Assembly (NCBI RefSeq): GCF_038397745.1
Contig: NZ_CP151636.1
Location: 744,001-808,000 of the forward strand
Direction: 5' to 3'
Length of the DNA: 64,000 nt
DNA from: Microbacterium sp. LWH11-1.2
Lineage (GTDB): Bacteria > Actinomycetota > Actinomycetes > Actinomycetales > Microbacteriaceae
The position numbers and the translations under genes are program-made. Shown here piece by piece: positions 1 to 64,000 of this stretch; positions within the stretch are counted from its first letter, which is position 1; every line of letters begins with the position of its first letter. A model generated the notes under the pieces. That model was not told where the DNA came from, ran no database searches, and saw only the letters and a program-made list of their open reading frames with translations.

Positions 1-1265
1 TCGGCCGACGGCAGCAGCACGCCGATCTCCTTCGCGGCCGCGACGAGTCCTCGGCTGTCGCGCCCGGCGACGGCGATGAGGAGGGTGCGCAGACCGTTGC
101 GGAGGTTGTCCGGCACCTCGGCCATCATCCCGAAGTCGATGAAGGTCAGCCGGAAGTTCCGCGCCTGCGTCCCTGCGCCCTCCCCCTGGCTTTCTGCGCC
201 CTCACCCTGCGCCCCTGAACCCGCGCCGTGGGTCCCTGAGCCTGTCGAAGGGCCTGTCGAAGGGCCCGCCTCAAGCACCGGCGTCACGAAGATGTTCCCC
301 GGATGCGGGTCGGCGTGCACGAAGCTGTGCGTGAACACCTGGTCGAACATGACCTCGGCGAACACGTCGGCGACCTGCGAGGGGTCGATGCCGGCGGCGC
401 GCAGCGCGTCGATGTCGTTGATCTTGATCGCCGTGACATCCGAGAGCGTCAGTACGCGACGGGTCGACCGCTCCCACACGATCTCGGGGGTGTCGACGCG
501 CGGGTCGTCGGCGAAGTTCTCCCGGAACCGCTCGGCGCTCGCGGCCTCGTGCAGGTAGTCGATCTCCTCGAGGCTCGTCTCGGCGAACTCCTCGACGAGC
601 GCGGGGGCGTCGACCCGATCCGAGACGAGCCGCACGCGCATCGCCCAGCGCGCCACCCGGCGGAGGGCGGCGAGGTCGACCGCGACGATCTCGTCGATGC
701 CCGGACGCTGCACCTTCACGACCACCGTGTCGAGTCCCGTGTCGGCGGCGTCCTGCTCCGAGAGCCGGGCGCGATGCGCCTGACCGAGGGATGCCGCGGC
801 CACCGGAGTCTCGTCGAAGCAGGCGTACGCGCGGGTCAGCGGCATACCCAGCTCAGCCTCGGCGACGACGCGGAGGTCGGCGAACGGCACCGCGGGCACC
901 TCGTCCTGCAGCCCCTCGAGCTCGGCGGTGATCTCGGGCGGGAGCACGTCGAGGCGCGACGACATGAACTGTCCGACCTTGATCATGAGCCCGCCGAGGT
1001 CGACCGCGAGCACGTGGAATCGCCGGGCGAACCTCTGCATCCGCGGTCCACGCGTGCGCTCCGCGACCGATGACATCCCGAGGCGCGGCAGCACGAGCTC
1101 GTACCACCAGACCTTCAGGAACTCGCGTGCCGCGAAGTTGAGGATCCGTCGGTAACGGGCACGGTGCCCCGGTGCCGGCCGTGGATCGCGGGCCGCTGCG
1201 CTGCGGCCGCCCGTCCCCGGAATCGTCGGTGGCGCTGCGAAGCGCCCCTCGCCGGCATCCGTCAT
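1..1265 (-). CDS. ABC1/AarF (UbiB-family) protein kinase-like protein, 3' end outside window
   Basis: This is an atypical kinase-like ATPase of the ABC1/ADCK/UbiB family, usually linked to isoprenoid-lipid or quinone homeostasis at the membrane. Reading the minus strand from an ATG at 1265 (GAGAGG upstream), the frame stays open to the window edge. It contains the family signature HADPHPGNI (plus-strand 294-317) and then FIDFGMMAEV, the nucleotide-binding loop with its metal-binding Asp. Between these two motifs lies an unusual Gly/Pro/Ser-rich insert, encoded by a degenerate palindromic repeat (about 170-275), where the family normally has a short linker. PadR lies 84 bp upstream on the same strand, so the two may be co-transcribed. 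The C-terminal end is not visible. Confidence 0.85.
   Translation of the reverse strand, partial: MTDAGEGRFAAPPTIPGTGGRSAAARDPRPAPGHRARYRRILNFAAREFLKVWWYELVLPRLGMSSVAERTRGPRMQRFARRFHVLAVDLGGLMIKVGQFMSSRLDVLPPEITAELEGLQDEVPAVPFADLRVVAEAELGMPLTRAYACFDETPVAAASLGQAHRARLSEQDAADTGLDTVVVKVQRPGIDEIVAVDLAALRRVARWAMRVRLVSDRVDAPALVEEFAETSLEEIDYLHEAASAERFRENFADDPRVDTPEIVWERSTRRVLTLSDVTAIKINDIDALRAAGIDPSQVADVFAEVMFDQVFTHSFVHADPHPGNIFVTPVLEAGPSTGPSTGSGTHGAGSGAQGEGAESQGEGAGTQARNFRLTFIDFGMMAEVPDNLRNGLRTLLIAVAGRDSRGLVAAAKEIGVLLPSA
232..275. repeat. REP-like element copy inside the ABC1 gene
   Basis: The sequence GTCCCTGAGCCTGTCGAAGG followed by a second CCTGTCGAAGGG matches the GTCGCTGAGCTTGTCGAAGC repeat seen between genes at 17819-17842. 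Here it lies in frame within a kinase gene and encodes a PSTGPSTGSG-type linker. This is seen directly in the sequence. Its spread as an element is inferred from the other copies. Confidence 0.6.
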
Positions 1266-1349
1266 TCCGTCATCCTCTCGAACCGCGTCGACACGCTGTG
1301 ACCATGTCAGCCCTCCCCCGACCGCTGAGCCGCGGACCGCGGCATCCGA

Positions 1350-1970
1350 TCAGTCCTGCGCGAGGATGGAGTAGAGCTTACGGCGCGCGTCGTCGAGGAC
1401 GTCGATCGCGGCCTGCACCTGCTCGGGCGAACCGCTGCGACCCACCGCGGCGGCGGCACCGGCGAGGTCGACGCCCGCCTTCGGGAGCGCGGTGAAGCGC
1501 GGGTCGTTGCGGTGGCCGTCCTTGTCGGACGACTCCCACGGAGCCTTCGTCTCCGACGACTCGTCGGCGACGGCGCGACCCGCCTCGGTCAGCGAGTAGG
1601 TCTTGCGACCGTTCTGCTCCTCGGCCGAGATGAGACCCTCGTCGGCGAGCAGCTGCAGGGTCGGGTAGACCGATCCGGCGCTGGGCTTCCAGGTTCCGCC
1701 ACTGCGCTCGGCGATCTCGTTGATGATCTGGTAGCCGTGCATCGGCTTCTCGGCGAGCAGCGAGAGCACCGCCGTGCGCACGTCGCCGCGGGCCATGCGC
1801 GAGCCGCCGGACGGGCGCTGCTCGAACGACTTGCGGAACTGGTCGAACGCGTCGAACAGAGCGCCGGCCGGGCCGTTCGCGCCGCCGAGGCCGCCGGTGC
1901 CGAAGAGGCCGCCGAGCGGGTTGTCGGCGTTGCTGCTGCCGGATGCGCCGAAGGGGAATGCGTTGTTCAT
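1350..1970 (-). CDS. PadR-family transcriptional regulator with Gly-rich N-terminus
   Basis: This 206-residue DNA-binding regulator has an N-terminal low-complexity Gly/Ala/Asn-rich segment (about residues 1-55). The PadR winged helix follows (about 62-135, with LLAEKPMHGYQI and GSVYPTLQLLADEGLI), and then an acidic tail and a C-terminal helix. The ATG at 1970 has a GGAGG site just upstream. A perfect palindrome AACGATATATCGTT lies 34 bp upstream, which suggests autoregulation. It sits downstream of map and upstream of the ABC1 gene on the same strand. The ligand is unknown. Confidence 0.9.
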   Translation of the reverse strand: MNNAFPFGASGSSNADNPLGGLFGTGGLGGANGPAGALFDAFDQFRKSFEQRPSGGSRMARGDVRTAVLSLLAEKPMHGYQIINEIAERSGGTWKPSAGSVYPTLQLLADEGLISAEEQNGRKTYSLTEAGRAVADESSETKAPWESSDKDGHRNDPRFTALPKAGVDLAGAAAAVGRSGSPEQVQAAIDVLDDARRKLYSILAQD

Positions 1971-1992
1971 GATGACCTCCAGATGGGGTGGT

Positions 1993-2018
1993 GAACGATA
2001 GTCAACGATATATCGTTC
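1993..2018. promoter_or_regulatory. Probable PadR operator
   Basis: Two overlapping symmetries are visible: the perfect 14-bp palindrome AACGATATATCGTT (2004-2017) and the pair GAACGATA (1993-2000) / TATCGTTC (2011-2018). They lie directly upstream of the PadR start. PadR proteins typically bind such ATAT-centred dyads. The role is inferred from position. Confidence 0.6.
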
Positions 2019-2066
2019 AGCCTGGAGGTTGGGTGGGAGTTTCGGATGCCGTGGCAGGCGGCGACC

Positions 2067-2840
2067 TCAGCTGCGCGGCAGGGTGAGGATCTCGGCGCCC
2101 TCCGCCGTGACCGCGATCGTGTGCTCGGTGTGGGCGGTGCGGCATCCGGTCGCGCTGCGCAGCGTCCAGCCGTCGGCGTCGGTGACGAGCTCGTCGGTGT
2201 CAGCCATGACCCACGGCTCGAGCGCGAGCAGCAGCCCGGGGCGCAGGATGTAGCCGCGACCGGGTCGACCGTCGTTCGCGACATGCGGGTCCTGGTGCAT
2301 GGTCGAGCCGATGCCGTGCCCGCCGAACTCGAGGTTGACCGTGTAGCCGGAGCCACGCAGCACGGTGCCGATCGCGCGCGACAGGTCGCCGATGCGGGCG
2401 CCGGGCCGCACAGCCGCGATACCGGCGGCGAGCGCGCGTTCGGTCGCGTCGATCAGGGCCAGATCCTCGGGCGCCTGCGTCTCTCCGACGATGAAGCTGA
2501 TCGCCGCGTCGGCCGAGATGCCCCGGAGAGTGACGGCGAGGTCGAGCGTGAGCAGATCGCCGTCGGCGAGGGAGTAGTCGTGCGGCATGCCGTGGAGCAC
2601 GGCGTCGTTCACCGCGGTGCAGACGTAGTGGCCGAAAGGTCCGCGTCCGAAGGAGGGCGCGTAGTCGACGTAGCAGGATTCGGCTCCGGCATCCTCGATC
2701 ATCTGCTTCGTCCAGCGGTCGAGATCGAGCAGGTTCACGCCGACGGCCGTTCGCTTCTTCAGCGCCTGCAGGATGCCGCCGACGAGGGCGCCGGCGTCAC
2801 GCGCTCGGGCGAGTTCGTCGTCGTTCAGGATCTCGATCAT
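2067..2840 (-). CDS. map: Type I methionine aminopeptidase
   Basis: This cytosolic metalloprotease removes the initiator Met from nascent proteins. The 257-residue length fits type I. All five metal ligands are present: the Asp pair in LTLDLAV and SADAAISF, His in GGHGIG, Glu in LALEPW and Glu in TEHTIAV. The substrate-side motif VNDAVLHGMP matches the family's VNxxVxHGIP. The ATG at 2840 follows GAAAGAGAACC. The gene is divergent from an Xre-type gene across a 53-bp gap containing an operator-like dyad. The sequence departs from the housekeeping form, so it may be an additional paralogue. Confidence 0.9.
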   Translation of the reverse strand: MIEILNDDELARARDAGALVGGILQALKKRTAVGVNLLDLDRWTKQMIEDAGAESCYVDYAPSFGRGPFGHYVCTAVNDAVLHGMPHDYSLADGDLLTLDLAVTLRGISADAAISFIVGETQAPEDLALIDATERALAAGIAAVRPGARIGDLSRAIGTVLRGSGYTVNLEFGGHGIGSTMHQDPHVANDGRPGRGYILRPGLLLALEPWVMADTDELVTDADGWTLRSATGCRTAHTEHTIAVTAEGAEILTLPRS

Positions 2841-2858
2841 GGTTCTCTTTCCGGTTCC

Positions 2859-2894
2859 GATAACTATCCCGGTAATACTATCCCGGGATTAGTA
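2859..2894. promoter_or_regulatory. Operator-like dyad and direct repeat between map and the Xre gene
   Basis: ACTATCCCGG occurs twice with a 14-bp period (2863-2872 and 2877-2886). The near-perfect palindrome TACTATCCCGGGATTAGTA spans 2876-2894 and touches the first ATG of the Xre gene. This fits an autoregulatory site controlling both divergent genes. Confidence 0.5.
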
Positions 2895-3187
2895 TGGGCA
2901 TCATGATGGTCCGGATGCCGCTCACCCCCGCCGAGGTCGAACGCGGCGAGCGCCTCGGCGCCCTGCTGCGCCGGGCGCGCGGCGAAAGGTCGATGCTCGC
3001 CGTCGCTCTGGACGCCGGAGTCTCCCCCGAGACGCTGCGCAAGATCGAGTCCGGCCGCGTCGCGACGCCCGCCTTCTCGACGATCGCGGCGATCAGCGGC
3101 GTGCTCGGCCTCTCGCTCGACGCCGTCTGGTCCGAGATCGGGACGGATGCCGAGCGCCGCACCACCGCGGCACGCATCGCCTCCTGA
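2894..3187 (+). CDS. Xre-family HTH regulator
   Basis: This 97-residue protein consists mostly of one Xre/Cro helix-turn-helix: ERLGALLRRARGERSMLAVALDAGVSPETLRKIESGR, then AISGVLGLSLDAVW. Four ATGs are clustered (2894, 2903, 2906, 2915) with no clear ribosome site. The first overlaps the upstream palindrome, so the start is uncertain and a leaderless transcript is possible. It is divergent from map, and the dyad between them suggests self-control and perhaps control of map. The target regulon is unknown. Confidence 0.85.
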   Translation: MGIMMVRMPLTPAEVERGERLGALLRRARGERSMLAVALDAGVSPETLRKIESGRVATPAFSTIAAISGVLGLSLDAVWSEIGTDAERRTTAARIAS

Positions 3188-3278
3188 CCACTCCTGCACA
3201 GTCGGGGTCCGCGAGAATCCGCCCACGGATCGCGCCTCACGTCTCGGACCGCGGTGGCGCATCCCCGAGGGTGGACGC

Positions 3279-3635
3279 ATGACCACGACGGGCGAGCCGT
3301 CGCGGCTCCACGAACGGCTGGTCACCGAGCATCTGATCGCGCCCGAGATCCTTCCGATCGAAGCCGCCTCCGCCCTGCGCGGATTGAACCGCGGCGGCAT
3401 ACTCAGCGACGAACGCCTCGCCCGCGCGGCATCCGACCTCCCTCGACTTCGGGTCGAGCTGTATCCGCCACTGCCACTCGTGCCGCGCGTGCTCGACATG
3501 AGGCAGAACCTCAGCGCCTACGACGCCGCGTACGTCGTCCTCGCCGAGGTCACGCGATCGGCGCTGCTCACTCTCGACCAGCGTCTGGCTCGCTCAGCCG
3601 CGGCGCACTGCGCCGTGGAGGTACCGTCGCGCTGA
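3279..3635 (+). pseudogene. N-terminally truncated PIN-domain (VapC-like) toxin
   Basis: The 118-residue frame aligns with the C-terminal four-fifths of actinobacterial VapC ribonucleases: APEILPIEAASALRGL, LSAYDAAYVVLAE and ALLTLDQRLARS. The usual start of the PIN fold, a strand carrying the first catalytic Asp (MxVxDASxxxE), is absent. The region upstream in all three frames does not supply it. No VapB antitoxin is adjacent, because the preceding gene is an Xre regulator. I read it as a decayed toxin, although a reduced protein starting at the ATG at 3279 could still be made. Confidence 0.65.
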
Positions 3636-3700
3636 GCGTTCGCGAGCGGTCGGGCGCGCGAGCGCGTCGGGCACCCTGAGCGGTCGGGCGCGCTCCGCTC

Positions 3701-4006
3701 TCAGCCCCGGAGCACGGAGTCGAGCAGCCCGGGGAAGAGCGTGTCGAGATCGTCGCGTCGGAGCGTCAGCATCCGTCGCCGCCCGTTGGGTTCGTTGCGG
3801 ATGACGCCGGCCTCACGCAGCACCTTCATGAAGTGCGACTTGGTCGACTTCGGCAGATTCGGGTCGGTCGCGTGGCAGGCGGCCATGTCGAGCGGACCGT
3901 CGGCGAGCTGACGCGCGATGGCCAGACGCTCGGGGTCGCTGAGCGCGAAGAGCACGTCGGTGATCTGGATCTCGGAGCGCTCCGGGTGCGGAAGGTCGCC
4001 TGGCAT
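3701..4006 (-). CDS. ArsR-family winged-helix repressor
   Basis: This 101-residue regulator has an ArsR fold (FALSDPERLAIARQLADGPLD, then KSTKSHFMKVLREAGVI and NGRRRMLTLR). The ATG at 4006 is preferred over an in-frame TTG at 4025-4027, because the longer form would translate through the operator. No Cys metal cluster is obvious except one in MAACHATD, so a non-metal ligand is possible. It is divergent from an MFS transporter, and each start has its own GTTCGA dyad, so it most likely represses both. Confidence 0.85.
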   Translation of the reverse strand: MPGDLPHPERSEIQITDVLFALSDPERLAIARQLADGPLDMAACHATDPNLPKSTKSHFMKVLREAGVIRNEPNGRRRMLTLRRDDLDTLFPGLLDSVLRG

Positions 4007-4007
4007 A

Positions 4008-4025
4008 GTTCGAGAATAGTTGAAC
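4008..4025. promoter_or_regulatory. ArsR operator 1 (next to repressor gene)
   Basis: GTTCGA-GAATAG-TTGAAC is an imperfect 6-6-6 inverted repeat located immediately upstream of the repressor ATG. It matches operator 2 in reverse orientation (GTTCGAGAATA / TATTCTCGAAC). Confidence 0.65.
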
Positions 4026-4054
4026 AATCACGGAATGGCGAGTACGCTCCGATA

Positions 4055-4072
4055 GTTCGATTATTCTCGAAC
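4055..4072. promoter_or_regulatory. ArsR operator 2 (next to transporter gene)
   Basis: GTTCGA-TTATTC-TCGAAC is a perfect 6-6-6 inverted repeat ending 15 bp before the MFS start. Pairing with operator 1 implies one repressor controls both directions. Confidence 0.7.
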
Positions 4073-4087
4073 CCTTGAGGAGCACGC

Positions 4088-5329
4088 ATGACCACCACCC
4101 AGCCGATCGTCCGGCCGTCGGCCGAGGCCGCCGCCCTTCCGCAGGCGCAGGGACCCACGATCCCCCGCGCCCGGTTCGGATTCGCACTCGCGATCGTCGC
4201 CCAGGTCGCGATGATGATCGCCGCGAGCGCGCCCTCGCCGTTCTACCCGGTGCTCGCACAGGACATCGGCTTCGATGCGATCGTGATCGCGGCGGTCTTC
4301 GCCGTCTACGCCGTCTCCCTGCTGCTGACCCTCCTGACCGCCGGCTCGCTCTCCGACCACGTCGGCCGTCGGCCGGTGGTCATCGCGGGCCTGCTGCTCC
4401 TGGCGGGCAGCATGTTCCTCTTCTGGCACGCGGATGCCGTGGCGACGCTGTTCTTCGCCCGGATCCTGCAGGGCATCGCGAGCGGTCTGCTCATCTCCGC
4501 GCTCTCGGCGACCGCGCTCGACTTCGCGCCGGGCGGGCGCGCGGGCGTCGCAGCCCTGTGGAACGCACTGAGCCCCGGCATCGGTCTGGCGCTCGGGGCG
4601 CTCGCCTCCGGCGTGGTGCTCGATCTGAGCGGGGAAGCGCTGCTCGACGTGTTCGCCCCGCTCAGCACCGCCTACCTCGTGCTGGCCGTGCTGTTCTTCC
4701 TCATCCCGGAGACCGCACCGCGCAAGCCCGGCGTCTGGGCATCGCTCAGCTTCCGCCTCTCGATCCCCGCGGCGATCCGGGCGGACTTCTGGCGCGGCGC
4801 TCCGGCCGTGGTCGCGGGCTGGGCCACCGGCGGCCTGTTCCTGTCGCTCGGTGCGAACATCGTGCACAACGAGCTCGGCGGCTCCGCCCACGTCTGGCAG
4901 GGGCTCGCGGTCGCGATGCTCGCCGGCGTCGGGGCGATCACCGCGTTCCTGATGCGCCGCCGCCCGCCGCGCACCTCGGTCGTGTTCGGCACCACGGCGC
5001 TGGCCGTCGGAACCGCCCTGTCGCTCGCGGCGCTCGGACTCGGATCGCTCCCCTTCTATCTCGCCGCGACCGCCGTGACCGGCATGGGCTTCGGCACCGC
5101 GTTCTCGGGAGTCGTCGCCTCTCTCGCCCCGCGCATCCCCGCGACGCAGCGCGCCGACACCTTCGCCGTGATCTACCTGCTGGCCTACCTCGCATTCGGG
5201 GTGCCCGCGGTGATCGCCGGATCGCTCGTCGGCATCGTCGGGCTCGGAACCGTGTGCGTCGGATACGGCATCGTGGTGATCGCGCTCGCCCTCGTGGCCT
5301 TGGTGTCGCGGCTGCGCCGCGCGGACTGA
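4088..5329 (+). CDS. MFS transporter (drug/metabolite exporter)
   Basis: This 413-residue integral membrane transporter shows about 12 hydrophobic segments. The loop 2-3 signature is SLSDHVGRRPVVIAG, and a weaker copy of the repeat is present in the second half. The ATG at 4088 has GAGGAG (4077-4082) at good spacing. An N-terminal soluble extension of about 30 residues precedes the first helix. It is divergent from an ArsR gene with matching operators, so expression is probably induced by a ligand of that repressor. The substrate cannot be read from sequence. The next gene is a convergent exporter. Confidence 0.88.
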   Translation: MTTTQPIVRPSAEAAALPQAQGPTIPRARFGFALAIVAQVAMMIAASAPSPFYPVLAQDIGFDAIVIAAVFAVYAVSLLLTLLTAGSLSDHVGRRPVVIAGLLLLAGSMFLFWHADAVATLFFARILQGIASGLLISALSATALDFAPGGRAGVAALWNALSPGIGLALGALASGVVLDLSGEALLDVFAPLSTAYLVLAVLFFLIPETAPRKPGVWASLSFRLSIPAAIRADFWRGAPAVVAGWATGGLFLSLGANIVHNELGGSAHVWQGLAVAMLAGVGAITAFLMRRRPPRTSVVFGTTALAVGTALSLAALGLGSLPFYLAATAVTGMGFGTAFSGVVASLAPRIPATQRADTFAVIYLLAYLAFGVPAVIAGSLVGIVGLGTVCVGYGIVVIALALVALVSRLRRAD

Positions 5330-5364
5330 CCACCGCGCTCGAGCACCGAGCGCCCGAGCCGCTC

Positions 5365-5464
5365 CAGCGCCGAGACCCTCGGGCCGCAGCAGCGCCGAGA
5401 CCCTCGGGCCGCAACAGCGCCGAGACCCTCGAGCCGCAGCAGCGCCGAGAGCCCGGAGCCGCAG
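5365..5464. repeat. 25-bp tandem repeat, four units
   Basis: Four consecutive 25-bp units begin CAGCGCCGAGACCCTCGGGC at 5365, 5390, 5415 and 5440, with slight divergence. Two further units occur at 5615 and 5640 in the downstream copy of the larger duplication. They are direct repeats without spacers, so this is not a CRISPR array. Confidence 0.8.
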
Positions 5465-5474
5465 CGCGTCGGGA

Positions 5475-5535
5475 GGAGAACTCGCGCGTGGGCGGAGGAA
5501 TCCGTGAGGATCCTCCGCCCGACGACGAGTTCTCC
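5475..5535. terminator. Long interrupted hairpin, copy 1
   Basis: The outer arms are GGAGAACTCG (5475-5484) and CGAGTTCTCC (5526-5535). The inner arms are GGGCGGAGGA (5490-5499) and TCCTCCGCCC (5511-5520). It lies between convergent genes, so it may act as a bidirectional terminator, or it may be a small mobile palindromic unit. Confidence 0.6.
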
Positions 5536-5674
5536 GCCCATTACTGAGGCTCGGCGCCGCGCCGCACCCTCAGCCGCTGCGCCACACCGCGACGACACTC
5601 GCACCGAGCACGGCCAGCGCCGAGACCCTCGGGCCGCAGCAGCGCCGAGAGCGCGGAGCCGCAGCGCGTCGGGA

Positions 5675-5735
5675 GGAGAACTCGCGCGTGGGCGGAGGAA
5701 TCCGTGAGGATCCTCCGCCCGACGACGAGTTCTCC
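5675..5735. terminator. Long interrupted hairpin, copy 2
   Basis: This is identical to the hairpin at 5475-5535, displaced by exactly 200 bp. It stands 35 bp beyond the stop codon of the DHA2 exporter. Confidence 0.6.
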
Positions 5736-5769
5736 GCCCATTACTGAGGCTCGGCGCCGCGCCGCACCC

Positions 5770-7191
5770 TCACCCGCGCCGCCAGACCACGACGACCCCC
5801 GCACCGAGCACGGCCAGCGCCGCCGCACCGAGGAAGAGCCAGGCGAAGCCGCCGGTGAGGGCATCCGCTGTCGACGCGCCGCCGGCCTCGAGCGACGCCG
5901 TGCGCAGCCCGGCGATCGTCCCGAGCACGGCCAGCCCGACCGCGCCGCCGATCTGCTGGCTCGTGTTGATGAGTCCTCCGGCGAGTCCCGCCTCGCCGCC
6001 CTCGACGCCGTCGACCGCGAGCTGGGTCGTGGCGACGAACGCTCCGCCGAGGCCGACGCCGATCAGCAGCGTCGGGCCGAGCAGCTGCGCCACGAACTCG
6101 GCATCCGAGGGTGCCGCCGCGAGCCAGGCCAGCCCGCCGGCGAGCACGAGCAGCGAGCCGATGAGCACGGAGCGCACACCGAGCCGTCCGATCAGGCTCG
6201 GCACCGCTCCGGCCACGAGCACGAGAGCACCGGCGAGCGGAAGCTGCGAGAGCCCGGCGGCGAGGGCGTCGTAGCCGAGCACCGCCTGCATGTAGACCGA
6301 CAGCGCGAAGAACAGCGCGACCATCGCAGCGCCACCCAGCACCATCACGACGTTGCCGAGCGCGAGGCTGCGGTTGCGGAACACCGACAGCGGCACGAGC
6401 GGCTCAGCACTCCGACGCTCGATCACGAGGAAGGCGGCTCCCAGCACCAGCGCGCCCGCGAAGAGCACGAGAGGGAGCGGATGCAGGAACCCGAGCTGCT
6501 CGACGGCACTGAAGCCTCCGACCAGGGCGACGAGCGCGGCCGTCACGGTGACGGCGCCGGCCACGTCCAGGCGTCCCGATGCGCGGGCACCGTCGCGGGT
6601 GATGAGCAGCGGGATCGCGATGAGCACGATCGCCCCGACCGGAACGTTCACGAAGAACACCGACTGCCATCCGAGGGTCGCGGTGAGCACACCGCCGAGC
6701 AGCACGCCGGCCGCGGAGCCGATGCCGGCGACTCCTCCCCACACGCCGAGTGCCGTGGTGCGCTCCTTCGCATCCGGGAAGAGGTGCGTGAGCAGCGCCA
6801 GTGCCGCCGGGGCGAGGAGCGCGGCCGACGCGCCCTGCAGGGCGCGAGCCGCCAGGAGCATCTCGGCCGAGAACGAGAGGCCGGCCAGGGCGGATGCCGC
6901 GACGAACCCGGCCGCCCCGACGAGGAACACCCGGCGGTGGCCGTAGCGGTCGGCCAGTCGTCCGCCGAGGAGCAGCAGCCCGCCGAAGGCGAGGACGTAG
7001 GCGGTGATCACCCAGGCGAGGGCGGCGGTGTCCATACCGAGCTGCTGCCCGAGCACCGGGAGCGCGATGTTCACGATCGAGGCGTCGAGCACGACGAGGA
7101 ACTGCGCGAGCGCGAGGATGCCCAGTGCGAGCCAGCGGCGCGAACTGCGCGGGGCCGCCTGCGTGATCGGCGGGGTGGTGAGAGCGGTCAT
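5770..7191 (-). CDS. DHA2-family MFS multidrug exporter
   Basis: This 473-residue membrane antiporter has about 14 hydrophobic segments, as in EmrB/QacA relatives. It carries motif A (LADRYGHRRVFLVG), the DHA2-type LDASIVNIALP in the first helix and a motif C-like GIGSAAGVLLGG. GAAGGAG precedes the ATG at 7191. A GAGTGA-type operator lies 44 bp upstream, and the upstream TetR gene carries the same site, so the pair forms a repressor-pump unit induced by an unknown compound. Its last codons are duplicated 200 bp downstream. Confidence 0.9.
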   Translation of the reverse strand: MTALTTPPITQAAPRSSRRWLALGILALAQFLVVLDASIVNIALPVLGQQLGMDTAALAWVITAYVLAFGGLLLLGGRLADRYGHRRVFLVGAAGFVAASALAGLSFSAEMLLAARALQGASAALLAPAALALLTHLFPDAKERTTALGVWGGVAGIGSAAGVLLGGVLTATLGWQSVFFVNVPVGAIVLIAIPLLITRDGARASGRLDVAGAVTVTAALVALVGGFSAVEQLGFLHPLPLVLFAGALVLGAAFLVIERRSAEPLVPLSVFRNRSLALGNVVMVLGGAAMVALFFALSVYMQAVLGYDALAAGLSQLPLAGALVLVAGAVPSLIGRLGVRSVLIGSLLVLAGGLAWLAAAPSDAEFVAQLLGPTLLIGVGLGGAFVATTQLAVDGVEGGEAGLAGGLINTSQQIGGAVGLAVLGTIAGLRTASLEAGGASTADALTGGFAWLFLGAAALAVLGAGVVVVWRRG

Positions 7192-7235
7192 GATCTTCTC
7201 CTTCTCGGTGGTGCGATGTCGGTGGATCGATGGAT

Positions 7236-7255
7236 GAGTGATTGCTCACTCACTC
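7236..7255. promoter_or_regulatory. TetR operator upstream of DHA2 exporter
   Basis: GAGTGA-TTGCTCAC-TCACTC is a 20-bp inverted repeat, and its half-sites are identical to those of the dyad at 7863-7882 in front of the TetR gene. Confidence 0.75.
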
Positions 7256-7293
7256 TTGAGGACAAGCGAAACCGGCGCGAGCCGGGTGGCGGT

Positions 7294-7860
7294 TCAGTCG
7301 GGGTGGCGGATGCCGCGGGTCAGCACGGTCGCCCACTTCTCGGGGCGCCCGTCGAGCTGCGTGGTGACGATGAGGTGGCACAGCTGACCGAACGCGATGA
7401 AGGTCTGCACGTCTTCGTCGGAGCCCCCGGAGCGGCTCTGCGCGTACGTCGTCACGCGGCCGAGTCCCGCTCGGAGCGCGGCGCCGATCTCGGGGATCTC
7501 GGCAACGGACTGCGCGTGCACCTGCAGCATCAGCAGCTTCCGGTCCGAGATGAGGTGCGCGTAGGCATCGCCCATCGCGTCGAGGATGGCCTCCGGGGTC
7601 TGCGCCGAGGCGGCATCCGCTCCTTCTTCGAGGGCGACGATGATGGCCTCGAAGCAGGCCTCGAGCGCCGCGATGAACAGCGCCTCCTTGCCGGCGTAGA
7701 GCTTGAAGACGTAGGCCGGGGAGATCTTGGCCTCGCGGGCGACATCCGCGACGGTCGTGCCGTGATACCCGCCGCGTGCGAACTCCGCGAGCGCCGCCGC
7801 GGCCACGAGGGGCCGGCGGGCGTCTGCCGTGGAGAGGATGGAGCTACGCGAGGTGGGCAT
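7294..7860 (-). CDS. TetR-family repressor of the adjacent exporter
   Basis: This 188-residue regulator has an N-terminal TetR helix-turn-helix (EFARGGYHGTTVADVAREAKISPAY, then VFKLYAGKEALF) and an all-helical ligand domain. I chose the ATG at 7860 because the longer frame from 7896 reads through the operator palindrome. There is no ribosome site, and the operator ends 2 bp upstream, which hints at a leaderless or near-leaderless mRNA. It is co-directional with and upstream of the DHA2 pump. Confidence 0.88.
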   Translation of the reverse strand: MPTSRSSILSTADARRPLVAAAALAEFARGGYHGTTVADVAREAKISPAYVFKLYAGKEALFIAALEACFEAIIVALEEGADAASAQTPEAILDAMGDAYAHLISDRKLLMLQVHAQSVAEIPEIGAALRAGLGRVTTYAQSRSGGSDEDVQTFIAFGQLCHLIVTTQLDGRPEKWATVLTRGIRHPD

Positions 7861-7862
7861 AT

Positions 7863-7882
7863 GAGTGACTGTACACTCACTC
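7863..7882. promoter_or_regulatory. TetR operator upstream of its own gene
   Basis: GAGTGA-CTGTACAC-TCACTC is a 20-bp dyad with one central mismatch. The same GAGTGA...TCACTC arms occur at 7236-7255. Confidence 0.75.
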
Positions 7883-7909
7883 TTCGCCCGCGGCAACGCG
7901 TGGTTGCAG

Positions 7910-7932
7910 AATCTGTCGATAAACGATAGATT
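7910..7932. promoter_or_regulatory. Dyad upstream of the DUF2975-Xre pair
   Basis: The inverted arms AATCT (7910-7914) and AGATT (7928-7932) enclose GTCGATAAACGAT. The site lies 30 bp before the DUF2975 start and could be the binding site of the Xre protein encoded by the pair. This is inferred from position only. Confidence 0.4.
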
Positions 7933-7961
7933 CCTGTTGTTCTTCGACGAGAGGTGAAGCC

Positions 7962-8450
7962 ATGCGAAAAGCGACGATCGTCGTGCTGCAGGTCGTGATC
8001 GCGATCGCCCTGGTGGGATCGGTGGCCGTTCAGGCCCTGATCGCCCCCCTGCTCTGGCTCGACCTCGGCGAGGGCGAGCTGCTCGGGCGCATCTTCCTGG
8101 TCGGCATCGTCGTTCTGGGCGTCGGCACGCTGCAGGTGTTCGGCATCTGCGTGTGGCTGCTGCTGAACAAGGTGCGTCGGGGATCGATCTTCTCGGAGTC
8201 GTCGTTCCTCTACGTCGACGTGATCATCGGCGCGATCCTCGTCGCCGCGATCCTGGCCCTGTCGCTCGCGATCGCTCTCGCCCCGGGCGATGCGGCCCCC
8301 GGAGTCGTGGGGCTGATCTGCGGTGCCTCGCTCGTCCTCGGCGGGATGGCGCTGCTCGTCGTCGTGATGAAGGCGCTGCTGCGTCAGGCGATCGCCAGCG
8401 AGGCCGAGGCGCAGACGCTCCGCGCAGAGCTCGACAACGAGGTGATCTGA
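7962..8450 (+). CDS. DUF2975 membrane protein
   Basis: This 162-residue protein has four hydrophobic segments with a short cytoplasmic tail. It fits the DUF2975 family, whose members are typically paired with a small Xre regulator. GAGAGGTG precedes the ATG at 7962. Its TGA overlaps the ATG of the next gene (TGATG), so the two are translationally coupled. The family's role is unknown. A membrane sensor or anti-regulator for the Xre partner is plausible but not shown. Confidence 0.8.
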   Translation: MRKATIVVLQVVIAIALVGSVAVQALIAPLLWLDLGEGELLGRIFLVGIVVLGVGTLQVFGICVWLLLNKVRRGSIFSESSFLYVDVIIGAILVAAILALSLAIALAPGDAAPGVVGLICGASLVLGGMALLVVVMKALLRQAIASEAEAQTLRAELDNEVI

Positions 8451-8677
8451 TGCCCGTCGTCGTCGACATCGACGTGATGATGGCCCGCCGCAAGATGAGC
8501 GTCGGCGAGCTGGCCGAGCGCATCGGCATCACGCCCACCAACCTCGCGGTGCTCAAGAACGGACGCGCGAAGGCCGTGCGCTTCACGACCCTCGACGCGC
8601 TGTGCGAGGTGCTCGAGTGCCAGCCCGGAGATCTGCTGCGGTGGGAGGCCGAGGGCGCCGAAGGGGCCGACTCGTAG
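8450..8677 (+). CDS. Small Xre regulator (YozG-like) paired with DUF2975
   Basis: This 75-residue protein is almost entirely one HTH: MMARRKMSVGELAERIGITPTNLAVLKNGRAKAVRF, then LCEVLECQPGDLL. This compact form is the usual partner of DUF2975 proteins. It starts inside the stop codon of the membrane gene and probably regulates the pair through the dyad at 7910-7932. Confidence 0.88.
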   Translation: MPVVVDIDVMMARRKMSVGELAERIGITPTNLAVLKNGRAKAVRFTTLDALCEVLECQPGDLLRWEAEGAEGADS

Positions 8678-8682
8678 GGGTC

Positions 8683-8721
8683 GGCACCCGGCACCCGGCA
8701 GCCGGCACCCGGCACCCGGCA
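8683..8721. repeat. Heptamer microsatellite (GGCACCC)n
   Basis: There are about 5.5 direct copies of GGCACCC, with one unit GGCAGCC. The tract sits just after the Xre stop codon, is non-coding and is likely prone to slippage. Confidence 0.8.
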
Positions 8722-8763
8722 TCTGACCCCGCACCACCCGACCCCTGACACCCAGACAAGGCA

Positions 8764-8816
8764 ATGTGCGTCTCCGGAGGACGGAACCCGGAAGTCCGCC
8801 CTTCCGGAGCGCACAT
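8764..8816. terminator. Hairpin between convergent Xre and panB genes
   Basis: The arms are ATGTGCG-TC-TCCGGA (8764-8778) and TCCGGA-G-CGCACAT (8803-8816). The site lies in the convergent gap, so it may serve as a bidirectional terminator. It resembles the GTGCGCTTC hairpin at 16121-16169. Confidence 0.55.
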
Positions 8817-8854
8817 CTCCTCGAGAGACGCACAGCGGATGCCGCGGCGCGGGA

Positions 8855-9724
8855 CTACCGCCGCGCCAGCAGCTCCCCCAGCCGTGCGGCCTCGTCCGCC
8901 GGCATCGCGTATCCGTGCTCGGCGCCCGGGTACACCCCGCCGCGCACCTCGGCCGCGTACTCGGAGACGCCGGCGACGGCCGCATCGCGCAGGGCCGCGT
9001 AGCGCTTCACGAACTTGGCCGCGCCGCCGTCGTACAGGCCGAGCAGGTCGTGGAAGACGAGCACCTGGCCGTCGGCATCCGCTCCCGCTCCGATCCCGAT
9101 GACCGGGATGTCGAGCAGGGGCATGAGCGCCGCGGTGACCTCAGACGGCACGGCTTCGATCACGAGCATCGAGCAGCCGGCATCCTGCAGCGCGAGGGCG
9201 TCGTCGATCACGGCGAGCGCGGCCTCGGCGGTGCGTCCCTGCGCGCGGTAGCCGCCGAGTGCCGTGGCGGTCTGCGGGGTGAGGCCGACATGACCGACCA
9301 CCGGGATTCCGGCGCGCACGAGGGCCCGCGCCCTGTCGACCGTCGATCCGCCGCGCTCGATCTTGACGAGGTCCACTCCGGCCTCCTTGACGAAGCGCTG
9401 GGCGGTCGCGATCGCGAGCGCGTCCGACGCCTCATAGGAGCCGAACGGCAGGTCGCCGACGAGCAGCGGAATGGTGAGCCCTCTCCGCACGGCCTTGGTC
9501 AGCATGAGCATCTCGTCGACCGTCACCGGCACCGTGCTCTCGTAGCCGAGCACGGTCATCGCGGCGGAGTCGCCGACGAGCACCATGTCGACGCCGGCAT
9601 CCTCCACGATCTGCGCGCTCGGGTGGTCGTAGGCGGTGACCATGACGATCGGGTCGCCGGCCTCCTTCTTCGTGGCAAGACTCGCGAGCGTGACCCGCTT
9701 GCGGGGTGCCGCGTGCGCGCTCAC
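8855..9724 (-). CDS. panB: 3-methyl-2-oxobutanoate hydroxymethyltransferase
   Basis: PanB transfers a hydroxymethyl group from 5,10-methylene-THF to alpha-ketoisovalerate, giving ketopantoate, the first step of pantothenate synthesis. The 289-residue TIM-barrel shows the Mg site in [11 protein letters not shown] and GDLPFGSY, the strand [16 protein letters not shown], and the C-terminal [21 protein letters not shown]. The start is GTG at 9724, overlapping the panD stop (GTGA). It is the last gene of the pantothenate operon. Confidence 0.95.
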
Positions 9725-10113
9725 AGCGCTGCCTCCGTCAGCAGGCGGTCGACGGCGTCGTCGACCTGGATGATGCTGTTCGCCCGATCGACGTGCACGA
9801 CCGTCGGCGAGTACTCCGCGAGGTCTTCCGCGGAATAGTCCGCGTAGGAGATGACGATGATCGTGTCGCCGGTGTGCACGAGGCGAGCGGCGGCGCCGTT
9901 GACCTGGATGACACCGGATCCGCGCTCACCCACGAGCGTGTAGGTTTCGAAGCGCGCGCCGTTGTCGACGTCGACGACGTGCACCTGCTCGTGCGGGAGG
10001 ATATCGGCGGCCTCGAGCAGGTCGGGGTCGATGGTGATCGAACCGACGTAGTGGAGGTCGCTCGCGGTGATGGTCGCGCGGTGGATCTTCGACTTCAGCA
10101 TGGTGCGTCGCAT
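9721..10113 (-). CDS. panD: Aspartate 1-decarboxylase
   Basis: PanD makes beta-alanine from aspartate. It is synthesised as a proenzyme and self-cleaves between Gly24 and Ser25, and the cleavage motif HYVGSITID is present at exactly that position. It has 130 residues with the conserved [12 protein letters not shown] start region, and the LTEAAL tail ends inside the panB start. The ATG at 10113 overlaps the panC stop (TGATG). The longer frame starting at 10452 is an artefact of overlap with panC. Confidence 0.95.
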
Positions 10114-10970
10114 CAGGCATCCTTCGTTGCGGAGAGAGTGTGGTTGTCGATCAGCCGGGCGGCGCCCACACGGGCCGCGACGGCGAGGAGCGCGTCGCCC
10201 TCCACGCGGTCGACGGATTCCAGCGTCGATGCGTCGCGGAGTTCGAGGTAGTCGGGCGTGATCCCGGCATCCGCGAGCACGCGTCGGGCAGCGGAGAGGA
10301 TGCCGTCGGCGTCGCGCTCCCCCGCCTCGAAGACGGATGCCGCGGCGTCGAGCGCCCGGTTCAACGCGGTCGCTCGCGCGCGAGCATCCGCGTCGAGGTA
10401 GACGTTGCGCGAGCTCATGGCGAGTCCGTCGGCCTCGCGCACGATCGGACACGCCTCGATGCGCACGTCGAGGTCGAGGTCGCGCACGACGCGGCGGACG
10501 ACGAGGACCTGCTGCGCATCCTTCTGCCCGAAGTAGGCGACGTCGGGGCGGACGATGCCGAACAGCTTGGTGACCACGGTGGCGACGCCGTCGAAGTGGT
10601 GGGCTCCGCGGGCGGCTCCGTCGAGCACGTCGGTGAGCCCTGCGACGTGGATGTTCGTCGCGAAGCCGTCGGGGTAGATCTCGGATGCCGCGGGAGCGAA
10701 GAGGATGTCGACGCCCTCGGTCTCGGCGAGCGCGGCGTCGCGGGCTTCGTCGCGCGGGTAGGCGCCGAGGTCTTCGTTCGCGCCGAACTGGGTCGGGTTG
10801 ACGAAGAGCGAGACGACGACGAGGTCGTTCTGCGCACGGGCGCGGCGCATGAGGGAGAGGTGCCCCTCGTGGAAGGCGCCCATGGTGGGGACGAGGCCGA
10901 CGCTCTGGTTCTCGCGCCGGGCCGCGCTGACGGCGGCGCGGACCTCGACGATCGTGCGGAGGATCTTCAT
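10113..10970 (-). CDS. panC: Pantothenate synthetase
   Basis: PanC ligates pantoate and beta-alanine at the expense of ATP, via a pantoyl-adenylate intermediate. The 285-residue protein has the HIGH-type motif [20 protein letters not shown], the adenylate-binding FGQKDAQQ, and SSRNVYLD. It starts at ATG 10970, overlapping the DUF2520 stop by ATGA, and ends inside the panD start. Confidence 0.95.
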
Positions 10971-11776
10971 TCGCCCGCCGCCTCCGGTTCGGGGATCACG
11001 GTCGGCGGGGTGCCGGAATCGACCGTGGGGATTCTGGTCGCACGGCGGGCGACGGCACGCGTCGCGGTGGCGAGTTCGGTGAAGAGCGGCGCGAGGTGCG
11101 GAGCATCCGCGTCGATCGCGTCGCGCTGCCGCTCGATCGTGAGCACATCACCGCGGGCGATGGGGCCCGTGAGCGCATCCGGGGCCCCGACATCCGCCCA
11201 GTTGTCGACGCTGCGGCGGACCAGCGGGGCGATCAGCTCACGCGCGTCGTCGGCGGGGATGCCGGCCTCGGCGGCGAGCTGCTCGGCCGCGTCGAGCACG
11301 GCGAGCACGAAGTTCGAGGAGAAGGATGCTGCCGCGTGATAGGTCGCGCGGTGATCGTTATCGACGGTGAACGGGCGGGCGCCGAGGGCACGCGCGAGCT
11401 GCTCGGCGATGGCTCGGGCTTCGTCGGTGCGGCCGGCGATCGCGGCGCCGATGCCGCGGAAGACGTCGGGCGTCTCGGACCCGGTGAACGTCTGCAGCGG
11501 ATGGATGCTGAAATCGACGTCGTCGAGCCCGGTCGCACCGGAGACGTGCCCGACGAGTCGCACGTGCGCGCGGGCGACGAACGCGACCGCCGGGATCGCG
11601 GCATCCGGAACGCAGAGCAACGCGATGTCGGCGGACGGCATCGACTGGTCGCGGCGGAGCGGCCCGAGTACGTCGAACCCCGCCGTGCGGAGCGACCGAG
11701 CGAGAACGCCGCCGAGACGTCCGGCGCCGATCACGGCGATGGTCGTCTCAGGCGCGAGAGCAGAGGCAGGATTCAT
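10967..11776 (-). CDS. Rossmann/DUF2520 protein, candidate ketopantoate reductase
   Basis: The 269-residue protein has an N-terminal NAD(P)-binding fold ([15 protein letters not shown]), a strand giving [10 protein letters not shown], and then the DUF2520 helical domain ([20 protein letters not shown]). No panE or ilvC gene is present here, yet panB, panC and panD follow with overlapping ends. A role as the reductase making pantoate from ketopantoate is therefore attractive, but it is an inference from context. It is the first gene of the operon, and the start ATG at 11776 lacks a strong ribosome site. Confidence 0.85.
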
Positions 11777-11854
11777 GATGAGAGCCGGTCGAACAGGGCG
11801 ACGCGGATGCCATGAGTATCCGCCGTCAGCGGCATCCGCTCCAAATCGGAGAGC

Positions 11855-11892
11855 AATATGACATCAAGAGGTCATCCAAGCATTGTCATATT
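11855..11892. promoter_or_regulatory. AT-rich inverted repeat upstream of the pantothenate operon
   Basis: The perfect 9-bp arms AATATGACA (11855-11863) and TGTCATATT (11884-11892) lie in an unusually AT-rich stretch (11850-11930), about 80 bp upstream of the operon start. The stretch probably holds the divergent promoters and perhaps an operator. Confidence 0.45.
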
Positions 11893-11990
11893 TGCGGCCA
11901 TTTCCATCATCAGATTTACATATTGATCTCACGCATTCGATGAGCGCGTACGAGGAGTGTGACGAGCACCTCGCCGACTAGGCTCCCTCC

Positions 11991-12830
11991 ATGCCCCACC
12001 GGACCATCGAGCTCCACGTCGATCGCGACAGCGTCGCCATGGGCGATGACGTCGTCTCGCACGCCGGCGTCCTGTCGGCCCCCCGGGGAACGCTGCTCAG
12101 CGCGGCACTCGAGCTGGCCTCGCCCGAGATCCGCTCGCCAGGGTGGTCGTGGGTCGCGGTCGTCGATGGCGCGACCACTGCCGTGTGGTCCGTCGACCAC
12201 GGCGTGCAGCTCCTCGTCGCCGACCGGAAGCTCACGCGCGGACCGGTCGACGTCTTCTTCCGCTACTTCGTCCAGATCGACCCGGCATGGCTCTTCGACC
12301 GCCTCGCGCACGGCGTCCGTGCTGATCGACGCGCGCTCGAGGAGGAGTATGCCCCGATCGCGCGCGAGAAGTACCGGGCGGAGCTGCGCCGTCGCGAGCG
12401 CGAGCTCGACGGCCGGTTCCTGAGCACGGAGTGCGTCGATACCCTCCAGCACTTCGGCGCCGAGATCACCCTGCACGCCGACGTCGCCTGCGACTTCACT
12501 CATGACGGCGATGCCTGGTCGGTGAGACGCGCAGACACCATGTTCCAGGTCTTCCGGGGTGGTGGTGGACCGATCGCCTCGATCCGGCCGCATGCCCTCG
12601 GCGAGGCCTGGCTGGTCGGCATGCTCGGCGCCTCGGCGCGCACCGCGGCAGGGCGTGCCGACCTGCCCGATGCCGAGCCCCTCCCGGGCCTGGAGCTCAC
12701 GGCATCCGGTGGTCGGTGGATGTCCCGCGGGGCGACGGTCGTCCAGGTGCGATCCGAACTCGCCGCGCGAGTCGCGCAGCTCGCGTACGGACGTTCCGTC
12801 GCCGACCTGCGCGCGTTGCTCGACGCCTGA
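11991..12830 (+). CDS. Uncharacterised 279-residue protein, copy A of a paralogous pair
   Basis: I do not recognise the family. It is predicted to be soluble, with no signal peptide or membrane segment. Invariant blocks shared with the copy at 27454-28293 include VDRDSVAMGDD, SPEIRS, AVWSVDHG, LTRGPVD, EYAPIAREKYRAELRRRERE and GPIASIRPHALGEAWLVG. The two copies have exactly the same length, share the MPxRT(I/V)EL start and end in (V/E)RALL(D/E). The gene is divergent from the pantothenate operon and convergent with the DUF1254 gene. Confidence 0.75.
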   Translation: MPHRTIELHVDRDSVAMGDDVVSHAGVLSAPRGTLLSAALELASPEIRSPGWSWVAVVDGATTAVWSVDHGVQLLVADRKLTRGPVDVFFRYFVQIDPAWLFDRLAHGVRADRRALEEEYAPIAREKYRAELRRRERELDGRFLSTECVDTLQHFGAEITLHADVACDFTHDGDAWSVRRADTMFQVFRGGGGPIASIRPHALGEAWLVGMLGASARTAAGRADLPDAEPLPGLELTASGGRWMSRGATVVQVRSELAARVAQLAYGRSVADLRALLDA

Positions 12831-12842
12831 CTCCGACTCCGC

Positions 12843-13796
12843 TCAGACGGTCGGGCTCTGCTCCGCGAGCCGGGGGAAGCTCCAGCGGCCAGCGGCGATC
12901 TCGGGCCGGGGCCGATACAGCCGGACGAGGTAGTTCCAGCCCTCGACGACAGGAATCGCGTTCGGCACATCGTCGGGATAACTGCCGAACCGGACGGTGA
13001 TGCTGCCGTCGTCGTTGCGGACTCCGGTGATGTTGTTGACCGTGTACGAGTCGCGGTCGTTCGGTTCGAAGTATCCGGCGGCGTTGTAGACCGAGATCGA
13101 CCAGAATCCGTCGACGGGAACGTCGCCGACGGTCAGCTCGTACTGGCCGACGGGGAGGCGCGGGTCGACTCCGATGTAACTCGCCTCATACGACGGGAGC
13201 CCGCCCCAGCCGGCCGCAGTCCCGATGAGGTGGCGCACCGGGTCGACCTGTTCCTTCGTGCCGAACATGTGGTCGAACCCGGTGAGGTTGCGGGCGAGCG
13301 CGAGCAGCGCGTCGCGGGTCTCATCGAGGCTCGTCGTGTCGTAGTCGGGCATCTCGAACGGGATGGCCGAGGCGCTGTCGAGCCGGATCTGATCCTGCAG
13401 CGCCGCGACCTGGGCGAGGTCAACCTCGTCCGCGGGGTCAACCAGCGTGCGGATCGCCAGCACCACATGAGGCGTGCCGAACTGCTCGACGGTGAGGCGA
13501 TGCTCGCCCGCGTCATGGAAGATCGCGTCGATGTAGTGGTGCTCGTTGACGACCATCGCCGACACGTAGCGATCGCCGTGCTCGGGGATGGTGAACGTCG
13601 CACCGGCGCTGATGTCGACGACGGCGAAGCTGTACAGGGTGTCTCTGTTCAGCCGGATGACGGTCTGATTGTCGATCGCCGCGGGTTCGCGGTTGTGCAG
13701 GAAGAGATTCACGCCGCCGGCATTGGCCTGGAGGTCGTGCATCATGCGGTGAGTCTCGGCGAGGGCGAAGTTATCGGCATTGACGAAGACGGTCAT
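12843..13796 (-). CDS. DUF1254/DUF1214-family protein
   Basis: The 317-residue soluble protein follows the pattern of DUF1254 (VIRLNRDTLYSFAVVDIS, then EHHYIDAIFHDAGEH) followed by DUF1214 (YELTVGDVPVDGFWSISVYNA, NDDGSITVRFG and NYLVRLYRP). Larger members are periplasmic, but here no signal peptide is seen and the protein is shorter than most two-domain members. The ATG is at 13796. It ends 12 bp from copy A of the paralogous pair (convergent). The biochemical role of the family is unsettled. Confidence 0.8.
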   Translation of the reverse strand: MTVFVNADNFALAETHRMMHDLQANAGGVNLFLHNREPAAIDNQTVIRLNRDTLYSFAVVDISAGATFTIPEHGDRYVSAMVVNEHHYIDAIFHDAGEHRLTVEQFGTPHVVLAIRTLVDPADEVDLAQVAALQDQIRLDSASAIPFEMPDYDTTSLDETRDALLALARNLTGFDHMFGTKEQVDPVRHLIGTAAGWGGLPSYEASYIGVDPRLPVGQYELTVGDVPVDGFWSISVYNAAGYFEPNDRDSYTVNNITGVRNDDGSITVRFGSYPDDVPNAIPVVEGWNYLVRLYRPRPEIAAGRWSFPRLAEQSPTV

Positions 13797-14000
13797 GGCT
13801 CGATCATGCCCATACCCGCGCCCGATCGGAAGCGCCTTCGTGCTTCCGTCCGGGAAACCGCGTCGCGCATCGAAGGAGAGCGCATCCGCCGTCAGCGGCT
13901 CCCCCGCGAGACACTGTCACGGAATGAGGTGACACCGGTCACACCTTCTCATGACACGGGGACACTGTGCACGCCACCGACGATGGAGTGCGATGGAAGG

Positions 14001-14663
14001 ATGTCCACTCAGCAGATCTCCATCGCTCATCCCGAGCCCGTCCGCTTCTGGCGGAGGCCCTTCCGGGTCGTGCGCGAGAACATGCGCGTCTACCTCATCC
14101 TCAACGCTGCTGCCTATGGGCTCGCTCTCCTCGGCTTCGCGATCGGGATCATCTTCCCCGATCTCGTCGCCGCCCGAGCCGCAGGGCTGGAGGAAGACGG
14201 AACGGGCGAGCTCGTGCGCTGGCTCGTCAACACACCTCCGCTGTTCGCGCTGACGACCCTCGGCGTCAACCTGTTCCGCCTCAGCGCTCTGACCATCGTG
14301 CTGCCGTCGCTCATCGTGCCGTTCGCGGGACTCGCGTTCTTCGGGTACTGGTCCTTGACCACGGGGATCACTCTCGTCCCGACCTCGGACACGGGGTGGG
14401 TCGCGCTCATCCCGCACTCGCTGACGTTCCTCATCGAACTGCAGGCCTACGTGCTGTTCCTGCTGGGAGCGTTCCTGATCGGCAAGTACTGGCTCTTCCC
14501 GCGCACAGCCGGGGCGAAGAACCGGCGCCAGGGTTACGTGCGGGGCCTCCGTCAGCTGGGCCTGCTCGCACTCCCGGCGCTCGTGCTGCTCATCATCGGA
14601 GCCGTCTGGGAGGCGTATTCACTGCGCTACCTGGTGCATCCGCTCGCGCAGCTGCTGCTCTGA
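14001..14663 (+). CDS. SpoIIM/DUF95-like integral membrane protein
   Basis: This 220-residue protein has about five hydrophobic segments (LILNAAAYGLALLGFAIGI, then LFALTTLGVNLF, LTIVLPSLIVPFAGLAFFGY, LIELQAYVLFLLGAFLIG and LGLLALPALVLLIIGAVW). The pattern resembles SpoIIM/DUF95 proteins, but the match is weak. An alternative in-frame ATG is at 13983, and neither start has a good ribosome site. Upstream is a GTGAC-ACCG-GTCAC dyad (about 13930-13944). It is followed after 13 bp by another membrane protein, which is probably in the same operon. Confidence 0.7.
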   Translation: MSTQQISIAHPEPVRFWRRPFRVVRENMRVYLILNAAAYGLALLGFAIGIIFPDLVAARAAGLEEDGTGELVRWLVNTPPLFALTTLGVNLFRLSALTIVLPSLIVPFAGLAFFGYWSLTTGITLVPTSDTGWVALIPHSLTFLIELQAYVLFLLGAFLIGKYWLFPRTAGAKNRRQGYVRGLRQLGLLALPALVLLIIGAVWEAYSLRYLVHPLAQLLL

Positions 14664-14676
14664 GAGGAGCACCTCC

Positions 14677-15357
14677 ATGTTCGATGAAGACGATGCCGAC
14701 GCGCTCGGCATGCTCGGCGATGCCGACGACGGCCCCATGCCCCGCCGCCAGAAGCGCGGAGACGGGCGCGCCCTTGAACCTTTCCGCTGGTGGCATCTGG
14801 TGTCCGGTCGAAAGCTGTTCGCGTTGACCGTTCCGCGGCCGGGCGCGCCGGACGTGACCTATGCCGTGGATGTGCGATCCCATGAGGACGGCGACCCTCG
14901 CGCCTACCTCTATCGCGACGGGGCACAGGCCGTCGTGTCGAAGCTGCCGGCGAGGTTCGCCGTCGAGGGCGGCGTGATCCAGGTGGCGGCGGGCTCGTAC
15001 GGTCTCCGGCGGATGCACTACGTCACGCCTGACGGGTCCGAGCGCCGACTCACCCCGCATCCGAGATCGGCGGTCGGCCGCCGTCTGCGACTCGAGCAGA
15101 CGCATCCGGTCGCGAGCCGGTGGATCGCCGCCACAGCGATCGTCATCCTGATCGTCGGTGTGGGAGTGAATGTCCCGCAACTGGTGCAGGTGATCTCCGA
15201 GATCCAACCGATCGCGGAGCGCTTCGGCACGTTCGTCTCGCCCATCCATCTCCCGCTGTGGCTCAACATCGCCCTCGGCGCCGGTGCGGCGCTGGCCAGC
15301 ATGGAGCGCGGCCTCCGCCTCCGCTATCACTGGATGCTCGACGGCCTCGGCAACTGA
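14677..15357 (+). CDS. Hypothetical membrane protein with large soluble N-terminus
   Basis: The 226-residue protein has an acidic N-terminus and a soluble beta-rich domain of about 145 residues (FRWWHLVSGRKLFALTVPRP, YAVDVRSHEDGDPRAYLYRDG). Two C-terminal membrane segments follow (IAATAIVILIVGVGV and PLWLNIALGAGAALAS). GAGAGGAG precedes the ATG. It lies 13 bp after the SpoIIM-like gene and the two probably act together, though their job is not evident. Confidence 0.75.
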   Translation: MFDEDDADALGMLGDADDGPMPRRQKRGDGRALEPFRWWHLVSGRKLFALTVPRPGAPDVTYAVDVRSHEDGDPRAYLYRDGAQAVVSKLPARFAVEGGVIQVAAGSYGLRRMHYVTPDGSERRLTPHPRSAVGRRLRLEQTHPVASRWIAATAIVILIVGVGVNVPQLVQVISEIQPIAERFGTFVSPIHLPLWLNIALGAGAALASMERGLRLRYHWMLDGLGN

Positions 15358-15370
15358 GCGATCGGCCACC

Positions 15371-15402
15371 CGGTCGTTGAGCGAGCGAAGCGAGACGAAA
15401 CG
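15371..15402 (+). repeat. REP-like element A
   Basis: The element CGGTCGTTGAGCGAGCGAAG followed by CGAGACGAAACG lies just after the stop of the membrane-protein operon. Other copies are at 16026, 17760 and 27388, with decayed ones near 21235 and 57439. Confidence 0.75.
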
Positions 15403-15464
15403 CTCGCGATCAGCATCTGGTACCGTCCGGGAGAGTCCGCTGCGCATCGAAGGAGAGCGACGAG

Positions 15465-16034
15465 ATGAGACCACTGCGGTACGCGATCAACGTCACGCTC
15501 GACGGCAGCGTGCATCACGAGGCGGGGCTCACTCCCGATGAGGAGTTCATGGACTTCTGGACCGCCGAGATGGATCGGTCCGACGCCGAGATCTATGGCC
15601 GGGTGACCTACGAGATGATGGAGTCCGCCTGGCGGCGGCCGGCGGATGGCGTGTGGCCCGACTGGATGGATGAGTCGGAGGTCCGCTTCGCCGAGCGCAT
15701 CGACCGGGCGAAGAAGTACGTCGTGTCGAGCAGCCTCGCCTCGGTGGACTGGAATGCCGAGCTGGTCGAGGGCGACCTGGAAGCGGCGATCCGCACGCTG
15801 AAGCAGGAACCCGGCAAGGGCCTCTCCGTCGGCGGCGTGACGCTCACCCTCGCGCTTGCAGATCTCGGCCTGATCGACGAGTACACGTTCGCCGTGCATC
15901 CGGTGCTCGCCGGAAGCGGGCCGAGACTCTTCGACGGGCTGCGTGAACGCATCGAACTCGAACTCGTGGAGCGGCAGGAGTTCCGGTCGGGGGTCGTCGT
16001 GCAGAGGTACAGGCCGCGGGCCCTCGGTCGTTGA
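15465..16034 (+). CDS. Dihydrofolate reductase-like (RibD C-terminal fold) protein
   Basis: The 189-residue protein has the RibD/DHFR fold: YAINVTLDGSVHH, IYGRVTYEMM, KYVVSSSLASVDWNAEL, the NADP-binding KGLSVGGVTLTLALADLGLIDEY and HPVLAGSGPRLF. Such stand-alone members are annotated as dihydrofolate reductase family, but they often lack true DHFR activity and their substrate is unknown. GAAGGAGAGCG precedes the ATG. The segment CCGTCCGGGA...GCGCATCGAAGGAGAGCG just upstream is also found, without a gene, near 13846-13888. Confidence 0.85.
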   Translation: MRPLRYAINVTLDGSVHHEAGLTPDEEFMDFWTAEMDRSDAEIYGRVTYEMMESAWRRPADGVWPDWMDESEVRFAERIDRAKKYVVSSSLASVDWNAELVEGDLEAAIRTLKQEPGKGLSVGGVTLTLALADLGLIDEYTFAVHPVLAGSGPRLFDGLRERIELELVERQEFRSGVVVQRYRPRALGR

Positions 16035-16088
16035 GCGACACTTCGACTCGCTTCGCTCGCTCAGTGCGGGTCTCTGCGAGACGAAACG
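16026..16088 (+). repeat. REP-like element B (with internal inversion)
   Basis: The element starts GGTCGTTGAGCGACACTTCG and ends GAGACGAAACG. Its GAGCGA and TCGCTC segments can pair, making it a bipartite palindromic unit. The first bases overlap the stop of the DHFR-like gene, so the element contributes the last codons (ALGR, then TGA). Confidence 0.75.
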
Positions 16089-16120
16089 TCGCACTGGCGC
16101 GGTGCGCTTCCGCAGGAGAA

Positions 16121-16169
16121 GTGCGCTTCGCGAGGACGGATGCCGGTGCATCGACCTCGCGAAGCGCAC
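16121..16169. terminator. 15-bp perfect stem-loop between convergent genes
   Basis: The arms are GTGCGCTTCGCGAGG (16121-16135) and CCTCGCGAAGCGCAC (16155-16169), with a 19-nt loop. It lies between the DHFR-like gene and the convergent oxidoreductase. A half-copy (GTGCGCTTCCGCAGGAGAAG) precedes it. Confidence 0.6.
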
Positions 16170-16203
16170 GTCCCCTTCCGGCGTGCACATCAGTCGCGGG
16201 CGA

Positions 16204-17133
16204 TCACGGCACCACGATGACCTTGCCCGCGATCCGCCCCGCGGCCGCCTCCGCGTGCAGCGCCGGAAGCTCCTCGAGCGGGATGCGCCGCGTGACCTCG
16301 AGGCGGAGAGCCCCGCTGTCGACCAGCGACACGAGCTCGGCCAGTTTCTCGGCATCGCTGCGGACGAAGACGACGACGGACCGCACATTCCGCTCGGCGT
16401 CGTCGGGTGCGGGCATCCAGGCGGTGGTGCTGACGACGACTCCCCCGTCGCGGACCAGCCGCACGAGCGCGGTGAACTCGTCCGGTTCGATCGGCGCGAG
16501 GTTGAGGAGCAGGTCGACGGGCTCGGACACCGCGTCGAGCACGGCGGTCTCAGTGTGGTCGATGATCGCGTCGGCGCCTGCGGCGCGCACAGCATCCGCA
16601 CTCCGAGGGCTCGCCGTGGCGATGACGTAGGCGCCTGCGCGCTTGGCCAGGGCGATCGCGTACTTGCCGACGACGCCGCCGGCGCCGACGATGAGCACGC
16701 GCTGTCCGGCTTCGAGGTGGCCGTCGTCGAAGAGCGCCTGACGGGCGGTCAGGGCGACCGACGGGAACGCCGCAGCGTCCGCGAGCGGCACTGAGGTGGG
16801 CGCTGCGACGAGCGCCTCCGCCGGAGCGACGACGTATTCGGCCGCTCCGCCGTCTTCGGCCATCGGCAGGAAGCCGATCACGGCGTCGCCCACCGCGAAG
16901 CCTTCGACGCCGTCGCCGATCGCGTCGATCGTGCCCGAGACGTCGTACCCCGGCACGTGCGGGAGCACGATCGGGATCGGGAGGAATCCGGCGCGCATGC
17001 CGTTGTCGGCGGCATTGAAAGCGGATGCCGCGACGCGCAGCCGCACCTGGCCCGCGCCCGGGACGGGCCGCTCGATCTCGCCGTACTGCAGAACCTCGGG
17101 GCCGCCCACTTCGTGGAACCGTACTGCCTTCAT
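16204..17133 (-). CDS. NADP-dependent zinc-free MDR oxidoreductase (quinone reductase-like)
   Basis: The 309-residue protein belongs to the medium-chain reductase superfamily. It has an N-terminal GroES-like domain (VRFHEVGGPEVLQY, VPGYDVSGTIDAIGDGVEGF) and a Rossmann domain with VLIVGAGGVVGKYAIALAKRAGA. No zinc-ligand Cys cluster is present, so it fits the quinone-oxidoreductase branch. The start is the ATG at 17133 with AGAGAGAAAG upstream. Longer starts would translate the operator. It is divergent from a MarR gene with two perfect palindromes between them, so it is probably induced by an electrophile or phenolic sensed by MarR. Confidence 0.9.
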   Translation of the reverse strand: MKAVRFHEVGGPEVLQYGEIERPVPGAGQVRLRVAASAFNAADNGMRAGFLPIPIVLPHVPGYDVSGTIDAIGDGVEGFAVGDAVIGFLPMAEDGGAAEYVVAPAEALVAAPTSVPLADAAAFPSVALTARQALFDDGHLEAGQRVLIVGAGGVVGKYAIALAKRAGAYVIATASPRSADAVRAAGADAIIDHTETAVLDAVSEPVDLLLNLAPIEPDEFTALVRLVRDGGVVVSTTAWMPAPDDAERNVRSVVVFVRSDAEKLAELVSLVDSGALRLEVTRRIPLEELPALHAEAAAGRIAGKVIVVP

Positions 17134-17154
17134 GATCTTTCTCTCTTTCGTAGG

Positions 17155-17172
17155 TGCTTCGAATTCGAAGCA
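17155..17172. promoter_or_regulatory. MarR operator, oxidoreductase side
   Basis: This is the perfect 18-bp palindrome TGCTTCGAATTCGAAGCA. An identical copy lies 36 bp away at 17191-17208. Confidence 0.85.
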
Positions 17173-17190
17173 ATAGGAAGACAATAGCAC

Positions 17191-17208
17191 TGCTTCGAAT
17201 TCGAAGCA
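17191..17208. promoter_or_regulatory. MarR operator, marR side
   Basis: This is the second perfect 18-bp palindrome TGCTTCGAATTCGAAGCA. It lies between the expected -35 position and the TATACT -10 of the MarR gene, so binding would block its own promoter. Confidence 0.85.
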
Positions 17209-17213
17209 ACACG

Positions 17214-17219
17214 TATACT
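17214..17219 (+). promoter_or_regulatory. -10 box of a leaderless MarR transcript
   Basis: TATACT ends 6 bp before the ATG at 17226. Transcription would be expected to start at about the A of the start codon, which gives a leaderless mRNA. No ribosome site is present, which agrees with this reading. Confidence 0.6.
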
Positions 17220-17225
17220 GGGTGC

Positions 17226-17726
17226 ATGAGCACACAACCTCCTCGGCTCTCTCCCACGGAGCTCGCGGCCTACTTCGCCTTCACCGAGGTGAGCAGCCTG
17301 CTCCGGCATGCAGTCGAGAAGCAGCTGAAGGATGTCGGGCAGCTCAGCTACGTGCAGTTCCAGCTGCTGGCGCGGCTCGGCGATGCGCCCGGCGGCAGTC
17401 AGCGGATGACGGATCTCGCGGACGGCGTCGTCTACAGCCGCAGCGGACTGACGTACCAGGCGCAATCCCTCGAGGAGCGCGGTCTGGTCACGCGTGCGCC
17501 GTCACCCGAGGACGAGCGGAGCACGATCGTCGCGATCACGGCCGAGGGCCGCGAGGTGCTGGCCGCGGTGTTCCCGGGACACATCGAGGCCGTGAAGAGT
17601 CTGCTGTTCGAGTCGCTGACGGACGCCGACGTCGAGGCGCTCTCGCGGATGATGACGCAGGTCAGCGGACACCTGCGGGCGAATCCCCCGCGGTCCGCCG
17701 GCCGACGCAAGGCGAAGGCCGACTGA
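17226..17726 (+). CDS. MarR-family transcriptional regulator
   Basis: The 166-residue winged-helix regulator contains QLSYVQFQLLARLGDAP, MTDLADGVVYSRSGLTYQAQSLEERGLV and the wing SPEDERSTIVAITAEGRE. The ATG at 17226 is chosen because it follows a TATACT box at leaderless distance. The longer frame from 17154 is translated operator. It is divergent from an MDR oxidoreductase and presumably represses both through the twin palindromes. Ligand-binding residues cannot be assigned. Confidence 0.9.
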   Translation: MSTQPPRLSPTELAAYFAFTEVSSLLRHAVEKQLKDVGQLSYVQFQLLARLGDAPGGSQRMTDLADGVVYSRSGLTYQAQSLEERGLVTRAPSPEDERSTIVAITAEGREVLAAVFPGHIEAVKSLLFESLTDADVEALSRMMTQVSGHLRANPPRSAGRRKAKAD

Positions 17727-17734
17727 CACCCCTG

Positions 17735-17842
17735 GGTCGCTGAGCTTCCCCCACCCTTCGGTCGTTGAGCGAGCGAAGCGAGACGAAACGCCCCCGGGGT
17801 CGCTGACCTTGACCCGTTGGGTCGCTGAGCTTGTCGAAGCGT
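17735..17842. repeat. REP-like element cluster C
   Basis: Four related units are strung together: GGGTCGCTGAGC (17735), GGTCGTTGAGCGAGCGAAGC followed by GAGACGAAACG (17760-17790), GGGGTCGCTGACCTTGACC (about 17797) and GGGTCGCTGAGCTTGTCGAA ending at 17842. They fill the convergent gap between the MarR and HAD genes. Confidence 0.75.
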
Positions 17843-17869
17843 CCCCACCCCCGCGCCCCGTAACGCGCT

Positions 17870-18490
17870 TCAGACCCCGACCCCCGCCGCCCGCAGCGCG
17901 ACACGAAGCCCGTCCGCTGACGTGAAGCGATGTGTCGGCATCCCGAGTTCTTCCGCGCCGACGAGCTTCGAGGCAGAGTCATCCGTGAAGAAGACCTCCG
18001 CACCCGCGAGCCCGAGGGCGTCGAGCACGTGCTGGAACGCCCGGATGTCGGGCTTCGCCCAGCCGATCTCCGCGGAGTTGAAGATGGCGTCGAAGTGCGC
18101 GGTGAGGCCGAGCGCCGCGGTCTCGGCGGGGATCGTGTCGGTGCCGTTGGTGAGGATGGCCGTGCGGATGCCGGCGGCACGAAGCGCGTCCGCGATCGCG
18201 AGCACCTCGGGGTCGACCTCAGATGGCTGTCGCCCCCACTCTTCTGCCGCCGCCACCGAGCCGAGCGATGCGCCGACCCGGTCGACCCACAGGCGACGGG
18301 AGATCGCGCCGGTCGTCACCTGTTCGAGCAGATCCGGCTCGAAAGCCGTCTGCAGGACAGCGCCGGGTGCGAGCCCATGTCTGGTCTCGATGTCGGCGGT
18401 GAAGTCCGCATCGAAATGGCGGACGACACCGTCGAGGTCGAAGAGGACTGCGCGAATCGGAGGCATGCGTTCAGGGTGCCGAAAAGTCAC
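17870..18490 (-). CDS. HAD-superfamily hydrolase
   Basis: The 206-residue phosphatase-like enzyme has motif I FDLDGVV with both Asp, motif II ILTNGTD, a Lys in GWAKPDIRAF and motif IV FFTDDSA. A helical cap of about 60 residues follows motif I, as in subfamily I HADs. The GTG at 18490 is favoured because it overlaps the TetR stop by GTGA and has AGGGGG upstream. An ATG at 18466 is possible. It is the third gene of a racemase-TetR-HAD operon. The substrate is unknown. Confidence 0.85.
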   Translation of the reverse strand: MTFRHPERMPPIRAVLFDLDGVVRHFDADFTADIETRHGLAPGAVLQTAFEPDLLEQVTTGAISRRLWVDRVGASLGSVAAAEEWGRQPSEVDPEVLAIADALRAAGIRTAILTNGTDTIPAETAALGLTAHFDAIFNSAEIGWAKPDIRAFQHVLDALGLAGAEVFFTDDSASKLVGAEELGMPTHRFTSADGLRVALRAAGVGV

Positions 18491-19125
18491 CGCCCCCTGT
18501 CGCCGACCGACCCGAGGATCGCGGTGAAGCCGGCCTCGAGCGATCCCGCTAGCGCCGGCGCGTCGCCGAGGTAGCCGTTGACCATCGCGCCGTCACGCAG
18601 GATCATGAGCTGGTTCGCGACGGACGCCACGTCGCGCGCCCCCGCCTGTCCGGCGATCCCGGCGAAGAAGTCGATCAGCCAGGCGCGGTGCGCGTCGACG
18701 GCCACGCGGACCGGATCCGCGGGGTCGGGGTACTCCGCGGCCGCGTTGATGAACGCGCATCCGCGGAATCCCGGGCTGCAGCTGGCCGCGCCGATACCGG
18801 CGGCGATCGTGCGCGCCGTCGCGAGCGCGTCCCCCTCGTGGACCGTGCTCGTCATCCACGCCTGCTCGGCGGCGGACTGCTGCTCGAGGTAGGCGACGAC
18901 GAGGTCGCTCTTCGCGCGGAAGTGCCGGTAGAACGTGACCTTGGTGATGCCGACCTGCTCGATGATGCGGTCGGCACTCGTCGCGCGGATGCCGTGGTGG
19001 TAGAACAGCTCGTTGGCGGCGTCGAGGATCCGCTGCCGCGTGTTCGCGCCGCTCGACGGCTTCGCCGCGGGGGCGGGCGTCTCATCGTGCACGTCGGACT
19101 CCGGTCTGGTTCGGGCGGATGGCAT
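18487..19125 (-). CDS. TetR-family regulator
   Basis: The 212-residue regulator has a 30-residue leader and then a TetR HTH (TRQRILDAANELFYHHGIRAT, DRIIEQVGITKVTFYRHFRAKSDL). Its ligand domain carries a YxxC-like GFRGCAFINAAAEYPDP segment, typical of the YcdC/AcrR-like group with TetR_C domains. GGAGG precedes the ATG at 19125. It lies 16 bp after the racemase gene and overlaps the HAD gene. The CTAG-containing dyads at 19931-19976, upstream of the operon, are candidate targets. Confidence 0.88.
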   Translation of the reverse strand: MPSARTRPESDVHDETPAPAAKPSSGANTRQRILDAANELFYHHGIRATSADRIIEQVGITKVTFYRHFRAKSDLVVAYLEQQSAAEQAWMTSTVHEGDALATARTIAAGIGAASCSPGFRGCAFINAAAEYPDPADPVRVAVDAHRAWLIDFFAGIAGQAGARDVASVANQLMILRDGAMVNGYLGDAPALAGSLEAGFTAILGSVGDRGR

Positions 19126-19141
19126 CAGCGCCTCCAGGATT

Positions 19142-19837
19142 TCATGGTTCCTGCAGGGCCGCGGCGAGCGCAGCGTCGACATGCAGTGCGGTGGTCGGGA
19201 AGACGGGCACCGGCGAATCCTCCGCAGACACCAGCAGTTCGATCTCGGTGCAGCCCAGGATGACGCCCTCGGCACCCTGCGCGGCGAGGTCTTCGATGAC
19301 CTCGCGGTAGAACGCGCGGGACTCGGGGTGGATGACACCGTGCACGAGCTCGTCGTAGATGACGGCGTGCACTCCGGCGCGCTGCTCCGCGTTCGGCACG
19401 AGAACCTCGATCCCCCGGGCCTCGAGCCGTTCGCGGTAGAACGGCTTCTCCATCGTGAAGGCTGTGCCGAGGAGACCCACTCTGCGGATGCCGGCGCCGA
19501 GCACGGCCGCGGCGGTGGTGTCGGCGATGTGGAGGAACGGGATGCCGATCGCGGCTTCGATCCGGTCGGCGACGAGGTGCATGGTGTTGGTGCAGAGCAC
19601 GATGAGGTCGGCGCCTGCGCGCTCGAGGCCACGAGCATGGTCGGCGAGCAGGGTGCCCGCGGCATCCCAGTCGTCGCGCGCCTGCAGGCCTTCGATCTCG
19701 GCGAAGTCCAGCGAGTCGAGGATGATGCGCGCGGAGTGATGGCCGCCGAGTTGCTCCCGCACGCGTTCGTTCGCGAGGCGATACCACTCGAGCGAGGACT
19801 CCCAGCTCATCCCGCCGAGCACGCCGATCGTCTTCAT
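19142..19837 (-). CDS. Aspartate/glutamate racemase family protein
   Basis: The 231-residue protein belongs to the cofactor-independent racemases. Both catalytic cysteines are in context: VLCTNTMH (first half) and LGCTEIEL (second half). The N-terminus IGVLGGMSWESSLEWYR matches the YgeA-like branch, which acts on aspartate or other amino acids. The start is the ATG at 19837, because the longer frame from 19951 lacks support. It is first in an operon with TetR and HAD genes and divergent from a DUF308-like membrane protein. Confidence 0.9.
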   Translation of the reverse strand: MKTIGVLGGMSWESSLEWYRLANERVREQLGGHHSARIILDSLDFAEIEGLQARDDWDAAGTLLADHARGLERAGADLIVLCTNTMHLVADRIEAAIGIPFLHIADTTAAAVLGAGIRRVGLLGTAFTMEKPFYRERLEARGIEVLVPNAEQRAGVHAVIYDELVHGVIHPESRAFYREVIEDLAAQGAEGVILGCTEIELLVSAEDSPVPVFPTTALHVDAALAAALQEP

Positions 19838-19930
19838 CGGCGTCGCGCGATCTGTTCGTGGGCGGGGAGAAAGGTCGGTCGCATGCACTGAATGTATCCC
19901 TGGAGCTGATGTGGTCGCTTGCGCTCGATG

Positions 19931-19976
19931 TCTAGGCAGACTAGCGTCCATGTAGACGTACTAGTAACTCTACTAG
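19931..19976. promoter_or_regulatory. CTAG-rich dyads in divergent promoter region
   Basis: CTAG-GCAGA-CTAG (about 19932-19944) and CTAGT-AACTCT-ACTAG (19961-19976) are inverted repeats with the otherwise rare CTAG. They lie between the racemase operon and the DUF308-like gene and are plausible operators for the TetR protein of the operon. Confidence 0.5.
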
Positions 19977-20005
19977 CCGATCTCCATCAGAAGGAACTGC
20001 TGAAC

Positions 20006-20566
20006 ATGTCTGAAACCCCCTCCTCCACCTTGCGCAGCGCCCTGCGCCGCCTCTACTTCGTCCGCTTCGGGTTCACACTCGTCTGGGCGGCGCTGCTGTT
20101 CCTGATCGGCGGCGCCATGGGTCCGTTCCTCACGATCCTGCTGATCGTGTATCCGCTGTTCGATGCGGCATCCGTCTACTGGCAGATCCGCGCGGAGGGC
20201 GATGATCGCCGGGCGAAGGTCTCGGAGTGGATCAACGTCATCGTCAGCGTGCTGGTCGCGATCACGCTGGGCTGGGCGTCGACGGTGTCCACGTCCGTCG
20301 CACTGACCGTGTGGGGCGTGTGGGCGATCGGCGCCGGACTTCCGCAGCTGATCACCGCCATCCGCAACCGCCGCTCCGGCGGGCAGGTTCCGCAGATGCT
20401 GTCGGGCGGCATCTCGCTCTTCGCGGGCGGGGCGTTCGTCGCGCAGGGATTGTCGGGCAGCGGGATGATCGTCGGGGTCGCCGGGTATGCGCTGGTTGGT
20501 GCGGTGTTCTTCCTGGTGTCGGCGATCCGGCTGTCGGTGGTGCTGCGGAGGAAGGTCGAGGCGTGA
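20006..20566 (+). CDS. DUF308-like multi-pass membrane protein
   Basis: The 186-residue protein has about six short hydrophobic helices arranged like DUF308/HdeD relatives (FTLVWAALLFLIGGAMG, FLTILLIVYPLFDAASVYWQ, WGVWAIGAGLPQLITAI, MIVGVAGYALVGAVFFLVSAI). AAGGA precedes the ATG at 20006. It is divergent from the racemase-TetR-HAD operon with the CTAG dyads between them, so it may be co-regulated. The function is unknown. Confidence 0.75.
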   Translation: MSETPSSTLRSALRRLYFVRFGFTLVWAALLFLIGGAMGPFLTILLIVYPLFDAASVYWQIRAEGDDRRAKVSEWINVIVSVLVAITLGWASTVSTSVALTVWGVWAIGAGLPQLITAIRNRRSGGQVPQMLSGGISLFAGGAFVAQGLSGSGMIVGVAGYALVGAVFFLVSAIRLSVVLRRKVEA

Positions 20567-20726
20567 CCGGGGAACGGCCTGATCGTCATCGGCGCCGGCG
20601 CATCGGACCTCTTCCAGAAGCTGGTCGGCACCGAAGTACCGTAAGTTCGCGGAGTGGCCCGGACATGCGGACCGCGTCGCCCCGGCTCTGGGAGGATGAG
20701 GGCGAAACGAAACGGGAGCAGCCCAC

Positions 20727-21221
20727 ATGGATTTCATCTGGACTCTGGTGGCCACCTTCGTCGGCGCGGCACTCGCGCTCGGCGCCGATCGCCTCGGCAA
20801 GTGGAGCGATGCCAAGCGCACGGAGCGAGCAGCCATAGACAATCTGCTGATCGACCTGGCTGCGAAGCGGGCGTTCGCGTCCGACACGCTCGATGAGCCG
20901 TGGTCGGAGGGGTCGCCGGAGCGCATCCTCGCGTCGGTGAATCATGTTCGTTCGCAGATCCGAGAGGCTCGGATGCAGCTGCGCCCGGGGTCGAAGTACC
21001 TCGATCCCGTGCGGCGGATGACGCGGGCGTGCGCGACCTTCATGTCGCAGTCAGAGCAGCGCGCCGGCATCCCGAGCAAAGAGGATCTGCGCGAGCTCGC
21101 CGCAGCGATGAGCCATGAGGCGAGGCGCATCCGCAAGATCGGAGGCGCCGGCATCATTCAGGATGCCCCGGGTGCCTTCAGCCTGGCCCGACCGCTCGAG
21201 CGCGGCCCTCGCGATGAGTAG
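20727..21221 (+). CDS. Hypothetical protein with N-terminal membrane anchor
   Basis: The 164-residue protein starts with a single hydrophobic helix (FIWTLVATFVGAALALGAD) followed by a charged, helical cytosolic part. GGGAGCAG precedes the ATG. It has the look of small actinobacterial anchored proteins of unknown role, and no catalytic motif is seen. The 160 bp upstream hold a short open frame (LIVIGAGASDLFQKLVG, then stop) that may be a gene remnant. Confidence 0.6.
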   Translation: MDFIWTLVATFVGAALALGADRLGKWSDAKRTERAAIDNLLIDLAAKRAFASDTLDEPWSEGSPERILASVNHVRSQIREARMQLRPGSKYLDPVRRMTRACATFMSQSEQRAGIPSKEDLRELAAAMSHEARRIRKIGGAGIIQDAPGAFSLARPLERGPRDE

Positions 21222-21234
21222 CCTTCTGCTGGTC

Positions 21235-21291
21235 ATCGAGCGGCACTTCGACCCGCTTGGTCGATGAGCGAGCGCCAGCCAGACGAAACGC
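21235..21291. repeat. REP-like element D (diverged)
   Basis: TCGAGCGGCACTTCGACCCG and then GGTCGATGAGCGAGCGCCAG with CAGACGAAACG is a decayed copy of the GGTCGTTGAGCGAGCG element. It lies in the convergent gap before the alpha/beta hydrolase. Confidence 0.65.
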
Positions 21292-21301
21292 TTCCCGCTT
21301 C

Positions 21302-22540
21302 TCAGCGCCCCAGTCGCTCGTCGAGCCAGTCCAGCATCCGCTCTGCCGTCAATCTGCGGGCCAGCGGCTGACAGTGCAGGTCGGCGCCCTCGGCGGCGGT
21401 GAACCGGATGAGGGTCGACAGGTCGGGGGCGAGCGCGGCGAGCTGCTCGGACTGACCGGGCCAGAACTGCTCGCCTTCGGGCGAGAGGATCGCGAGCGGG
21501 GTGACGATCTGCTTCGCGACGTCGACGACCGTGTACTTCTGGACCTCCTTGATCGTCTCGCCGTAGCCGGTGGTGCCGTAGGGCCGTGCGCGGAACCGCC
21601 AGGTGCGGGCGGTCTCGGGCGAGAACTTCATGGCCAGCGCCATCTCCTTGTCGAACTTCTCGAGGTCTCCCTCGTCGAGCAGTTTCGTCAGGCTCTTCGG
21701 CAGGTGGCTGGTCCACGAGGTGGAGACGTCGACGACACCCGGATCGGTGATCGCGGCGGCGAACCGGTGCTCGAAGGCGAGGGCGCGGGCCACCCAGTAG
21801 CCGCCCTGGCTGATGCCGTAGACCGCGATCGACATGGCATCGACGCCGTCGAGGCCGGCGACGAAGTCGAAGACCGGGGTGAGCACGTGCTCCCAGTCGG
21901 GGCGGAAGGACACGCTGCGCTCGAACAGCTCGGACTGCTGGCCGGGCCCGTCGAAGACCAGCACGTTGTAGCCGCGGTCGAGGGCCGGTGCGACGCACGA
22001 CGCCCACAGCGCGGCGAGCGAGCCGTCGCTGCCGTTGACCGCGACGATGGTCGGTGCTCCGCTGGCCTCGGACCGGCGGAAGAACCAGCCGGGAAGCGTC
22101 CCGCCCTCATACGGGATGCTGACCTCGTCGACGTCCGCAGAGGTGTGGGCGATGAAGCCCTTCCACGCGGTCTGCTGCTTGGCGAAGGTGGGAGCGAGGT
22201 CGTCGGTGTTCTCGAGGGCGCTGATCGCGTTGACGGCGACGCCGTAATAGGTGGAGGCACGCAGGAACGCGCCCGCGGCCGTGGCCTTGCGCCCTGCGGC
22301 GACGGCGGTCTGCGCCGTGGCGAGGCTGCGCTCGGCGAGGTCGAGCCAAGCCTTGTACCAGCCGTCGTGGTCGTTCTTCTTGATGCCGACTGTGGCGGCG
22401 AGCACCTCGCCGGGCTCGCCTGCTCCGTACACGCCCTGCCCGATGACACCGCGGATCTCGTAGTCGAAGTCCAGGTTGTCCGAGAACGGACGGATGCCGG
22501 TCGGCGCGTGGTGGAACGGATTCTCGAGGTGCGCGTTCAT
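21302..22540 (-). CDS. Alpha/beta hydrolase with helical cap (DHPON-hydrolase/FrsA-like)
   Basis: The 412-residue cytosolic hydrolase has a long N-terminal helical region (about 1-160) before the core fold. The core shows TIVAVNGSDGSL, NVLVFDGPGQQSELF and the nucleophile elbow GISQGGY. A late Asp (LAILSPEGEQFWPGQ region) and a late His (GADLHCQPL) complete a plausible triad. This architecture resembles 2,6-dihydropseudooxynicotine hydrolases and other C-C or ester hydrolases. The start is the ATG at 22540 after GGAAAGGCG. The substrate is unknown. Confidence 0.82.
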   Translation of the reverse strand: MNAHLENPFHHAPTGIRPFSDNLDFDYEIRGVIGQGVYGAGEPGEVLAATVGIKKNDHDGWYKAWLDLAERSLATAQTAVAAGRKATAAGAFLRASTYYGVAVNAISALENTDDLAPTFAKQQTAWKGFIAHTSADVDEVSIPYEGGTLPGWFFRRSEASGAPTIVAVNGSDGSLAALWASCVAPALDRGYNVLVFDGPGQQSELFERSVSFRPDWEHVLTPVFDFVAGLDGVDAMSIAVYGISQGGYWVARALAFEHRFAAAITDPGVVDVSTSWTSHLPKSLTKLLDEGDLEKFDKEMALAMKFSPETARTWRFRARPYGTTGYGETIKEVQKYTVVDVAKQIVTPLAILSPEGEQFWPGQSEQLAALAPDLSTLIRFTAAEGADLHCQPLARRLTAERMLDWLDERLGR

Positions 22541-22849
22541 GGGTTTCGCCTTTCCGTGGGGAGGGGACGCGAGGCGCAGATGGCGGTAGTCAAGCAGATT
22601 CGTGTGAAGCGGTGGGGGTGACTTTTCGCGCGAAAGGCGGGATCGTGGTCTGGCGGGACAACCGAGGTCGACGGGAACGCCGAGTTGGTGCACGGCGACG
22701 GGGGCGATGGGGTGGGGAGGCGTTCGCCGCGGCGGCCCCGATCGTCGGCGAACTCACCATCGATGGTCCGCCGCAGTGATTCGCATCTACGAGGCGCACA
22801 CCGCTCTCGTGGCTCGCACATGCGCGGAGCAGCCCAAAGCCCCCGGGTG
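22541..22849. other. Intergenic region without a gene
   Basis: These 309 bp hold no credible coding frame. The perfect palindrome TTTCGCGCGAAA (22624-22635) lies about 85 bp upstream of the alpha/beta hydrolase start and may be an operator. A GGCGCACAC...GCTCGCACATGCGC stretch near 22795-22835 resembles the GTGCGC hairpins seen elsewhere. Confidence 0.5.
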
Positions 22850-23359
22850 CTAGCTGCGCGCGAGCAGCCCTTCGACGTCGCGAACCCAGGTGAGATTCGA
22901 GCTGTCGCGGAATGACATCCCGACGATGCGGCGCTTGCGCGACTTGGTCACCGGGCGGATCTCGTCGTCGAAGGAACGCAGCCGCGACGCGAACTCCCAC
23001 GCGTAGGCCTCGTCGCTCTCGCCGAGGTAGTAGGCGCCGGGAGGAAGGATCGTGAGCTGGATCGGACGCCGTTCACTCTCGTACGCATCGGTGACGCGCA
23101 CCTCGACGTCGTAGATCGCCTGCTCGGAGGAGTTCACCACCACGACTCCGTAGGTCGTCTGCTCCTCGCCGATGCGGGACGCGACCCAGGCGAACACCTT
23201 GCTCGCCTGCGACTGCATCTCGCGCGCGGTCGCGGCTTCGTCTCGCTTGGCTTCGATGCCGAAGAGACGACCTGCGTGTTTCGCGCCGAGGATCGCGGCG
23301 AAGAGCGCGCCGATGGCGGTCAGGGCAGTGATGACGTCTGCGACGGAGCCGAGTTGCAT
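22850..23359 (-). CDS. Hypothetical protein with N-terminal membrane segment
   Basis: The 169-residue protein begins MQLGSVADVITALTAIGALF, a single membrane helix. A coiled, basic stretch (GIEAKRDEAATAREMQSQASK) and a beta-rich domain follow (TYGVVVVNSSEQAIYDVEVRV, IQLTILPPGAYYLGESDEAY). The beta part resembles small immunoglobulin-like accessory domains, but no family is certain. The start ATG at 23359 is chosen over 23416 because the anchor begins there. Confidence 0.6.
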   Translation of the reverse strand: MQLGSVADVITALTAIGALFAAILGAKHAGRLFGIEAKRDEAATAREMQSQASKVFAWVASRIGEEQTTYGVVVVNSSEQAIYDVEVRVTDAYESERRPIQLTILPPGAYYLGESDEAYAWEFASRLRSFDDEIRPVTKSRKRRIVGMSFRDSSNLTWVRDVEGLLARS

Positions 23360-23532
23360 GCGGCCACTGTACGAGCGGCATCCGGCGTCTCGCGGGCGAC
23401 CGGCCGGGGAGAGCACGGCGGCATACCGGTGTACCCGTCGGCCCCGCTTCCGTCACGTTGGCCGCGACCCGACGGATCGTCCAGCCGCAACTGCTCCTTT
23501 GCATCATAAGTACCGGACGATCTCCGGCACTT

Positions 23533-23570
23533 CATGTATCAGGAGTTCGCAACAGTGCTCCTGATACATG
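23533..23570. terminator. 13-bp perfect stem-loop
   Basis: The arms are CATGTATCAGGAG (23533-23545) and CTCCTGATACATG (23558-23570), with a 12-nt loop. It lies in the divergent gap between the hypothetical gene and the G5-domain gene. The hairpin AGTACCGGA...TCCGGCACT lies just before it (23510-23532). These may be structured leaders or regulator sites rather than terminators. Confidence 0.5.
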
Positions 23571-23654
23571 GAGTGGGCGCTGACCAAATCGCGACATCGC
23601 CGACCCCGATATATCGATAGTGTTCGCCCATACCCGAACAGAGAGCCGGCAACG

Positions 23655-24575
23655 ATGCCTCAGACATCTCAGGGCTGGTACGCCGACCCGAATCAGTCCG
23701 CCCAGCAGCGTTGGTGGGATGGGACGCAGTGGACGGAGCACACCGCTCCGCTCGGCCAGGCCCCGGTTGTCGCGGCGGACCCGCCGGCGAAGTCGTCGAA
23801 GCGCACGGTGGCGCTGATCGTCGGCGGCGTCATTCTGGTGATCCTGCTGGTGACGCGCAGCCTCGGAGCGATCCTCCTTCTCGCCGGAGCCGTCCTGTTC
23901 TTCGTCGCGATCTATGGAATCGTGCGCGGCTCGGCCAGGTTCTTCCGGGTGCGGTCGCGGGGAGCCGCCTGGGCGGCCCTCGGTATCGCCCTTGTGCTGA
24001 TGTTCGTCGGGACCGGAGCCAACGCTGCCCTGGGAGGCCCCGGGTCGAACCCCGGGAACGCGGGCAGCGACGCGGAGGCCAAGCCGTTCGCGTCGACACC
24101 TACCGAGAAGCCATCCCCCTCACCGAAGCCGACCACCTACAAGAACGTCGAGGAATCCACCTCGATCCCGTTCGAACGCGCCGCCGTGGAGGATCCGAAC
24201 ATCGATGTCGGACAGACCGTCATCACGACAGAGGGGGTCAACGGAACGAAGGTGACGACCTACCGCGTGACGTACGTGGACGGCAAAGAGGTCTCGCGTG
24301 AAGTCTCGGGCGTGGTCGTGACCGTCCCGCCGGTGAACGAGGTGACGTCCACAGGCACACGGCAGCCGGCTCCGCCACCCGCGCCTGTGCCGTTCGTGCA
24401 GCCAGCCGGGGATTGCCACTCGAATTACGCAGGTGTCTGCGTTCCGATCGATTCCGATGTCGACTGTGAGGGTGGAGGCGGCAACGGTCCGTCGTACATC
24501 AGCGGACCGTTGACCGTCGTGGGGCCGGATGTGTATGAGCTCGATCGTGACGGAGATGGCATCGCCTGCGACTAG
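23655..24575 (+). CDS. DUF2510-G5-excalibur membrane protein
   Basis: The 306-residue mosaic protein starts with a DUF2510 motif (GWYADPNQSAQQRWWDGTQWT). Two or three membrane segments follow, then a Pro/Thr/Lys-rich linker (STPTEKPSPSPKPT). Next is a G5-type adhesion domain (about 185-255, STSIPFERAAVEDPNIDVGQ... VSGVVVTVPPVNEV). The C-terminus is excalibur-like with DxDxDG (ELDRDGDGIACD), a probable Ca2+ site. It is likely cell-surface, binding envelope polymers. ATG 23655 is chosen over 23568 because DUF2510 begins there. Confidence 0.85.
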   Translation: MPQTSQGWYADPNQSAQQRWWDGTQWTEHTAPLGQAPVVAADPPAKSSKRTVALIVGGVILVILLVTRSLGAILLLAGAVLFFVAIYGIVRGSARFFRVRSRGAAWAALGIALVLMFVGTGANAALGGPGSNPGNAGSDAEAKPFASTPTEKPSPSPKPTTYKNVEESTSIPFERAAVEDPNIDVGQTVITTEGVNGTKVTTYRVTYVDGKEVSREVSGVVVTVPPVNEVTSTGTRQPAPPPAPVPFVQPAGDCHSNYAGVCVPIDSDVDCEGGGGNGPSYISGPLTVVGPDVYELDRDGDGIACD

Positions 24576-24615
24576 CCATTCGTCAGTGACGCTCGTGCGG
24601 TGCTGAGCCTTCGCG

Positions 24616-24720
24616 GCAGACGCCCTTCCCCGGAGCTCCCACGTCTGCAACGACGATCAGTGATCGAACCCGGTATCGGGCGAATCCCACGGTGCTTCAG
24701 GCGCTGAAGAACCCGCGGAT
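24616..24720 (+). pseudogene. Broken duplicate of the sulP 5' end
   Basis: These 105 bp closely match 25856-25960, that is, the ribosome site and first 27 codons of the SulP gene downstream. The start codon is ACG (24641-24643) instead of ATG. The frame reads STTISDRTRYRANPTVLQALK and runs into TGA just after the homology ends. It cannot be expressed as a transporter. Confidence 0.85.
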
Positions 24721-24721
24721 C

Positions 24722-24755
24722 TGAGCGACGATCAACCCAGGTTGATCGTCGCTCA
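24722..24755. terminator. 16-bp perfect inverted repeat with 2-nt centre
   Basis: TGAGCGACGATCAACC (24722-24737) pairs perfectly with GGTTGATCGTCGCTCA (24740-24755). It ends 2 bp from the stop of the PLDc_N gene and abuts the sulP fragment. It could be a terminator for the minus-strand gene, and its near-perfect symmetry suggests an intrastrand fold-back origin together with the duplication. Confidence 0.65.
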
Positions 24756-24757
24756 GG

Positions 24758-25015
24758 TCACGCCGCGTCCGAACCCGCGGCGGCGGCTTTCCTCCGCGCT
24801 TCGGCACGTCTCAGGCGTCGACTTGCGATCAACCACACCGATGCACCGATGACCGGAATCAGGATGATCCCGAGCGCCCAGAGTGTTGCTGCAGCCGCGC
24901 CGACCGCTGCCTTCGTTCGGTACAGCGTGATCAGGGCGACCACCGCAAGGGCCACGGCCGCAATCCAGGCCACGGACCAGGCCACGTCCCAGGGTCCTGG
25001 AATCAACGGGTTCAT
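24758..25015 (-). CDS. Small PLDc_N-domain membrane protein
   Basis: The 85-residue protein has two membrane helices. The second carries the PLDc_N signature WALGIILIPVIGASVWLI followed by a basic tail (RRLRRAEARRKA). AAGGAG precedes the ATG at 25015. Stand-alone PLDc_N proteins are frequent in actinobacteria and their role is unknown. It is divergent from the nuclease-like gene 78 bp away. Confidence 0.8.
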   Translation of the reverse strand: MNPLIPGPWDVAWSVAWIAAVALAVVALITLYRTKAAVGAAAATLWALGIILIPVIGASVWLIASRRLRRAEARRKAAAAGSDAA

Positions 25016-25092
25016 GAATCTCCTTCGCGCGGCAGCCGGCCCCGACCAGACTACGACCCGTCGCGAACCCCCAGATGGAGCGCGGGTCCGCC

Positions 25093-25755
25093 ATGATCGA
25101 TGACATGCCGGCCACGATCCAGGACCTGTCCCGACGCTATGACATCCCTGCCGCAGAGATCCGGCAGGCGCTTCGCGAGAAGTATGGACCGCCCGGGCGG
25201 GGCAGCGCGACGCTCGAACTCGACGATGATCGGGTCGCATACCTGCGCGGCAGGTTCCCCGAGGCGACCGCTCGTCCCTTGGAAGCCGTGCCAACCCCTG
25301 AGCTGCTCGGGCGCTACGCCCTCATCCTCGCGGAGCTGCGGGCGCGTGATGTCGTGCGGACCGCGAACGCACCGATCGGCGATTACGCCGAGTACCTCGC
25401 GCAACGGGTCTACGGCGGGATGCTCGCGAGCAACTCGGTCAAGTCCTACGACCTACTGACCGTCGACAACCGGCACATTCAGGTGAAGGCCCGGGCTGTC
25501 GGTCGGAGCGTCAAACGCACCACGAAGTTCTCCGCGTTCCGGTCGTTCGACTTCGATGTCGCCAGCTTCCTCCTCTTCGACGCCCGCAGCTACGCGTTGC
25601 TCTGGGCGCGGGAGATGACGTCCGAGCAGGCCAAAGCGGCCGCTAGACACTCCGACCATGTGAATGCGGACTTCCTGACGCGATCGGTGGTCGAGCGCGA
25701 TGGCGTGGACGTGACAGAGCGATTCCGGACTGCGATCGAGTCAGACGGGGCGTAG
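25093..25755 (+). CDS. Hypothetical protein with PD-(D/E)XK nuclease-like core
   Basis: The 220-residue protein has an N-terminal Lsr2/MerR-like helix pair (TIQDLSRRYDIPAAEIRQALR), then a core reading IGDYAEYLAQRVYGG, SVKSYDLLTVDNRHIQVKARAV and FDVASFLLFDARSYALLWARE. The spacing E-(x)n-D-x7-QxK fits a restriction-endonuclease fold (Glu, Asp, Gln-x-Lys). This is an inference by motif. It stands alone, upstream of sulP. The start ATG at 25093 is one of three close candidates. Confidence 0.6.
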   Translation: MIDDMPATIQDLSRRYDIPAAEIRQALREKYGPPGRGSATLELDDDRVAYLRGRFPEATARPLEAVPTPELLGRYALILAELRARDVVRTANAPIGDYAEYLAQRVYGGMLASNSVKSYDLLTVDNRHIQVKARAVGRSVKRTTKFSAFRSFDFDVASFLLFDARSYALLWAREMTSEQAKAAARHSDHVNADFLTRSVVERDGVDVTERFRTAIESDGA

Positions 25756-25880
25756 GACGGCGACGATCCGAATCGCGTCGTTGCCCGGTGGCTGAGCGGC
25801 AACGAGTCCTTCGGCGTTCAGCATCCGCTCTACGCTGGAACGTCTGCCTCTTCCCGCAGACGCCCTTCCCTGGAGCTCCC

Positions 25881-27383
25881 ATGTCTGCAACGACGGTCGA
25901 CGATCGTGCCCGTTATCGGGCGAATCCCACGGTGCTTCAGGCGCTGAAGAATCCGCGGATGCTGACGCGCGAGGTCCTGGCCGGACTCGTCGTCGGGCTC
26001 GCGCTCATCCCCGAGGCGATCGCGTTCTCGGTGATCGCCGGAGTCGACCCGAAGGTAGGGCTGTTCTCGTCGTTCATCATGGCGGTGTCGATCGCGTTCC
26101 TCGGCGGACGTCCGGCGATGGTGACCGCGGCGACCGGAGCCGTGGCGCTGGTGATCGCTCCGGTCGCGCCGACGTACGGGCTGGACTACTTCATCGCGAC
26201 GGTGATCCTCGCGGGGGTGTTCCAGGTGATCCTCGGAGTGCTCGGCGTCGCGAAGCTGATGCGGTTCATCCCCCGCAGCGTCATGGTCGGGTTCGTGAAC
26301 GCGCTGGCGATCTTCGTGTTCAGCTCGCAGTTCCCGCAGCTGATCGATGTGCCGTGGCTGGTGTATCCGCTGGTGGCGCTCGGGATCATCGTGATGATCG
26401 TGATGCCGAAGATCACCAAGATCGTGCCGGCTCCGCTCGTGTCGGTCGTGATCGTGACGGGCGTCGTGCTGGCGTTCGCGATCACCGTGCCGACCGTCGG
26501 CGATCAGGGAGAGCTGCCTCGCAGCCTTCCGTCGCTGTTCATCCCGAACGTGCCGCTGACGTGGGAGACGTTCACGATCATCGCCCCGTTCGCGCTCGGG
26601 GTGGCGCTGGTCGGGCTGATGGAGTCGCTGCTCACCGCGAAGCTCGTCGACGAGATCACCGACACGCACTCGCGCAAGGGACGCGAGGCATGGGCACAGG
26701 GAGTGTCGAACGTGCTGTCGGGCATCCTCGGCGGCATGGGCGGCTGCGCGGTGATCGGTCAGACGATGATCAACGTGAAGGCGTCAGGGGCGCGGACCCG
26801 CATCTCGACGTTCTGCGCCGGTCTGTTCTTGTTCGTCTTGGTCGTGGTGTTCGGCGACTTCGTCGGGACGATACCGATGGCAGCTCTCGTGGCCGTGATG
26901 ATCATGGTCGCGATCGGAGCGTTCGACTGGCACAGCGTGCGTCCGTCGACGTTGAAGCGGATGCCGAAGAGCGAGACCTTCGTGATGATCTCCACTGTGT
27001 TGTTGGTCTTGGTGACCCACAATCTGGCGGTTGGGGTCGTGGGTGGGGTGCTGGTCGCGTCGGTGCTGTTCGTGCGGCGGGTGGCGCACTTCGTCACGAT
27101 TCGTCGGACGGTGTCGGATGCCGGGGACGTCGCAACATACGTCGTGGAGGGCGAATTGTTCTTCGCATCGAGCAATGATCTGACGACGTTGTTCTCGTAC
27201 TCCGACGACCCCTCGCGGGTGGTAGTCGATCTGTCGGGATCGCATGTGTGGGACGCGTCGACCGTCGCCGCGCTGGATGCGATCGAGACGAAGTACGCGG
27301 CACTGGGGAAGACCGCGGAGATCGTCGGGATGAACGAAAGCAGTCAGCGGATGCGGGGGCGGCTGACGGGTGGGTTCGAGTAA
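25881..27383 (+). CDS. SulP-family anion transporter with STAS domain
   Basis: The 500-residue transporter has a membrane domain of about 11-12 helices. It starts with the SulP consensus LAGLVVGLALIPEAIAFSVIAGVDP and contains GRPAMVTAATGAVALV and the GGMGGCAVIGQTMINVKASG region. A C-terminal cytosolic STAS domain follows (about 415-500, ELFFASSNDL, VVVDLSGSHVWDASTVAALD). Substrates of the family are sulfate, bicarbonate or dicarboxylates and cannot be chosen here. GGAG precedes the ATG. Its 5' end is duplicated and broken 1.24 kb upstream. Confidence 0.93.
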   Translation: MSATTVDDRARYRANPTVLQALKNPRMLTREVLAGLVVGLALIPEAIAFSVIAGVDPKVGLFSSFIMAVSIAFLGGRPAMVTAATGAVALVIAPVAPTYGLDYFIATVILAGVFQVILGVLGVAKLMRFIPRSVMVGFVNALAIFVFSSQFPQLIDVPWLVYPLVALGIIVMIVMPKITKIVPAPLVSVVIVTGVVLAFAITVPTVGDQGELPRSLPSLFIPNVPLTWETFTIIAPFALGVALVGLMESLLTAKLVDEITDTHSRKGREAWAQGVSNVLSGILGGMGGCAVIGQTMINVKASGARTRISTFCAGLFLFVLVVVFGDFVGTIPMAALVAVMIMVAIGAFDWHSVRPSTLKRMPKSETFVMISTVLLVLVTHNLAVGVVGGVLVASVLFVRRVAHFVTIRRTVSDAGDVATYVVEGELFFASSNDLTTLFSYSDDPSRVVVDLSGSHVWDASTVAALDAIETKYAALGKTAEIVGMNESSQRMRGRLTGGFE

Positions 27384-27387
27384 CTCC

Positions 27388-27448
27388 GGTCGTTGAGCGA
27401 CACTGCGACTCGCTTCGCTCGCTCAGTGCGAGTCTCCGCGAGTCGAAC
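27388..27448 (+). repeat. REP-like element E
   Basis: The element starts GGTCGTTGAGCGACACTGCG, with TCGCTTCGCTCGCTCAGTGC and CGCGAGTCGAACC following. It has the same bipartite layout as element B (16026-16088). It separates the convergent sulP and paralogue-B genes. Confidence 0.75.
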
Positions 27449-27453
27449 CGCGC

Positions 27454-28293
27454 TCACACCTCCAGGAGCGCCCGCACTTCGTCGAGCGACCGGCCGAAGA
27501 CGAACTCCGCCACCCGCGCGGCGCGTTCCGTACCGACCTGAATGACGTTCCTTCCCTGCGACATCCAGCGCCCGCCGCGCTGAGCGAGCTCGAGAACCGG
27601 CACCGGTTCGACGTCGGGCAGCTCGGGGAGGCCCGCAGCGTTCCGCGTGGAGGCGCCGAGGATGCCGACGAGCCACGCCTCCCCGAGGGCGTGCGGTCGG
27701 ATCGACGCGATCGGTCCTCCGCTGCCGACGAACACCTGGAGCATGGTGTCGGCGCGGCGCACCACCCACGCATCGCCTCCCTGGGTGAACTCGCACACGA
27801 TGTCGGCGTGCAGCGTCACGTCGGCCTCGAAGTGCCGCATGGCCTCGACGCACTCGGCGCTCAGCAGTCGCGTGTCGATCTCCCGCTCGCGACGACGCAG
27901 CTCGGCCCGGTACTTCTCCCGTGCGATGGGCGCGTACTCGCGTGAGAGCTCCTCGCGATGCGCGCGGGCGCCCTGCCCCAGGCGTTCGAAGAGCCATTCG
28001 GGATCGATCTGCAGAAAGTAGCGGAAGTGGATGTCGACCGGCCCCCGCGTGAGCCGCCGATCTGCGACCAGCAGGCGAGCGCCGTGATCGACGGACCAGA
28101 CCGCGGCGACCTCCCCATCCACCACCACGATCCACGACCAGCCGCGGGATCTGATCTCGGGCGAGCACTTCTCGATCGCGGCGCTGAGCATGGTGCCGCG
28201 GGGCACAGTCATCACCCGCGCATGGGACTCCATGTCGTCACCCATGGCGACGCTGTCGCGATCGACGCGGAGTTCGACGGTTCTCCAGGGCAC
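27454..28293 (-). CDS. Uncharacterised 279-residue protein, copy B of a paralogous pair
   Basis: It is the same length as copy A at 11991-12830 and collinear along its whole length, with many shared blocks (VDRDSVAMGDD, EIRSRGWSW versus EIRSPGWSW, EYAPIAREKYRAELRRRERE, GPIASIRPHALGEAWLVG, GGRWMS). I cannot assign the family. Conserved Asp, His and Arg residues are spread evenly and no classical catalytic signature stands out. It is monocistronic and convergent with sulP. Stretch 28294-28854 upstream is non-coding. Confidence 0.75.
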   Translation of the reverse strand: MPWRTVELRVDRDSVAMGDDMESHARVMTVPRGTMLSAAIEKCSPEIRSRGWSWIVVVDGEVAAVWSVDHGARLLVADRRLTRGPVDIHFRYFLQIDPEWLFERLGQGARAHREELSREYAPIAREKYRAELRRREREIDTRLLSAECVEAMRHFEADVTLHADIVCEFTQGGDAWVVRRADTMLQVFVGSGGPIASIRPHALGEAWLVGILGASTRNAAGLPELPDVEPVPVLELAQRGGRWMSQGRNVIQVGTERAARVAEFVFGRSLDEVRALLEV

Positions 28294-28854
28294 GGGACGA
28301 GCCTAGTTCGCGGGATGGCGGCGGCGGTTTGTCCCATAGGCGGCCTGCTCATCCTCACCTTCAGGCTCTCCCAATGCACCTGCGGCTCCTCGATTTGCTT
28401 CCCGACACGGCGAGTGCCCGACGCCGTGCGCCTCGTGTTCGCGTTCGCGCTCGCGCTCGTCGGATCAGACCACCGCCACTCTGCCGTGCAAACGTGCAGG
28501 GGCGGGCGTTGTCGCGCTCCCGGCGTCGGTAATGGCGGCGTGCACCAGCCTGAACACCCGGTCGTACACTCGCCTGACGTAGCGAAGCGGCGACGCAAGT
28601 TGAACCGACTATCGAGAGCGGGACCATCGCCACAGTCCGTCTCGGCCCGCGCCGGATGATCCGTCGCGCCAGTCTGCCGCGTGCCTTCGGCGTCGATGCT
28701 TGACAGACGGTTCAGTCAAACTGGCCCCAGGCGGTTGGTCACGAGGTGCAATCGATGACCTCGAAAGCGTCGACGCATCGAGAACTGGAGCCCCCCTACG
28801 TCAAGTGCCACATACCGGTAGCGACAAGCCCCCGAGTCTCGCCGCCGGGCGCCG
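28294..28854. other. Non-coding left border of the defence island
   Basis: These 561 bp show no supported gene on either strand. There is a TTGAC...GTCAA dyad (28700-28719) that could also serve as a -35 box. Downstream of it lie only short frames. No tRNA, integrase or direct-repeat attachment site was recognised, so how the island arrived is not evident. Confidence 0.5.
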
Positions 28855-31146
28855 TTACCCGCTGGCCTGAAGCGCACGCCAGACCTTGCCGTGTACGTCG
28901 TCTGTGCCCTCTCCCGCGAGGAAGTCGTCGAGGCTGACGGTTAGCGCCCAGGCACTATGGTTGCCCGAACCTCGCCATTTCCGACTGGCCACGACTCCGT
29001 ACTTGATCAGGAGTGGCAGTAGCTCATTGTCGAGAATCACCGAGTCAGCGCCAAATCGTGTGCGAAGGATCTCATCGGAGACGATGGTCGTGCGGTGAAA
29101 CACCCGCAGCAGCTTCCGCAGCATACGTACGTTCGTCGAGTCGGCGACGTCGTCTATGGCTTCGATCGGGAGTTCCTCGTCTACGAGTGTGAGGCCGCTC
29201 CTCTCCAGTTCTCGGCGGATTCGTATAGGGGCATACTCTCGCAGTTCGTCCTCGTCGTGGCTCTGCACGCGGACGCCCTCGACTGTGCAGCGAACAAGAC
29301 TGACATCGACGAAGCCTGAGGTCCGGTCGAGTTGCAACTCGCCTAGCGTCATGGCCTCGAGGGTGACTTCGCGCCAATCAACGCCTCGCAGCGAAGCATT
29401 CACAAAGGTTCCATCTTTGAAGGTGAAGTTGCGGATACGCGTGTTTTCGAGCACAAGGCTGGAGTAGATCACCTTTCCCGCGAACGATGTGGGAGAGGCG
29501 AACTCCACTCCGTCGATCATGAACGGGATGAGTGTGCCGAGGTTCTGTTGAAGGTATGTGGGCTTCCACTCCTTCTTTAATGCTTCCTCCATTGAGGACA
29601 GAAAAGTGGTGACGCCGAGTGGCGTCCGGTCAAGCATCGAACACACATACCGTGCCGTCGAGTCGCTCAACTGCGAGATGCTGAGGAAGCGGATTAGATC
29701 ATTCGTTCCCGCGCCCGCGATGACTGCGGCGACTCGCTCCTTGAGCGCATACGCGACGAAGTAGTCTCGGAACTCCGGGTGGTCGAACATTCTCTGGGAC
29801 TGGTTGCTCGACGGCGGCGCAACCAATAGGACGTGCATCCGGACCATCTCGATGATCTGTTGGCGCAGAGCCCCATCGATCTCCCATTGATCTAGTAGGA
29901 GAGTAGCGATCGTCTCGATGACCTCTATGTGCAGCCGATCCTTTTGGCTCCGGTGCATCTCTTCTGCGACGTCGGCCAGGAATGCGAAATGCTGCTCCTC
30001 GGACAAATATGGCTCACCGGTTTCGCGCACCTTCCATTTCTCGGCCACTTCGCGGGTGACAAATGCCGATACGACCGAGGCAACGCCACTATACGGATCA
30101 TCGGGCGCCCGAAGGAACTCCTCGGGTGAGGCATCGTAAAGTACCGATGCTCGTGCAATTTGACTTACTAGGAAGGGGCGGGTGACAAGAGGATGAGTCT
30201 TGTCACCTCCAAGTGCCGCCACAATTCTCGCGTACATATCCTGCGGGTTTTGCATACGCTTGCCATCGAACTCGGCTCGCTCGAAGAACGCTAGAGCGTC
30301 ACGCTCCGTCCAAGCTTCAAGCTCCATCTGGTCGAACTGGCACGGGTCGGGCACTCCGCGCCGTACCATACCGCCGCGTCTCAGATAGTCGTCCGTGTTG
30401 AAGAATGTACGTCGCGAGGCTGCAACTACCACCCCATGACCGCCCAGCTGGGACACTAGAGAAGCGAGGGCGCCGAGCGCGTCCACGCCGCCCTGTTCCG
30501 CGGCGAGTTCGTCAAAGCCGTCGATTCCGACGATGAGCACACCGCGCCGCATGAGGCGTACGACTGCGGGCATCCAGAGTCCGGAAAGGCGCAACTCGGC
30601 CAGATCTCCCATCAAGGCCTCTGAGAGCCTGAGAAGCTGTCGGCCCTGCAGATCGAGGTGCCAGAACAGGTAATGAGACTGGCCCTTCAGGAATCCATTC
30701 GCTTGATTGAATTGGTGCTCCCGCAAGAGTGCGGTCTTACCGTGCCCGGCATCAGCGGTCACAAAGAGAACGCGCGAGGCGAACGGTGACACGCGCGCGC
30801 ACCGGGCGTCAAGAAGACCCAATCCGTCGCCGCGGGTAACATTCTCAGCGGCCCGCTGCAGCGTGGCGGCCGCATTGACGAAGCCTGGGACGGGCGCGCG
30901 TCTCTCAATCAGTCGTTGCGCCAGCACATCAAGGCGCGCGAGATTGTGCGTCAGGAAGCGTCGATAGGGGATTCTCTCACCATCAAGGTCCACCCAGATC
31001 TGACCATCGGAGCCCTGGCTAAGCGAGCCACTGAGCTCCTCTCCGTTGCGCTGCAGAATAAAGATCCCGTCGGCATCCACAGCGGCGCCTGACTCATCGT
31101 CTGCGAATGCCGACAAGTCGGCGGCGACTTCCTCGAACTCGTTCAC
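28855..31146 (-). CDS. NACHT-type STAND NTPase, probable phage-defence sensor
   Basis: The 763-residue protein carries a P-loop ADAGHGKTALL (131-141) and a NACHT-style Walker B, VLIVGIDGFDELA (203-215), with the Asp-Gly-x-Asp-Glu pattern that separates NACHT from NB-ARC. A sensor-like arginine stretch AASRRTF (242-248) and a winged-helix FDHPEFRDYFVAYAL (454-468) follow. The C-terminus holds a short pentapeptide-like run (about 560-625: TFKDGTFVNASLRGVDWREV) and a final winged helix (about 672-745). No effector domain is fused. The start overlaps the stop of a NYN nuclease gene by ATGA, so the nuclease is probably its effector. Codon use is less GC-rich than neighbours. The defence role is inferred from known bacterial NACHT proteins and the adjacent restriction system. 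Confidence 0.85.
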   Translation of the reverse strand: MNEFEEVAADLSAFADDESGAAVDADGIFILQRNGEELSGSLSQGSDGQIWVDLDGERIPYRRFLTHNLARLDVLAQRLIERRAPVPGFVNAAATLQRAAENVTRGDGLGLLDARCARVSPFASRVLFVTADAGHGKTALLREHQFNQANGFLKGQSHYLFWHLDLQGRQLLRLSEALMGDLAELRLSGLWMPAVVRLMRRGVLIVGIDGFDELAAEQGGVDALGALASLVSQLGGHGVVVAASRRTFFNTDDYLRRGGMVRRGVPDPCQFDQMELEAWTERDALAFFERAEFDGKRMQNPQDMYARIVAALGGDKTHPLVTRPFLVSQIARASVLYDASPEEFLRAPDDPYSGVASVVSAFVTREVAEKWKVRETGEPYLSEEQHFAFLADVAEEMHRSQKDRLHIEVIETIATLLLDQWEIDGALRQQIIEMVRMHVLLVAPPSSNQSQRMFDHPEFRDYFVAYALKERVAAVIAGAGTNDLIRFLSISQLSDSTARYVCSMLDRTPLGVTTFLSSMEEALKKEWKPTYLQQNLGTLIPFMIDGVEFASPTSFAGKVIYSSLVLENTRIRNFTFKDGTFVNASLRGVDWREVTLEAMTLGELQLDRTSGFVDVSLVRCTVEGVRVQSHDEDELREYAPIRIRRELERSGLTLVDEELPIEAIDDVADSTNVRMLRKLLRVFHRTTIVSDEILRTRFGADSVILDNELLPLLIKYGVVASRKWRGSGNHSAWALTVSLDDFLAGEGTDDVHGKVWRALQASG

Positions 31147-31919
31147 GAACTCATTCCCATGATCTCGACGCCAACACCGGAAAGTATTGCAGAGGCGTAA
31201 TCGGACGCTTCTTCCGCACGCGGCACGAGCTGTACCAGCGTAACCCCGCCATCGACACTAGCTACCAACAGAGGGGGCAAGAAGTCGCTGTCTCCGGACA
31301 CTACGACGACCATCGCGTAGCCGGATTGACGGCGTCCCGCCACGAGGATGTCCGTCGAAAGAAGCGTATCGACCATCTTCTGTTCGTGAACTTCGAACGC
31401 TTCGCTTGAAACAATCGAACACGTGTTGACAGGGCATTCGCGGCGCGAATGCTTAGTAAAGGATCTCAGAATGGCGGCAGGACACGTCGCGTCCGGCTGG
31501 ACGCAGGCATCGGGATGAGGCTGTCGCGGACGGATGCGCGGGAGCGAACCGCGCCGACGATAGGTGCCGTAGAGCGGCGTGCTGGATGCAGATCCGATCG
31601 GGTTTACGGCCAAAGTGATGGCGCCGCGAACCACTCGCCTGTTCGACAGAATCATCGGGAAGTCCGGCATTGATGCGAGGACTCGGGCGACATTGCTGCC
31701 GTGACGGCTGAGGTCGTTGTCGTCGTACCATCCGCCGTAAAGACGAACCTCGAACGCTCCCAGCTGTGGGTGGCGTGCTGCAAGTTCTTGGAGCCAGCGT
31801 GCGACCTCGACGGCGATCTCGCCGTCCGACATGTCACGGTTGGGCGGGAACGCGTTGTCGTAGTCGACGAGTACCAGACAGGTCCCGTCCTCACTAGGTC
31901 TCGCCGCGAAGGAGGTCAC
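31143..31919 (-). CDS. NYN-domain (PIN-like) ribonuclease, partner of the NACHT protein
   Basis: The 258-residue protein has the NYN acidic set: LVLVDYDNAF (15-24), KMVDTLLSTDIL (about 181-192) and VVVVSGDSDFLPPL (204-217). NYN proteins are metal-dependent RNases of the PIN-like fold. Between the first and second motifs is an insert of about 60 residues with four cysteines (DACVQPDATC and ECPVNTC), a possible zinc knuckle that I do not know from typical NYN proteins. It starts with GTG at 31919 with TGAGGT nearby, and its TGA lies inside the NACHT start. It is the first gene of the two-gene operon. Confidence 0.8.
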   Translation of the reverse strand: MTSFAARPSEDGTCLVLVDYDNAFPPNRDMSDGEIAVEVARWLQELAARHPQLGAFEVRLYGGWYDDNDLSRHGSNVARVLASMPDFPMILSNRRVVRGAITLAVNPIGSASSTPLYGTYRRRGSLPRIRPRQPHPDACVQPDATCPAAILRSFTKHSRRECPVNTCSIVSSEAFEVHEQKMVDTLLSTDILVAGRRQSGYAMVVVVSGDSDFLPPLLVASVDGGVTLVQLVPRAEEASDYASAILSGVGVEIMGMSS

Positions 31920-31999
31920 ACCTCAGGATAGTCAATCCTCATTCCGCAAGCCGACGGCGCACCATTGGCGTCGCGGGAACGCGACGGCAAGACGATCGC

Positions 32000-32463
32000 C
32001 CCTGCATTGGAGGGCCAAGTCGTCGCGCGTCGACAACGCCGAGCTTGACAAGATCTTCCACGAGACCTTCCAACCGATACGAAGAAGAAGTCGTGGGGTA
32101 CTGGAAAGAAGCCGGTCATCGACTTGCTGCTGCTGCAGGCGGAAATCGCGCTCACCGCAGACGAGAATATCAACTTCGAGAACAAGATCGTGCTGCCGAT
32201 CGCGCCCCGCATTGTCGCCGAGCAGCACATGTTGGCCGTCCTTGCTGCCCTGACGCTCACGGAGGGGATCATTGGCAACCAAACCCAGGCGCTCTTCCGG
32301 GCGTACAAAGCCGGGGCCACGGGACCGACGCGCCGGTCCGCACACTCGACGGCGACGTACTCATGACTCCGGAGAACACCCACGCAAATCGTTCTTGTAC
32401 GAACCGATCATCGACCTCCGATGCGGCTCTGCGCGAGCTTTCCACTCGGGTGAAGAGACTCTA
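32000..32463 (+). pseudogene. Degraded coding remnant with several frameshifts
   Basis: Protein-like segments follow each other in different frames: VDNAELDKIFHETF (frame of 32029), TKKKSWGTGKKPVIDLLLLQ to ALFRAYKAGATG (32079-32322), GTDAPVRTLDGDVLMTPENT (frame of 32045) and FLYEPIIDL. Together they look like one gene broken by at least two or three indels. I do not recognise the family. It lies between the NYN-NACHT and DUF262-GGDEF operons. Confidence 0.55.
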
Positions 32464-32464
32464 A

Positions 32465-33249
32465 GCACGCAAACGCCCGCAGCGGCTTCCAACGGCGACG
32501 GCGCGCCAGGGGCTTGCCCGAGCGTTGGCCAAACGCTGCCGATCCAGCACCACTACTTCCCGATCTCGCGCCCCGCGCCCGCGCGGATGTCGAAGATGCT
32601 GAACCTCCCACCGCATCATGTGGACCGTTTGTCCCCGTCGACAACCGCCTGTGCAGGGAGCAGATCCAGATCGACGGCGCGCGCGTCCGTCGCAGCGGTC
32701 GAAACGGGTGCGGGGGGTGGTCAGACTCGGATCGATCGCTGCGATCTCGTCGCGGGTGCGCGCCTCCCCCGACGCCTCGTCGAGATCGGCCAGCTTGTTC
32801 GGACGCGAAACCGCCCACGCGCGCCGATCGATCTGCTGCAGCCCTCCACGCCCGGCGCGGCTACTCCGTGCACTGCCGATCACTCCGCCATGAGGCACCC
32901 GCGGTTGGCTTCGATTTACGCCGATCGACGAAAGAGGGGGACGGCACCAGCGAGCTCGGCGATCTCGTAGCTGTAGCAAAGCGGTATGAAACGGCGTCGC
33001 CCACCGTGGGTGCCTCCGTGCATTGCGTGGTCGTGTCTCGAAGGACGGCCCATCTCTCGTCCCTTGGTACCTTTCGAACTTGTGCAGGATGGGTAGCAGT
33101 ACTTCGCAAGGAGCGTGCCCGCTCCACACCGCGGAACACGGGTGCACCCGCCGTGTCCGCAAATGCTCCGCGCCACGAGGCCGCAACCCGTAGATTTGGT
33201 CGAGAACATCTGCCGAGAGGCGAGATCGCTGCGGTTACTAGGGGGAAGA
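32465..33249. other. Region without an intact gene inside the defence island
   Basis: These 785 bp contain overlapping long frames on both strands, none with a consistent protein-like pattern or ribosome site. A short minus-strand stretch (about 32740-32860, reading RRAWAVSRPNKLADLDEASG) may be another gene remnant. The promoter of the DUF262-GGDEF operon should lie at the right end. Confidence 0.5.
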
Positions 33250-34923
33250 ATGGCTGGCACAGGGCTTGAGATTGAGGCGAATCTCCGAGGTATCGGTCAC
33301 GTACTACGCGACATGACGTTGAGTGTCCCGCCGTTCCAGCGCAACTATTCATGGACCGAGGAACAAGTCTCCGATTACTGGTACGACCTACGCGCAGCGA
33401 TCTCCGCAGCGCAGCCGTACTACTTCATGGGCACGGTTGTCGTAAGCCGCGACGGCGGGCCGGGAGCGATAGTCATCGATGGGCAGCAACGCCTCGCAAC
33501 CACATCATTGCTGCTTGCAGCTATACGCGATCGATTGTCCGACGGCAATGAGGCGAATCGGGCGAGAACCTTGCAAAGTCGATACCTAACGGGGTGGTCG
33601 CTCGAAAATAATGTTGACGAGCCGCGGCTCGACCTCAATGAGGCGGATAGACCCTACTTTCGATCAGCGGTCCTGCACCAGCTGGGCAACGCGGCTACGC
33701 CACACCGTCCGCTCTTGTCAGCAGCGTTCGATCGACTGAGGGGATTTGTCGCTGCGGAGTCCGAGGCTGCCGGTCCGCATTGGGTGGAGCGACTTCTGCA
33801 GTGGGTCGAGTACCTCGATCGACGTGCTCAGGTCATCCTGATGGAGACCGCGAATGACGGCGATGCCTTCATGGTCTTTGAGACTCTCAACGATCGAGGA
33901 CTACCGCTTGCGGTTGCCGATGTCATCAAGAACTACCTCTTGAGCCTTTCGAGATCGAGGCTGGAGGACGCGTCTGCGCTCTGGCTCGCCGCGGTCGACG
34001 CCATCGAAGCGTCCGGACCGCGCGATAGTTTGACTGACTTCATACGTCATTGGTGGAACGCGCGCAGTGGCGCCACCCGCGAGCGCGACCTGTACGCATT
34101 CATCCGGTCGGCGATCCGCTCAGGGGATCAGTCCATGAGCGCTCTCAAAGACCTGGCGAGGGAAGCTCCCATGTATGCCTCATTGACAGATGTGGGTCAC
34201 CTTCTCTGGGAAGAACAGCAAGGACCTGCACGGAGCGCAGCCTCCGTTCTGATCGATCTTGGTCTGGAGCAGTACCGGCCGCTCGCTCTCGCTGTCCTCA
34301 GCCAACTACCACCCTCGGCCGTCACTCAAATCCTCCTGGCTGCCGTGGGGTGGTCCGTTCGAGCTCTTATCGTTGGCGGCTCGGGTGGTGGCACAGCCGA
34401 GCGTCTATACGCGGAAGCGGCCGTGCGGGTTATGAACGGGCGGTCCGACAACGCTGAAGCTGTGTTCTCCGACGTCAGCACCCTCATCGCACGAGATAAG
34501 GAGTTTGAAGCGGCGTTCGCGGCTCGTAGGATCCACCGTTCGGCAACACTCCGGTACTTGCTTCGCGCGCTCTGTGCCGAGCAAGCACTCCCCGACGGAT
34601 CAGACGGGCTCGTACCTGTACCGATGTTTCCCAGGACTGACCCCAATCAGCTATGGACTCGCATCGCGAGCGCTGACCAACTCGCAGATGTGACTGGCCG
34701 TCTCGGCAACTTTGTCCTAATCAATCGGGAGGACGTCGGCGACGCACCGCTGGAGCCGCTCGCCCGCTACGCCTACTTGACTGCACGCGCCGAGCAGGCA
34801 GGCGGAGTGCTAGTCCCGTGGAACGAATTGGCGCTCGACGAGGTTGGCAGACGTCAGTCCGTAATGGCAGAGCGAGCTGTGCGCATCTGGCCCCTCCTTC
34901 CCGACCCCCAGGAAGGAGCCTGA
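33250..34923 (+). CDS. DUF262 (GmrS-like) protein with degenerate nuclease half
   Basis: The 557-residue protein begins with a DUF262/ParB-like NTP-binding domain: VPPFQRNYSWTEEQ (26-39), then IDGQQRLATTSLL (76-88), with the DGQQR motif of GmrS and BrxR relatives. A long helical region (about 200-430) and a region that follows the DUF1524 layout (TLRYLLRAL, then LGNFVLINRED) come after. Where DUF1524 should show the catalytic EHxxP, the sequence reads VPVPMFP, so the HNH-type nuclease appears inactive. GGGGGAAGA precedes ATG 33250. One base separates it from the GGDEF gene. A role in sensing foreign DNA is inferred. Confidence 0.82.
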   Translation: MAGTGLEIEANLRGIGHVLRDMTLSVPPFQRNYSWTEEQVSDYWYDLRAAISAAQPYYFMGTVVVSRDGGPGAIVIDGQQRLATTSLLLAAIRDRLSDGNEANRARTLQSRYLTGWSLENNVDEPRLDLNEADRPYFRSAVLHQLGNAATPHRPLLSAAFDRLRGFVAAESEAAGPHWVERLLQWVEYLDRRAQVILMETANDGDAFMVFETLNDRGLPLAVADVIKNYLLSLSRSRLEDASALWLAAVDAIEASGPRDSLTDFIRHWWNARSGATRERDLYAFIRSAIRSGDQSMSALKDLAREAPMYASLTDVGHLLWEEQQGPARSAASVLIDLGLEQYRPLALAVLSQLPPSAVTQILLAAVGWSVRALIVGGSGGGTAERLYAEAAVRVMNGRSDNAEAVFSDVSTLIARDKEFEAAFAARRIHRSATLRYLLRALCAEQALPDGSDGLVPVPMFPRTDPNQLWTRIASADQLADVTGRLGNFVLINREDVGDAPLEPLARYAYLTARAEQAGGVLVPWNELALDEVGRRQSVMAERAVRIWPLLPDPQEGA

Positions 34924-34924
34924 G

Positions 34925-35839
34925 ATGGATGCTGTCGAACTCGAAGAGAATTGGAAGCGGGCCTGCCGCACAGACGAACTGACCCGCCGCTTCCCTGAGC
35001 CAGTCGATCAGCTCGGTCTTGTACAACACGTACTCAACCGTGTGCGCGGTGGCGGTCAGCCGCCAGACCCCATCGTTGTGGGCGCCGCCACTGGGTTCGC
35101 AAGCTCTGACTACGAGTCGAGCGGAGAGGCAAGATATCTCCAACTGGCGATGCTCGTAAAGGAAGCTGCGAAAGATGCAAGTGCGGACCATCGAGCCGCG
35201 ATCGACATCCTCGCTCTCGTCGGGCAGGCTGCGGTTGGGCTCCTCGTAAGCACCTGGCGCGGGGAGGCGGAGGTGGACGAGCTAACCCGCCTCGGAAACC
35301 GGCGAAAGATGGAAGCGCTAGTCGGCGCCTTCGTGATTGCTGGCACCCGGTTCGCGTATGCCTCGATCGATGCCGACGGTCTCAAGCAGATCAACGACAA
35401 CGAGGGCCACGCCGCGGGAGATGACTTTCTTCGCGATCTTGGGGAAGAGCTCCGTCGAAGCGCACTCGAGGTGTCCGGTCAAGCGTTCCGATACGGCGGC
35501 GACGAGTTCGGAGTCGTTGTAGCCCTTCAAGCTGAGGATGACGTATTGAGCCAAGTGATCGTGGACGCCCAAGGTCGATTTGCGACATCGGGGCGCTCGT
35601 TTAGTGCTGGGATTGCCATCTGGCCCGATGTAGATGACGATCACACGTCGGTTATAGGCACTGCGGATCGTCGGATGTACGACCAGAAGCAGGCGAAGAA
35701 GGCGCAGTCGACGAACGCGACAGACGCGGGCATGCCCAGTGTGCAACCGACCGATTTGGTCGGCACGTCGGAGTCATCATCAGGTTCCCCGCCCGATCCT
35801 GTTGCGACCACTGAGGCAGCTGACGAGACCACCCGGTGA
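34925..35839 (+). CDS. Soluble GGDEF-domain nucleotide cyclase partnered with DUF262
   Basis: The 304-residue protein has an N-terminal helical domain of unknown type (1-110), then a complete GGDEF domain. The domain shows DELTRLGNRRK (118-128), the metal-binding Asp in ASIDADGLKQIND (146-158), GHAAGD (161-166) and the active loop RYGGDEFGVVV (189-199). A Ser/Thr/Pro-rich tail (about 262-304) follows. No membrane helix, PAS, GAF or receiver domain is present, and the I-site RxxD expected upstream of GGDEF is missing, so product inhibition is unlikely. It starts 1 bp after the DUF262 stop. It probably makes a cyclic dinucleotide, and pairing with a defence protein suggests a dedicated alarm signal (inference). 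Confidence 0.85.
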   Translation: MDAVELEENWKRACRTDELTRRFPEPVDQLGLVQHVLNRVRGGGQPPDPIVVGAATGFASSDYESSGEARYLQLAMLVKEAAKDASADHRAAIDILALVGQAAVGLLVSTWRGEAEVDELTRLGNRRKMEALVGAFVIAGTRFAYASIDADGLKQINDNEGHAAGDDFLRDLGEELRRSALEVSGQAFRYGGDEFGVVVALQAEDDVLSQVIVDAQGRFATSGRSFSAGIAIWPDVDDDHTSVIGTADRRMYDQKQAKKAQSTNATDAGMPSVQPTDLVGTSESSSGSPPDPVATTEAADETTR

Positions 35840-36002
35840 GCCGAGCACCGACGTGGTGCCTGCCTCCGCACCACCGGGCATCCAGGGCCTTGATCTCCGA
35901 GACGGTGGATTGACGAGCTTCACAGCGAGACTAGCGAACAAGGCTCTTATGTCAACGCCGCTCGATACCCCGAAGTAGACCGCGTTCTCAACATTTCACT
36001 GC

Positions 36003-38939
36003 TCAGTAGTACTCCCGCACGTATCCAAGCGCCTTCTCGAACACATCATTGTCGCGGATCTTGAACTGTACGTAGAGCGTCTGCCGCAGCGCCTTGCGCA
36101 CCTCCTGGTCACCCGCGATCGTTGACTGCCAGCCGTCAAAACGAACCGCCCGAACAACCTCGTCGATGCGGTCGACCACATTCGACACGATGATCGGCGT
36201 CTCGTCGCCCTTGAGCGCCTCGAACAGCTCAGTGAGCGCTGCCTTTCCCCTCTCCTCGCGCGGGACCTCGTTCTCCGCCTTCTCCGCCGCGACCGTATCC
36301 TTGGCGAGCTCGAGCAGGTCGCGGAGGAAGTCGAGGCTGGACTGTTGGATGTCGGCGTACTTCTCGCGGAGCGTGTTGAGACGCTGTCCTAGCTCGATAA
36401 AGACCGGGTTGTTGAGATGGCGTGCGATACGCGCGGTGATCTGTTTCTCGATCTCCTCGGGAGAGACGTCCTTGCGTCTGCCGGTCATCAGATCATCGAT
36501 GGTCTGCGCGTCGAGGACGATCGTCTCATCACCCTGCGGGATCTCGACGTGGATGCTTTCGTTGATCAGCTCGATCGTCTTCGCCCCCAGCGCATGCCAG
36601 ACAAGCCGACCGGTGATGTCAGCCGGCCGAACCGACTCGTAGACATCGGTGAGCCACCTGTAGTCGTCGCGGAACTCCTTGAGCATCGGGTCGGGGCTGA
36701 GCGCTTCCCATAGTTGCGATACGACGCTGTAGGCCAGGCCGAACGCGTCCCTAACCCCGTCTGCGGCGAGCGCGGCCTGCGCCTGGATGAGACCCTCATA
36801 GCCGCCGACTGAACGATCGACGCCAGGGAAGAATGAACGCGCCGCTGTCATCGCCGGCGCGAGCTCCGCCTTCAGCTCCTCGATGTTCGAGATCACCTGC
36901 TGAACCGCGGTCTCGTCGAACGCGAGCGACTTGGCGACGTCATCGAAGATGCCGAGGTAGTCGATGATCAGCCCGTGCGTCTTGCTCGGCGGGTACACCC
37001 GGTTGGTTCGAGTGATCGCCTGCAGCAGGGTGTGCTCCTTGAGCGGCTTGTCGAGGTACTGAGCCTGCAGTATCGGAGCATCGAACCCGGTGAGCAGCTT
37101 CGCAGTGACAATGAGGATCTTCAGCGGATCTGCCGGGTCGTTGAACCGTGCGACGATCTGCTCGAGCTCGTCCGCGCCCGGCGTCCAGGGGGCCCACGAG
37201 ACAGGGTCGGTGCGCGATTTGGACATGACGATGGTGGACGCCTCGGGCGGAAGCATCGTGTCGAGCGCCTGCTTGTAGGCGACACAGGATGCCTTGTCGT
37301 AGGCCACCAGCTGAGCCTTGAAGCCCTCCGGCTCGACCTTCGTTGTGAAGTGCGTGACAACGTCGTCGGCGATCTGCCGGATGCGATCGGGCGCCTTGAT
37401 GAGCACCTCGATCGACGCTGCCTTCTTCGACAGCGTGATCTTCTCGCCCTCAGTCAGATTGCGCTCCGCCGCCAGCTCTTCAAAGGCGGAGTCAATCTTC
37501 TCCTGGTCGAGGTGGATCTCGCTCAACCGCGGCTCGAAGTGCAGCGGCAGGGTAGCGCCGTCGCGGATCGAATCCTGGAACGAGTACCGCGAGAGGTATC
37601 CGCCCTCGTCTTCGGCTGCGCCGAACCACATGAACGTGTTGTGGTCGCGCTTGTTGATGGGTGTGCCGGTAAGGCCGAACAGGAAGGCCTTTGGCAGGGC
37701 CTCGCGCATCCGCTGTCCGTAGTCGCCCTCCTGCGATCGATGGGCCTCGTCGACCATCGCGATGATGTTGTGTCGATCATCAAGCACACCGTCGATCTCG
37801 CCGAACTTGTGGATCGTCGTAATGATGATCTTCCGTACACCCTGACTGAGCAGGGTCTGTAATTCCTTGCGCGAGTCTGTCGAGACCAGTCCAGAAACAT
37901 CCGAGGCGTTGAACGTGCCGGTGATCTGTGTGTCGAGATCGATCCGATCGACGACGATCAGGATCGTCGGGTTCGTCAGCTCGGCCATCGCGCGCAACTT
38001 CAGCGCCGAGAACACCATCAGCAGTGACTTGCCCGACCCCTGGAAGTGCCAGATGAGCCCCTGCTTGATACGACCGTGCAGCACACGGTCCACGATGAGA
38101 TTCGCCGCCTGCAACTGCTGGTATCGCGCGATCACCTTGATCTTGCGGTGCTTCGCATCGGTCGCGAATACGGTGAAGAATCGCAGGAAGTCGAGGACGG
38201 ATGCTGGCGCCAGCACGCCGTTCACGGCGTCCTTGACCACCTCGAGGCCGACCTTCGCTGGCGCGTTCGGATCGGTCTCATCTTCGCGCCACGGACCCCA
38301 CAGCTCGACCGGCATGCCGACGGAACCGTAGCGGAAGTCTTTGCCCTCGGTCGCGAAGGACAGCACGTTTGGCACGAAGAACTGAGGAACGCTTGCCTCG
38401 TAGTCGTCGTGGATCTGCGCGGCCGCGTCGATCCAGGAGTAGGCCGCCCGGATCGGCGTCTTCGCCTCGCCGACGACGAGCGGGAAGCCGTTGCACCACA
38501 GCACAACGTCCAATCGCTTGCCTAGCCGCCCCAGCTGGAACGTCACCTCGGTGGATACGATCCACTGGTTCGACGAGTCATCGTCCGGGTAGTCGAAGTC
38601 GATCAGGCGGACGGAGGTGTGCTCGCCGTTCGGACCGAACGGCATCGACTTCTGCCCCGTCACCCACGCCATGAACTCTTCGTTCGCGACCACCGGATGT
38701 GGGCTGTTGCGGGCCGAGATCAGGATCGCCCGCAGCACATGGATGACCTCATCAGCCTTGCGCGGATCAGCTGCGATCTCGGGATTCAGGCGGATCAGCG
38801 CGGCAGCGACGAGCCCTTCAAGCAACACTTCATCGGGGCGGCGCGGAAGTTGGCTTCCCGGCAGGAATTGCACGTCCGGAGACGTGATCAGATCGCGGAC
38901 GAAGTCGCGGACCGTGTTCGCTTCATTGAACTGCGCCAT
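36003..38939 (-). CDS. hsdR: Type I restriction endonuclease subunit R
   Basis: The 978-residue motor-nuclease carries an N-terminal PD-(D/E)XK site (LDVVLWCNGFPLVVGEAKTP), Walker A (HFQGSGKSLLMVF), the DEAH box (AMVDEAHRSQ), motif III FGLTGTP, and a C-terminal helicase lobe with TGFDAPILQAQYLDKPL and QAITRTNRVY. It cleaves unmethylated DNA after ATP-driven translocation in an R2M2S complex. The ATG at 38939 overlaps the hsdS stop (TGATG). It is the last gene of a five-gene operon and convergent with the GGDEF gene. Confidence 0.95.
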   Translation of the reverse strand: MAQFNEANTVRDFVRDLITSPDVQFLPGSQLPRRPDEVLLEGLVAAALIRLNPEIAADPRKADEVIHVLRAILISARNSPHPVVANEEFMAWVTGQKSMPFGPNGEHTSVRLIDFDYPDDDSSNQWIVSTEVTFQLGRLGKRLDVVLWCNGFPLVVGEAKTPIRAAYSWIDAAAQIHDDYEASVPQFFVPNVLSFATEGKDFRYGSVGMPVELWGPWREDETDPNAPAKVGLEVVKDAVNGVLAPASVLDFLRFFTVFATDAKHRKIKVIARYQQLQAANLIVDRVLHGRIKQGLIWHFQGSGKSLLMVFSALKLRAMAELTNPTILIVVDRIDLDTQITGTFNASDVSGLVSTDSRKELQTLLSQGVRKIIITTIHKFGEIDGVLDDRHNIIAMVDEAHRSQEGDYGQRMREALPKAFLFGLTGTPINKRDHNTFMWFGAAEDEGGYLSRYSFQDSIRDGATLPLHFEPRLSEIHLDQEKIDSAFEELAAERNLTEGEKITLSKKAASIEVLIKAPDRIRQIADDVVTHFTTKVEPEGFKAQLVAYDKASCVAYKQALDTMLPPEASTIVMSKSRTDPVSWAPWTPGADELEQIVARFNDPADPLKILIVTAKLLTGFDAPILQAQYLDKPLKEHTLLQAITRTNRVYPPSKTHGLIIDYLGIFDDVAKSLAFDETAVQQVISNIEELKAELAPAMTAARSFFPGVDRSVGGYEGLIQAQAALAADGVRDAFGLAYSVVSQLWEALSPDPMLKEFRDDYRWLTDVYESVRPADITGRLVWHALGAKTIELINESIHVEIPQGDETIVLDAQTIDDLMTGRRKDVSPEEIEKQITARIARHLNNPVFIELGQRLNTLREKYADIQQSSLDFLRDLLELAKDTVAAEKAENEVPREERGKAALTELFEALKGDETPIIVSNVVDRIDEVVRAVRFDGWQSTIAGDQEVRKALRQTLYVQFKIRDNDVFEKALGYVREYY

Positions 38940-40099
38940 CAGTTGCCTCCAAAGATCGCGGCCTGAAGTGATCCCCAAAGGCGGTCCAATGCCGACGCCT
39001 CGCGTGCGAGCGCGAGCGTGGCCTTCTCCGCCAGGCGCATCATTTCGTCGAGACTCGCGGCGATCGGACGGGTTGGCAAGCCGAACTGGAATGACGCGAC
39101 GTCGCTTCCACGAACGGCGGGATAAGCGCTTCCCGTGCTCTTGCTGATCATGTCGTTCGTGAAGCGGTCCGAACACACCAGCTGCCACAGAAACGACGGC
39201 GATATCTCCGGCCCGGGCCGGAGCACGGCGAATCCCGTTGACGCAAGCTGGCCGTGCAGCGTAGGAGGTATTCGAGCAACAGATCGAAGCCCGGGTCGCA
39301 CTGTGCTCACCAGGATGTCGCCCGCTCGAACTATCCGCCTCGCTCGTCCCGGGGCTTCGCCAAACGCCATTGACTTCACCGCTGCCTCGTCAAGGCCCTG
39401 GGCATCCGGCATCACCGAGGCGATGTCGATGTAGTCAATGGAAGCGGTCGGATCCCAACGCGACGCTTGTTCGGGATTTATCTCCGCCACATCGCCGATC
39501 GACACCATTCGCCCAGCCGACCGGATGGCCAGCTCGACCTCGTGCTCCACCGCTCTCCGCGTGGCAGCGAGCTCCTCTCGAAGTCGGTGCCGATGACGTT
39601 CGACGGCCCACATAAGATCGGCGATCCGACGTTGCTCTTCAAGCGGAGGTAGTGCGAACTCGTACTTCTGCATCGGCCCCCACAAAAGCCGTGGATTCAT
39701 CGAACCGGTGGCTGCACCCGATGCGTAGCTCACAAAGACATCGGAAGACAGCACGAGCGGCAGAAACGCCTGCAGTAGCCCCCCGCCGGGAGTGGCGTCC
39801 AACACATAGGTCTTGTCGGCGACCACGCCGGAGAAGTTCACAAGCCCTGTCTTGCGCAGATACGGCCGCGCTGATACGAACAGAACCTGTCCAGGCTCGA
39901 AGACGAACCGAAACGTCGAACCCATGTGCCCGTCGCTGGGGTCACCCCAACGATCGACCGTCAATGAGTCGCCGTCTATGTGGCCCCCGCCGACGTATCG
40001 CTGCACCTCTGCCGTTATTGGGTCCACCTGCTTGCGCGAACGGTCGACGACATGACCGAGCCTCACCCTGCTCCAAGCGGAAGGTTGCAGATCGAGCAT
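38939..40099 (-). CDS. hsdS: Type I restriction specificity subunit S
   Basis: The 386-residue protein has two target-recognition domains separated by conserved helices. TRD1 covers about 1-165, followed by LPPLEEQRRIADLMWAVERHR and a coiled coil (about 170-205). TRD2 runs about 210-350, ending LPTRPIAASLDEMMRLAEKA and a second coil. The protein defines the bipartite DNA target and holds the two M subunits. The ATG at 40099 overlaps the stop of the upstream hsdM. Only one S gene accompanies the two M genes. Confidence 0.93.
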   Translation of the reverse strand: MLDLQPSAWSRVRLGHVVDRSRKQVDPITAEVQRYVGGGHIDGDSLTVDRWGDPSDGHMGSTFRFVFEPGQVLFVSARPYLRKTGLVNFSGVVADKTYVLDATPGGGLLQAFLPLVLSSDVFVSYASGAATGSMNPRLLWGPMQKYEFALPPLEEQRRIADLMWAVERHRHRLREELAATRRAVEHEVELAIRSAGRMVSIGDVAEINPEQASRWDPTASIDYIDIASVMPDAQGLDEAAVKSMAFGEAPGRARRIVRAGDILVSTVRPGLRSVARIPPTLHGQLASTGFAVLRPGPEISPSFLWQLVCSDRFTNDMISKSTGSAYPAVRGSDVASFQFGLPTRPIAASLDEMMRLAEKATLALAREASALDRLWGSLQAAIFGGN

Positions 40100-41583
40100 C
40101 ACTTCGCCAACTCCTTTAGAAGCTGCGTTCCCAGCGCCTCGGCCGCCTGCGCCGCAGATCTCCACAGCCGCACGTCGACCGAAGGGTCGCTGGGAGCGTC
40201 GTCCCTGAGATTCCCCGAGCCGCCACCGACATACTCGGGAATAGAAAGCGCCCAGCCTTTCGCCTCAATATCATCGACTGTTGCAACGCGGGCGAAGCCT
40301 GGCTCGGAAGAGAAACTCGCATAGCTGTTGAGGATCCTCATCTGATGCACAGGGGCAAGAAACGACTGGACGCCCTCACGGAAATACTCGCTCTTGCCGT
40401 CGATGAACAACACGCGCCCTCGGCGCTCGAGAGGCTTGTTCGCCCGAAGGACGAGAACGATTGCCTCCATGCTGGAGTTGTAGAAAAGTCCATGCGCGAG
40501 GCCGATCACTGCCTCGACCAGGTCAGACTTGATCATTTCTGCACGCATTCGAGCCTCTGCCACTCGATGCAGAACGCCGTGCGGGAGTAGTACCGCAGCA
40601 CGCCCGGTCTCGGGGTGCAGACTCCGTGCGATGTGCTGAACAAATGCATAGTCCGCGGCATTCTGCGGCGGCACACCCCACATCTGACGGCCGAACGGAT
40701 CCCTGGTGAAGGCATCCCGATTCCAGGCCTTGATCGAGTACGGCGGGTTTGCGAGCACGACGTCGAACGTTCGCAGCCCCCCCTTGCTGTTCAGGAACGC
40801 AGGCCTTGCGAGGGTGTCGCCGTGCGCGATCTGGCCGTCGGTGATGCCATGCAGAAAGAGGTTCATGCGGGCGATGGCCGAGGTTCCGTAGTTGAGCTCT
40901 TGGCCGTACAGCTTGAGGTTGCGCCACTCCCTGCCCTGGCGCTTCACCTCGGCCGCCGTCGAGATGAGCATTCCGCCGGTGCCACACGTCGGGTCGTAGA
41001 CCGACTCTCCTGGCCGGGGCTCGAGCATGAGGGCCATCAGGTGCACGAGCGTGCGGTTCGTGTAGAACTCCTGCGCGGTGTGGCCCGAGTCGTCGGCGAA
41101 CTTCTTGATGAGGTATTCGTACCCGTTGCCGAGCTCGTCCTCGGGCAGGTTCGCGATCGACAGCGTCTGAGTCGAGAAGTGCTCGATCAGGTCGGCGAGA
41201 GTCGAGTCCGGCAGCAGGTTCTTGTTTCCCCAGTCCCCATCGCCGAACACTCCGGTCAGCGTGTCGGGGTTGGCGGACTCGATCGCCCGCATGGCCCGCA
41301 AGGCGGTCGCGCCGATGTTCTCGGTCACCGCGCGAACGTCGCGCCAGTGACATCCGTTCGGGATCGCGAAGCGGTGGTTCTCGGGCAGGTCGGCGAGTTC
41401 TTCGTCGCCGTAGGTTTCGATAGCCGCCGCGCGCTCTTCGTCGTAGACATCCGAGATGCGCTTGAGGAAAACCAGCGGGAAGATGTACTGCTTGTAGTCG
41501 CCGGCGTCGATGAGTCCGCGCAGAATGACGGCGGCGCCCCACAGGTAGTTCTCCAGCTCATGCTGGCTGATCTTCCCAGTCAT
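40099..41583 (-). CDS. hsdM: Type I DNA methyltransferase subunit M, first paralogue (hsdM1)
   Basis: The 494-residue N6-adenine methyltransferase has the HsdM N-terminal helical domain (ELENYLWGAAVILRGLID, IFPLVFLKRISDVYDEE), the SAM motif DPTCGTGGMLIST and the catalytic NPPY (VLANPPYSIKAW). ATG 41583 overlaps the stop of the second hsdM by ATGA, and its own stop overlaps hsdS. It carries NPPY while its neighbour has NPPF, and it differs throughout, so this is not a recent duplicate. Confidence 0.93.
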   Translation of the reverse strand: MTGKISQHELENYLWGAAVILRGLIDAGDYKQYIFPLVFLKRISDVYDEERAAAIETYGDEELADLPENHRFAIPNGCHWRDVRAVTENIGATALRAMRAIESANPDTLTGVFGDGDWGNKNLLPDSTLADLIEHFSTQTLSIANLPEDELGNGYEYLIKKFADDSGHTAQEFYTNRTLVHLMALMLEPRPGESVYDPTCGTGGMLISTAAEVKRQGREWRNLKLYGQELNYGTSAIARMNLFLHGITDGQIAHGDTLARPAFLNSKGGLRTFDVVLANPPYSIKAWNRDAFTRDPFGRQMWGVPPQNAADYAFVQHIARSLHPETGRAAVLLPHGVLHRVAEARMRAEMIKSDLVEAVIGLAHGLFYNSSMEAIVLVLRANKPLERRGRVLFIDGKSEYFREGVQSFLAPVHQMRILNSYASFSSEPGFARVATVDDIEAKGWALSIPEYVGGGSGNLRDDAPSDPSVDVRLWRSAAQAAEALGTQLLKELAK

Positions 41584-43121
41584 GCGCCGAGCCCCCACTC
41601 CGCCAGCTCCGCTTCGAGGGTCGCTCGAGTTTCCCTCGCACGCTCGTGTGCCGCTTCGAGGTTCGCCAGGGCATCGGCGATGCTGATCTTCTCGCCGGTG
41701 TCAGCGGGTGCGACGTATAGCGGGATGTTGAGGTTGAACTCGTTGCCCTCGATCTCGGCCAGGTCGGCGACGTGGGCACGCCCCTCGATGCCTGCGAATC
41801 CGCGGTACGCGTCGAACAGTTCCTTCGCATGCTCAGGTTCGAGGGTGTTTTGGTTGCGTCCCTTCTTCATCAGGCCCTCACCGTTGATAAACAGCACCTT
41901 GTCCTGTTGGTCGAGGGGTCGCTGGTGACGCAGGATCAGCACACAGGCTGCGAGGCCCGTGCCGTAGAACAGGTTCGGGGCAAGACCGATGACGGCTTCG
42001 ACCTTCTTCGCCTTCAGGATATGGGTGCGGATGCGCGCCTCTGCGCCCTGGCGGAACAGCGCACCCTGAGGCAGCACGACCGCTACCCGGCCCGTGTTCG
42101 GGTCGGCCGAGGTGAGCATGTGCTGCACCCATGCCCAGTCGGCGTATCCCTTGGGCGGGACTCCGCCGAGCTGGTTCCGTCCCCACCGGTCGGATGCCCA
42201 CTCGACGTCACCCCACGCCTTGAGGGAGAACGGCGGATTCGCTACGACATTGTCGAACCGCGCGAGCCTATTGCCTGTGTAGAAGGCGGGGTTGCGCAGG
42301 GTGTCCTCTCTCACGACCTTGAAGTCCTCTACCCCGTGAAGGAGCAGGTTCATGCGCGCGATCGCCGAGGTCGCGAGCACCTTCTCCTGACCGTAGAGCT
42401 TCCCCCACAACGTCTTGGGGCTGCCGCCGGCATCCTTCACGTGCTCGATGACCTCGATCAGCATGCCACCCGTCCCGCATGCGGGATCGTAGACGCTCTC
42501 ACCCTCCTGCGGATCGAGGATGTTCACGAGCAGACCGACGACTGAGCGCGGGGTGTAGTACTCGCCGGCCTTCTTGTTCGACTGGTCGGCGAACCGCTTG
42601 ATGAGGTACTCATACGCGTTGCCGAAGACATCCGGTGCGACATTCGCGTTACTCAGAGTCTTCGTCGAGAAGTGCTCGATGAGGTCGGCGAGCTTGCGGT
42701 CGGGGAGCTTGTCCTTATTGGTCCAGTTCGCGTTGCCGAAGATGCCGTACAGCGTCTCGGGGTTAGCTTTCTCGATCTCGCGGAACGCGATCTGCAGGGC
42801 GGGGCCGATGTTCTCGGTCTTCTCGCGAACGTCCGACCAAAGGTTGCCGTCGGGGACGGCGAAGCGGTGGTTCTCGGCGAACGAGGCGAACTCGTGGTCG
42901 CCGCCGGACTCCTCGAGTGCCCGCTCGAACTCTTCGAGGTACACGTCGCTGATCCGCTTGAAGAACATGAGCGGAAAGATGTAGGCCTTGAAGTCGGCTT
43001 GGTCAATGCTGCCGCGTAGGAGGTCAGCGGCACGGGCAAGGTACTGCTCCAGCTCGGCGAGCGACATGGAATCAATCCGCGCGGGTCGCTGGCCCGACGA
43101 GAGCGGGACATCCGTGCTCAC
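41580..43121 (-). CDS. hsdM: Type I DNA methyltransferase subunit M, second paralogue (hsdM2)
   Basis: The 513-residue HsdM homologue has the same domain order: ELEQYLARAADLLRGSIDQA, IFPLMFFKRISDVYLEEF, motif I DPACGTGGMLIEV, then VVANPPFSLKAWGDVEWASD. It has a C-terminal helical tail (ISIADALANLEAAHERARET) that HsdM1 lacks. The start is GTG 43121, sharing GTGA with the stop of the DUF262-HNH gene. A longer frame to 43805 is antisense to that gene. Two HsdM genes for one HsdS suggest a mixed M1M2S enzyme. Confidence 0.92.
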   Translation of the reverse strand: MSTDVPLSSGQRPARIDSMSLAELEQYLARAADLLRGSIDQADFKAYIFPLMFFKRISDVYLEEFERALEESGGDHEFASFAENHRFAVPDGNLWSDVREKTENIGPALQIAFREIEKANPETLYGIFGNANWTNKDKLPDRKLADLIEHFSTKTLSNANVAPDVFGNAYEYLIKRFADQSNKKAGEYYTPRSVVGLLVNILDPQEGESVYDPACGTGGMLIEVIEHVKDAGGSPKTLWGKLYGQEKVLATSAIARMNLLLHGVEDFKVVREDTLRNPAFYTGNRLARFDNVVANPPFSLKAWGDVEWASDRWGRNQLGGVPPKGYADWAWVQHMLTSADPNTGRVAVVLPQGALFRQGAEARIRTHILKAKKVEAVIGLAPNLFYGTGLAACVLILRHQRPLDQQDKVLFINGEGLMKKGRNQNTLEPEHAKELFDAYRGFAGIEGRAHVADLAEIEGNEFNLNIPLYVAPADTGEKISIADALANLEAAHERARETRATLEAELAEWGLGA

Positions 43122-44968
43122 GCGTGTTCCTCCGAGGTGGCGGCATCGACGATGTTGTGGAGACTTGGCTGGCGTCCTTCGGTCAGCTCGGTAGCGGCCC
43201 TGCTGACCAGCTGGGCGCGAGCGGCCAAGAAATCGTCGAAGTGCGGTCTCACCAGCTGCGCGAGCTCGGCGCCCTCCACATCGAGCGGATATGGCCCAGC
43301 CGCGACAAGAAGCGAATATGGGACGAGGTGCGTCGTGAGACGCGCACGCACATCGCTGGGGTCTGGCGCCTTCTGCGCCCGGTCTTCCAAGTACTGGATG
43401 GGATCCAGCCGGCCGATCGTACGATTGGTCTTCCAGGTAATGAGCGCGCAGTTGAGGGCGAGGTACGAGTTGATCCCCGCAGCACGGAGGAGGGCGTCGG
43501 GGAAGAGGTGGTGATACTCGCGGCGACCGATGTTGTCCGCCGAAAGTTTTGTATCGTCGGCGAAGTCGCGTGCACCGAAATAGGTCGACGTTGCGAGGAC
43601 CGCTCGTCCGAGTCGATCGGCCTTCTTCGACCAGTCCGCCGCAAGCAGATCTCGGTGCGTCGGCAGCGGGTACAGCTCGCGGTCGAAGACGGGCACGCTG
43701 TCCAGCTCGCCCGCACCATCCAGATACGCCCGCAGAGGTGCGTGGTCGGCGGCAGCTCGCGTAGCGGCTGCACCGACATAGCGAGTGGTGAAGAACGCTG
43801 ACCAAAGATACCTACGCACGAGCTGGTCGACGCGGGCCCGCTCGTCGCCATCCGCCGCTGAATTCGCGAGGAGAGCGGCAGCGACGGGCAACGGGGGCCC
43901 ACTCGGGATCTGCGACGACGCGAAGATCCCTTCGCCGGCGAGAAGTTCGGTGAGGCGCTCGAGCCCTGCCGACATCGTGTCCCAGTCGGCTACGAACTTG
44001 GCGTAGTCGAGCTCGTAGTAGCCCTTCTGGTTGGGCTGCTTGCCCTGCATCAGCGCGGAGACTTGCAAAACCGCGTCACCAACATCGCCGAAGTATCGAG
44101 CCAGCGCAGGCTGGGCCTCGTTCAATGCTCGCAGCCACTCCCGCAGGCGCACCCCCGTGGCGTTCTCGAGCTCGGCGACGACGATGTCGTACGCCCGCAA
44201 TGGCTTGGCGTTTGTGTTCATGTTGATGAACACGCGCAGCGCAACGTCCTTATGCGTGGCAGCCGGGAGCCTGAGGTACGGCAGGTTGTAGTGCCTCACC
44301 CGCTCGCGGAGCGGGCCAATCCATTGTTCTTTCAGGACGCTCCTACTTGCACTGACTGCGCGCTCCGCAAGAAGTACCTGTACTTGTTCCTCGGCGCTCG
44401 CTGCTGCATCGATGGTCGGCGCAGGGTACGCGGCATCCACCCAGCGGTCGATCTGATCTCCGCTGGGGTCGAGAAGGCGAACGGGAACCAATCCGCGTCG
44501 TCGACACTCGGCCGGGTCATCAGCCCACAACGGCTTGACACCGCGGCGATCGCGCCAGCGGACGACTGCTCTAACTGACAGACCGTGATCGTCGTTGTCG
44601 GGATCTTCGTCCAGCTCTGGCACGTGAATGAAATACGTCGCGTCAGAGCTCGTCGCCTTGAGCGCCTGCCACAGGGCCGTCAATCGCTGCTGACCATCGA
44701 GGAGGTGCTCGGTGACCTTCGAGCTCGGCTCCGGCGCGGTCGCAAGCGGGCGAGAGTGGAACTTCTCCTCGTCGCCAACGTCCAAGATCAGCGTGATGCC
44801 CAAGGGGAGATCCTGGATGATCGTGGTGAGCATGGATGCAACTCGACCCCGGTCCCAGGCGACACCCCTTTGGAAACTCGGAAGCCGGAGCTGACCGCTG
44901 CTGATTCGATGCAGCCAATCGTCGATCGGGCGATTCAGGGCCTCGCTACGGTTACGCTCGTCGCTCAC
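43118..44968 (-). CDS. DUF262-HNH (GmrSD-like) protein heading the type I operon
   Basis: The 616-residue protein has a DUF262 domain (LRLPSFQRGVAWDRGRVASML, then HLLDGQQRLTALWQAL) and a long linker. The C-terminal HNH nuclease reads REYHHLFPDALLRAAGINSY, with ALNCALITWKTNRTIG after it, and its HH and Asn residues are intact. This is the layout of fused GmrSD type IV enzymes that cut modified DNA. The start is GTG 44968 with GAAGAG at good spacing, and GTG 44998 is possible. It overlaps hsdM2 by GTGA, so its product is made together with the modification enzyme. GC content is a little lower than in the flanks. Confidence 0.87.
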   Translation of the reverse strand: MSDERNRSEALNRPIDDWLHRISSGQLRLPSFQRGVAWDRGRVASMLTTIIQDLPLGITLILDVGDEEKFHSRPLATAPEPSSKVTEHLLDGQQRLTALWQALKATSSDATYFIHVPELDEDPDNDDHGLSVRAVVRWRDRRGVKPLWADDPAECRRRGLVPVRLLDPSGDQIDRWVDAAYPAPTIDAAASAEEQVQVLLAERAVSASRSVLKEQWIGPLRERVRHYNLPYLRLPAATHKDVALRVFINMNTNAKPLRAYDIVVAELENATGVRLREWLRALNEAQPALARYFGDVGDAVLQVSALMQGKQPNQKGYYELDYAKFVADWDTMSAGLERLTELLAGEGIFASSQIPSGPPLPVAAALLANSAADGDERARVDQLVRRYLWSAFFTTRYVGAAATRAAADHAPLRAYLDGAGELDSVPVFDRELYPLPTHRDLLAADWSKKADRLGRAVLATSTYFGARDFADDTKLSADNIGRREYHHLFPDALLRAAGINSYLALNCALITWKTNRTIGRLDPIQYLEDRAQKAPDPSDVRARLTTHLVPYSLLVAAGPYPLDVEGAELAQLVRPHFDDFLAARAQLVSRAATELTEGRQPSLHNIVDAATSEEHA

Positions 44969-45125
44969 TGCGCAACTCTTCTCTTCTCTACTCACCACGT
45001 TGGCAACTTCTCCAGACTAGTGATGAGGGCCGGTACCTGACGCTCGTATACACGCAGTCGTCGCTTTTTGACTACATACCGGCTTACAGATGGCACCGCT
45101 ACCGGACCCGGTCGCCGGAAGAGAC

Positions 45126-45737
45126 TCAAGACATAGAACTGAACCGCTCCCCCGAGCTCACCTGCTGCGCCACTCGCCGCAGCGCCAGCAGCAACGGCTC
45201 CACCAGCACCGACCCGAGCACCACGTACCGCACCGCGGCCTCGGCTGATTCCTCCGGCACCCCGGCGATCTCGGCATCCGCGATCCTCCGAATGCTCGCG
45301 AGGTACTCCGCCATCACGGCATCCGGCACGACAAAACCCGCGCGCTCCAACCTCTGGAGCGCCCGCGCTACCGCGTGGAGCACCGCGGGGTCGCACATCC
45401 CCGGCTGCCACCCGAGCCCAGCAACCAAGGCCTCGGCCTCCGCCCGATCCAGCTCCTCATCCGCTGGCGGAGTGATCGCCGCATGAGCCTCGCCCAGCAG
45501 CAGGTGCGGACTCTCCGGCGGATCGTCCAGCGCCCCGAGCACCCGCCGCGTCTCGGCGATGCTCACCCCCGCATCGAGCAGCGCCCGGATCACCCGCAGC
45601 CGCTCCACGTGCTTCTCGCCATAGGCGGCCTGCGTCGGCGCGCTGCGCTCACCCTCGGGCAGCAGACCCTCGCGCAGGTAGTACTTGATCGTCGGCACGG
45701 TCACACCCGTCCGGGCTGACAGTTCGGAAATTCTCAT
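45126..45737 (-). CDS. MerR-family transcriptional regulator
   Basis: The 203-residue regulator has an N-terminal MerR winged helix (MRISELSARTGVTVPTIKYYLREGLLPEG, QAAYGEKHVERLRVIRALLDAG), a coiled helix and a larger effector domain (about 95-195) without an obvious metal-binding Cys set. ATG 45737 has AGAGGTGG upstream. It is divergent from a DUF4188 gene, and a 43-bp dyad fills the gap. Confidence 0.9.
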   Translation of the reverse strand: MRISELSARTGVTVPTIKYYLREGLLPEGERSAPTQAAYGEKHVERLRVIRALLDAGVSIAETRRVLGALDDPPESPHLLLGEAHAAITPPADEELDRAEAEALVAGLGWQPGMCDPAVLHAVARALQRLERAGFVVPDAVMAEYLASIRRIADAEIAGVPEESAEAAVRYVVLGSVLVEPLLLALRRVAQQVSSGERFSSMS

Positions 45738-45751
45738 GGCCACCTCTTGAC

Positions 45752-45794
45752 TTCGATAGTAGCGCTATCCATTATGGATAGTGACACTATCGAA
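45752..45794. promoter_or_regulatory. 43-bp nested dyad, MerR operator region
   Basis: The outer arms TTCGATAGT (45752-45760) and ACTATCGAA (45786-45794) enclose the perfect inner palindrome CTATCC-ATTAT-GGATAG (45765-45781). TTGACT (45748-45753) could be a -35 element. A dyad centred within a promoter spacer is the typical target of MerR proteins. Confidence 0.7.
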
Positions 45795-45809
45795 TCAAGA
45801 GGAGTCATC

Positions 45810-46340
45810 ATGTCGAAAGTCATCACGGGCCGCATGACCCACCGCCACGAGGGCGAGCTCGTCGTGTTCCACATCGGGATGCAGATCAACCGCTGGTGGC
45901 GACCCGACCTGTGGCTGCCCACCTTCTTCGCCATGCCGCCGATGCTGCGCGAACTCTCCATGGATCCCGACTCGGGCATGCTCGGCTACCAGTTGCTGTT
46001 CGGATCCGGCGGTCCCTACGTCGTGCAGTACTGGTCATCCGTCGACAAGCTGTACGCTTACGCGTCCAGCCCCTCGCAGGAGCACCGCCCCGCCTGGACC
46101 CGCTTCAACAAGATGGCGCGCAAAGCTCCGGGCGCAGTCGGCATCTGGCACGAGACCTTCCTCGTCGACCGCGCCGAGAGCGTGTACGTGTCGACGAAGC
46201 CGATGGGGCTGCCGAAGGCGACGGAGATGGTCGAGGTGGGGAAGCGGCAGGACCGGGCTCAGGCGCGGTTCGCGGAAGGGCGGACGGTGTCTGGCCAGGC
46301 GCAGTCCCCGGAGATCTTGAGCGAACCGCGCCTCCCCTAG
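45810..46340 (+). CDS. DUF4188 family protein
   Basis: The 176-residue protein follows DUF4188: a strand HEGELVVFHIGMQINRWWRPDLW, PTFFAMPPMLRELSMDPDSG, YVVQYWSSVDKLYAYA, HRPAWTRFNKMARKAPGAVG and WHETFLVDRAESVYVSTKPMG. These are ABM/monooxygenase-like barrel proteins of unclear function. AAGAGGAG precedes the ATG. It is divergent from MerR and probably its target. The last 240 bp or so of the gene are repeated downstream of the next gene. Confidence 0.88.
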   Translation: MSKVITGRMTHRHEGELVVFHIGMQINRWWRPDLWLPTFFAMPPMLRELSMDPDSGMLGYQLLFGSGGPYVVQYWSSVDKLYAYASSPSQEHRPAWTRFNKMARKAPGAVGIWHETFLVDRAESVYVSTKPMGLPKATEMVEVGKRQDRAQARFAEGRTVSGQAQSPEILSEPRLP

Positions 46341-46439
46341 ACTTCCTTCCAACCACAGGGGAGTCCCGGCAGGGGCTGAGAGGGCGCTGACGCAGCGCCG
46401 ACCCTCACACCTGATGCGGGTCATGCCGCCGTAGGAAGT
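46341..46439 (+). ncRNA. TPP (thiamine pyrophosphate) riboswitch
   Basis: The P1 stem pairs ACTTCC (46341-46346) with GGAAGT (46434-46439). The conserved core reads GGGGCTGAGAGGGC at about 46372-46385, a small GCGCTGACGCAGCGC hairpin, then ACCCTCACACCTGATGCGGG and GCCGTAGGAAG, matching the THI-box elements CUGAGA, ACCUGAU and GUAGGNA. It directly follows the DUF4188 stop and ends 8 bp before the MFS start, so it most likely controls translation of that gene. Confidence 0.92.
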
Positions 46440-46447
46440 CGAGTCAT

Positions 46448-47722
46448 ATGTCGCGCCTCATCACCGAGCCCGAAACGTCCTCCCGAGCACGAAAGGCCGT
46501 TCGCGGCGGATTGCTCGGCAACTTCGTCGACCAGGTCGATATCTTCCTGCCGGTGATCGCGCTCGCCCCCGCAGCCGCGGTCGTGCTGGGCCCCGACCCC
46601 GCTCAGACCGGCCTGATCTTCGTCGCCACCCTTCTCGGACGCCCGCTCGGAGCCGCCGTCTTCGGAAGCCTCGCCGACCGCTACGGTCGCACGAGCACCA
46701 CCAAGATCGCGATCGCCGGCATCGCGATCACAACGCTCCTGATCGCCCTGATCCCGAACCACGACCTCGGTGGTGCAGCGACGCTCTGGGCGTTCGTCGC
46801 CCTCCGCTTCGTCGGCGGCATCTTCCTCGGCGGCGAATACTCCGCGGCGATCCCGCTCGCCATGGAATGGTCCGCCCCACGCCGGCGCGGCCTGCTCAGC
46901 GGCGGCATCATGGCCATGTCCCCGCTCGCGAACTCCTTCATCGCCGCGCTCACCCTGACGCTCCTGCAGGTGCTCGGAGCCGACGACTACGCAATGTGGG
47001 GATGGCGGATGCCGTTCATCGCCGGCGCCCTGCTCGCGGTGGCGCTGTTCTTCTACTACTCCGCCGGGGTCCACGATTCCCCGGTCTCGACGAGCGCCCG
47101 ACACCCCCGCACTCGACCTCTGGCCGACATTCTGGTCGGACCGTTCCGCCACCAGCTCTGGCAGGTGTTCACGCTGATGACCGGCCTCTGGCTGTTCACG
47201 CAGATGGCGATCCCCGTGCTCACCGGCCTGTTGAGCAAAGCACCCCAGATCGGCCCGACCACCGTGCCGCTCATCATGCTGGTCGCCACCCTCGTCTCGG
47301 CCGCGGCGATGATCGCCAGCGGTGCAATCTCGCAGCGGATCGGACGGCGACGCTTCTTCGTCGTCTTCGGAGGCCTCGCGATCATCGCCGCTCCGCTGGC
47401 CCTCATGTGGGCGATGTCCTCTCAGGGAGCTGGCGCCGTGCTGGCCGTCACCGTCGTGCAGATCGTCACCGTGTCGGCCTACGGCCCGGTCGGCGCCTAC
47501 CTCGCCGAGCGCTTTCCCGCTGCCGTGCGATCGAGCGGATACGGGGTCGGCTACTCGCTCTCCATGGTGATCCCCGCGCTCTACCCGTTCTGGCTGCCCG
47601 GATTCCAGAGCTCGCTCGGCGCTGGCCCTGCGGTGGCCGTCGTGCTCGCCGCGGCGGCTGCGCTGCTCGTCATCGGCGCGCTCCTCGGCCCTGATCCCGA
47701 CCGTGCTTCGCCATTGGAGTGA
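46448..47722 (+). CDS. MFS transporter (MHS type) under TPP riboswitch
   Basis: The 424-residue transporter has 12 predicted helices and the MHS-family features: GSLADRYGRTSTTKIAI, then RFVGGIFLGGEYSAAIPLAMEW and YLAERFPAAVRSSGYGVGYSL. Riboswitch control implies uptake of thiamine or a precursor such as the HMP pyrimidine, which is an inference from regulation. ATG 46448 follows GGAAGTCGAGTCAT, which overlaps the 3' strand of riboswitch P1, so folding could hide the ribosome site. It is flanked by a full and a truncated DUF4188 gene. Confidence 0.9.
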   Translation: MSRLITEPETSSRARKAVRGGLLGNFVDQVDIFLPVIALAPAAAVVLGPDPAQTGLIFVATLLGRPLGAAVFGSLADRYGRTSTTKIAIAGIAITTLLIALIPNHDLGGAATLWAFVALRFVGGIFLGGEYSAAIPLAMEWSAPRRRGLLSGGIMAMSPLANSFIAALTLTLLQVLGADDYAMWGWRMPFIAGALLAVALFFYYSAGVHDSPVSTSARHPRTRPLADILVGPFRHQLWQVFTLMTGLWLFTQMAIPVLTGLLSKAPQIGPTTVPLIMLVATLVSAAAMIASGAISQRIGRRRFFVVFGGLAIIAAPLALMWAMSSQGAGAVLAVTVVQIVTVSAYGPVGAYLAERFPAAVRSSGYGVGYSLSMVIPALYPFWLPGFQSSLGAGPAVAVVLAAAAALLVIGALLGPDPDRASPLE

Positions 47723-47745
47723 AGGGCGGTGGGATGTGGCCGCGA

Positions 47746-47995
47746 TACGCTTACGCGTCCAGCCCGTCGCAGGAGCACCGCCCCGCCTGGACCTGCTTCA
47801 ACAGGATGGCGCGCAAGGCTCCGGGAGCGGTCGGCATCTGGCACGAGACCTTCCTCGTCGACCGCGCCGAGACCGTTTATGTGTCGATCAAGCCGATGGG
47901 GCTACCGAAAGCGACGGAGTTGGTCGAGGTCGGGAAGCGACAGGACCGGGCGCAGGCGCGGTTTGCGGAAAGGCAGACGGCGGTAGTGAACAGCA
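47746..47995 (+). pseudogene. Truncated 3' copy of the DUF4188 gene
   Basis: About 240 bp match 46053-46292 closely and keep the frame: YAYASSPSQEHRPAW, MARKAPGAVGIWHETFLVDR and PMGLPKATELVEVGKRQDR. The first half of the gene, its start and its promoter are missing. The frame continues into unrelated sequence and stops at 48085-48087. It follows the riboswitch-controlled transporter by 23 bp. Confidence 0.85.
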
Positions 47996-48083
47996 CCACG
48001 TCACATCGCTCGGGAGAGTTGCGCATCGGCGAGGCTCACCTATACTGCGGTCAGCATCCAGCGCAGAGAGGCGTGGCAACGCG

Positions 48084-49580
48084 ATGACCGATTTCGAACC
48101 GAAGTACGTGGAGTACGCGGAGTGGCATGACGCGGCGAAGCGAAGTTACTTGGAACCGGCGAGGTTGACGGCCGTCCGATTGCTAGAAGAGCTGCTCGAC
48201 GATCGCGTTGATTCAGTCGATCGGAATCGCTTTCGCATATCAACTAGCCGCGTCAAGACAGCCCAACGGTCCTTCGCAAAACTCGGTCGCGCTAAGTACA
48301 GCGGTCAAGTGAACGATTACGAAGATGTGCCGCAGGTTCTGGACGACCTCGTGGGCCTTCGACTTATCTGCAACAATCTCTCCGATATCAACACGTTTCA
48401 GGAACTGGTGGGTGAGCTGCCGATCGACGCCGACGAGCAATCGAGCCTGGCCGTCGAGCGCGATTCACATCGGGACTACTTTACGAATCCGAAGGCGTCC
48501 GGCTATCGGGCCTACCACGTGAACTTCGTCGTTCCGGTTCCTCAGATGAACGGAACCAGGCGCGTTTGCGTCGAGGTGCAGGCTAGAACACTGCTCCAGG
48601 ACGGTTGGGGCGAGCTCACGCATGAGGACACATACAAGCCGGGATCGACGGTTCCTGAGTGGATTGTTGGCATGTCGCTCCGCATGGCGGAACTACTTGC
48701 GGCGGTTGACAACATCGCTCAAGACCTTCGAACTGGACTAGACGTCGAGACGCAGCGATCAGTTTTGGCGGTAGACGACGGCAAGAAGTCTCCGGAGGTC
48801 GCATTTGTCGCGGGCACCGCAGAATCAGCTACTCCGACCTCGATAAGCATCGCTGCGGGATTGGAACCCAGCGCTCCGAAGACCAGCTCGGAAGCTCAGC
48901 GACGCGACGCCGAAGAACTCGAGGCAGCCCTCGTGGACGAGACTCTTCGAATCACTCGGGGATTGACGAAGCCGGTCGCTCTAGCCGCGCTATCGCAGCA
49001 GCTTAACCTCATCTTCGGCACCGAAATCACGCGCACCTGGGCCAAACGCGGAGGTTTTAAGAAGTTCTTGGAGGCAACGGTCCCGGAGTCGCGACTTTCT
49101 GGACCTCCACCCGGGTATATCCACCCCCCGAACACTCCTGTCCCAGATGGATGGATTACGGAAGACGCAGGCAAAGGGGCTGTGCCGTCAATCGTGCGCG
49201 AGTTGCGAACCTACGACAAGGCGATTCCATTGCTTGGGGCCGAAAGGCTGGAGCAGGTAGTTACCTCAGTGACCAACGTGCTTCAAGAGGCTGAGCTAGA
49301 ACTCCAGGGCAGCAACGCCACACTTTCGCAACTCGAAGGTCTGGCCAAACAAGCTCGCTCGGATGCAGAAACTCGCGGAACCTTGGTTGTGCGCCCTCAT
49401 GCCGCCTACGTTCTTCAGGCGGTCAATCGCAGGAGCCGGATTTCGCGGGACATCACCGCCAGTGAAGTCCGAGGCATCCTCTTTGATCGGATCATCACGA
49501 TGGCCGAAGCGAACGACCTAGTCGAGGACCGCGCAGTCGCGGGCCACGAGCTATGCGAGTGGCTCGGAATCGACGTCTAG
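48084..49580 (+). CDS. RelA/SpoT nucleotidyltransferase with LOTUS-like domain
   Basis: The 498-residue protein has a (p)ppGpp-synthetase-type domain at about 40-190. It shows RVKTAQRSFAKL (ATP-binding loop region), DDLVGLRLICNN, ASGYRAYHVNF and VCVEVQARTLLQDGWGELTH with EDTYK. There is no HD hydrolase half, as in small alarmone synthetases and toxic ToxSAS proteins. The next section (about 278-345) reads VDETLRITRGLTKPVALAAL, FGTEITRTWAKRGGFKKFLE, which resembles an OST-HTH/LOTUS RNA-binding domain. A final winged-helix-like region follows. The gene stands alone with lower GC than its neighbours, suggesting transfer. A toxin or defence function is an inference. Confidence 0.8.
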   Translation: MTDFEPKYVEYAEWHDAAKRSYLEPARLTAVRLLEELLDDRVDSVDRNRFRISTSRVKTAQRSFAKLGRAKYSGQVNDYEDVPQVLDDLVGLRLICNNLSDINTFQELVGELPIDADEQSSLAVERDSHRDYFTNPKASGYRAYHVNFVVPVPQMNGTRRVCVEVQARTLLQDGWGELTHEDTYKPGSTVPEWIVGMSLRMAELLAAVDNIAQDLRTGLDVETQRSVLAVDDGKKSPEVAFVAGTAESATPTSISIAAGLEPSAPKTSSEAQRRDAEELEAALVDETLRITRGLTKPVALAALSQQLNLIFGTEITRTWAKRGGFKKFLEATVPESRLSGPPPGYIHPPNTPVPDGWITEDAGKGAVPSIVRELRTYDKAIPLLGAERLEQVVTSVTNVLQEAELELQGSNATLSQLEGLAKQARSDAETRGTLVVRPHAAYVLQAVNRRSRISRDITASEVRGILFDRIITMAEANDLVEDRAVAGHELCEWLGIDV

Positions 49581-49651
49581 AACGTTGTACCTCTGTTTCG
49601 GACGCCGGCCGAACAGCTCGCCTTTCGGACAACCATCGATGCTGGGCACAT

Positions 49652-49830
49652 TCAACCGTCGCCCCTCAGAACATCCACGCAACTCCCCACCACTACTTCC
49701 GGCTGCTCGAACGACGCGAAGTGCCCGCCGCGCTCCAGTTCATGCCACTGGCGAGTTTCCGCGAACTTCCGTTCGCTCCCGCCGTGACGGACGCGATCAC
49801 CGGGCGACAGCAACACTCGGGCGCGAATCA
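49652..49830 (-). pseudogene. Remnant of an epoxide hydrolase-like alpha/beta hydrolase
   Basis: On the minus strand the frame ending at TGA (49652-49654) reads IRARVLLSPGDRV, HGGSERKFAETRQWHELERG, GHFASFEQPEVVVG. This corresponds to the C-terminal end of epoxide hydrolases, including the catalytic His in RGGHFA. No upstream part of the gene is visible. The rest of the gap 49581-50053 carries only short frames. Confidence 0.6.
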
Positions 49831-50053
49831 CTGAGAGAAGGTGCGCCCGCGAGGCGCTCGAGGAGTAGCTCGAGCTGGGACGCTTCGTCTCCTCGCTGCG
49901 CTTCCGGCGATGCTCGTCGGTGCAGCCGGCCTCTTCGTCGCATGGATGCCGTATCTATCTGGCGTCGCCATCGGCGCTACCGTGTTGTCGACCCTCGTGC
50001 TTCAGCGGCGTTCGAGCAGGACTGTCTGAGAGCCATCGGATTCAGGAGAGATC

Positions 50054-50284
50054 ATGACCAACCCCATCGACACTGAGCAGTCCTGGTTCCGGACCATCAC
50101 CCGACCGGCCTCACGGATGATCTTCACGGTCCTCGCGCTCGTCGCGTTCGTCGCCGGCATCGCGCTCGGCGTAGCCCTCCCGGAGTACCAACTCTGGTTC
50201 CAGGTGCCCGCCGTGGTGATTCTGATGGTCTGGTTCCTCGTCATGACGCTGCACTACCGCCGAGCGCGGACCCGGCGCGCGTAA
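50054..50284 (+). CDS. Small two-helix membrane protein
   Basis: The 76-residue protein has membrane helices at MIFTVLALVAFVAGIALGVAL and VPAVVILMVWFLVMTL and a basic C-terminus (HYRRARTRRA). CAGGAGAGATC precedes the ATG. It has no recognised family. Its pattern (a charged N-terminus, SWFRTITRPASR) resembles the larger protein at 51945-52394, which begins SWFATIFEPG and has similar helices. Confidence 0.65.
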   Translation: MTNPIDTEQSWFRTITRPASRMIFTVLALVAFVAGIALGVALPEYQLWFQVPAVVILMVWFLVMTLHYRRARTRRA

Positions 50285-50466
50285 TAGAGTCGTCCCCATG
50301 TCGAGTCCTGAGTCAGACAGGTCAGGGGCTGCCGGTCACACCGCCAGCCCCCGGATCCGCTGAACCCGACGCCCGCTGTCTGTGCGGGCGCCGATCCGTC
50401 GTCTCCGGGCGATGGCCGTGGTGACCAAGAAGCTCCCTTTCTTGATCTCTCACCTCGGAGTACTCG
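50285..50466 (+). promoter_or_regulatory. Structured leader of the chloramphenicol-type MFS gene
   Basis: Three stems are visible: GGGGCTG/CAGCCCC (50325-50331 with 50345-50351), GCCCGC/GCGGGC (50371-50376 with 50384-50389) and CAAGAA/TTCTTG (50426-50431 with 50439-50444). A 21-codon frame starts at 50298 and ends between the first and second stems. The layout fits attenuation, known for cmx/cml-type exporters, but this is inferred. Confidence 0.5.
50298..50363 (+). CDS. Possible 21-residue leader peptide
   Basis: ATG 50298 opens a 21-codon frame (MSSPESDRSGAAGHTASPRI with a final R, then TGA). It lies wholly within the leader of the MFS gene and includes the first stem. No clear ribosome site is seen (CGTCCCC precedes it), so it may be leaderless or not translated. 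Confidence 0.3.
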   Translation: MSSPESDRSGAAGHTASPRIR

Positions 50467-51627
50467 ATGCCTTTCTCTCTCTATCTGCTTGCCCTGGCGG
50501 TCTTCGTCATGGGCACCTCGGAATTCATGCTCGCGGGACTGCTGCCCGCCATCGCGAGTGACCTCGACGTCTCGGTCGGCACCGCCGGCCTGCTGACATC
50601 GGCCTTCGCTGTCGGCATGGTCGTCGGCGCACCCCCCATGGCAGCCTTCGCCCGCCGGTGGCCGCCACGACTCACCCTGATCGCCTGCCTGCTCGTCTTC
50701 GCCGGATGCCACGTCGTCGGAGCCCTCACCCCGACGTTCGCGGTCCTGCTGATCACGCGCATCCTGAGCGCTGTCGCGAACGCGGGATTCCTGGCCGTCG
50801 CGCTGACCACGGCGACCGCACTCGTCCCCGCCGACCGGAAGGGACGCGCCCTCGCGGTGCTGCTCTCGGGCACGACCATCGCCACCGTCGCGGGGGTCCC
50901 CGCGGGGGCGCTGTTCGGGACCGCGCTCGGATGGAGGTCGACCTTCTGGGCGATCGCCGTCCTCTGCCTGCCGGCCGTGCTCGGTGTGCTGCGCGGCATC
51001 CCGAAGACGGCAGGACACGACGCACCGTCGTCACTTCGACGGGAGCTGCGTGAGCTCGCCGCGACGCGCCTCCTCCTCGCGATGGCGCTCGGAGCTCTGA
51101 TCAACGGCGGCACGTTCGCGGCGTTCACCTTCCTCGCGCCGGTCGTCACCGACATCGCCGGGCTGGATGCCGGATGGGTCTCGGTCGCGCTGGTGCTGTT
51201 CGGCGTCGGATCGTTCCTCGGCGTCACGATCGCGGGACGACTGTCTGACCGTCACCCCGGACTCGTGCTCGGCATCGGCGGGCCGCTCCTGCTCGCCGGC
51301 TGGGTCGCGATGGCCCTGGTCGCCGAGCATCCGGTGCTGCTGCTCGCGCTGGTGCTCCTGCAGGGGATGCTGTCGTTCAGCGTGGGCAGCACTCTCATCG
51401 CGCGGGTGCTCTATGCGGCATCCGGAGCTCCGACGATGGGCGGGTCGTACGCGACCGCCGCACTGAACGTCGGGGCGGCGGTCGGGCCAGTGCTCGGCGG
51501 AGTCGCGCTCAGCGCGGGAGTGGTCGCGCCGATGTGGGTGGCCGCAGGGCTGACGGCGCTGGCACTCGTCGTCGCGGTGGTGTCGCGGCGGTCGATCGCA
51601 CCTGCCTCCGCGGGCGCGGCGGGCTGA
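50467..51627 (+). CDS. Cml/Cmx-type MFS exporter (chloramphenicol resistance family)
   Basis: The 386-residue, 12-helix exporter begins with SLYLLALAVFVMGTSEFMLAG, the hallmark of the Cml/Cmx and AraJ-like DHA1 branch. FARRWPPRLTLIACL (motif A region) and VAGVPAGALFGTALGWRSTFW (motif C) follow. Relatives export chloramphenicol or act on sugars and drugs, so the exact substrate is uncertain. GGAG lies 9 bp before ATG 50467. A hairpin-rich leader precedes it. Confidence 0.88.
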   Translation: MPFSLYLLALAVFVMGTSEFMLAGLLPAIASDLDVSVGTAGLLTSAFAVGMVVGAPPMAAFARRWPPRLTLIACLLVFAGCHVVGALTPTFAVLLITRILSAVANAGFLAVALTTATALVPADRKGRALAVLLSGTTIATVAGVPAGALFGTALGWRSTFWAIAVLCLPAVLGVLRGIPKTAGHDAPSSLRRELRELAATRLLLAMALGALINGGTFAAFTFLAPVVTDIAGLDAGWVSVALVLFGVGSFLGVTIAGRLSDRHPGLVLGIGGPLLLAGWVAMALVAEHPVLLLALVLLQGMLSFSVGSTLIARVLYAASGAPTMGGSYATAALNVGAAVGPVLGGVALSAGVVAPMWVAAGLTALALVVAVVSRRSIAPASAGAAG

Positions 51628-51659
51628 CACCCCGGCGGAAACCCTGCGAGGATCGCACA

Positions 51660-51959
51660 GTGAGCGCGACCGTGACGATCCCCGCAGGGATCACCGTCAT
51701 CGTCGACGACGGCAGCCGCCACGACCTCGCCCCCGGGACCTATCCCGTCCACGCCACCACCGCGACCGGACAGCAGGTGCCCACCGGCGACCGCCCCCAC
51801 TTCCTCGAGGTCGATCTGCCGACCGGCGGCACGACCGGCATCGGCATCATCCTCGTCCGCATCCCGGCAAACGACGACGAGTTCCCCGTGCAGACCGCGG
51901 GCGGCATTGTGCGGTTCGCGATCAACAACCACCTGACCGCCAACTCAGGCGCGCGCTGA
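51660..51959 (+). CDS. Hypothetical 99-residue beta-rich protein
   Basis: The start is GTG 51660 with GAGGA at good spacing, 32 bp after the exporter stop, so it may be in the same operon. The product (VTIPAGITVIVDDGSRHDLA, HFLEVDLPTGGTTGIGIILV) looks soluble and beta-rich. No family was recognised. Its 3' end overlaps the convergent gene at 51945-52394 by 15 bp. Confidence 0.6.
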   Translation: MSATVTIPAGITVIVDDGSRHDLAPGTYPVHATTATGQQVPTGDRPHFLEVDLPTGGTTGIGIILVRIPANDDEFPVQTAGGIVRFAINNHLTANSGAR

Positions 51960-52394
51960 CGGCACCCGCCAAGCCCTCACCTTCCGCCGCCTGTGGACGT
52001 ACGACATGATCGTGTACCAGACGAGCATCGGCGCCAGCGCCACGGCGATGATCGTCGGCTGCCAGTCAGGGCGAGAATCAGAGAGGGCCCAGCCCGCCGC
52101 GCCGATCGTGTTCACCGCGGTGGTCCCCACGAGGTGGCTCGTGGGACGCGTCAGAATGCCGAACCAAGACACCTTCTCGGGAAATGACTCTTCGTACCTC
52201 GCCATCATGAGGAGGTGCCAGGTGACGACCCCGAGCACAGCGGGCCCGTTGAACCACCAGCGATGTTCGGGCATCGATACGCCCGCGGTGATGAGCGCGG
52301 CGAAGCCGACCAGCACAATGCAGGTCACCCATCGGGGAACCCCAGGCTCGAAGATCGTCGCGAACCACGATCGCGGGTGTGAAGCATCAGACAT
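51945..52394 (-). CDS. Hypothetical four-helix membrane protein
   Basis: The 149-residue protein has about four hydrophobic segments (CIVLVGFAALITAGVSM, GPAVLGVVTWHLLMMA, AVNTIGAAGWAL, IIAVALAPMLVWYTIMS) and a basic tail. GGGACGACG precedes ATG 52394. Upstream is an AT-rich dyad GCAA-TATAT-TTGC (52458-52470), a likely promoter or operator. It is similar in layout to the short protein at 50054-50284. Confidence 0.7.
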   Translation of the reverse strand: MSDASHPRSWFATIFEPGVPRWVTCIVLVGFAALITAGVSMPEHRWWFNGPAVLGVVTWHLLMMARYEESFPEKVSWFGILTRPTSHLVGTTAVNTIGAAGWALSDSRPDWQPTIIAVALAPMLVWYTIMSYVHRRRKVRAWRVPSARA

Positions 52395-52585
52395 CGTCGT
52401 CCCTTCTCATCCGAGCGCGCGGACTACCTCTAGAGAAGTACACATATGAGGACGGTTGCAATATATTTGCGGGGTTTGATGTCTTCTGCCGTTGGGTAAC
52501 CATGCGTTGCTGGATCAGCGACGGCGGCGGCTCGTCTGCAGGCTCAGTCATCGACAGTGCCTGGCGTCGGAGTGACCTGCGAGCA

Positions 52586-52615
52586 CGAACGCCCCGAGAA
52601 GACCCGGGGCGTTCG
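52586..52615. terminator. Strong hairpin terminator of the beta-lactamase-like gene
   Basis: The arms are CGAACGCCCCG (52586-52596) and CGGGGCGTTCG (52605-52615), 11 bp long with an 8-nt loop. It lies 14 bp beyond the stop of the minus-strand gene. No U-tract follows, as is common in high-GC actinobacteria. Confidence 0.75.
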
Positions 52616-52628
52616 CACGGACGACCGA

Positions 52629-53816
52629 TCAGCCCAGCTCGAAGAGCGCCTCCGGAGTGAGGAGCTGCGTCACCGGACCCACCAGCCCCGAACCCAGGGA
52701 GGACTTCCCGGCGGCATCCGAGTTCACGAAGGCGACGATCGTCATGTCCTTCTCGGGGAGATAGATCGTCACGGTCTTGTACCCCGGGAGGCTTCCGTTG
52801 TGGCCGATCCAGCCGTTGAGATTGAAGAGGCCGAGACCGTATCCCCATTCGGGGTGCTGAGGGTCTTCGGGAGTGACGGTGAGCCGTTCCTTCTGAAGCT
52901 CGGGCGACAGCAGCTCGCCCGTGGCGAGAGCCGGCACCCAGATCTTCAGGTCGTCGAGCGTCGAGATCATCGCTCCGGCCGCCCATCCCCACGACGGGTT
53001 CCAGTCGGTCGCGTTCGTGAGCGATCCGTCGTCGCTCTGCTGCGCCGTGTATCCCTGCGCGTGCGGCTCCGGGTATTCGTTGCCCTCCGGCAGGAAGGTG
53101 TGTTCCATCCCCAGGGGCTTCGCGACCTCGTCCTGCAAGACCTCGGCGAGCGTCTTCCCGGTGATCTTCTCGATCGCCATCCCGACGAGCACCGTGCTGG
53201 TGTTCGAGTACGACATCTCGGCCCCCGGCTCATCGGTCAACGGCTGCCCGCTCACGACGTCGATCAGGCTCTGTGGAGTCAGCGGAGCGTAGGGGTCGCT
53301 GAGCAGCGACATCTGCCACTCCGGGTTCTCGGAGTAGTCGGGGAGACCCGATGTCATCGCGGCGAGCTGCCGCAATGTGATCTCGTCGCCTCGCGTGACC
53401 CCGTCGACGTACTCGGAGATGTGGTCGTCGAGCGATGCCTTGCCCTGATCGACGAGGCGCAGCAGAGCCGTGATCGTGAAGGTCTTGGTGACGCTGCCGA
53501 TGCGGTGGTTGAGCTCGGGCGTCATCTTCGTCTTCTTCTCGGCATCCGCATACCCGGCCGACGAGACGTAGTCGCCCCCGGGGCTCCAGACCGCGAGTGT
53601 GACGCCGGGCATCTCGTGCTCGGTGACAGCTGCTTCGAGGATCGCATCGAGCTTCTTGACCGTCTCGGCATCGAAGGCCTTCGATGCCGGCGCCTGCGAA
53701 GACGACGGGGGATCGGCGGGGGCGGGCGCTGCGCAGCCCGCCAGAACGACCGTCGCGACGACGATCCCTCCGAAGACGGCGAGAGCAGGACGGGGGAAAC
53801 GGATGCGTGAGATCAC
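52629..53816 (-). CDS. Serine beta-lactamase/D-Ala-D-Ala carboxypeptidase-like lipoprotein
   Basis: The 395-residue protein has a lipoprotein signal (FGGIVVATVVLAGC, Cys about 28) and a Ser/Pro/Ala linker. Its class C-type hydrolase domain shows SxxK in GSVTKTFT, YxN in SYSNTST and HNGSLPG in place of KTG. Such proteins act outside the membrane on peptidoglycan stems, esters or beta-lactams, and the specific substrate cannot be told. The GTG start at 53816 has GGAAGG upstream. A hairpin terminator follows. Confidence 0.9.
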   Translation of the reverse strand: MISRIRFPRPALAVFGGIVVATVVLAGCAAPAPADPPSSSQAPASKAFDAETVKKLDAILEAAVTEHEMPGVTLAVWSPGGDYVSSAGYADAEKKTKMTPELNHRIGSVTKTFTITALLRLVDQGKASLDDHISEYVDGVTRGDEITLRQLAAMTSGLPDYSENPEWQMSLLSDPYAPLTPQSLIDVVSGQPLTDEPGAEMSYSNTSTVLVGMAIEKITGKTLAEVLQDEVAKPLGMEHTFLPEGNEYPEPHAQGYTAQQSDDGSLTNATDWNPSWGWAAGAMISTLDDLKIWVPALATGELLSPELQKERLTVTPEDPQHPEWGYGLGLFNLNGWIGHNGSLPGYKTVTIYLPEKDMTIVAFVNSDAAGKSSLGSGLVGPVTQLLTPEALFELG

Positions 53817-53963
53817 GACGAACCTTCCATAGGGGATATGTGTCTCTCATGCTCCGCGGAGCCGCGGAGACGCCACATCCTTCGGCGGTATATCGGCTGT
53901 CGTACCCCGGTCGGAACCCCGAGCCGACGAGGTCGTCGCGCGGTGTGATACCACTCGGGGTGG

Positions 53964-54536
53964 TCAGGCCGCGATCCCCCGCAGCAGCACGCTCACCGTC
54001 GCATCGACCCGCTCGTCCCCCAGCGGCCGCCCGAGCAGCGCGGCGTAGCTGGCCATCGCGACGAACTGGTCCGCGATCGCGGCAGCATCCGCATCCGCTC
54101 GCACGTCTCCGGCTTCGACAGCCAGCGCGACCCGCGCCGACACCCACTCGCGGATCGGCGCCGCGAGCTTCTCGTTCAGCGCGAGCCCGAGCTCGGGATC
54201 GGATGCCGTGATCACGATCAGAGCTCGCGCGATCGCGACGCCATCGGCATCCGCGAGGGCGGTGCTCATCGCCGAGAACCAGGCCCGGAGGTCGGCGGCG
54301 AGGTCGGCGGTGAACGGCACGGCGACGTCGGATCCGGGAAGCCCACCCTCGAGCAGCGCCTCGCCGAGGATCGCGGCCTTCGACGGCCACCACCGGTAGA
54401 TGGTCTGCTTCGAGACGCCCGCGGCATCCGCCAGTCCCTCGATCGTCACAGCCTCGTACGCGTGGCTCGTCAGCGCGGCACGCATGGCGTCGAGCACCGA
54501 CTGGCGGGCTTTCTCACTGCGAGGACGAGGCACCAT
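53964..54536 (-). CDS. TetR-family regulator divergent from an SDR gene
   Basis: The 190-residue regulator has the HTH SVLDAMRAALTSHAYEAVTI, LADAAGVSKQTIYRWWPSKAA and a TetR_C-like domain. ATG 54536 begins MVPRPRSEKAR. A much longer frame to 56087 is antisense to other genes and not real. The 72-bp divergent gap holds GTACACT-GAAACATA-AGTAGAC, an imperfect dyad that could be the operator for both genes. Confidence 0.88.
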   Translation of the reverse strand: MVPRPRSEKARQSVLDAMRAALTSHAYEAVTIEGLADAAGVSKQTIYRWWPSKAAILGEALLEGGLPGSDVAVPFTADLAADLRAWFSAMSTALADADGVAIARALIVITASDPELGLALNEKLAAPIREWVSARVALAVEAGDVRADADAAAIADQFVAMASYAALLGRPLGDERVDATVSVLLRGIAA

Positions 54537-54608
54537 CCGAGCGTACTCAGGCGTACACTGAAACATAAGTAGACGCACCGTTGCGAAACTCGAACAAGGA
54601 GAACGAGC

Positions 54609-55610
54609 ATGGCCCTCACCGCACACTCCACCATCGGCGACTGGATGAACGACCCGACCGGCGGGCCGCTCATCCGCGCACTGTTCGAGAAGACGGGCGC
54701 CGACCCCTCGCTGCTGACCCCGGTGCTCGGACTCCCGCTGCAGCAGCTCGTCGCGATGAGCCAGGGCGCCATGCCGCAGTCGATCGTCGATGACCTCGTG
54801 CGCGCGGCCAACGGCGGCGAGATCCCCGCCGACGACGAGTCCGCGGGCTGGACCGAGAAGCCCACCTCCGGACGCTTCGCCGACAAGACCGTGATCGTGA
54901 CCGGCGCGGCATCCGGCATCGGCAAGGCCACGGCATCCCGCATCGCGCGCGAAGGCGGACGCGTGATCGCCAGCGACATCGCCGCCGAGAAGCTCGACGC
55001 ACTGAAGGCGGAACTGCCGGATGCCGACATCGTCACGGTCCCCGGTGACCTCACGAAGCAGGACGCGATCGACGCCGTCCTCGCCGCCGCGGGAGACCGC
55101 ATCGACGGCCTCGCGAACGTCGCCGGCATCAACGACGACTTCTCCCCCGCCGGTGAGACGACGGATGCCGTCTGGGACAGGGTCATCGCGATCAACCTCA
55201 CCGCGCCGTTCAAGCTCATGCGCGCGGTGCTCCCGGTCATGGAGGCTGCGGGTCGCGGGGCGATCCTCAACGTCTCGAGCGAAGCGGGTCTGCGCGGCAA
55301 CGCGTCGGGCAACGCCTACACGGCCAGCAAGCACGGCATCATCGGCGTCACGAAGTCGGCGGCGTTCATGTACGGGCCGAAGGGCATCCGCGTGAACTCG
55401 GTCGCTCCGGGCGGCGTGGCCACCGGCATCCCGATGCCCCCGAACATGTCGGAGTACGGCTCCGGCCGTCTCGGTCCGTTCCAGCAGGCGATCCCGACCG
55501 TCGCGACCGCCGAGCACCTCGCGGCGTCGATCACGTTCCTGCTGTCGGATGACGCGGTGAACATCAACGGCGCGATCCTCGCGAGCGATGGTGGTTGGTC
55601 GGTGCAGTAA
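54609..55610 (+). CDS. Short-chain dehydrogenase with an N-terminal extension domain
   Basis: The 333-residue protein has an 85-residue helical extension (STIGDWMNDPTGGPLIRALF, LGLPLQQLVAMSQGAMPQSI), then a classical SDR: TVIVTGAASGIGKATA, GLANVAGIND, catalytic Ser in LNVSSEAG, YTASKHG, and a C-terminal GGWSVQ. The extension resembles the small C-terminal domain found after some glycosidase and esterase folds, an unusual partner for an SDR. AAGGAG precedes ATG 54609. Regulation by the divergent TetR is likely. The substrate is unknown. Confidence 0.88.
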   Translation: MALTAHSTIGDWMNDPTGGPLIRALFEKTGADPSLLTPVLGLPLQQLVAMSQGAMPQSIVDDLVRAANGGEIPADDESAGWTEKPTSGRFADKTVIVTGAASGIGKATASRIAREGGRVIASDIAAEKLDALKAELPDADIVTVPGDLTKQDAIDAVLAAAGDRIDGLANVAGINDDFSPAGETTDAVWDRVIAINLTAPFKLMRAVLPVMEAAGRGAILNVSSEAGLRGNASGNAYTASKHGIIGVTKSAAFMYGPKGIRVNSVAPGGVATGIPMPPNMSEYGSGRLGPFQQAIPTVATAEHLAASITFLLSDDAVNINGAILASDGGWSVQ

Positions 55611-55619
55611 GCCGGATGC

Positions 55620-55669
55620 TGGATCAGAGATGCCTCTCCGTGGCACGTGGGAGAGGCATTTCTGATCCA
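55620..55669. terminator. Long hairpin terminator after the SDR gene
   Basis: TGGATCAGAGATGCCTCTCC (55620-55639) pairs with GGGAGAGGCATTTCTGATCC and a final A (55649-55669) with one or two mismatches, giving a stem of about 20 bp. It sits 10 bp after the SDR stop. Confidence 0.85.
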
Positions 55670-55733
55670 CGCTGACGCAAGGGGGTGGCGCAAGGGGGTG
55701 GCTCGACGCGCGGGCCCTGCTTAGGCTCGCGGC

Positions 55734-56120
55734 ATGCTCGCCATCGCCTCGATCGTCATCCGTGTGAACGACCTGCCTTCTCAACTCGAGTTCTGGAAGG
55801 CCGCCCTCGACTACATCGAGCGCGATGCGCCCAGCGACGATTGGGCCGTGCTCAAGCCGCGCTATGCGGATGCCCCGTGCATCGCGCTCGACGCGCATCA
55901 TTCCGAACGCGTGCTGCCCCCGCGCATCCACCTCGACATCTATGCCGAGGATCAGGCCACTGAGGTCCAGCGACTCGTTGAGCTCGGCGCGCGCGAGGTG
56001 CCGTGGGACGGACGACCCGACGACGCCGACTACATCATTCTGGAAGACCCCGAGGGCAACCGGTTCTGCATCGTCGACCGCCCTCACTGGCCCGGCTGGC
56101 AGCGCATCCCCGCGCGCTGA
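55734..56120 (+). CDS. VOC-family (glyoxalase/bleomycin-resistance fold) protein
   Basis: The 128-residue protein has two beta-alpha-beta-beta-beta modules: IASIVIRVNDLPSQLEFWKA in the first, then IHLDIYAEDQATEVQRLVEL and ILEDPEGNRFCIVDRP. The His in HLDIYA and Glu in EDPEGNRFC are typical metal-ligand or substrate positions. Function within the superfamily is open. It is convergent with the hemerythrin-like gene 3 bp away. Confidence 0.88.
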   Translation: MLAIASIVIRVNDLPSQLEFWKAALDYIERDAPSDDWAVLKPRYADAPCIALDAHHSERVLPPRIHLDIYAEDQATEVQRLVELGAREVPWDGRPDDADYIILEDPEGNRFCIVDRPHWPGWQRIPAR

Positions 56121-56123
56121 GCG

Positions 56124-56597
56124 TCACAACGGCCCGAGCACCCGCCCCACCTCGGCATCCAGCTCCAGCGTCTCGAGGACCGTCAGCAGCTGCCGCTCCT
56201 CGAACCGGAAGTGGCTCTCCATGATCGCCGCGATGCCCTCGAGGTGCCGCGACAGCTCCTCGGGCGAGGCCGCCGAATCGACCGCGGCCTGCAGTCCGCC
56301 GAGCAGGTGCCCGATCATCGAGTGATCCTGCTCGAGCTTGCGCAGCGTGTCCCGCAATTCCGGATGCTCCGCGGCGATCGCCGGGAACAGCTCCCGATCC
56401 TCGCCCTCGTGGTGCCCCGTCAGCGCCGCACAGAAGCCATGGCAGAACAGCAGCAGATCGCGAGTCGCCGATCCGCCCGGTGGTCCGCCGGAAGCGAGAG
56501 CCTCCTGCGCGATCGACAGTGCTGTGCGCAGCCGTTCGTGGACGCTGCGCAGTTCCATGCTCCAGGCGACGAGCCTGGTCTTCTCGCCCTCAGTCAC
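56124..56597 (-). CDS. Hemerythrin HHE cation-binding domain protein
   Basis: The 157-residue four-helix protein has the iron-ligand pattern: His near VHERLR, HHEGEDRELFPAI, QDHSMIGHLLGG and ESHFRFEERQLL. HHE proteins bind a di-iron centre and sense or scavenge O2 or NO. The start is GTG 56597. It is convergent with the VOC gene. Confidence 0.88.
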   Translation of the reverse strand: MTEGEKTRLVAWSMELRSVHERLRTALSIAQEALASGGPPGGSATRDLLLFCHGFCAALTGHHEGEDRELFPAIAAEHPELRDTLRKLEQDHSMIGHLLGGLQAAVDSAASPEELSRHLEGIAAIMESHFRFEERQLLTVLETLELDAEVGRVLGPL

Positions 56598-56780
56598 GTG
56601 AGGGCGAAGGGGTCGACGTGTTCATCGTCGTGCTCCTTCGGATCCCACGCCTCCATGTCTGACACAGCCTGCCACCGACACGCGACGCTTCCGACACGCT
56701 AACAGGCCGACATCCGTCGCGGCCACCGGGTCCGCCGCACGGGGGATGCGCCCCGAAACGGCCGACCGCATACTCGGAGC

Positions 56781-56951
56781 ATGAGCGAGAGCATCTTCAC
56801 CCCCGGAGTCGAGGTCGTCACCGCCCGCGGACGAGGCAATGTCGTCGACGTCCGCGCCACCCCAACCGGCAAGTTCGTCTTCGGCGTCGAGGACCCCGAC
56901 GGCGAAGTGACCTACTTCACTGAGAAGGGCGTTCGACTCGCACAGAGCTAG
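56781..56951 (+). CDS. Small 56-residue beta-rich protein
   Basis: ATG 56781, with CGGAGC just upstream, opens a 56-codon frame reading MSESIFTPGVEVVTARGRGN, TGKFVFGVEDPDGEVTYFTE, ending RLAQS. Periodic hydrophobic and charged residues and third-position GC support a real gene. It resembles short SH3-like or KOW-like barrel proteins, but no family is claimed. Its end overlaps the convergent membrane-protein gene by 35 bp. Confidence 0.6.
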   Translation: MSESIFTPGVEVVTARGRGNVVDVRATPTGKFVFGVEDPDGEVTYFTEKGVRLAQS

Positions 56952-57384
56952 GCTCGCTCGACTCGTCGTCGACGTCCGCGTAGGCACCCTCGTCCCGCCC
57001 GCGCGCTCCGACAGCACGGAAGTAGGCCTTCGACGAGGAGTGGAACATCAGGAGCACGGCGACGAGCGCCATCCCCGCTGCCAGGAACATCAGCGCGAAG
57101 AACCCCACCCCGCCCGACAACACGGCGAGGTAGCCCAGTGCGGCCGGGAGCAGGAGCATCCCGAACCGTGCCCACGACCGGCCGAGCATGACCAACACCG
57201 TCAGCACGGCGATCACGAGCCACACGGCGGTTCCGATCCACCCGACAGGCGACCCCCAGACGATGGCGAACAGGGCGACCGGGGCGAACGCCACGGCCAC
57301 CGCCAACAGGATGACGCTCACCACCGTGAGAGCCACGATGAGGATGGGTGGCATCGAGTTGCGGTTCTGCTCAGCGGTCGGCAT
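56917..57384 (-). CDS. Hypothetical four-helix membrane protein
   Basis: The 155-residue protein has about four membrane segments (ILIVALTVVSVILLAVAVAF, IGTAVWLVIAVLTVLVML, MLLLPAALGYLAVLSGG, FALMFLAAGMALVAVLLMF) and an acidic C-terminal tail. The start ATG 57384 lacks a clear ribosome site. An internal ATG at 57354 is possible. No family was recognised. Confidence 0.7.
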   Translation of the reverse strand: MPTAEQNRNSMPPILIVALTVVSVILLAVAVAFAPVALFAIVWGSPVGWIGTAVWLVIAVLTVLVMLGRSWARFGMLLLPAALGYLAVLSGGVGFFALMFLAAGMALVAVLLMFHSSSKAYFRAVGARGRDEGAYADVDDESSEPSSVRVERPSQ

Positions 57385-57438
57385 CCATCCAGTATCGCCC
57401 GCGCCCCTCGACGATCCCGCGCACCCACGCGTGCCGGC

Positions 57439-57460
57439 GCTCGCTCAACGACCGGGGTCG
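57439..57460 (-). repeat. REP-like element F (partial, reverse)
   Basis: On the minus strand the stretch reads CCCCGGTCGTTGAGCGAGCG, the core of the REP-like family, without the GAGACGAAACG half. It lies in the gap after the alpha/beta hydrolase gene. Confidence 0.55.
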
Positions 57461-57463
57461 GCG

Positions 57464-58216
57464 TCAGGGGACCACATCGCGGTCCACGAAGTCGACGATG
57501 GTGCGCGTGAACAGATCGGGATCCTGGATGCTCCAGATATGACGCATCCCGGGCGCCACCCAGGTGCGCGTCTGCGGCATCGCCCGCGTCAGCGCCGTGA
57601 ACGCCACCCGCACGTCCCTCGACTCGCGCTCTCCCGCGATCGCGAGGAGGGGCCCGGCGTAGTCGAACCGGCCGGCGGGCATCGAGCCCGCGAAGATCTC
57701 GCCGTACATGCCGTGCGCCGTCTCCGCGCTCACCCCTCGCCCGGCGGCGATGAACTGCTCGCGTGCATCCGCGGGAATCCGGAACATCGCCGCCTGCATG
57801 CGCCAGAACCACCGTCGGTCCCACGCGCGCAGCTGCCACTCCGCCAGACGCCGCTGGGTACCTCGGATGCCGGTCATCATCGCCCCGGTCACCATGCACG
57901 AGCGGATGACGTCCGGAAGCCGCGCCGCCAGGTGCACGGCGATCACACCGCCCATCGACAGCCCCACCACATGGGCCTTTCCGTCGACCGCCCGCTCCCG
58001 GATGATAGCGGCGACATCATCCGCCGCCCCATCCAGCCCCGGCCAGCGCTCGGCGGCCCGCGTGTTGAAGCCGACCACGTCGGGCGTGATCAGGTGTCTT
58101 CCGGCGAGGCGCTCGACCTGCGGCTCCCACATCCAGTTGCCGACGTTGCCGCCGTGCAGCAGGATGATCGACTCGCCTGCCCGCTCACCATGCTCGATCG
58201 GATATGCCGCGTTCAT
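57464..58216 (-). CDS. Alpha/beta-hydrolase coupled to a PadR gene
   Basis: The 250-residue hydrolase has the oxyanion loop IILLHGGNVGNWMW, the nucleophile elbow VVGLSMGGVIAVHLA and a late His (PGMRHIWSIQDP). The fold matches the small esterase/haloperoxidase-like group. The start ATG 58216 overlaps the PadR stop (TGATG). The longer frame to 58261 is inside PadR. The substrate is unknown. Its link to PadR suggests induction by a phenolic or other small ligand (inference). Confidence 0.85.
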   Translation of the reverse strand: MNAAYPIEHGERAGESIILLHGGNVGNWMWEPQVERLAGRHLITPDVVGFNTRAAERWPGLDGAADDVAAIIRERAVDGKAHVVGLSMGGVIAVHLAARLPDVIRSCMVTGAMMTGIRGTQRRLAEWQLRAWDRRWFWRMQAAMFRIPADAREQFIAAGRGVSAETAHGMYGEIFAGSMPAGRFDYAGPLLAIAGERESRDVRVAFTALTRAMPQTRTWVAPGMRHIWSIQDPDLFTRTIVDFVDRDVVP

Positions 58217-58740
58217 CACGAGCCCTCCGCGGCGACGGCACGCCTGGTCGACGCGAGCCATTGCAGCTCGGCCTCACCCTGCCGGATACCCGCGTCGAGA
58301 GTCGCCATCCGAAGCACGGCACCGAGATCTCCGCTCGCCGAGGGAAGAGCGCGCAGCTGTTCCAGCCCTTCGCGGATCGCGGCCTCGCGCTCGTCGAGCA
58401 GGGCGAGGATGCCGTCGACGCCGAGCGATGCGGCGAAGAACAGCCGTGCGAGGAAGGGCTCCTTCGGCTGCAGATCCTCGAGCGGCGAGCCGAGCCATGC
58501 CTCGAGCTCGTGCCGTCCGGCATCCGTCAGAGAATGCACCCGACGGTCGGGCCTCCCCTGCTGCGGGATCGTCTCGGTCGCGATGGCCCCGTCGGTCTCG
58601 AGGCGGTCGAGCGTGCGGTAGATCTGCGACTGATCGGCATGCCAGAAATGGGCGACCGATCGCTCGAACGCGCGACCGAGGTCGTACCCGCTCTGCGGGG
58701 CCACGTCGAGGAGGCCGAGGATCGCGTGTCGGAGCTGCAT
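58216..58740 (-). CDS. PadR-family regulator
   Basis: The 174-residue regulator has the PadR winged helix at the N-terminus (LRHAILGLLDVAPQSGYDLG, WHADQSQIYRTLDRLETDGAI, GRPDRRVHSLTDAGRHELEA) and the C-terminal Vir_act_alpha_C-type helical region. The start ATG 58740 is chosen from the family consensus. The direct repeat ATATAGGAC (58745-58753 and 58761-58769) touches the start and is a likely operator. The stop overlaps the hydrolase start. Confidence 0.9.
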   Translation of the reverse strand: MQLRHAILGLLDVAPQSGYDLGRAFERSVAHFWHADQSQIYRTLDRLETDGAIATETIPQQGRPDRRVHSLTDAGRHELEAWLGSPLEDLQPKEPFLARLFFAASLGVDGILALLDEREAAIREGLEQLRALPSASGDLGAVLRMATLDAGIRQGEAELQWLASTRRAVAAEGS

Positions 58741-58744
58741 GACG

Positions 58745-58769
58745 ATATAGGACCACACATATATAGGAC
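58745..58769. promoter_or_regulatory. Direct-repeat operator of the PadR-hydrolase operon
   Basis: ATATAGGAC is repeated with a 16-bp period immediately upstream of the PadR start, in an AT-rich stretch. Confidence 0.55.
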
Positions 58770-58816
58770 TGCGCAAGTATGTTCGTGCGCCGACGATTCA
58801 GTCTCGACGTCGGGCT

Positions 58817-59308
58817 TCACGCCGACGCCTCCTGCTCGACCAGCTCCGCGAGCGCGGCGGTGACAGAACCCCAACCGTCGAAGAAGCCCAGCTCCTCGTG
58901 GTGCGCACGCGCCGCGGGGGTGCCGTGCCGCACGATGACGCGGTAGTCCGTGCCCTCGGGGTGGTCATCGAGGATGATCTCCGCGGTCATGGCGACCGGC
59001 TCCGGGTCGGCAGGGCGCCAAGCGCTCGTCACCGCATTGGTGAACACGAGCCGGCGTCCTTCCTCCACGACGAGGAAGATCGAGTCGACGTGCGGCACGA
59101 ACTCCTCCCCGTCCTCACTCATCCGCGTGACGAACCCGCCGCCCGGGGTGACGTCGAGTCGGTCGACCCGGGTGACCATGGGGGCCGGGATCCACCACTT
59201 CTCGAGCCGCGCGGGCTCCGTCCACGCTCGCCACACGTCGGACGGCGATGCGCGGATCACACGCTGCAGGCTGAGATCGTGCTCGGGGTCGATGGTCACG
59301 TCGGTCAT
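58817..59308 (-). CDS. SRPBCC (AHSA1-type) protein
   Basis: The 163-residue START-like protein reads LQRVIRASPSDVWRAWTEPARL, EKWWIPAPM, DVTPGGGFVTRM and a C-terminal helix FFDGWGSVTAALAELVEQE. AHSA1-type proteins form a ligand cavity and are commonly co-transcribed with ArsR regulators, as here (ATGA overlap at 59305-59308). The ligand is unknown. Confidence 0.9.
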   Translation of the reverse strand: MTDVTIDPEHDLSLQRVIRASPSDVWRAWTEPARLEKWWIPAPMVTRVDRLDVTPGGGFVTRMSEDGEEFVPHVDSIFLVVEEGRRLVFTNAVTSAWRPADPEPVAMTAEIILDDHPEGTDYRVIVRHGTPAARAHHEELGFFDGWGSVTAALAELVEQEASA

Positions 59309-59640
59309 GATGTCTCCTGAGGATCGGTGAGGAAGTTCTCGAGGCGGTCGGTGCGCTCTTCCCAGAGGCTCCGCTGCTCGGCGAGCCAGTCGTCGACGAC
59401 TGCCAGCCGCTCGCGGTTGAGCGTGCAGGTGCGCACCCTCCCCGACTTGGCCGTGCGGATGAGCCCGCTCGCCTCGAGCGCCCGCACGTGCTTCATGAAC
59501 GACGGCAGGGTGATGGGGAACGGACGCGCCAGGTCTCCGACGCTCACCGGCCCACGCCCGAGACGCCGAACGACCTCTCGTCGGGTCGGGTCCGCGAGGG
59601 CGAGGAACACCTCGTCCAGAGGCTGCGAATGGTTAGCCAT
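59305..59640 (-). CDS. ArsR-family regulator paired with SRPBCC protein
   Basis: The 111-residue winged-helix protein contains EVFLALADPTRREVVRRLGR, PITLPSFMKHVRALEASGLI and a C-terminal W-rich helix (LAEQRSLWEERTDRLENF). This is the non-metal ArsR type usually found with AHSA1 proteins. It is first of the two-gene operon, and its stop lies in the SRPBCC start. Confidence 0.9.
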   Translation of the reverse strand: MANHSQPLDEVFLALADPTRREVVRRLGRGPVSVGDLARPFPITLPSFMKHVRALEASGLIRTAKSGRVRTCTLNRERLAVVDDWLAEQRSLWEERTDRLENFLTDPQETS

Positions 59641-59677
59641 GCGGAACAGTATTACGGAAACTATGCCTCAAGGCAAA

Positions 59678-60409
59678 CTATTTGTCCGAGCGCACCGGCA
59701 TCCGCCCCACGGCGGCGCGCACCATGGCGGCGTTGGTCGAGGCCGGCATCCCGTCGGGGAGCGTCAGCACGTCTTCGAGACCGATCCGCGTATCCAGACC
59801 CAGTTCGACGGCGAGGTCGAAGGCCGCCCAGGCGGAATCCTCCTCGCCGTGCAGGAGGATCGGGATGCCCGGCTCCTCGGCGGTCACGTGGGCGATCAAT
59901 CCCTCGGCGTGGCCGCGCACGACGTCGGCCGCCTCGTCGGGCAGCTCGATCAGCACGCGCAGGCAGTCGCCGCGCACGGGCGAGCGCCGCCACGCCGCAA
60001 GTCCCGACGAATCCCAGACCCCCGCCTCGACGCCGACGCCGCGGCTGAGCAGCAGCGCGGCCACGTCGTCGGCGCCCGCCTCATGCCAGTTCACCGAGGC
60101 GAAGTCGGGGAGCTCGGTCCATCCGGCGATCGCCGCGAGCCGGAGCTCGACGTCGGGCTCGGCCCATGCGCCTGTCGTCACGCCCACGGGGACACCGGTG
60201 CACGCCGCCCGCACCGCGCGGAGCCATTGCGCGACATCGCCGGCCTCGAGGCTGTCGCGACCTCGTTCATTCTTCGGGTGCACGTGGATGGCACCGGCTC
60301 CTGCGGCCACCGCCTGCGCCGCATCACCTGCCACGACGCTCGCGTCGGTGCTCAACCACGGATGCTGAGCCACATCTCGCGCGCCGTTGACGCATGCCTG
60401 CAGCAGCAT
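59678..60409 (-). CDS. BKACE-family (DUF849) beta-keto acid cleavage enzyme
   Basis: The 243-residue TIM-barrel protein starts LLQACVNGARDVAQHPWLST and shows the zinc-binding AIHVHPKNERG, VGVTTGAW, SVNWHEAGAD and LLHGEEDSAWA. BKACE enzymes condense a beta-keto acid with acetyl-CoA to yield acetoacetate and a CoA ester. The substrate varies and is not predictable here. It is shorter than most members, which have about 270-310 residues. ATG 60409 is preferred. Confidence 0.82.
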   Translation of the reverse strand: MLLQACVNGARDVAQHPWLSTDASVVAGDAAQAVAAGAGAIHVHPKNERGRDSLEAGDVAQWLRAVRAACTGVPVGVTTGAWAEPDVELRLAAIAGWTELPDFASVNWHEAGADDVAALLLSRGVGVEAGVWDSSGLAAWRRSPVRGDCLRVLIELPDEAADVVRGHAEGLIAHVTAEEPGIPILLHGEEDSAWAAFDLAVELGLDTRIGLEDVLTLPDGMPASTNAAMVRAAVGRMPVRSDK

Positions 60410-60454
60410 CCGTCGGCCGGGACGGTCATCGACATGCGCCTCGGGCAGCACCCG

Positions 60455-60682
60455 TCAGCCGATCAGGTCGCGCGGGTGGACGGCATGGACGCCGCTGTCG
60501 GGAGAGGGTCCCTCTTCGGTGCGCACGGTGTGCGTGACCTGACGCGCGACGGCCGCACCCCGCCCGACCTTGATGGCCTCGGCCTCGGTCAGGAAGCTCG
60601 CACCCAAGGTGCGCGACTCCCCCTCGATGCGGTTGAACCAGATCCCGTCGCGCCGAAATGTCTCGATGTCGCCTGCGGCCAT
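60455..60682 (-). CDS. DUF2188-like small protein
   Basis: The 75-residue protein reads DIETFRRDGIWFNRIEGESR, FLTEAEAIKVGRGAAVARQV and HTVRTEEGPS, matching the DUF2188 layout (W-x-V, then T-x-x-A-x-x-x-G-R-x-x-A). ATG 60682 has AGAAGGGA at proper spacing. ATG 60703 is a less likely start. The role is unknown. Confidence 0.75.
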   Translation of the reverse strand: MAAGDIETFRRDGIWFNRIEGESRTLGASFLTEAEAIKVGRGAAVARQVTHTVRTEEGPSPDSGVHAVHPRDLIG

Positions 60683-60761
60683 GCCGTATCCCTTCTCTCG
60701 CATTCCTTTCTACGATGCGGCGCCGACATGCGAGAGCCCCTTGACAGAGAAATCTGCCTCG

Positions 60762-61952
60762 TCAGAGCGCGCGAGTCTCCAGCGCTTCGCGCATGGCGGA
60801 GAACGCCTCGGCGAGGATCGGGCGGGGCGTCGCGAACACCACCCGCACGAAGCCTTCGTATCCGTGGCCGAGCAGACGGCCCTCGGTGAGCACGACCCCG
60901 GCCTGCTCGCGGAAGAACGCCGCGGGCGGGCCCTCGATGTCGAGCGCGCGCGTGTCGATCCAACCGATGTATGTCGCTTCGGGGATGCGATACACGGCGC
61001 CGGGAAGGCGCGTCGCCACGAGGTCGCCGAGAACGCGACGCGATCCGTCGAGGTAGTCGACGACGTCCGTCAGCCAGGGGCGACCGTGTCGGTAGGCGGC
61101 CGTCGACGCGACGACGCCGAGGGTCGCTGCACCGTGCTGCACCGCGAACCCGAACTGCCGGTAGCGCTCCTGGTCGGCGTCGTTCGAGGTGATCAGCTGC
61201 GCGGTCTTGAGACCGGGGATGTTCCAGGCCTTCGAGGCGCTCGTGCCGGTCACGGTATGCGCGGCGGTCGCCTCCGACACCGAGGCGTAGGGGACGAACG
61301 GCCTGGCGTCGTAGCGCAGCGGGGCGTGGATCTCGTCGGCGAACACACGGCCGCCGTGCCGCTCCACGATCTCGGCGATCGCCTCGAGCTCGGCCCGATC
61401 GGCGATCGTGCCGGTGGGGTTGTGCGGGTTGCACAGCACGAGCGTGCGGGCGCCGGCGGCGAAGGCCTCGTCGATGCGCTGCAGGTCGTGCCGCCACCGT
61501 CCGTCGACCTCCACACCGGGAACCTCGATGACCGGATGCCCGATCGCCGGAAGATATGTCAGGAACGGCATGTAGGCCGGCGTCGGCACGATCACGGCCG
61601 ATCCGGCGGGGGCGTACTCCTGCACCGCGACGCCGAGAACAGCCATCACGTCGGAGACCGGATGCACGCGCTCCGGGTCGACGGCCCAGTCGTACTCCTC
61701 GCGCATCCAGTCGGCCGTCGCCACTCCGAGGTCCGCGGCCAGCGGCGGCGACAGGTACCCCAGGTTCTCCTCGTCGATCGCCCGATGCATCGCCTCCGCG
61801 ATCTCGGGAGCGACGCCGAAGTCCATCTCGGCCACCCACGCGCCGATCCGGCCCGGATGAAGGCTCCACTTGCGGCTGTGCGGCCGGTCGAGGTGCAGGC
61901 GCGTGCGCGCGTCGAACGGGTGCGACGGGAGGGGCGGACAGTCCTCGCTCAT
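60762..61952 (-). CDS. MalY/PatB-type PLP aminotransferase or cystathionine beta-lyase
   Basis: The 396-residue fold-type I PLP enzyme shows WVAEMDFGVAPEIAEAM, LCNPHNPTGTIADRAEL, FADEIHAPLRYDARPFVPYA and the PLP Lys in TGTSASKAWNIPGLK. MalY/PatB proteins cleave C-S bonds of cystathionine or cysteine conjugates, and some act on other amino acids. GGGGCAG precedes ATG 61952. Longer starts are weaker. Confidence 0.9.
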   Translation of the reverse strand: MSEDCPPLPSHPFDARTRLHLDRPHSRKWSLHPGRIGAWVAEMDFGVAPEIAEAMHRAIDEENLGYLSPPLAADLGVATADWMREEYDWAVDPERVHPVSDVMAVLGVAVQEYAPAGSAVIVPTPAYMPFLTYLPAIGHPVIEVPGVEVDGRWRHDLQRIDEAFAAGARTLVLCNPHNPTGTIADRAELEAIAEIVERHGGRVFADEIHAPLRYDARPFVPYASVSEATAAHTVTGTSASKAWNIPGLKTAQLITSNDADQERYRQFGFAVQHGAATLGVVASTAAYRHGRPWLTDVVDYLDGSRRVLGDLVATRLPGAVYRIPEATYIGWIDTRALDIEGPPAAFFREQAGVVLTEGRLLGHGYEGFVRVVFATPRPILAEAFSAMREALETRAL

Positions 61953-62034
61953 CTGCCCCAACATACGGACGATCCCGCCCCGACGCATGCCGCGTTTCCG
62001 TGCATGACGGCTCCGCGAGCCGACCCCGCGCCGT

Positions 62035-63099
62035 TCAACTGCCCTTGCCGGACTCCGCCCGGCGGCTGCCTGCTTCGAGCACGTCGCCGGCCGGGAGCTC
62101 CTGGTGCCCGCCGAACTGCAGTCGCATGGCCGACAGCACCTGGTTGGCGAAGCGGTCCTCGTCGCGCGACGCGAAGCGCTCGAAGAGGGATGCCGCGAGC
62201 ACGGGGACCGGAACGCCCACGTCGACCGCTGCCTTGACCGTCCATCGCCCCTCTCCGGAGTCCGACACGCGCCCGGCGAGGCCGTCGAGCGTCGGGTTCT
62301 GGTTCAGCGCCGCCGCCGTCAGGTCGAGCAGCCACGACGACACCACGGATCCGCGACGCCAGAGCTCGGAGACCTTCGCGGTGTCGATCGGGAACTGGTA
62401 GAACTCGGGCTCCTCGAGCGGGGCGATCTCGGCGGAATGCTGAGCCTCGCGGATGCCGGCATCCGCGTTCTCGAGGAGATTGAGCCCCTCGGCGAGCGCG
62501 GCCATGATCCCGTACTCGATGCCGTTGTGCACCATCTTCACGAAGTGCCCGGCCCCCGAGGGGCCGCAGTGCAGGAAGCCCTGCTCCTCCGGAGCGAACT
62601 CGCCGGTGCGGCCGGGCGTGCGCTCGATCTCACCCGGACCCGGCGCGATCGTGCGGAAGATCGGCTCGAGGCGCTGCACCGCGGCATCCGGCCCGCCGAC
62701 CATCAGGCAGTAGCCGCGCTCCAGCCCGAAGACGCCGCCGCTGGTGCCGACGTCGATGTAGTCGATGCCGCTCTCGCGGAACGCGGCCGCGCGACGCACG
62801 TCGTCGCGGTAGTTCGAGTTGCCGCCGTCGATGAGGGCGTCGCCGGGTTCGAGCACCGCGGCCACCTCGTCGGCCACCTGGCCGGTGAGCGAGGCGGGCA
62901 CCATCATCCAGACGGCACGCGGCACCTGCAGCTTCGACACCAGGTCGGGGATGCTGTCGGCGCCGACGGCCCCCTCGGCGACCAGCGCCTGCACGGCATC
63001 CGCGTTCACGTCGTAGACGACGCAGTCGTGGCCTGCGCGCATCAGCCTGCGAACGATGTTCGCACCCATCCGTCCGAGTCCGATCATCGCCAGCTGCAT
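62035..63099 (-). CDS. gnd: 6-phosphogluconate dehydrogenase, short (YqeC/Gnd) type
   Basis: The 354-residue enzyme oxidatively decarboxylates 6-phosphogluconate to ribulose 5-phosphate. It shows the NAD(P)-binding [33 protein letters not shown], the catalytic [19 protein letters not shown], and the Lys/Asn in [14 protein letters not shown]. At about 350 residues it belongs to the short, often NAD-preferring group, not the 470-residue type. GGAGGGG precedes ATG 63099. Confidence 0.92.
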
Positions 63100-63302
63100 G
63101 GGATTCCCCTCCGAGTACGTGTGCGATCGTCGGCGCGCCATGCGCGCCTGGTGGCGATGCTACGCCTCCGCGGTGTCGGCATCCGGTCGGGATCGGCTCT
63201 CACCCACTGTTTTCGCGGCGCGTCAAGGCAGGAGATGCCCAGGATGGCGCGGGATACTGTCAGTGGAATACAAGACCCGGATGCCGGAACGAGGAGTGCG
63301 TG

Positions 63303-64000
63303 ATGACGCTGGAGGTTCTCTCTCCTTCGTCCGCCCTGCTCGACGGACGCTATGTCCTGCAGGATCGGGTCGGACAGGGCGGCACTGCCACCGTCTATCG
63401 CGCCGAGGACACCTACGTCGGACGGACCGTCGCGATCAAGATGCTCCACCGTGGCGAGGGTGCGCTGCGCAACGCCGATCGCGCGCGGACCGAGGAGGCC
63501 CTTCTCGCCTCGCTGAGCCACCCCTCTCTCGTCGCGCTGTTCGACGCGCAGCTGCGGCGACGGCGTCCGCAGTACCTGGTCATGGAGTTCGTGGACGGTC
63601 CGACCCTCGCCGAACGCATGGCTGCGGGACCGGTGCCCGCCCGCCAGCTCGCGCACCTGACGCGCGATCTCGCCGAGGGCCTGGCCGCGGTGCACGCCGC
63701 CGGCATCGTCCACCGCGACGTGAAGCCCTCGAACGTGCTCCTCGCGCCCCGTCGCACCCGCCGCGGAGGACAGTGGGCCGCGAAGCTCGCCGACTTCGGC
63801 ATCGCCTGCGAGCTCGACGATGCGCGGATGACCTCGTCGGGACACGTGCTCGGCACACTCACCTACATGGCGCCGGAGCAGCTGCGCGATGCCGACCCCG
63901 GCACCGCGGTCGACATCTTCGCCCTCGGGCTCGTCATGCTCGAAGCTCTCACCGGTGAGGCCGGATACGCCGCGCTCGGGACGGGCCGCGTCGCCGCGAT
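63303..64000 (+). CDS. PknB-type Ser/Thr protein kinase, 3' end outside window
   Basis: The visible 232 codons encode a Hanks-type kinase domain: GQGGTATVYRAEDTYVGRTV (Gly loop), AIKMLHRGE (Lys), the Glu helix, MEFVDGPTLAERM, IVHRDVKPSNVLLAP, KLADFGIACEL and GTLTYMAPEQLRD. All catalytic residues are present. GAGGAG precedes ATG 63303. Actinobacterial relatives often continue into a membrane helix and sensor domains, which cannot be seen here. Confidence 0.93.
   Translation, partial: MTLEVLSPSSALLDGRYVLQDRVGQGGTATVYRAEDTYVGRTVAIKMLHRGEGALRNADRARTEEALLASLSHPSLVALFDAQLRRRRPQYLVMEFVDGPTLAERMAAGPVPARQLAHLTRDLAEGLAAVHAAGIVHRDVKPSNVLLAPRRTRRGGQWAAKLADFGIACELDDARMTSSGHVLGTLTYMAPEQLRDADPGTAVDIFALGLVMLEALTGEAGYAALGTGRVAA

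Follow-up and report, generated by a model that had tools for sequence, protein, structure and literature searches.

Published descriptions give bacterial NACHT proteins three parts, among them an effector that belongs to the same polypeptide (PMC12169576, PMC10952713; these and the other papers cited below are represented by the part of each text that was available). Clade 14 of the bNACHT proteins has a SNaCT domain and no discernible effector (PMC12169576). The NYN domain of MARF1 is described as an endoribonuclease. A study of a CRISPR-associated NYN ribonuclease from Bacteroides fragilis names the MARF1 catalytic aspartates as D358, D426 and D452, and lists MARF1 (6FDL) and 2QIP as similar structures (PMC11346440). 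Defence candidates have also been collected under the label HEC, for Hma-embedded candidate (PMC12988326). In this study, we analysed a 64,000-nucleotide stretch of the Microbacterium sp. LWH11-1.2 genome (the window, at its full length), in which a NACHT NTPase and a NYN-domain protein are encoded by two overlapping genes. We consider it likely that the pair is a two-gene NLR-type immune system, in which the NACHT switch licenses the NYN endoribonuclease in trans against phage.

Both open reading frames were found on the minus strand where the first-pass annotation had placed them, with the motifs GHGKT, IDGFDEL, VDYDNAF and GDSDF (Table 1). That annotation was right that the two genes share four bases, but the letters are GTGA and not ATGA. 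The Pfam NACHT model scored 22.9 bits (8.7e-5) on the 763-aa protein, below its cut-off of 26.7, and the Pfam NYN model scored 24.2 bits (5.4e-5) on the 258-aa protein, at its cut-off. This weak support is not decisive; the identities of the genes are settled by their relatives in the protein database, at least 323 for NACHT and 49 for NYN at E <= 1e-3, with the window copy counted in each. Several of the listed NACHT and NYN relatives agree in the length of their longest contig, which gave an early hint that the two genes are linked. Compared with the related locus L032, the NACHT gene had a dN of 0.18 and a dS of 2.75, a rough value near saturation, and the NYN gene had a dN of 0.27 with a dS that could not be computed. 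The NACHT gene evolves as a coding gene. A 155-aa frame at 31916-32383, which shares four bases with the start of NYN, was considered as a third gene and rejected, because it had no tblastn match (E <= 1) in five related loci (L032, L033, L002, L034 and L036; L002 has short flanks and repeats L033). The DNA upstream of the pair had no blastn match (E <= 0.01) in the same five loci. No Rfam element reached its gathering score in 27000-46000, and no sigma-70-type promoter was found in 28300-32600, where shuffled sequence yields 1.0 by chance.

Table 1. Features of the NYN and NACHT genes and of the surrounding island (positions in the window; row counts refer to the protein alignments)
Feature	Position	Strand	Detail
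Variable defence island with the pair	27338..45141	.	Same-species genome G250 carries 20.4 kb there instead
NACHT/NLR-like STAND NTPase gene	28855..31146	-	763 aa, GTG start; AGHGKT, IDGFDEL
NYN-domain protein gene, probable RNase	31143..31919	-	258 aa, GTG start; VDYDNAF, GDSDF
GTGA overlap, NYN stop with NACHT start	31143..31146	-	Four bases
Walker A GHGKT, NACHT residues 134-138	30733..30747	-	G134, G136, K137 in 67/67 rows; T138 in 63/67
Walker B DGFDEL, NACHT residues 209-214	30505..30522	-	Six residues, each in 67/67 rows
Winged-helix FDHPEFRDYF, NACHT residues 454-463	29758..29787	-	F454 in 67/67, H456 in 65/67 rows
Half beta-helix, pentapeptide-repeat-like, acidic, NACHT residues about 547-637	29236..29508	-	Profile match, model strands
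C-terminal domain, winged-helix-like, NACHT residues about 638-763	28858..29235	-	Secondary structure; candidate sensor
NYN motif VDYDN with Asp19, residues 18-22	31854..31868	-	D19 in 67/67 rows
Cys4 insert, NYN Cys139/146/162/167	31419..31505	-	Cys in 47, 45, 47 and 46 of 67 rows
EQKMVDT, NYN residues 179-185, Asp184	31365..31385	-	K181, D184 in 67/67 rows
GDSDF, NYN residues 209-213, Asp210 and Asp212	31281..31295	-	Both in 67/67 rows

The NACHT protein begins with an N-terminal region specific to the family, followed by the NTPase and by helical and winged-helix domains. An acidic half beta-helix comes next, and the C-terminus is variable and winged-helix-like. The Walker A and Walker B motifs are intact. 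In a Foldseek-based comparison of the structure model over residues 62-561, the helical and winged-helix domains were NLR-like, and the model has an inflammasome-like core. His456 in FDHPEFRDYF is presumably a switch-type histidine, by analogy with STAND proteins. The half beta-helix had profile matches to the pentapeptide proteins 2xt2, QnrB1 and MfpA, appeared as strands at 548-637 in the structure model, and was net negative in 66 of the 67 rows. Mean column conservation was 0.38 in the C-terminal domain, the lowest of seven segments, and 0.64 in the NTPase; the variable C-terminus and the half beta-helix together form a candidate sensor (0.38-0.40), only slightly less conserved than the N-terminus or the preceding helical domain (0.43-0.44). 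Pfam, PADLOC and NCBIfam recognised no effector family in the NACHT protein. Fused NYN-NACHT proteins were also looked for among 135 listed relatives (the best 120 of at least 323 and the best 120 of 327, two overlapping lists). All were 869 aa or shorter and without the Pfam NYN accession, and the N-terminal extension of the longest was not NYN-like by eye.

The modelled NYN protein has the fold of the NYN (PIN-like) ribonucleases, and among the structures ranked by Foldseek its closest folds were the MARF1 NYN domain and a Vibrio NYN protein. Asp19, Asp184, Asp210 and Asp212 are invariant in the 67 rows, and they were matched to the three MARF1 aspartates by motif order and not by superposition. 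At the level of sequence the likeness is faint: the NYN profile found no PDB chain at E <= 1, and in a diverse NYN set of 30 rows, Pfam NYN matched only 7. We believed from the model and these residues that the NYN protein is probably an RNase. The four cysteines do lie inside an insert, as had been noted at first, and would probably form a zinc site; the insert is not universal, being a gap in 20 of the 67 rows.

Because the patterns were drawn from the NACHT alignment only, a pattern scan covering 84,980 species, with a single genome for each, was blind to NYN. Of the 376 stretches found, 65 encode a NACHT relative, and in 63 of these the open reading frame directly upstream on the same strand matched the NYN model. 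One of the two others (L076) has a NACHT frame that starts 162 bases from the contig end, which cuts the locus so that the presence of NYN there is not judgeable; the second (L091) has a DUF1643-like frame, judged by eye, in the place of NYN. When the 24 whole genomes behind 25 of these loci (two in one genome) were searched, 28 NACHT-family copies were found at E <= 1e-10, each with a NYN match just upstream by coordinates. Since 27 of the 28 were already in the set of 65, this means that no unpaired copy had been missed, rather than that new independent pairs were found. In the extra copy (G686, 1434925), the NYN match is split into two parts separated by 1.3 kb, and the NACHT frame is open. 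Eight other NYN matches in the 24 genomes lay away from NACHT, and the best of them (1.9e-10) was weaker than the best of every NACHT-linked one. In a control of 18 other actinobacterial NACHT-type loci (L118-L135), there was no NYN match at E <= 0.01. The first-pass annotation had named NACHT homologues mostly without NYN as the finding that would speak against it, and the opposite was seen. The pairing is near-obligate.

The pair and its overlap, which that annotation had proposed to follow into other actinobacteria, were also compared among 66 pairs (the window and duplicates included; NACHT starts are candidates by frame). In 39 pairs, the NYN stop and a start codon in the NACHT frame share 4 or 1 nt; in 26 pairs such a codon lies within 35 nt of the stop, and in 1 it is farther away. 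L042 is a duplicate of L041 from the same assembly, and L033 has the coordinates of L002/G186, so that the number of independent pairs is a little below this count. Path distances in the NYN and NACHT trees were strongly correlated (r = 0.94 for 61 pairs; 0.73 and 0.93 within clades of 18 and 43 pairs), and 0 of 2000 permutations reached the observed correlations; such agreement is also expected from simple co-inheritance. The trees held 60 pairs and the window (L001, the window itself, L033, L042, L050, L056 and L059 were omitted, and L053 was kept with one frame only). Among 337 neighbours of 62 loci, with up to three genes per side, the largest recurrent family resembles a resolvase and occurred in 4 loci. 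As no third gene recurs, the unit consists of two genes.

The family spans Actinomycetota, Bacteroidota, Pseudomonadota, Acidobacteriota and Thermodesulfobacteriota, and falls into two clades. In clade I, which comprises Actinomycetota, Bacteroidota, one Desulfobacterales, one Acidobacteriota and others, the NYN proteins are about 255 aa long and as a rule have both the cysteine insert and a VDYDN-like motif. In clade II, which comprises mostly Pseudomonadota and some Acidobacteriota, they are about 215 aa long and as a rule carry VDWNSQ without the insert. The 20 rows with a gap over the insert equal the number of clade II rows in that alignment; as clade II typically lacks the insert, it is not essential to the mechanism of the whole family.

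An overlapping gene pair also fits a toxin-antitoxin system, in which NYN would be an always-active RNase toxin that is held by NACHT and freed when a phage disturbs NACHT. PIN-like toxins with an adjoining partner gene are common. In three loci NYN is broken while the NACHT frame next to it is open, which would be the expected pattern for a NYN protein that is harmful by itself: NYN is interrupted by a transposase-like frame in L056 and split over two frames in L053 and L059. However, the only NACHT seen in two frames (L050) keeps its NYN frame open. Type II antitoxins are usually small, whereas a 763-aa NACHT protein with an intact NTPase switch and a predicted inflammasome-like core is far more machinery than an antitoxin needs, and we regard a toxin-antitoxin system as rather unlikely.

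The pair lies in a variable island. The same-species genome G250, which does not carry the pair, aligns with the window on both sides of the island, as far as 27337 on one side and from 45142 onward on the other. In its 20.4 kb replacement, 5 of the 9 genes scanned matched PADLOC models (ZacB, ZacC, an HKD+Snf2-type helicase and both subunits of a type III restriction system), and positions 27463-28317 of the window, inside the island, have a 73% match some 11 kb off on the same G250 contig. The GC content is 0.57-0.61 at 29-32 kb and 0.65-0.68 outside the island. The restriction genes expected nearby were confirmed: the island holds type I hsdR, hsdS and two hsdM genes, together with two DUF262/GmrSD-type proteins. 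This site is a defence hot spot. At 1e-10, 179 PADLOC models matched in 100 neighbours of the pair (4 genes each from 25 of the 65 loci), against 16 in a set of 100 arbitrarily placed genes (20 non-random stretches, taken from 20 genomes among the 24; longest non-overlapping frames in both sets), a difference that is only indicative because models and not genes were counted, and one methyltransferase can match many models.

Full-length relatives occurred in 2 of 295 genomes of the genus, the own genome included, with three other matches that were partial; in a class sample of 394 genomes, the own copy alone was full-length, with partial matches in 18 other genomes. Among viral contigs, 139 pattern stretches yielded one relative (L097) with the NYN-NACHT pair, which sits between the terminase large subunit gene and the genes for the head maturation protease and major head protein; this phage-like contig carries a phage-borne copy. 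In the plasmid and phage record collections, neither the window NACHT nor a distant relative (L055) had a tblastn match at 1e-5.

Patchy carriage, absence from G250, location in a hot spot alongside further defence genes and presence in a phage-like contig argue against a role in RNA processing or surveillance, in which NYN would trim or destroy particular RNAs, with NACHT as an ATP-dependent adaptor, and would not be primarily antiviral. The type III CRISPR-associated NYN RNase offers a precedent, as it has been proposed for crRNA trimming and apparently has no direct defence role in the available text (PMC11346440). We consider such a role for the pair quite improbable. The same sensor-effector logic could also be directed at DNA instead of RNA. 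PIN-fold enzymes include DNA nucleases, which serve as a precedent, but the closest folds are the NYN domain of MARF1, an endoribonuclease, and the Vibrio NYN protein, and the CRISPR-linked NYN cuts single-stranded RNA (PMC11346440); a DNA target is very unlikely. Least probable of all, and hardly credible, is that the NACHT protein is a MalT-like transcription regulator sharing an operon with an RNase by chance, since its winged-helix-like C-terminus would fit a regulator but is less conserved than any other segment, which would not be expected of a domain that binds a fixed operator in DNA, and the pairing is near-perfect across phyla with agreeing trees and no other recurring gene nearby. 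STAND regulators do exist.

We therefore return to the two-gene NLR-type immune system, which is supported by the agreement of the folds, the catalytic residues, the defence hot spot and the one phage-borne copy with an NLR defence acting through an RNase in trans. In this most likely reading, the C-terminus of NACHT would sense a phage-derived trigger, and the triggered NACHT would exchange its nucleotide and assemble into an oligomer. The assembled NACHT would recruit or license the separately encoded NYN protein, presumably by direct contact, and NYN, as a metal-dependent endoribonuclease, would cut RNA, so that phage growth stops, probably by arrest of the cell in abortive infection. A bolder version, in which the pair is an ancient cross-phylum bipartite inflammasome with a co-evolving trans RNase, and the acidic half beta-helix mimics DNA as a decoy by which phage proteins that handle DNA are detected, is unlikely to hold as a whole. 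As the sensor and the probable RNase are apart yet nearly inseparable, the pair would be a compact model for NLR signalling to a separate protein, as in animal inflammasomes.

The first-pass annotation had left room for the pair to be a named system already. No named system in PADLOC-DB 2023 confidently matched NACHT or NYN, and the NYN-NACHT pair was not found in searches of the open-licence PMC literature; provisionally, we take it to be absent from print. At 0.01, the NACHT relatives weakly matched 16 PADLOC models, the best being PDC-M16A at 3.4e-6 in 1 of 26. Avs (AVAST) proteins share the STAND NTPase with the window NACHT. Their nuclease outputs are known, and they are large proteins with fused effectors. 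Avs2 matched 5 of the 26 NACHT relatives weakly (best 1.5e-5; the one shown spans 38 residues around the P-loop), whereas the window NACHT matched none of the PADLOC models at 0.01, those of Avs included. HEC-09 (PADLOC PDLC04163) likewise involves a protein of the NYN type that has been listed as a candidate for defence. Its model matched the NYN family weakly (19 of 30 rows, best 1.7e-6; window protein 1.7e-4) and had no match at 1e-10 in the own genome, and a strong NACHT-family match was present in 0 of 20 HEC-09 loci that this model retrieved, within flanks of roughly 1.5 kb (one weak, 0.0025).

Several described systems share one part of the pair. The B. fragilis NYN ribonuclease likewise has the NYN fold with three conserved catalytic aspartates, but it is proposed to act in type III CRISPR, and the available text names no NACHT partner (PMC11346440). 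The vWA ternary conflict systems likewise link a PIN-type RNase to a NACHT NTPase, but the two are on the same polypeptide in a three-part vWA-based system, and "NYN" occurs 0 times in the text available (PMC7159879). DS-3 and DS-5 of DefensePredictor have PIN ribonucleases needed for phage defence, and DS-5 also has a second gene, but the product of that gene combines DUF5830 with an AcrIF4-like domain and is not a NACHT protein (PMC13092281). In the CARD-NLR systems too, a single operon encodes an NLR-like ATPase and further proteins on separate chains, but these systems have more genes, with CARD and trypsin-like parts and gasdermin or other death effectors (PMC13236601), whereas the largest neighbour family here was found in 4 of 62 loci. 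"NYN" also occurs 0 times in the available texts on bNACHT25 (PMC12169576), CARD-NLR (PMC13236601) and DefensePredictor (PMC13092281). The bNACHT proteins share with the pair the central NACHT module, the C-terminal sensor and the STAND logic, but theirs is an N-terminal fused effector, for example a PD-(D/E)XK DNase, whereas here the probable RNase is separate and co-encoded (PMC12169576). Because the effectors of bNACHT proteins are fused or not discernible in the published text available, and no published pair was found, we take the NYN-NACHT pair as an undescribed form of NACHT immunity, which would add RNA cleavage by NYN to its outputs.

Among the loci carrying relatives of the window NACHT NTPase gene, the partner gene for the NYN protein, a probable RNase, was disrupted in L053, L056 and L059 (see table). 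The frameshifts in L053 and L059 are possibly sequencing errors. L091 is the sole clear exchange of the NYN partner, for a DUF1643-like ORF as judged from the sequence. The pair on the viral contig L097, which belongs to the mostly pseudomonadotal clade II, constitutes accessory genes within a run of phage structural genes.

Loci with altered NYN partners, the phage-borne pair and neighbouring genes in the window
Feature	Coordinates	Strand	Remark
NYN split by transposase-like ORF	L056:5995-7977		NACHT frame intact
NYN spread over two frames	L053:7280-7977		NACHT frame intact
NYN spread over two frames	L059:1-817		NACHT frame intact
DUF1643-like ORF in NYN position	L091:7081-7602		identity by eye from sequence
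Clade II NYN-NACHT pair, viral contig	L097:4348-14618		flanked by terminase and head genes
DUF262/GmrSD_N protein	33115-34923	+	HEC-06/Orf5 type
GGDEF diguanylate-cyclase-like protein	34925-35839	+	
Tandem hsdM-type methyltransferase genes (two)	40099-41598 and 41580-43805	-	
Second DUF262 protein, distinct from the first	43118-44998	-	adjoins type I restriction genes

In the NYN start region of the window (31919-31940, minus strand), TATCCT lies 5 bases upstream of the start and no well spaced Shine-Dalgarno was found, so a leaderless transcript would fit this arrangement. L032 carries TATCGT at the identical spacing, and no such element was seen at that spacing in the nine other loci compared, where the starts were picked mechanically.

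In the window, a gap of one base separates the DUF262/GmrSD_N and GGDEF genes. They are possibly a second unusual two-gene unit, in which a restriction-like protein stands beside a cyclic-nucleotide maker. Translated ORFs at 45896-46390 and about 47730-48000 (plus strand) resemble partial copies of one another, which perhaps points to a duplicated gene fragment. The two hsdM-type genes share a single hsdS and a single hsdR, and the closest PADLOC models for the second DUF262 protein were PDC-M55C and HEC-05.
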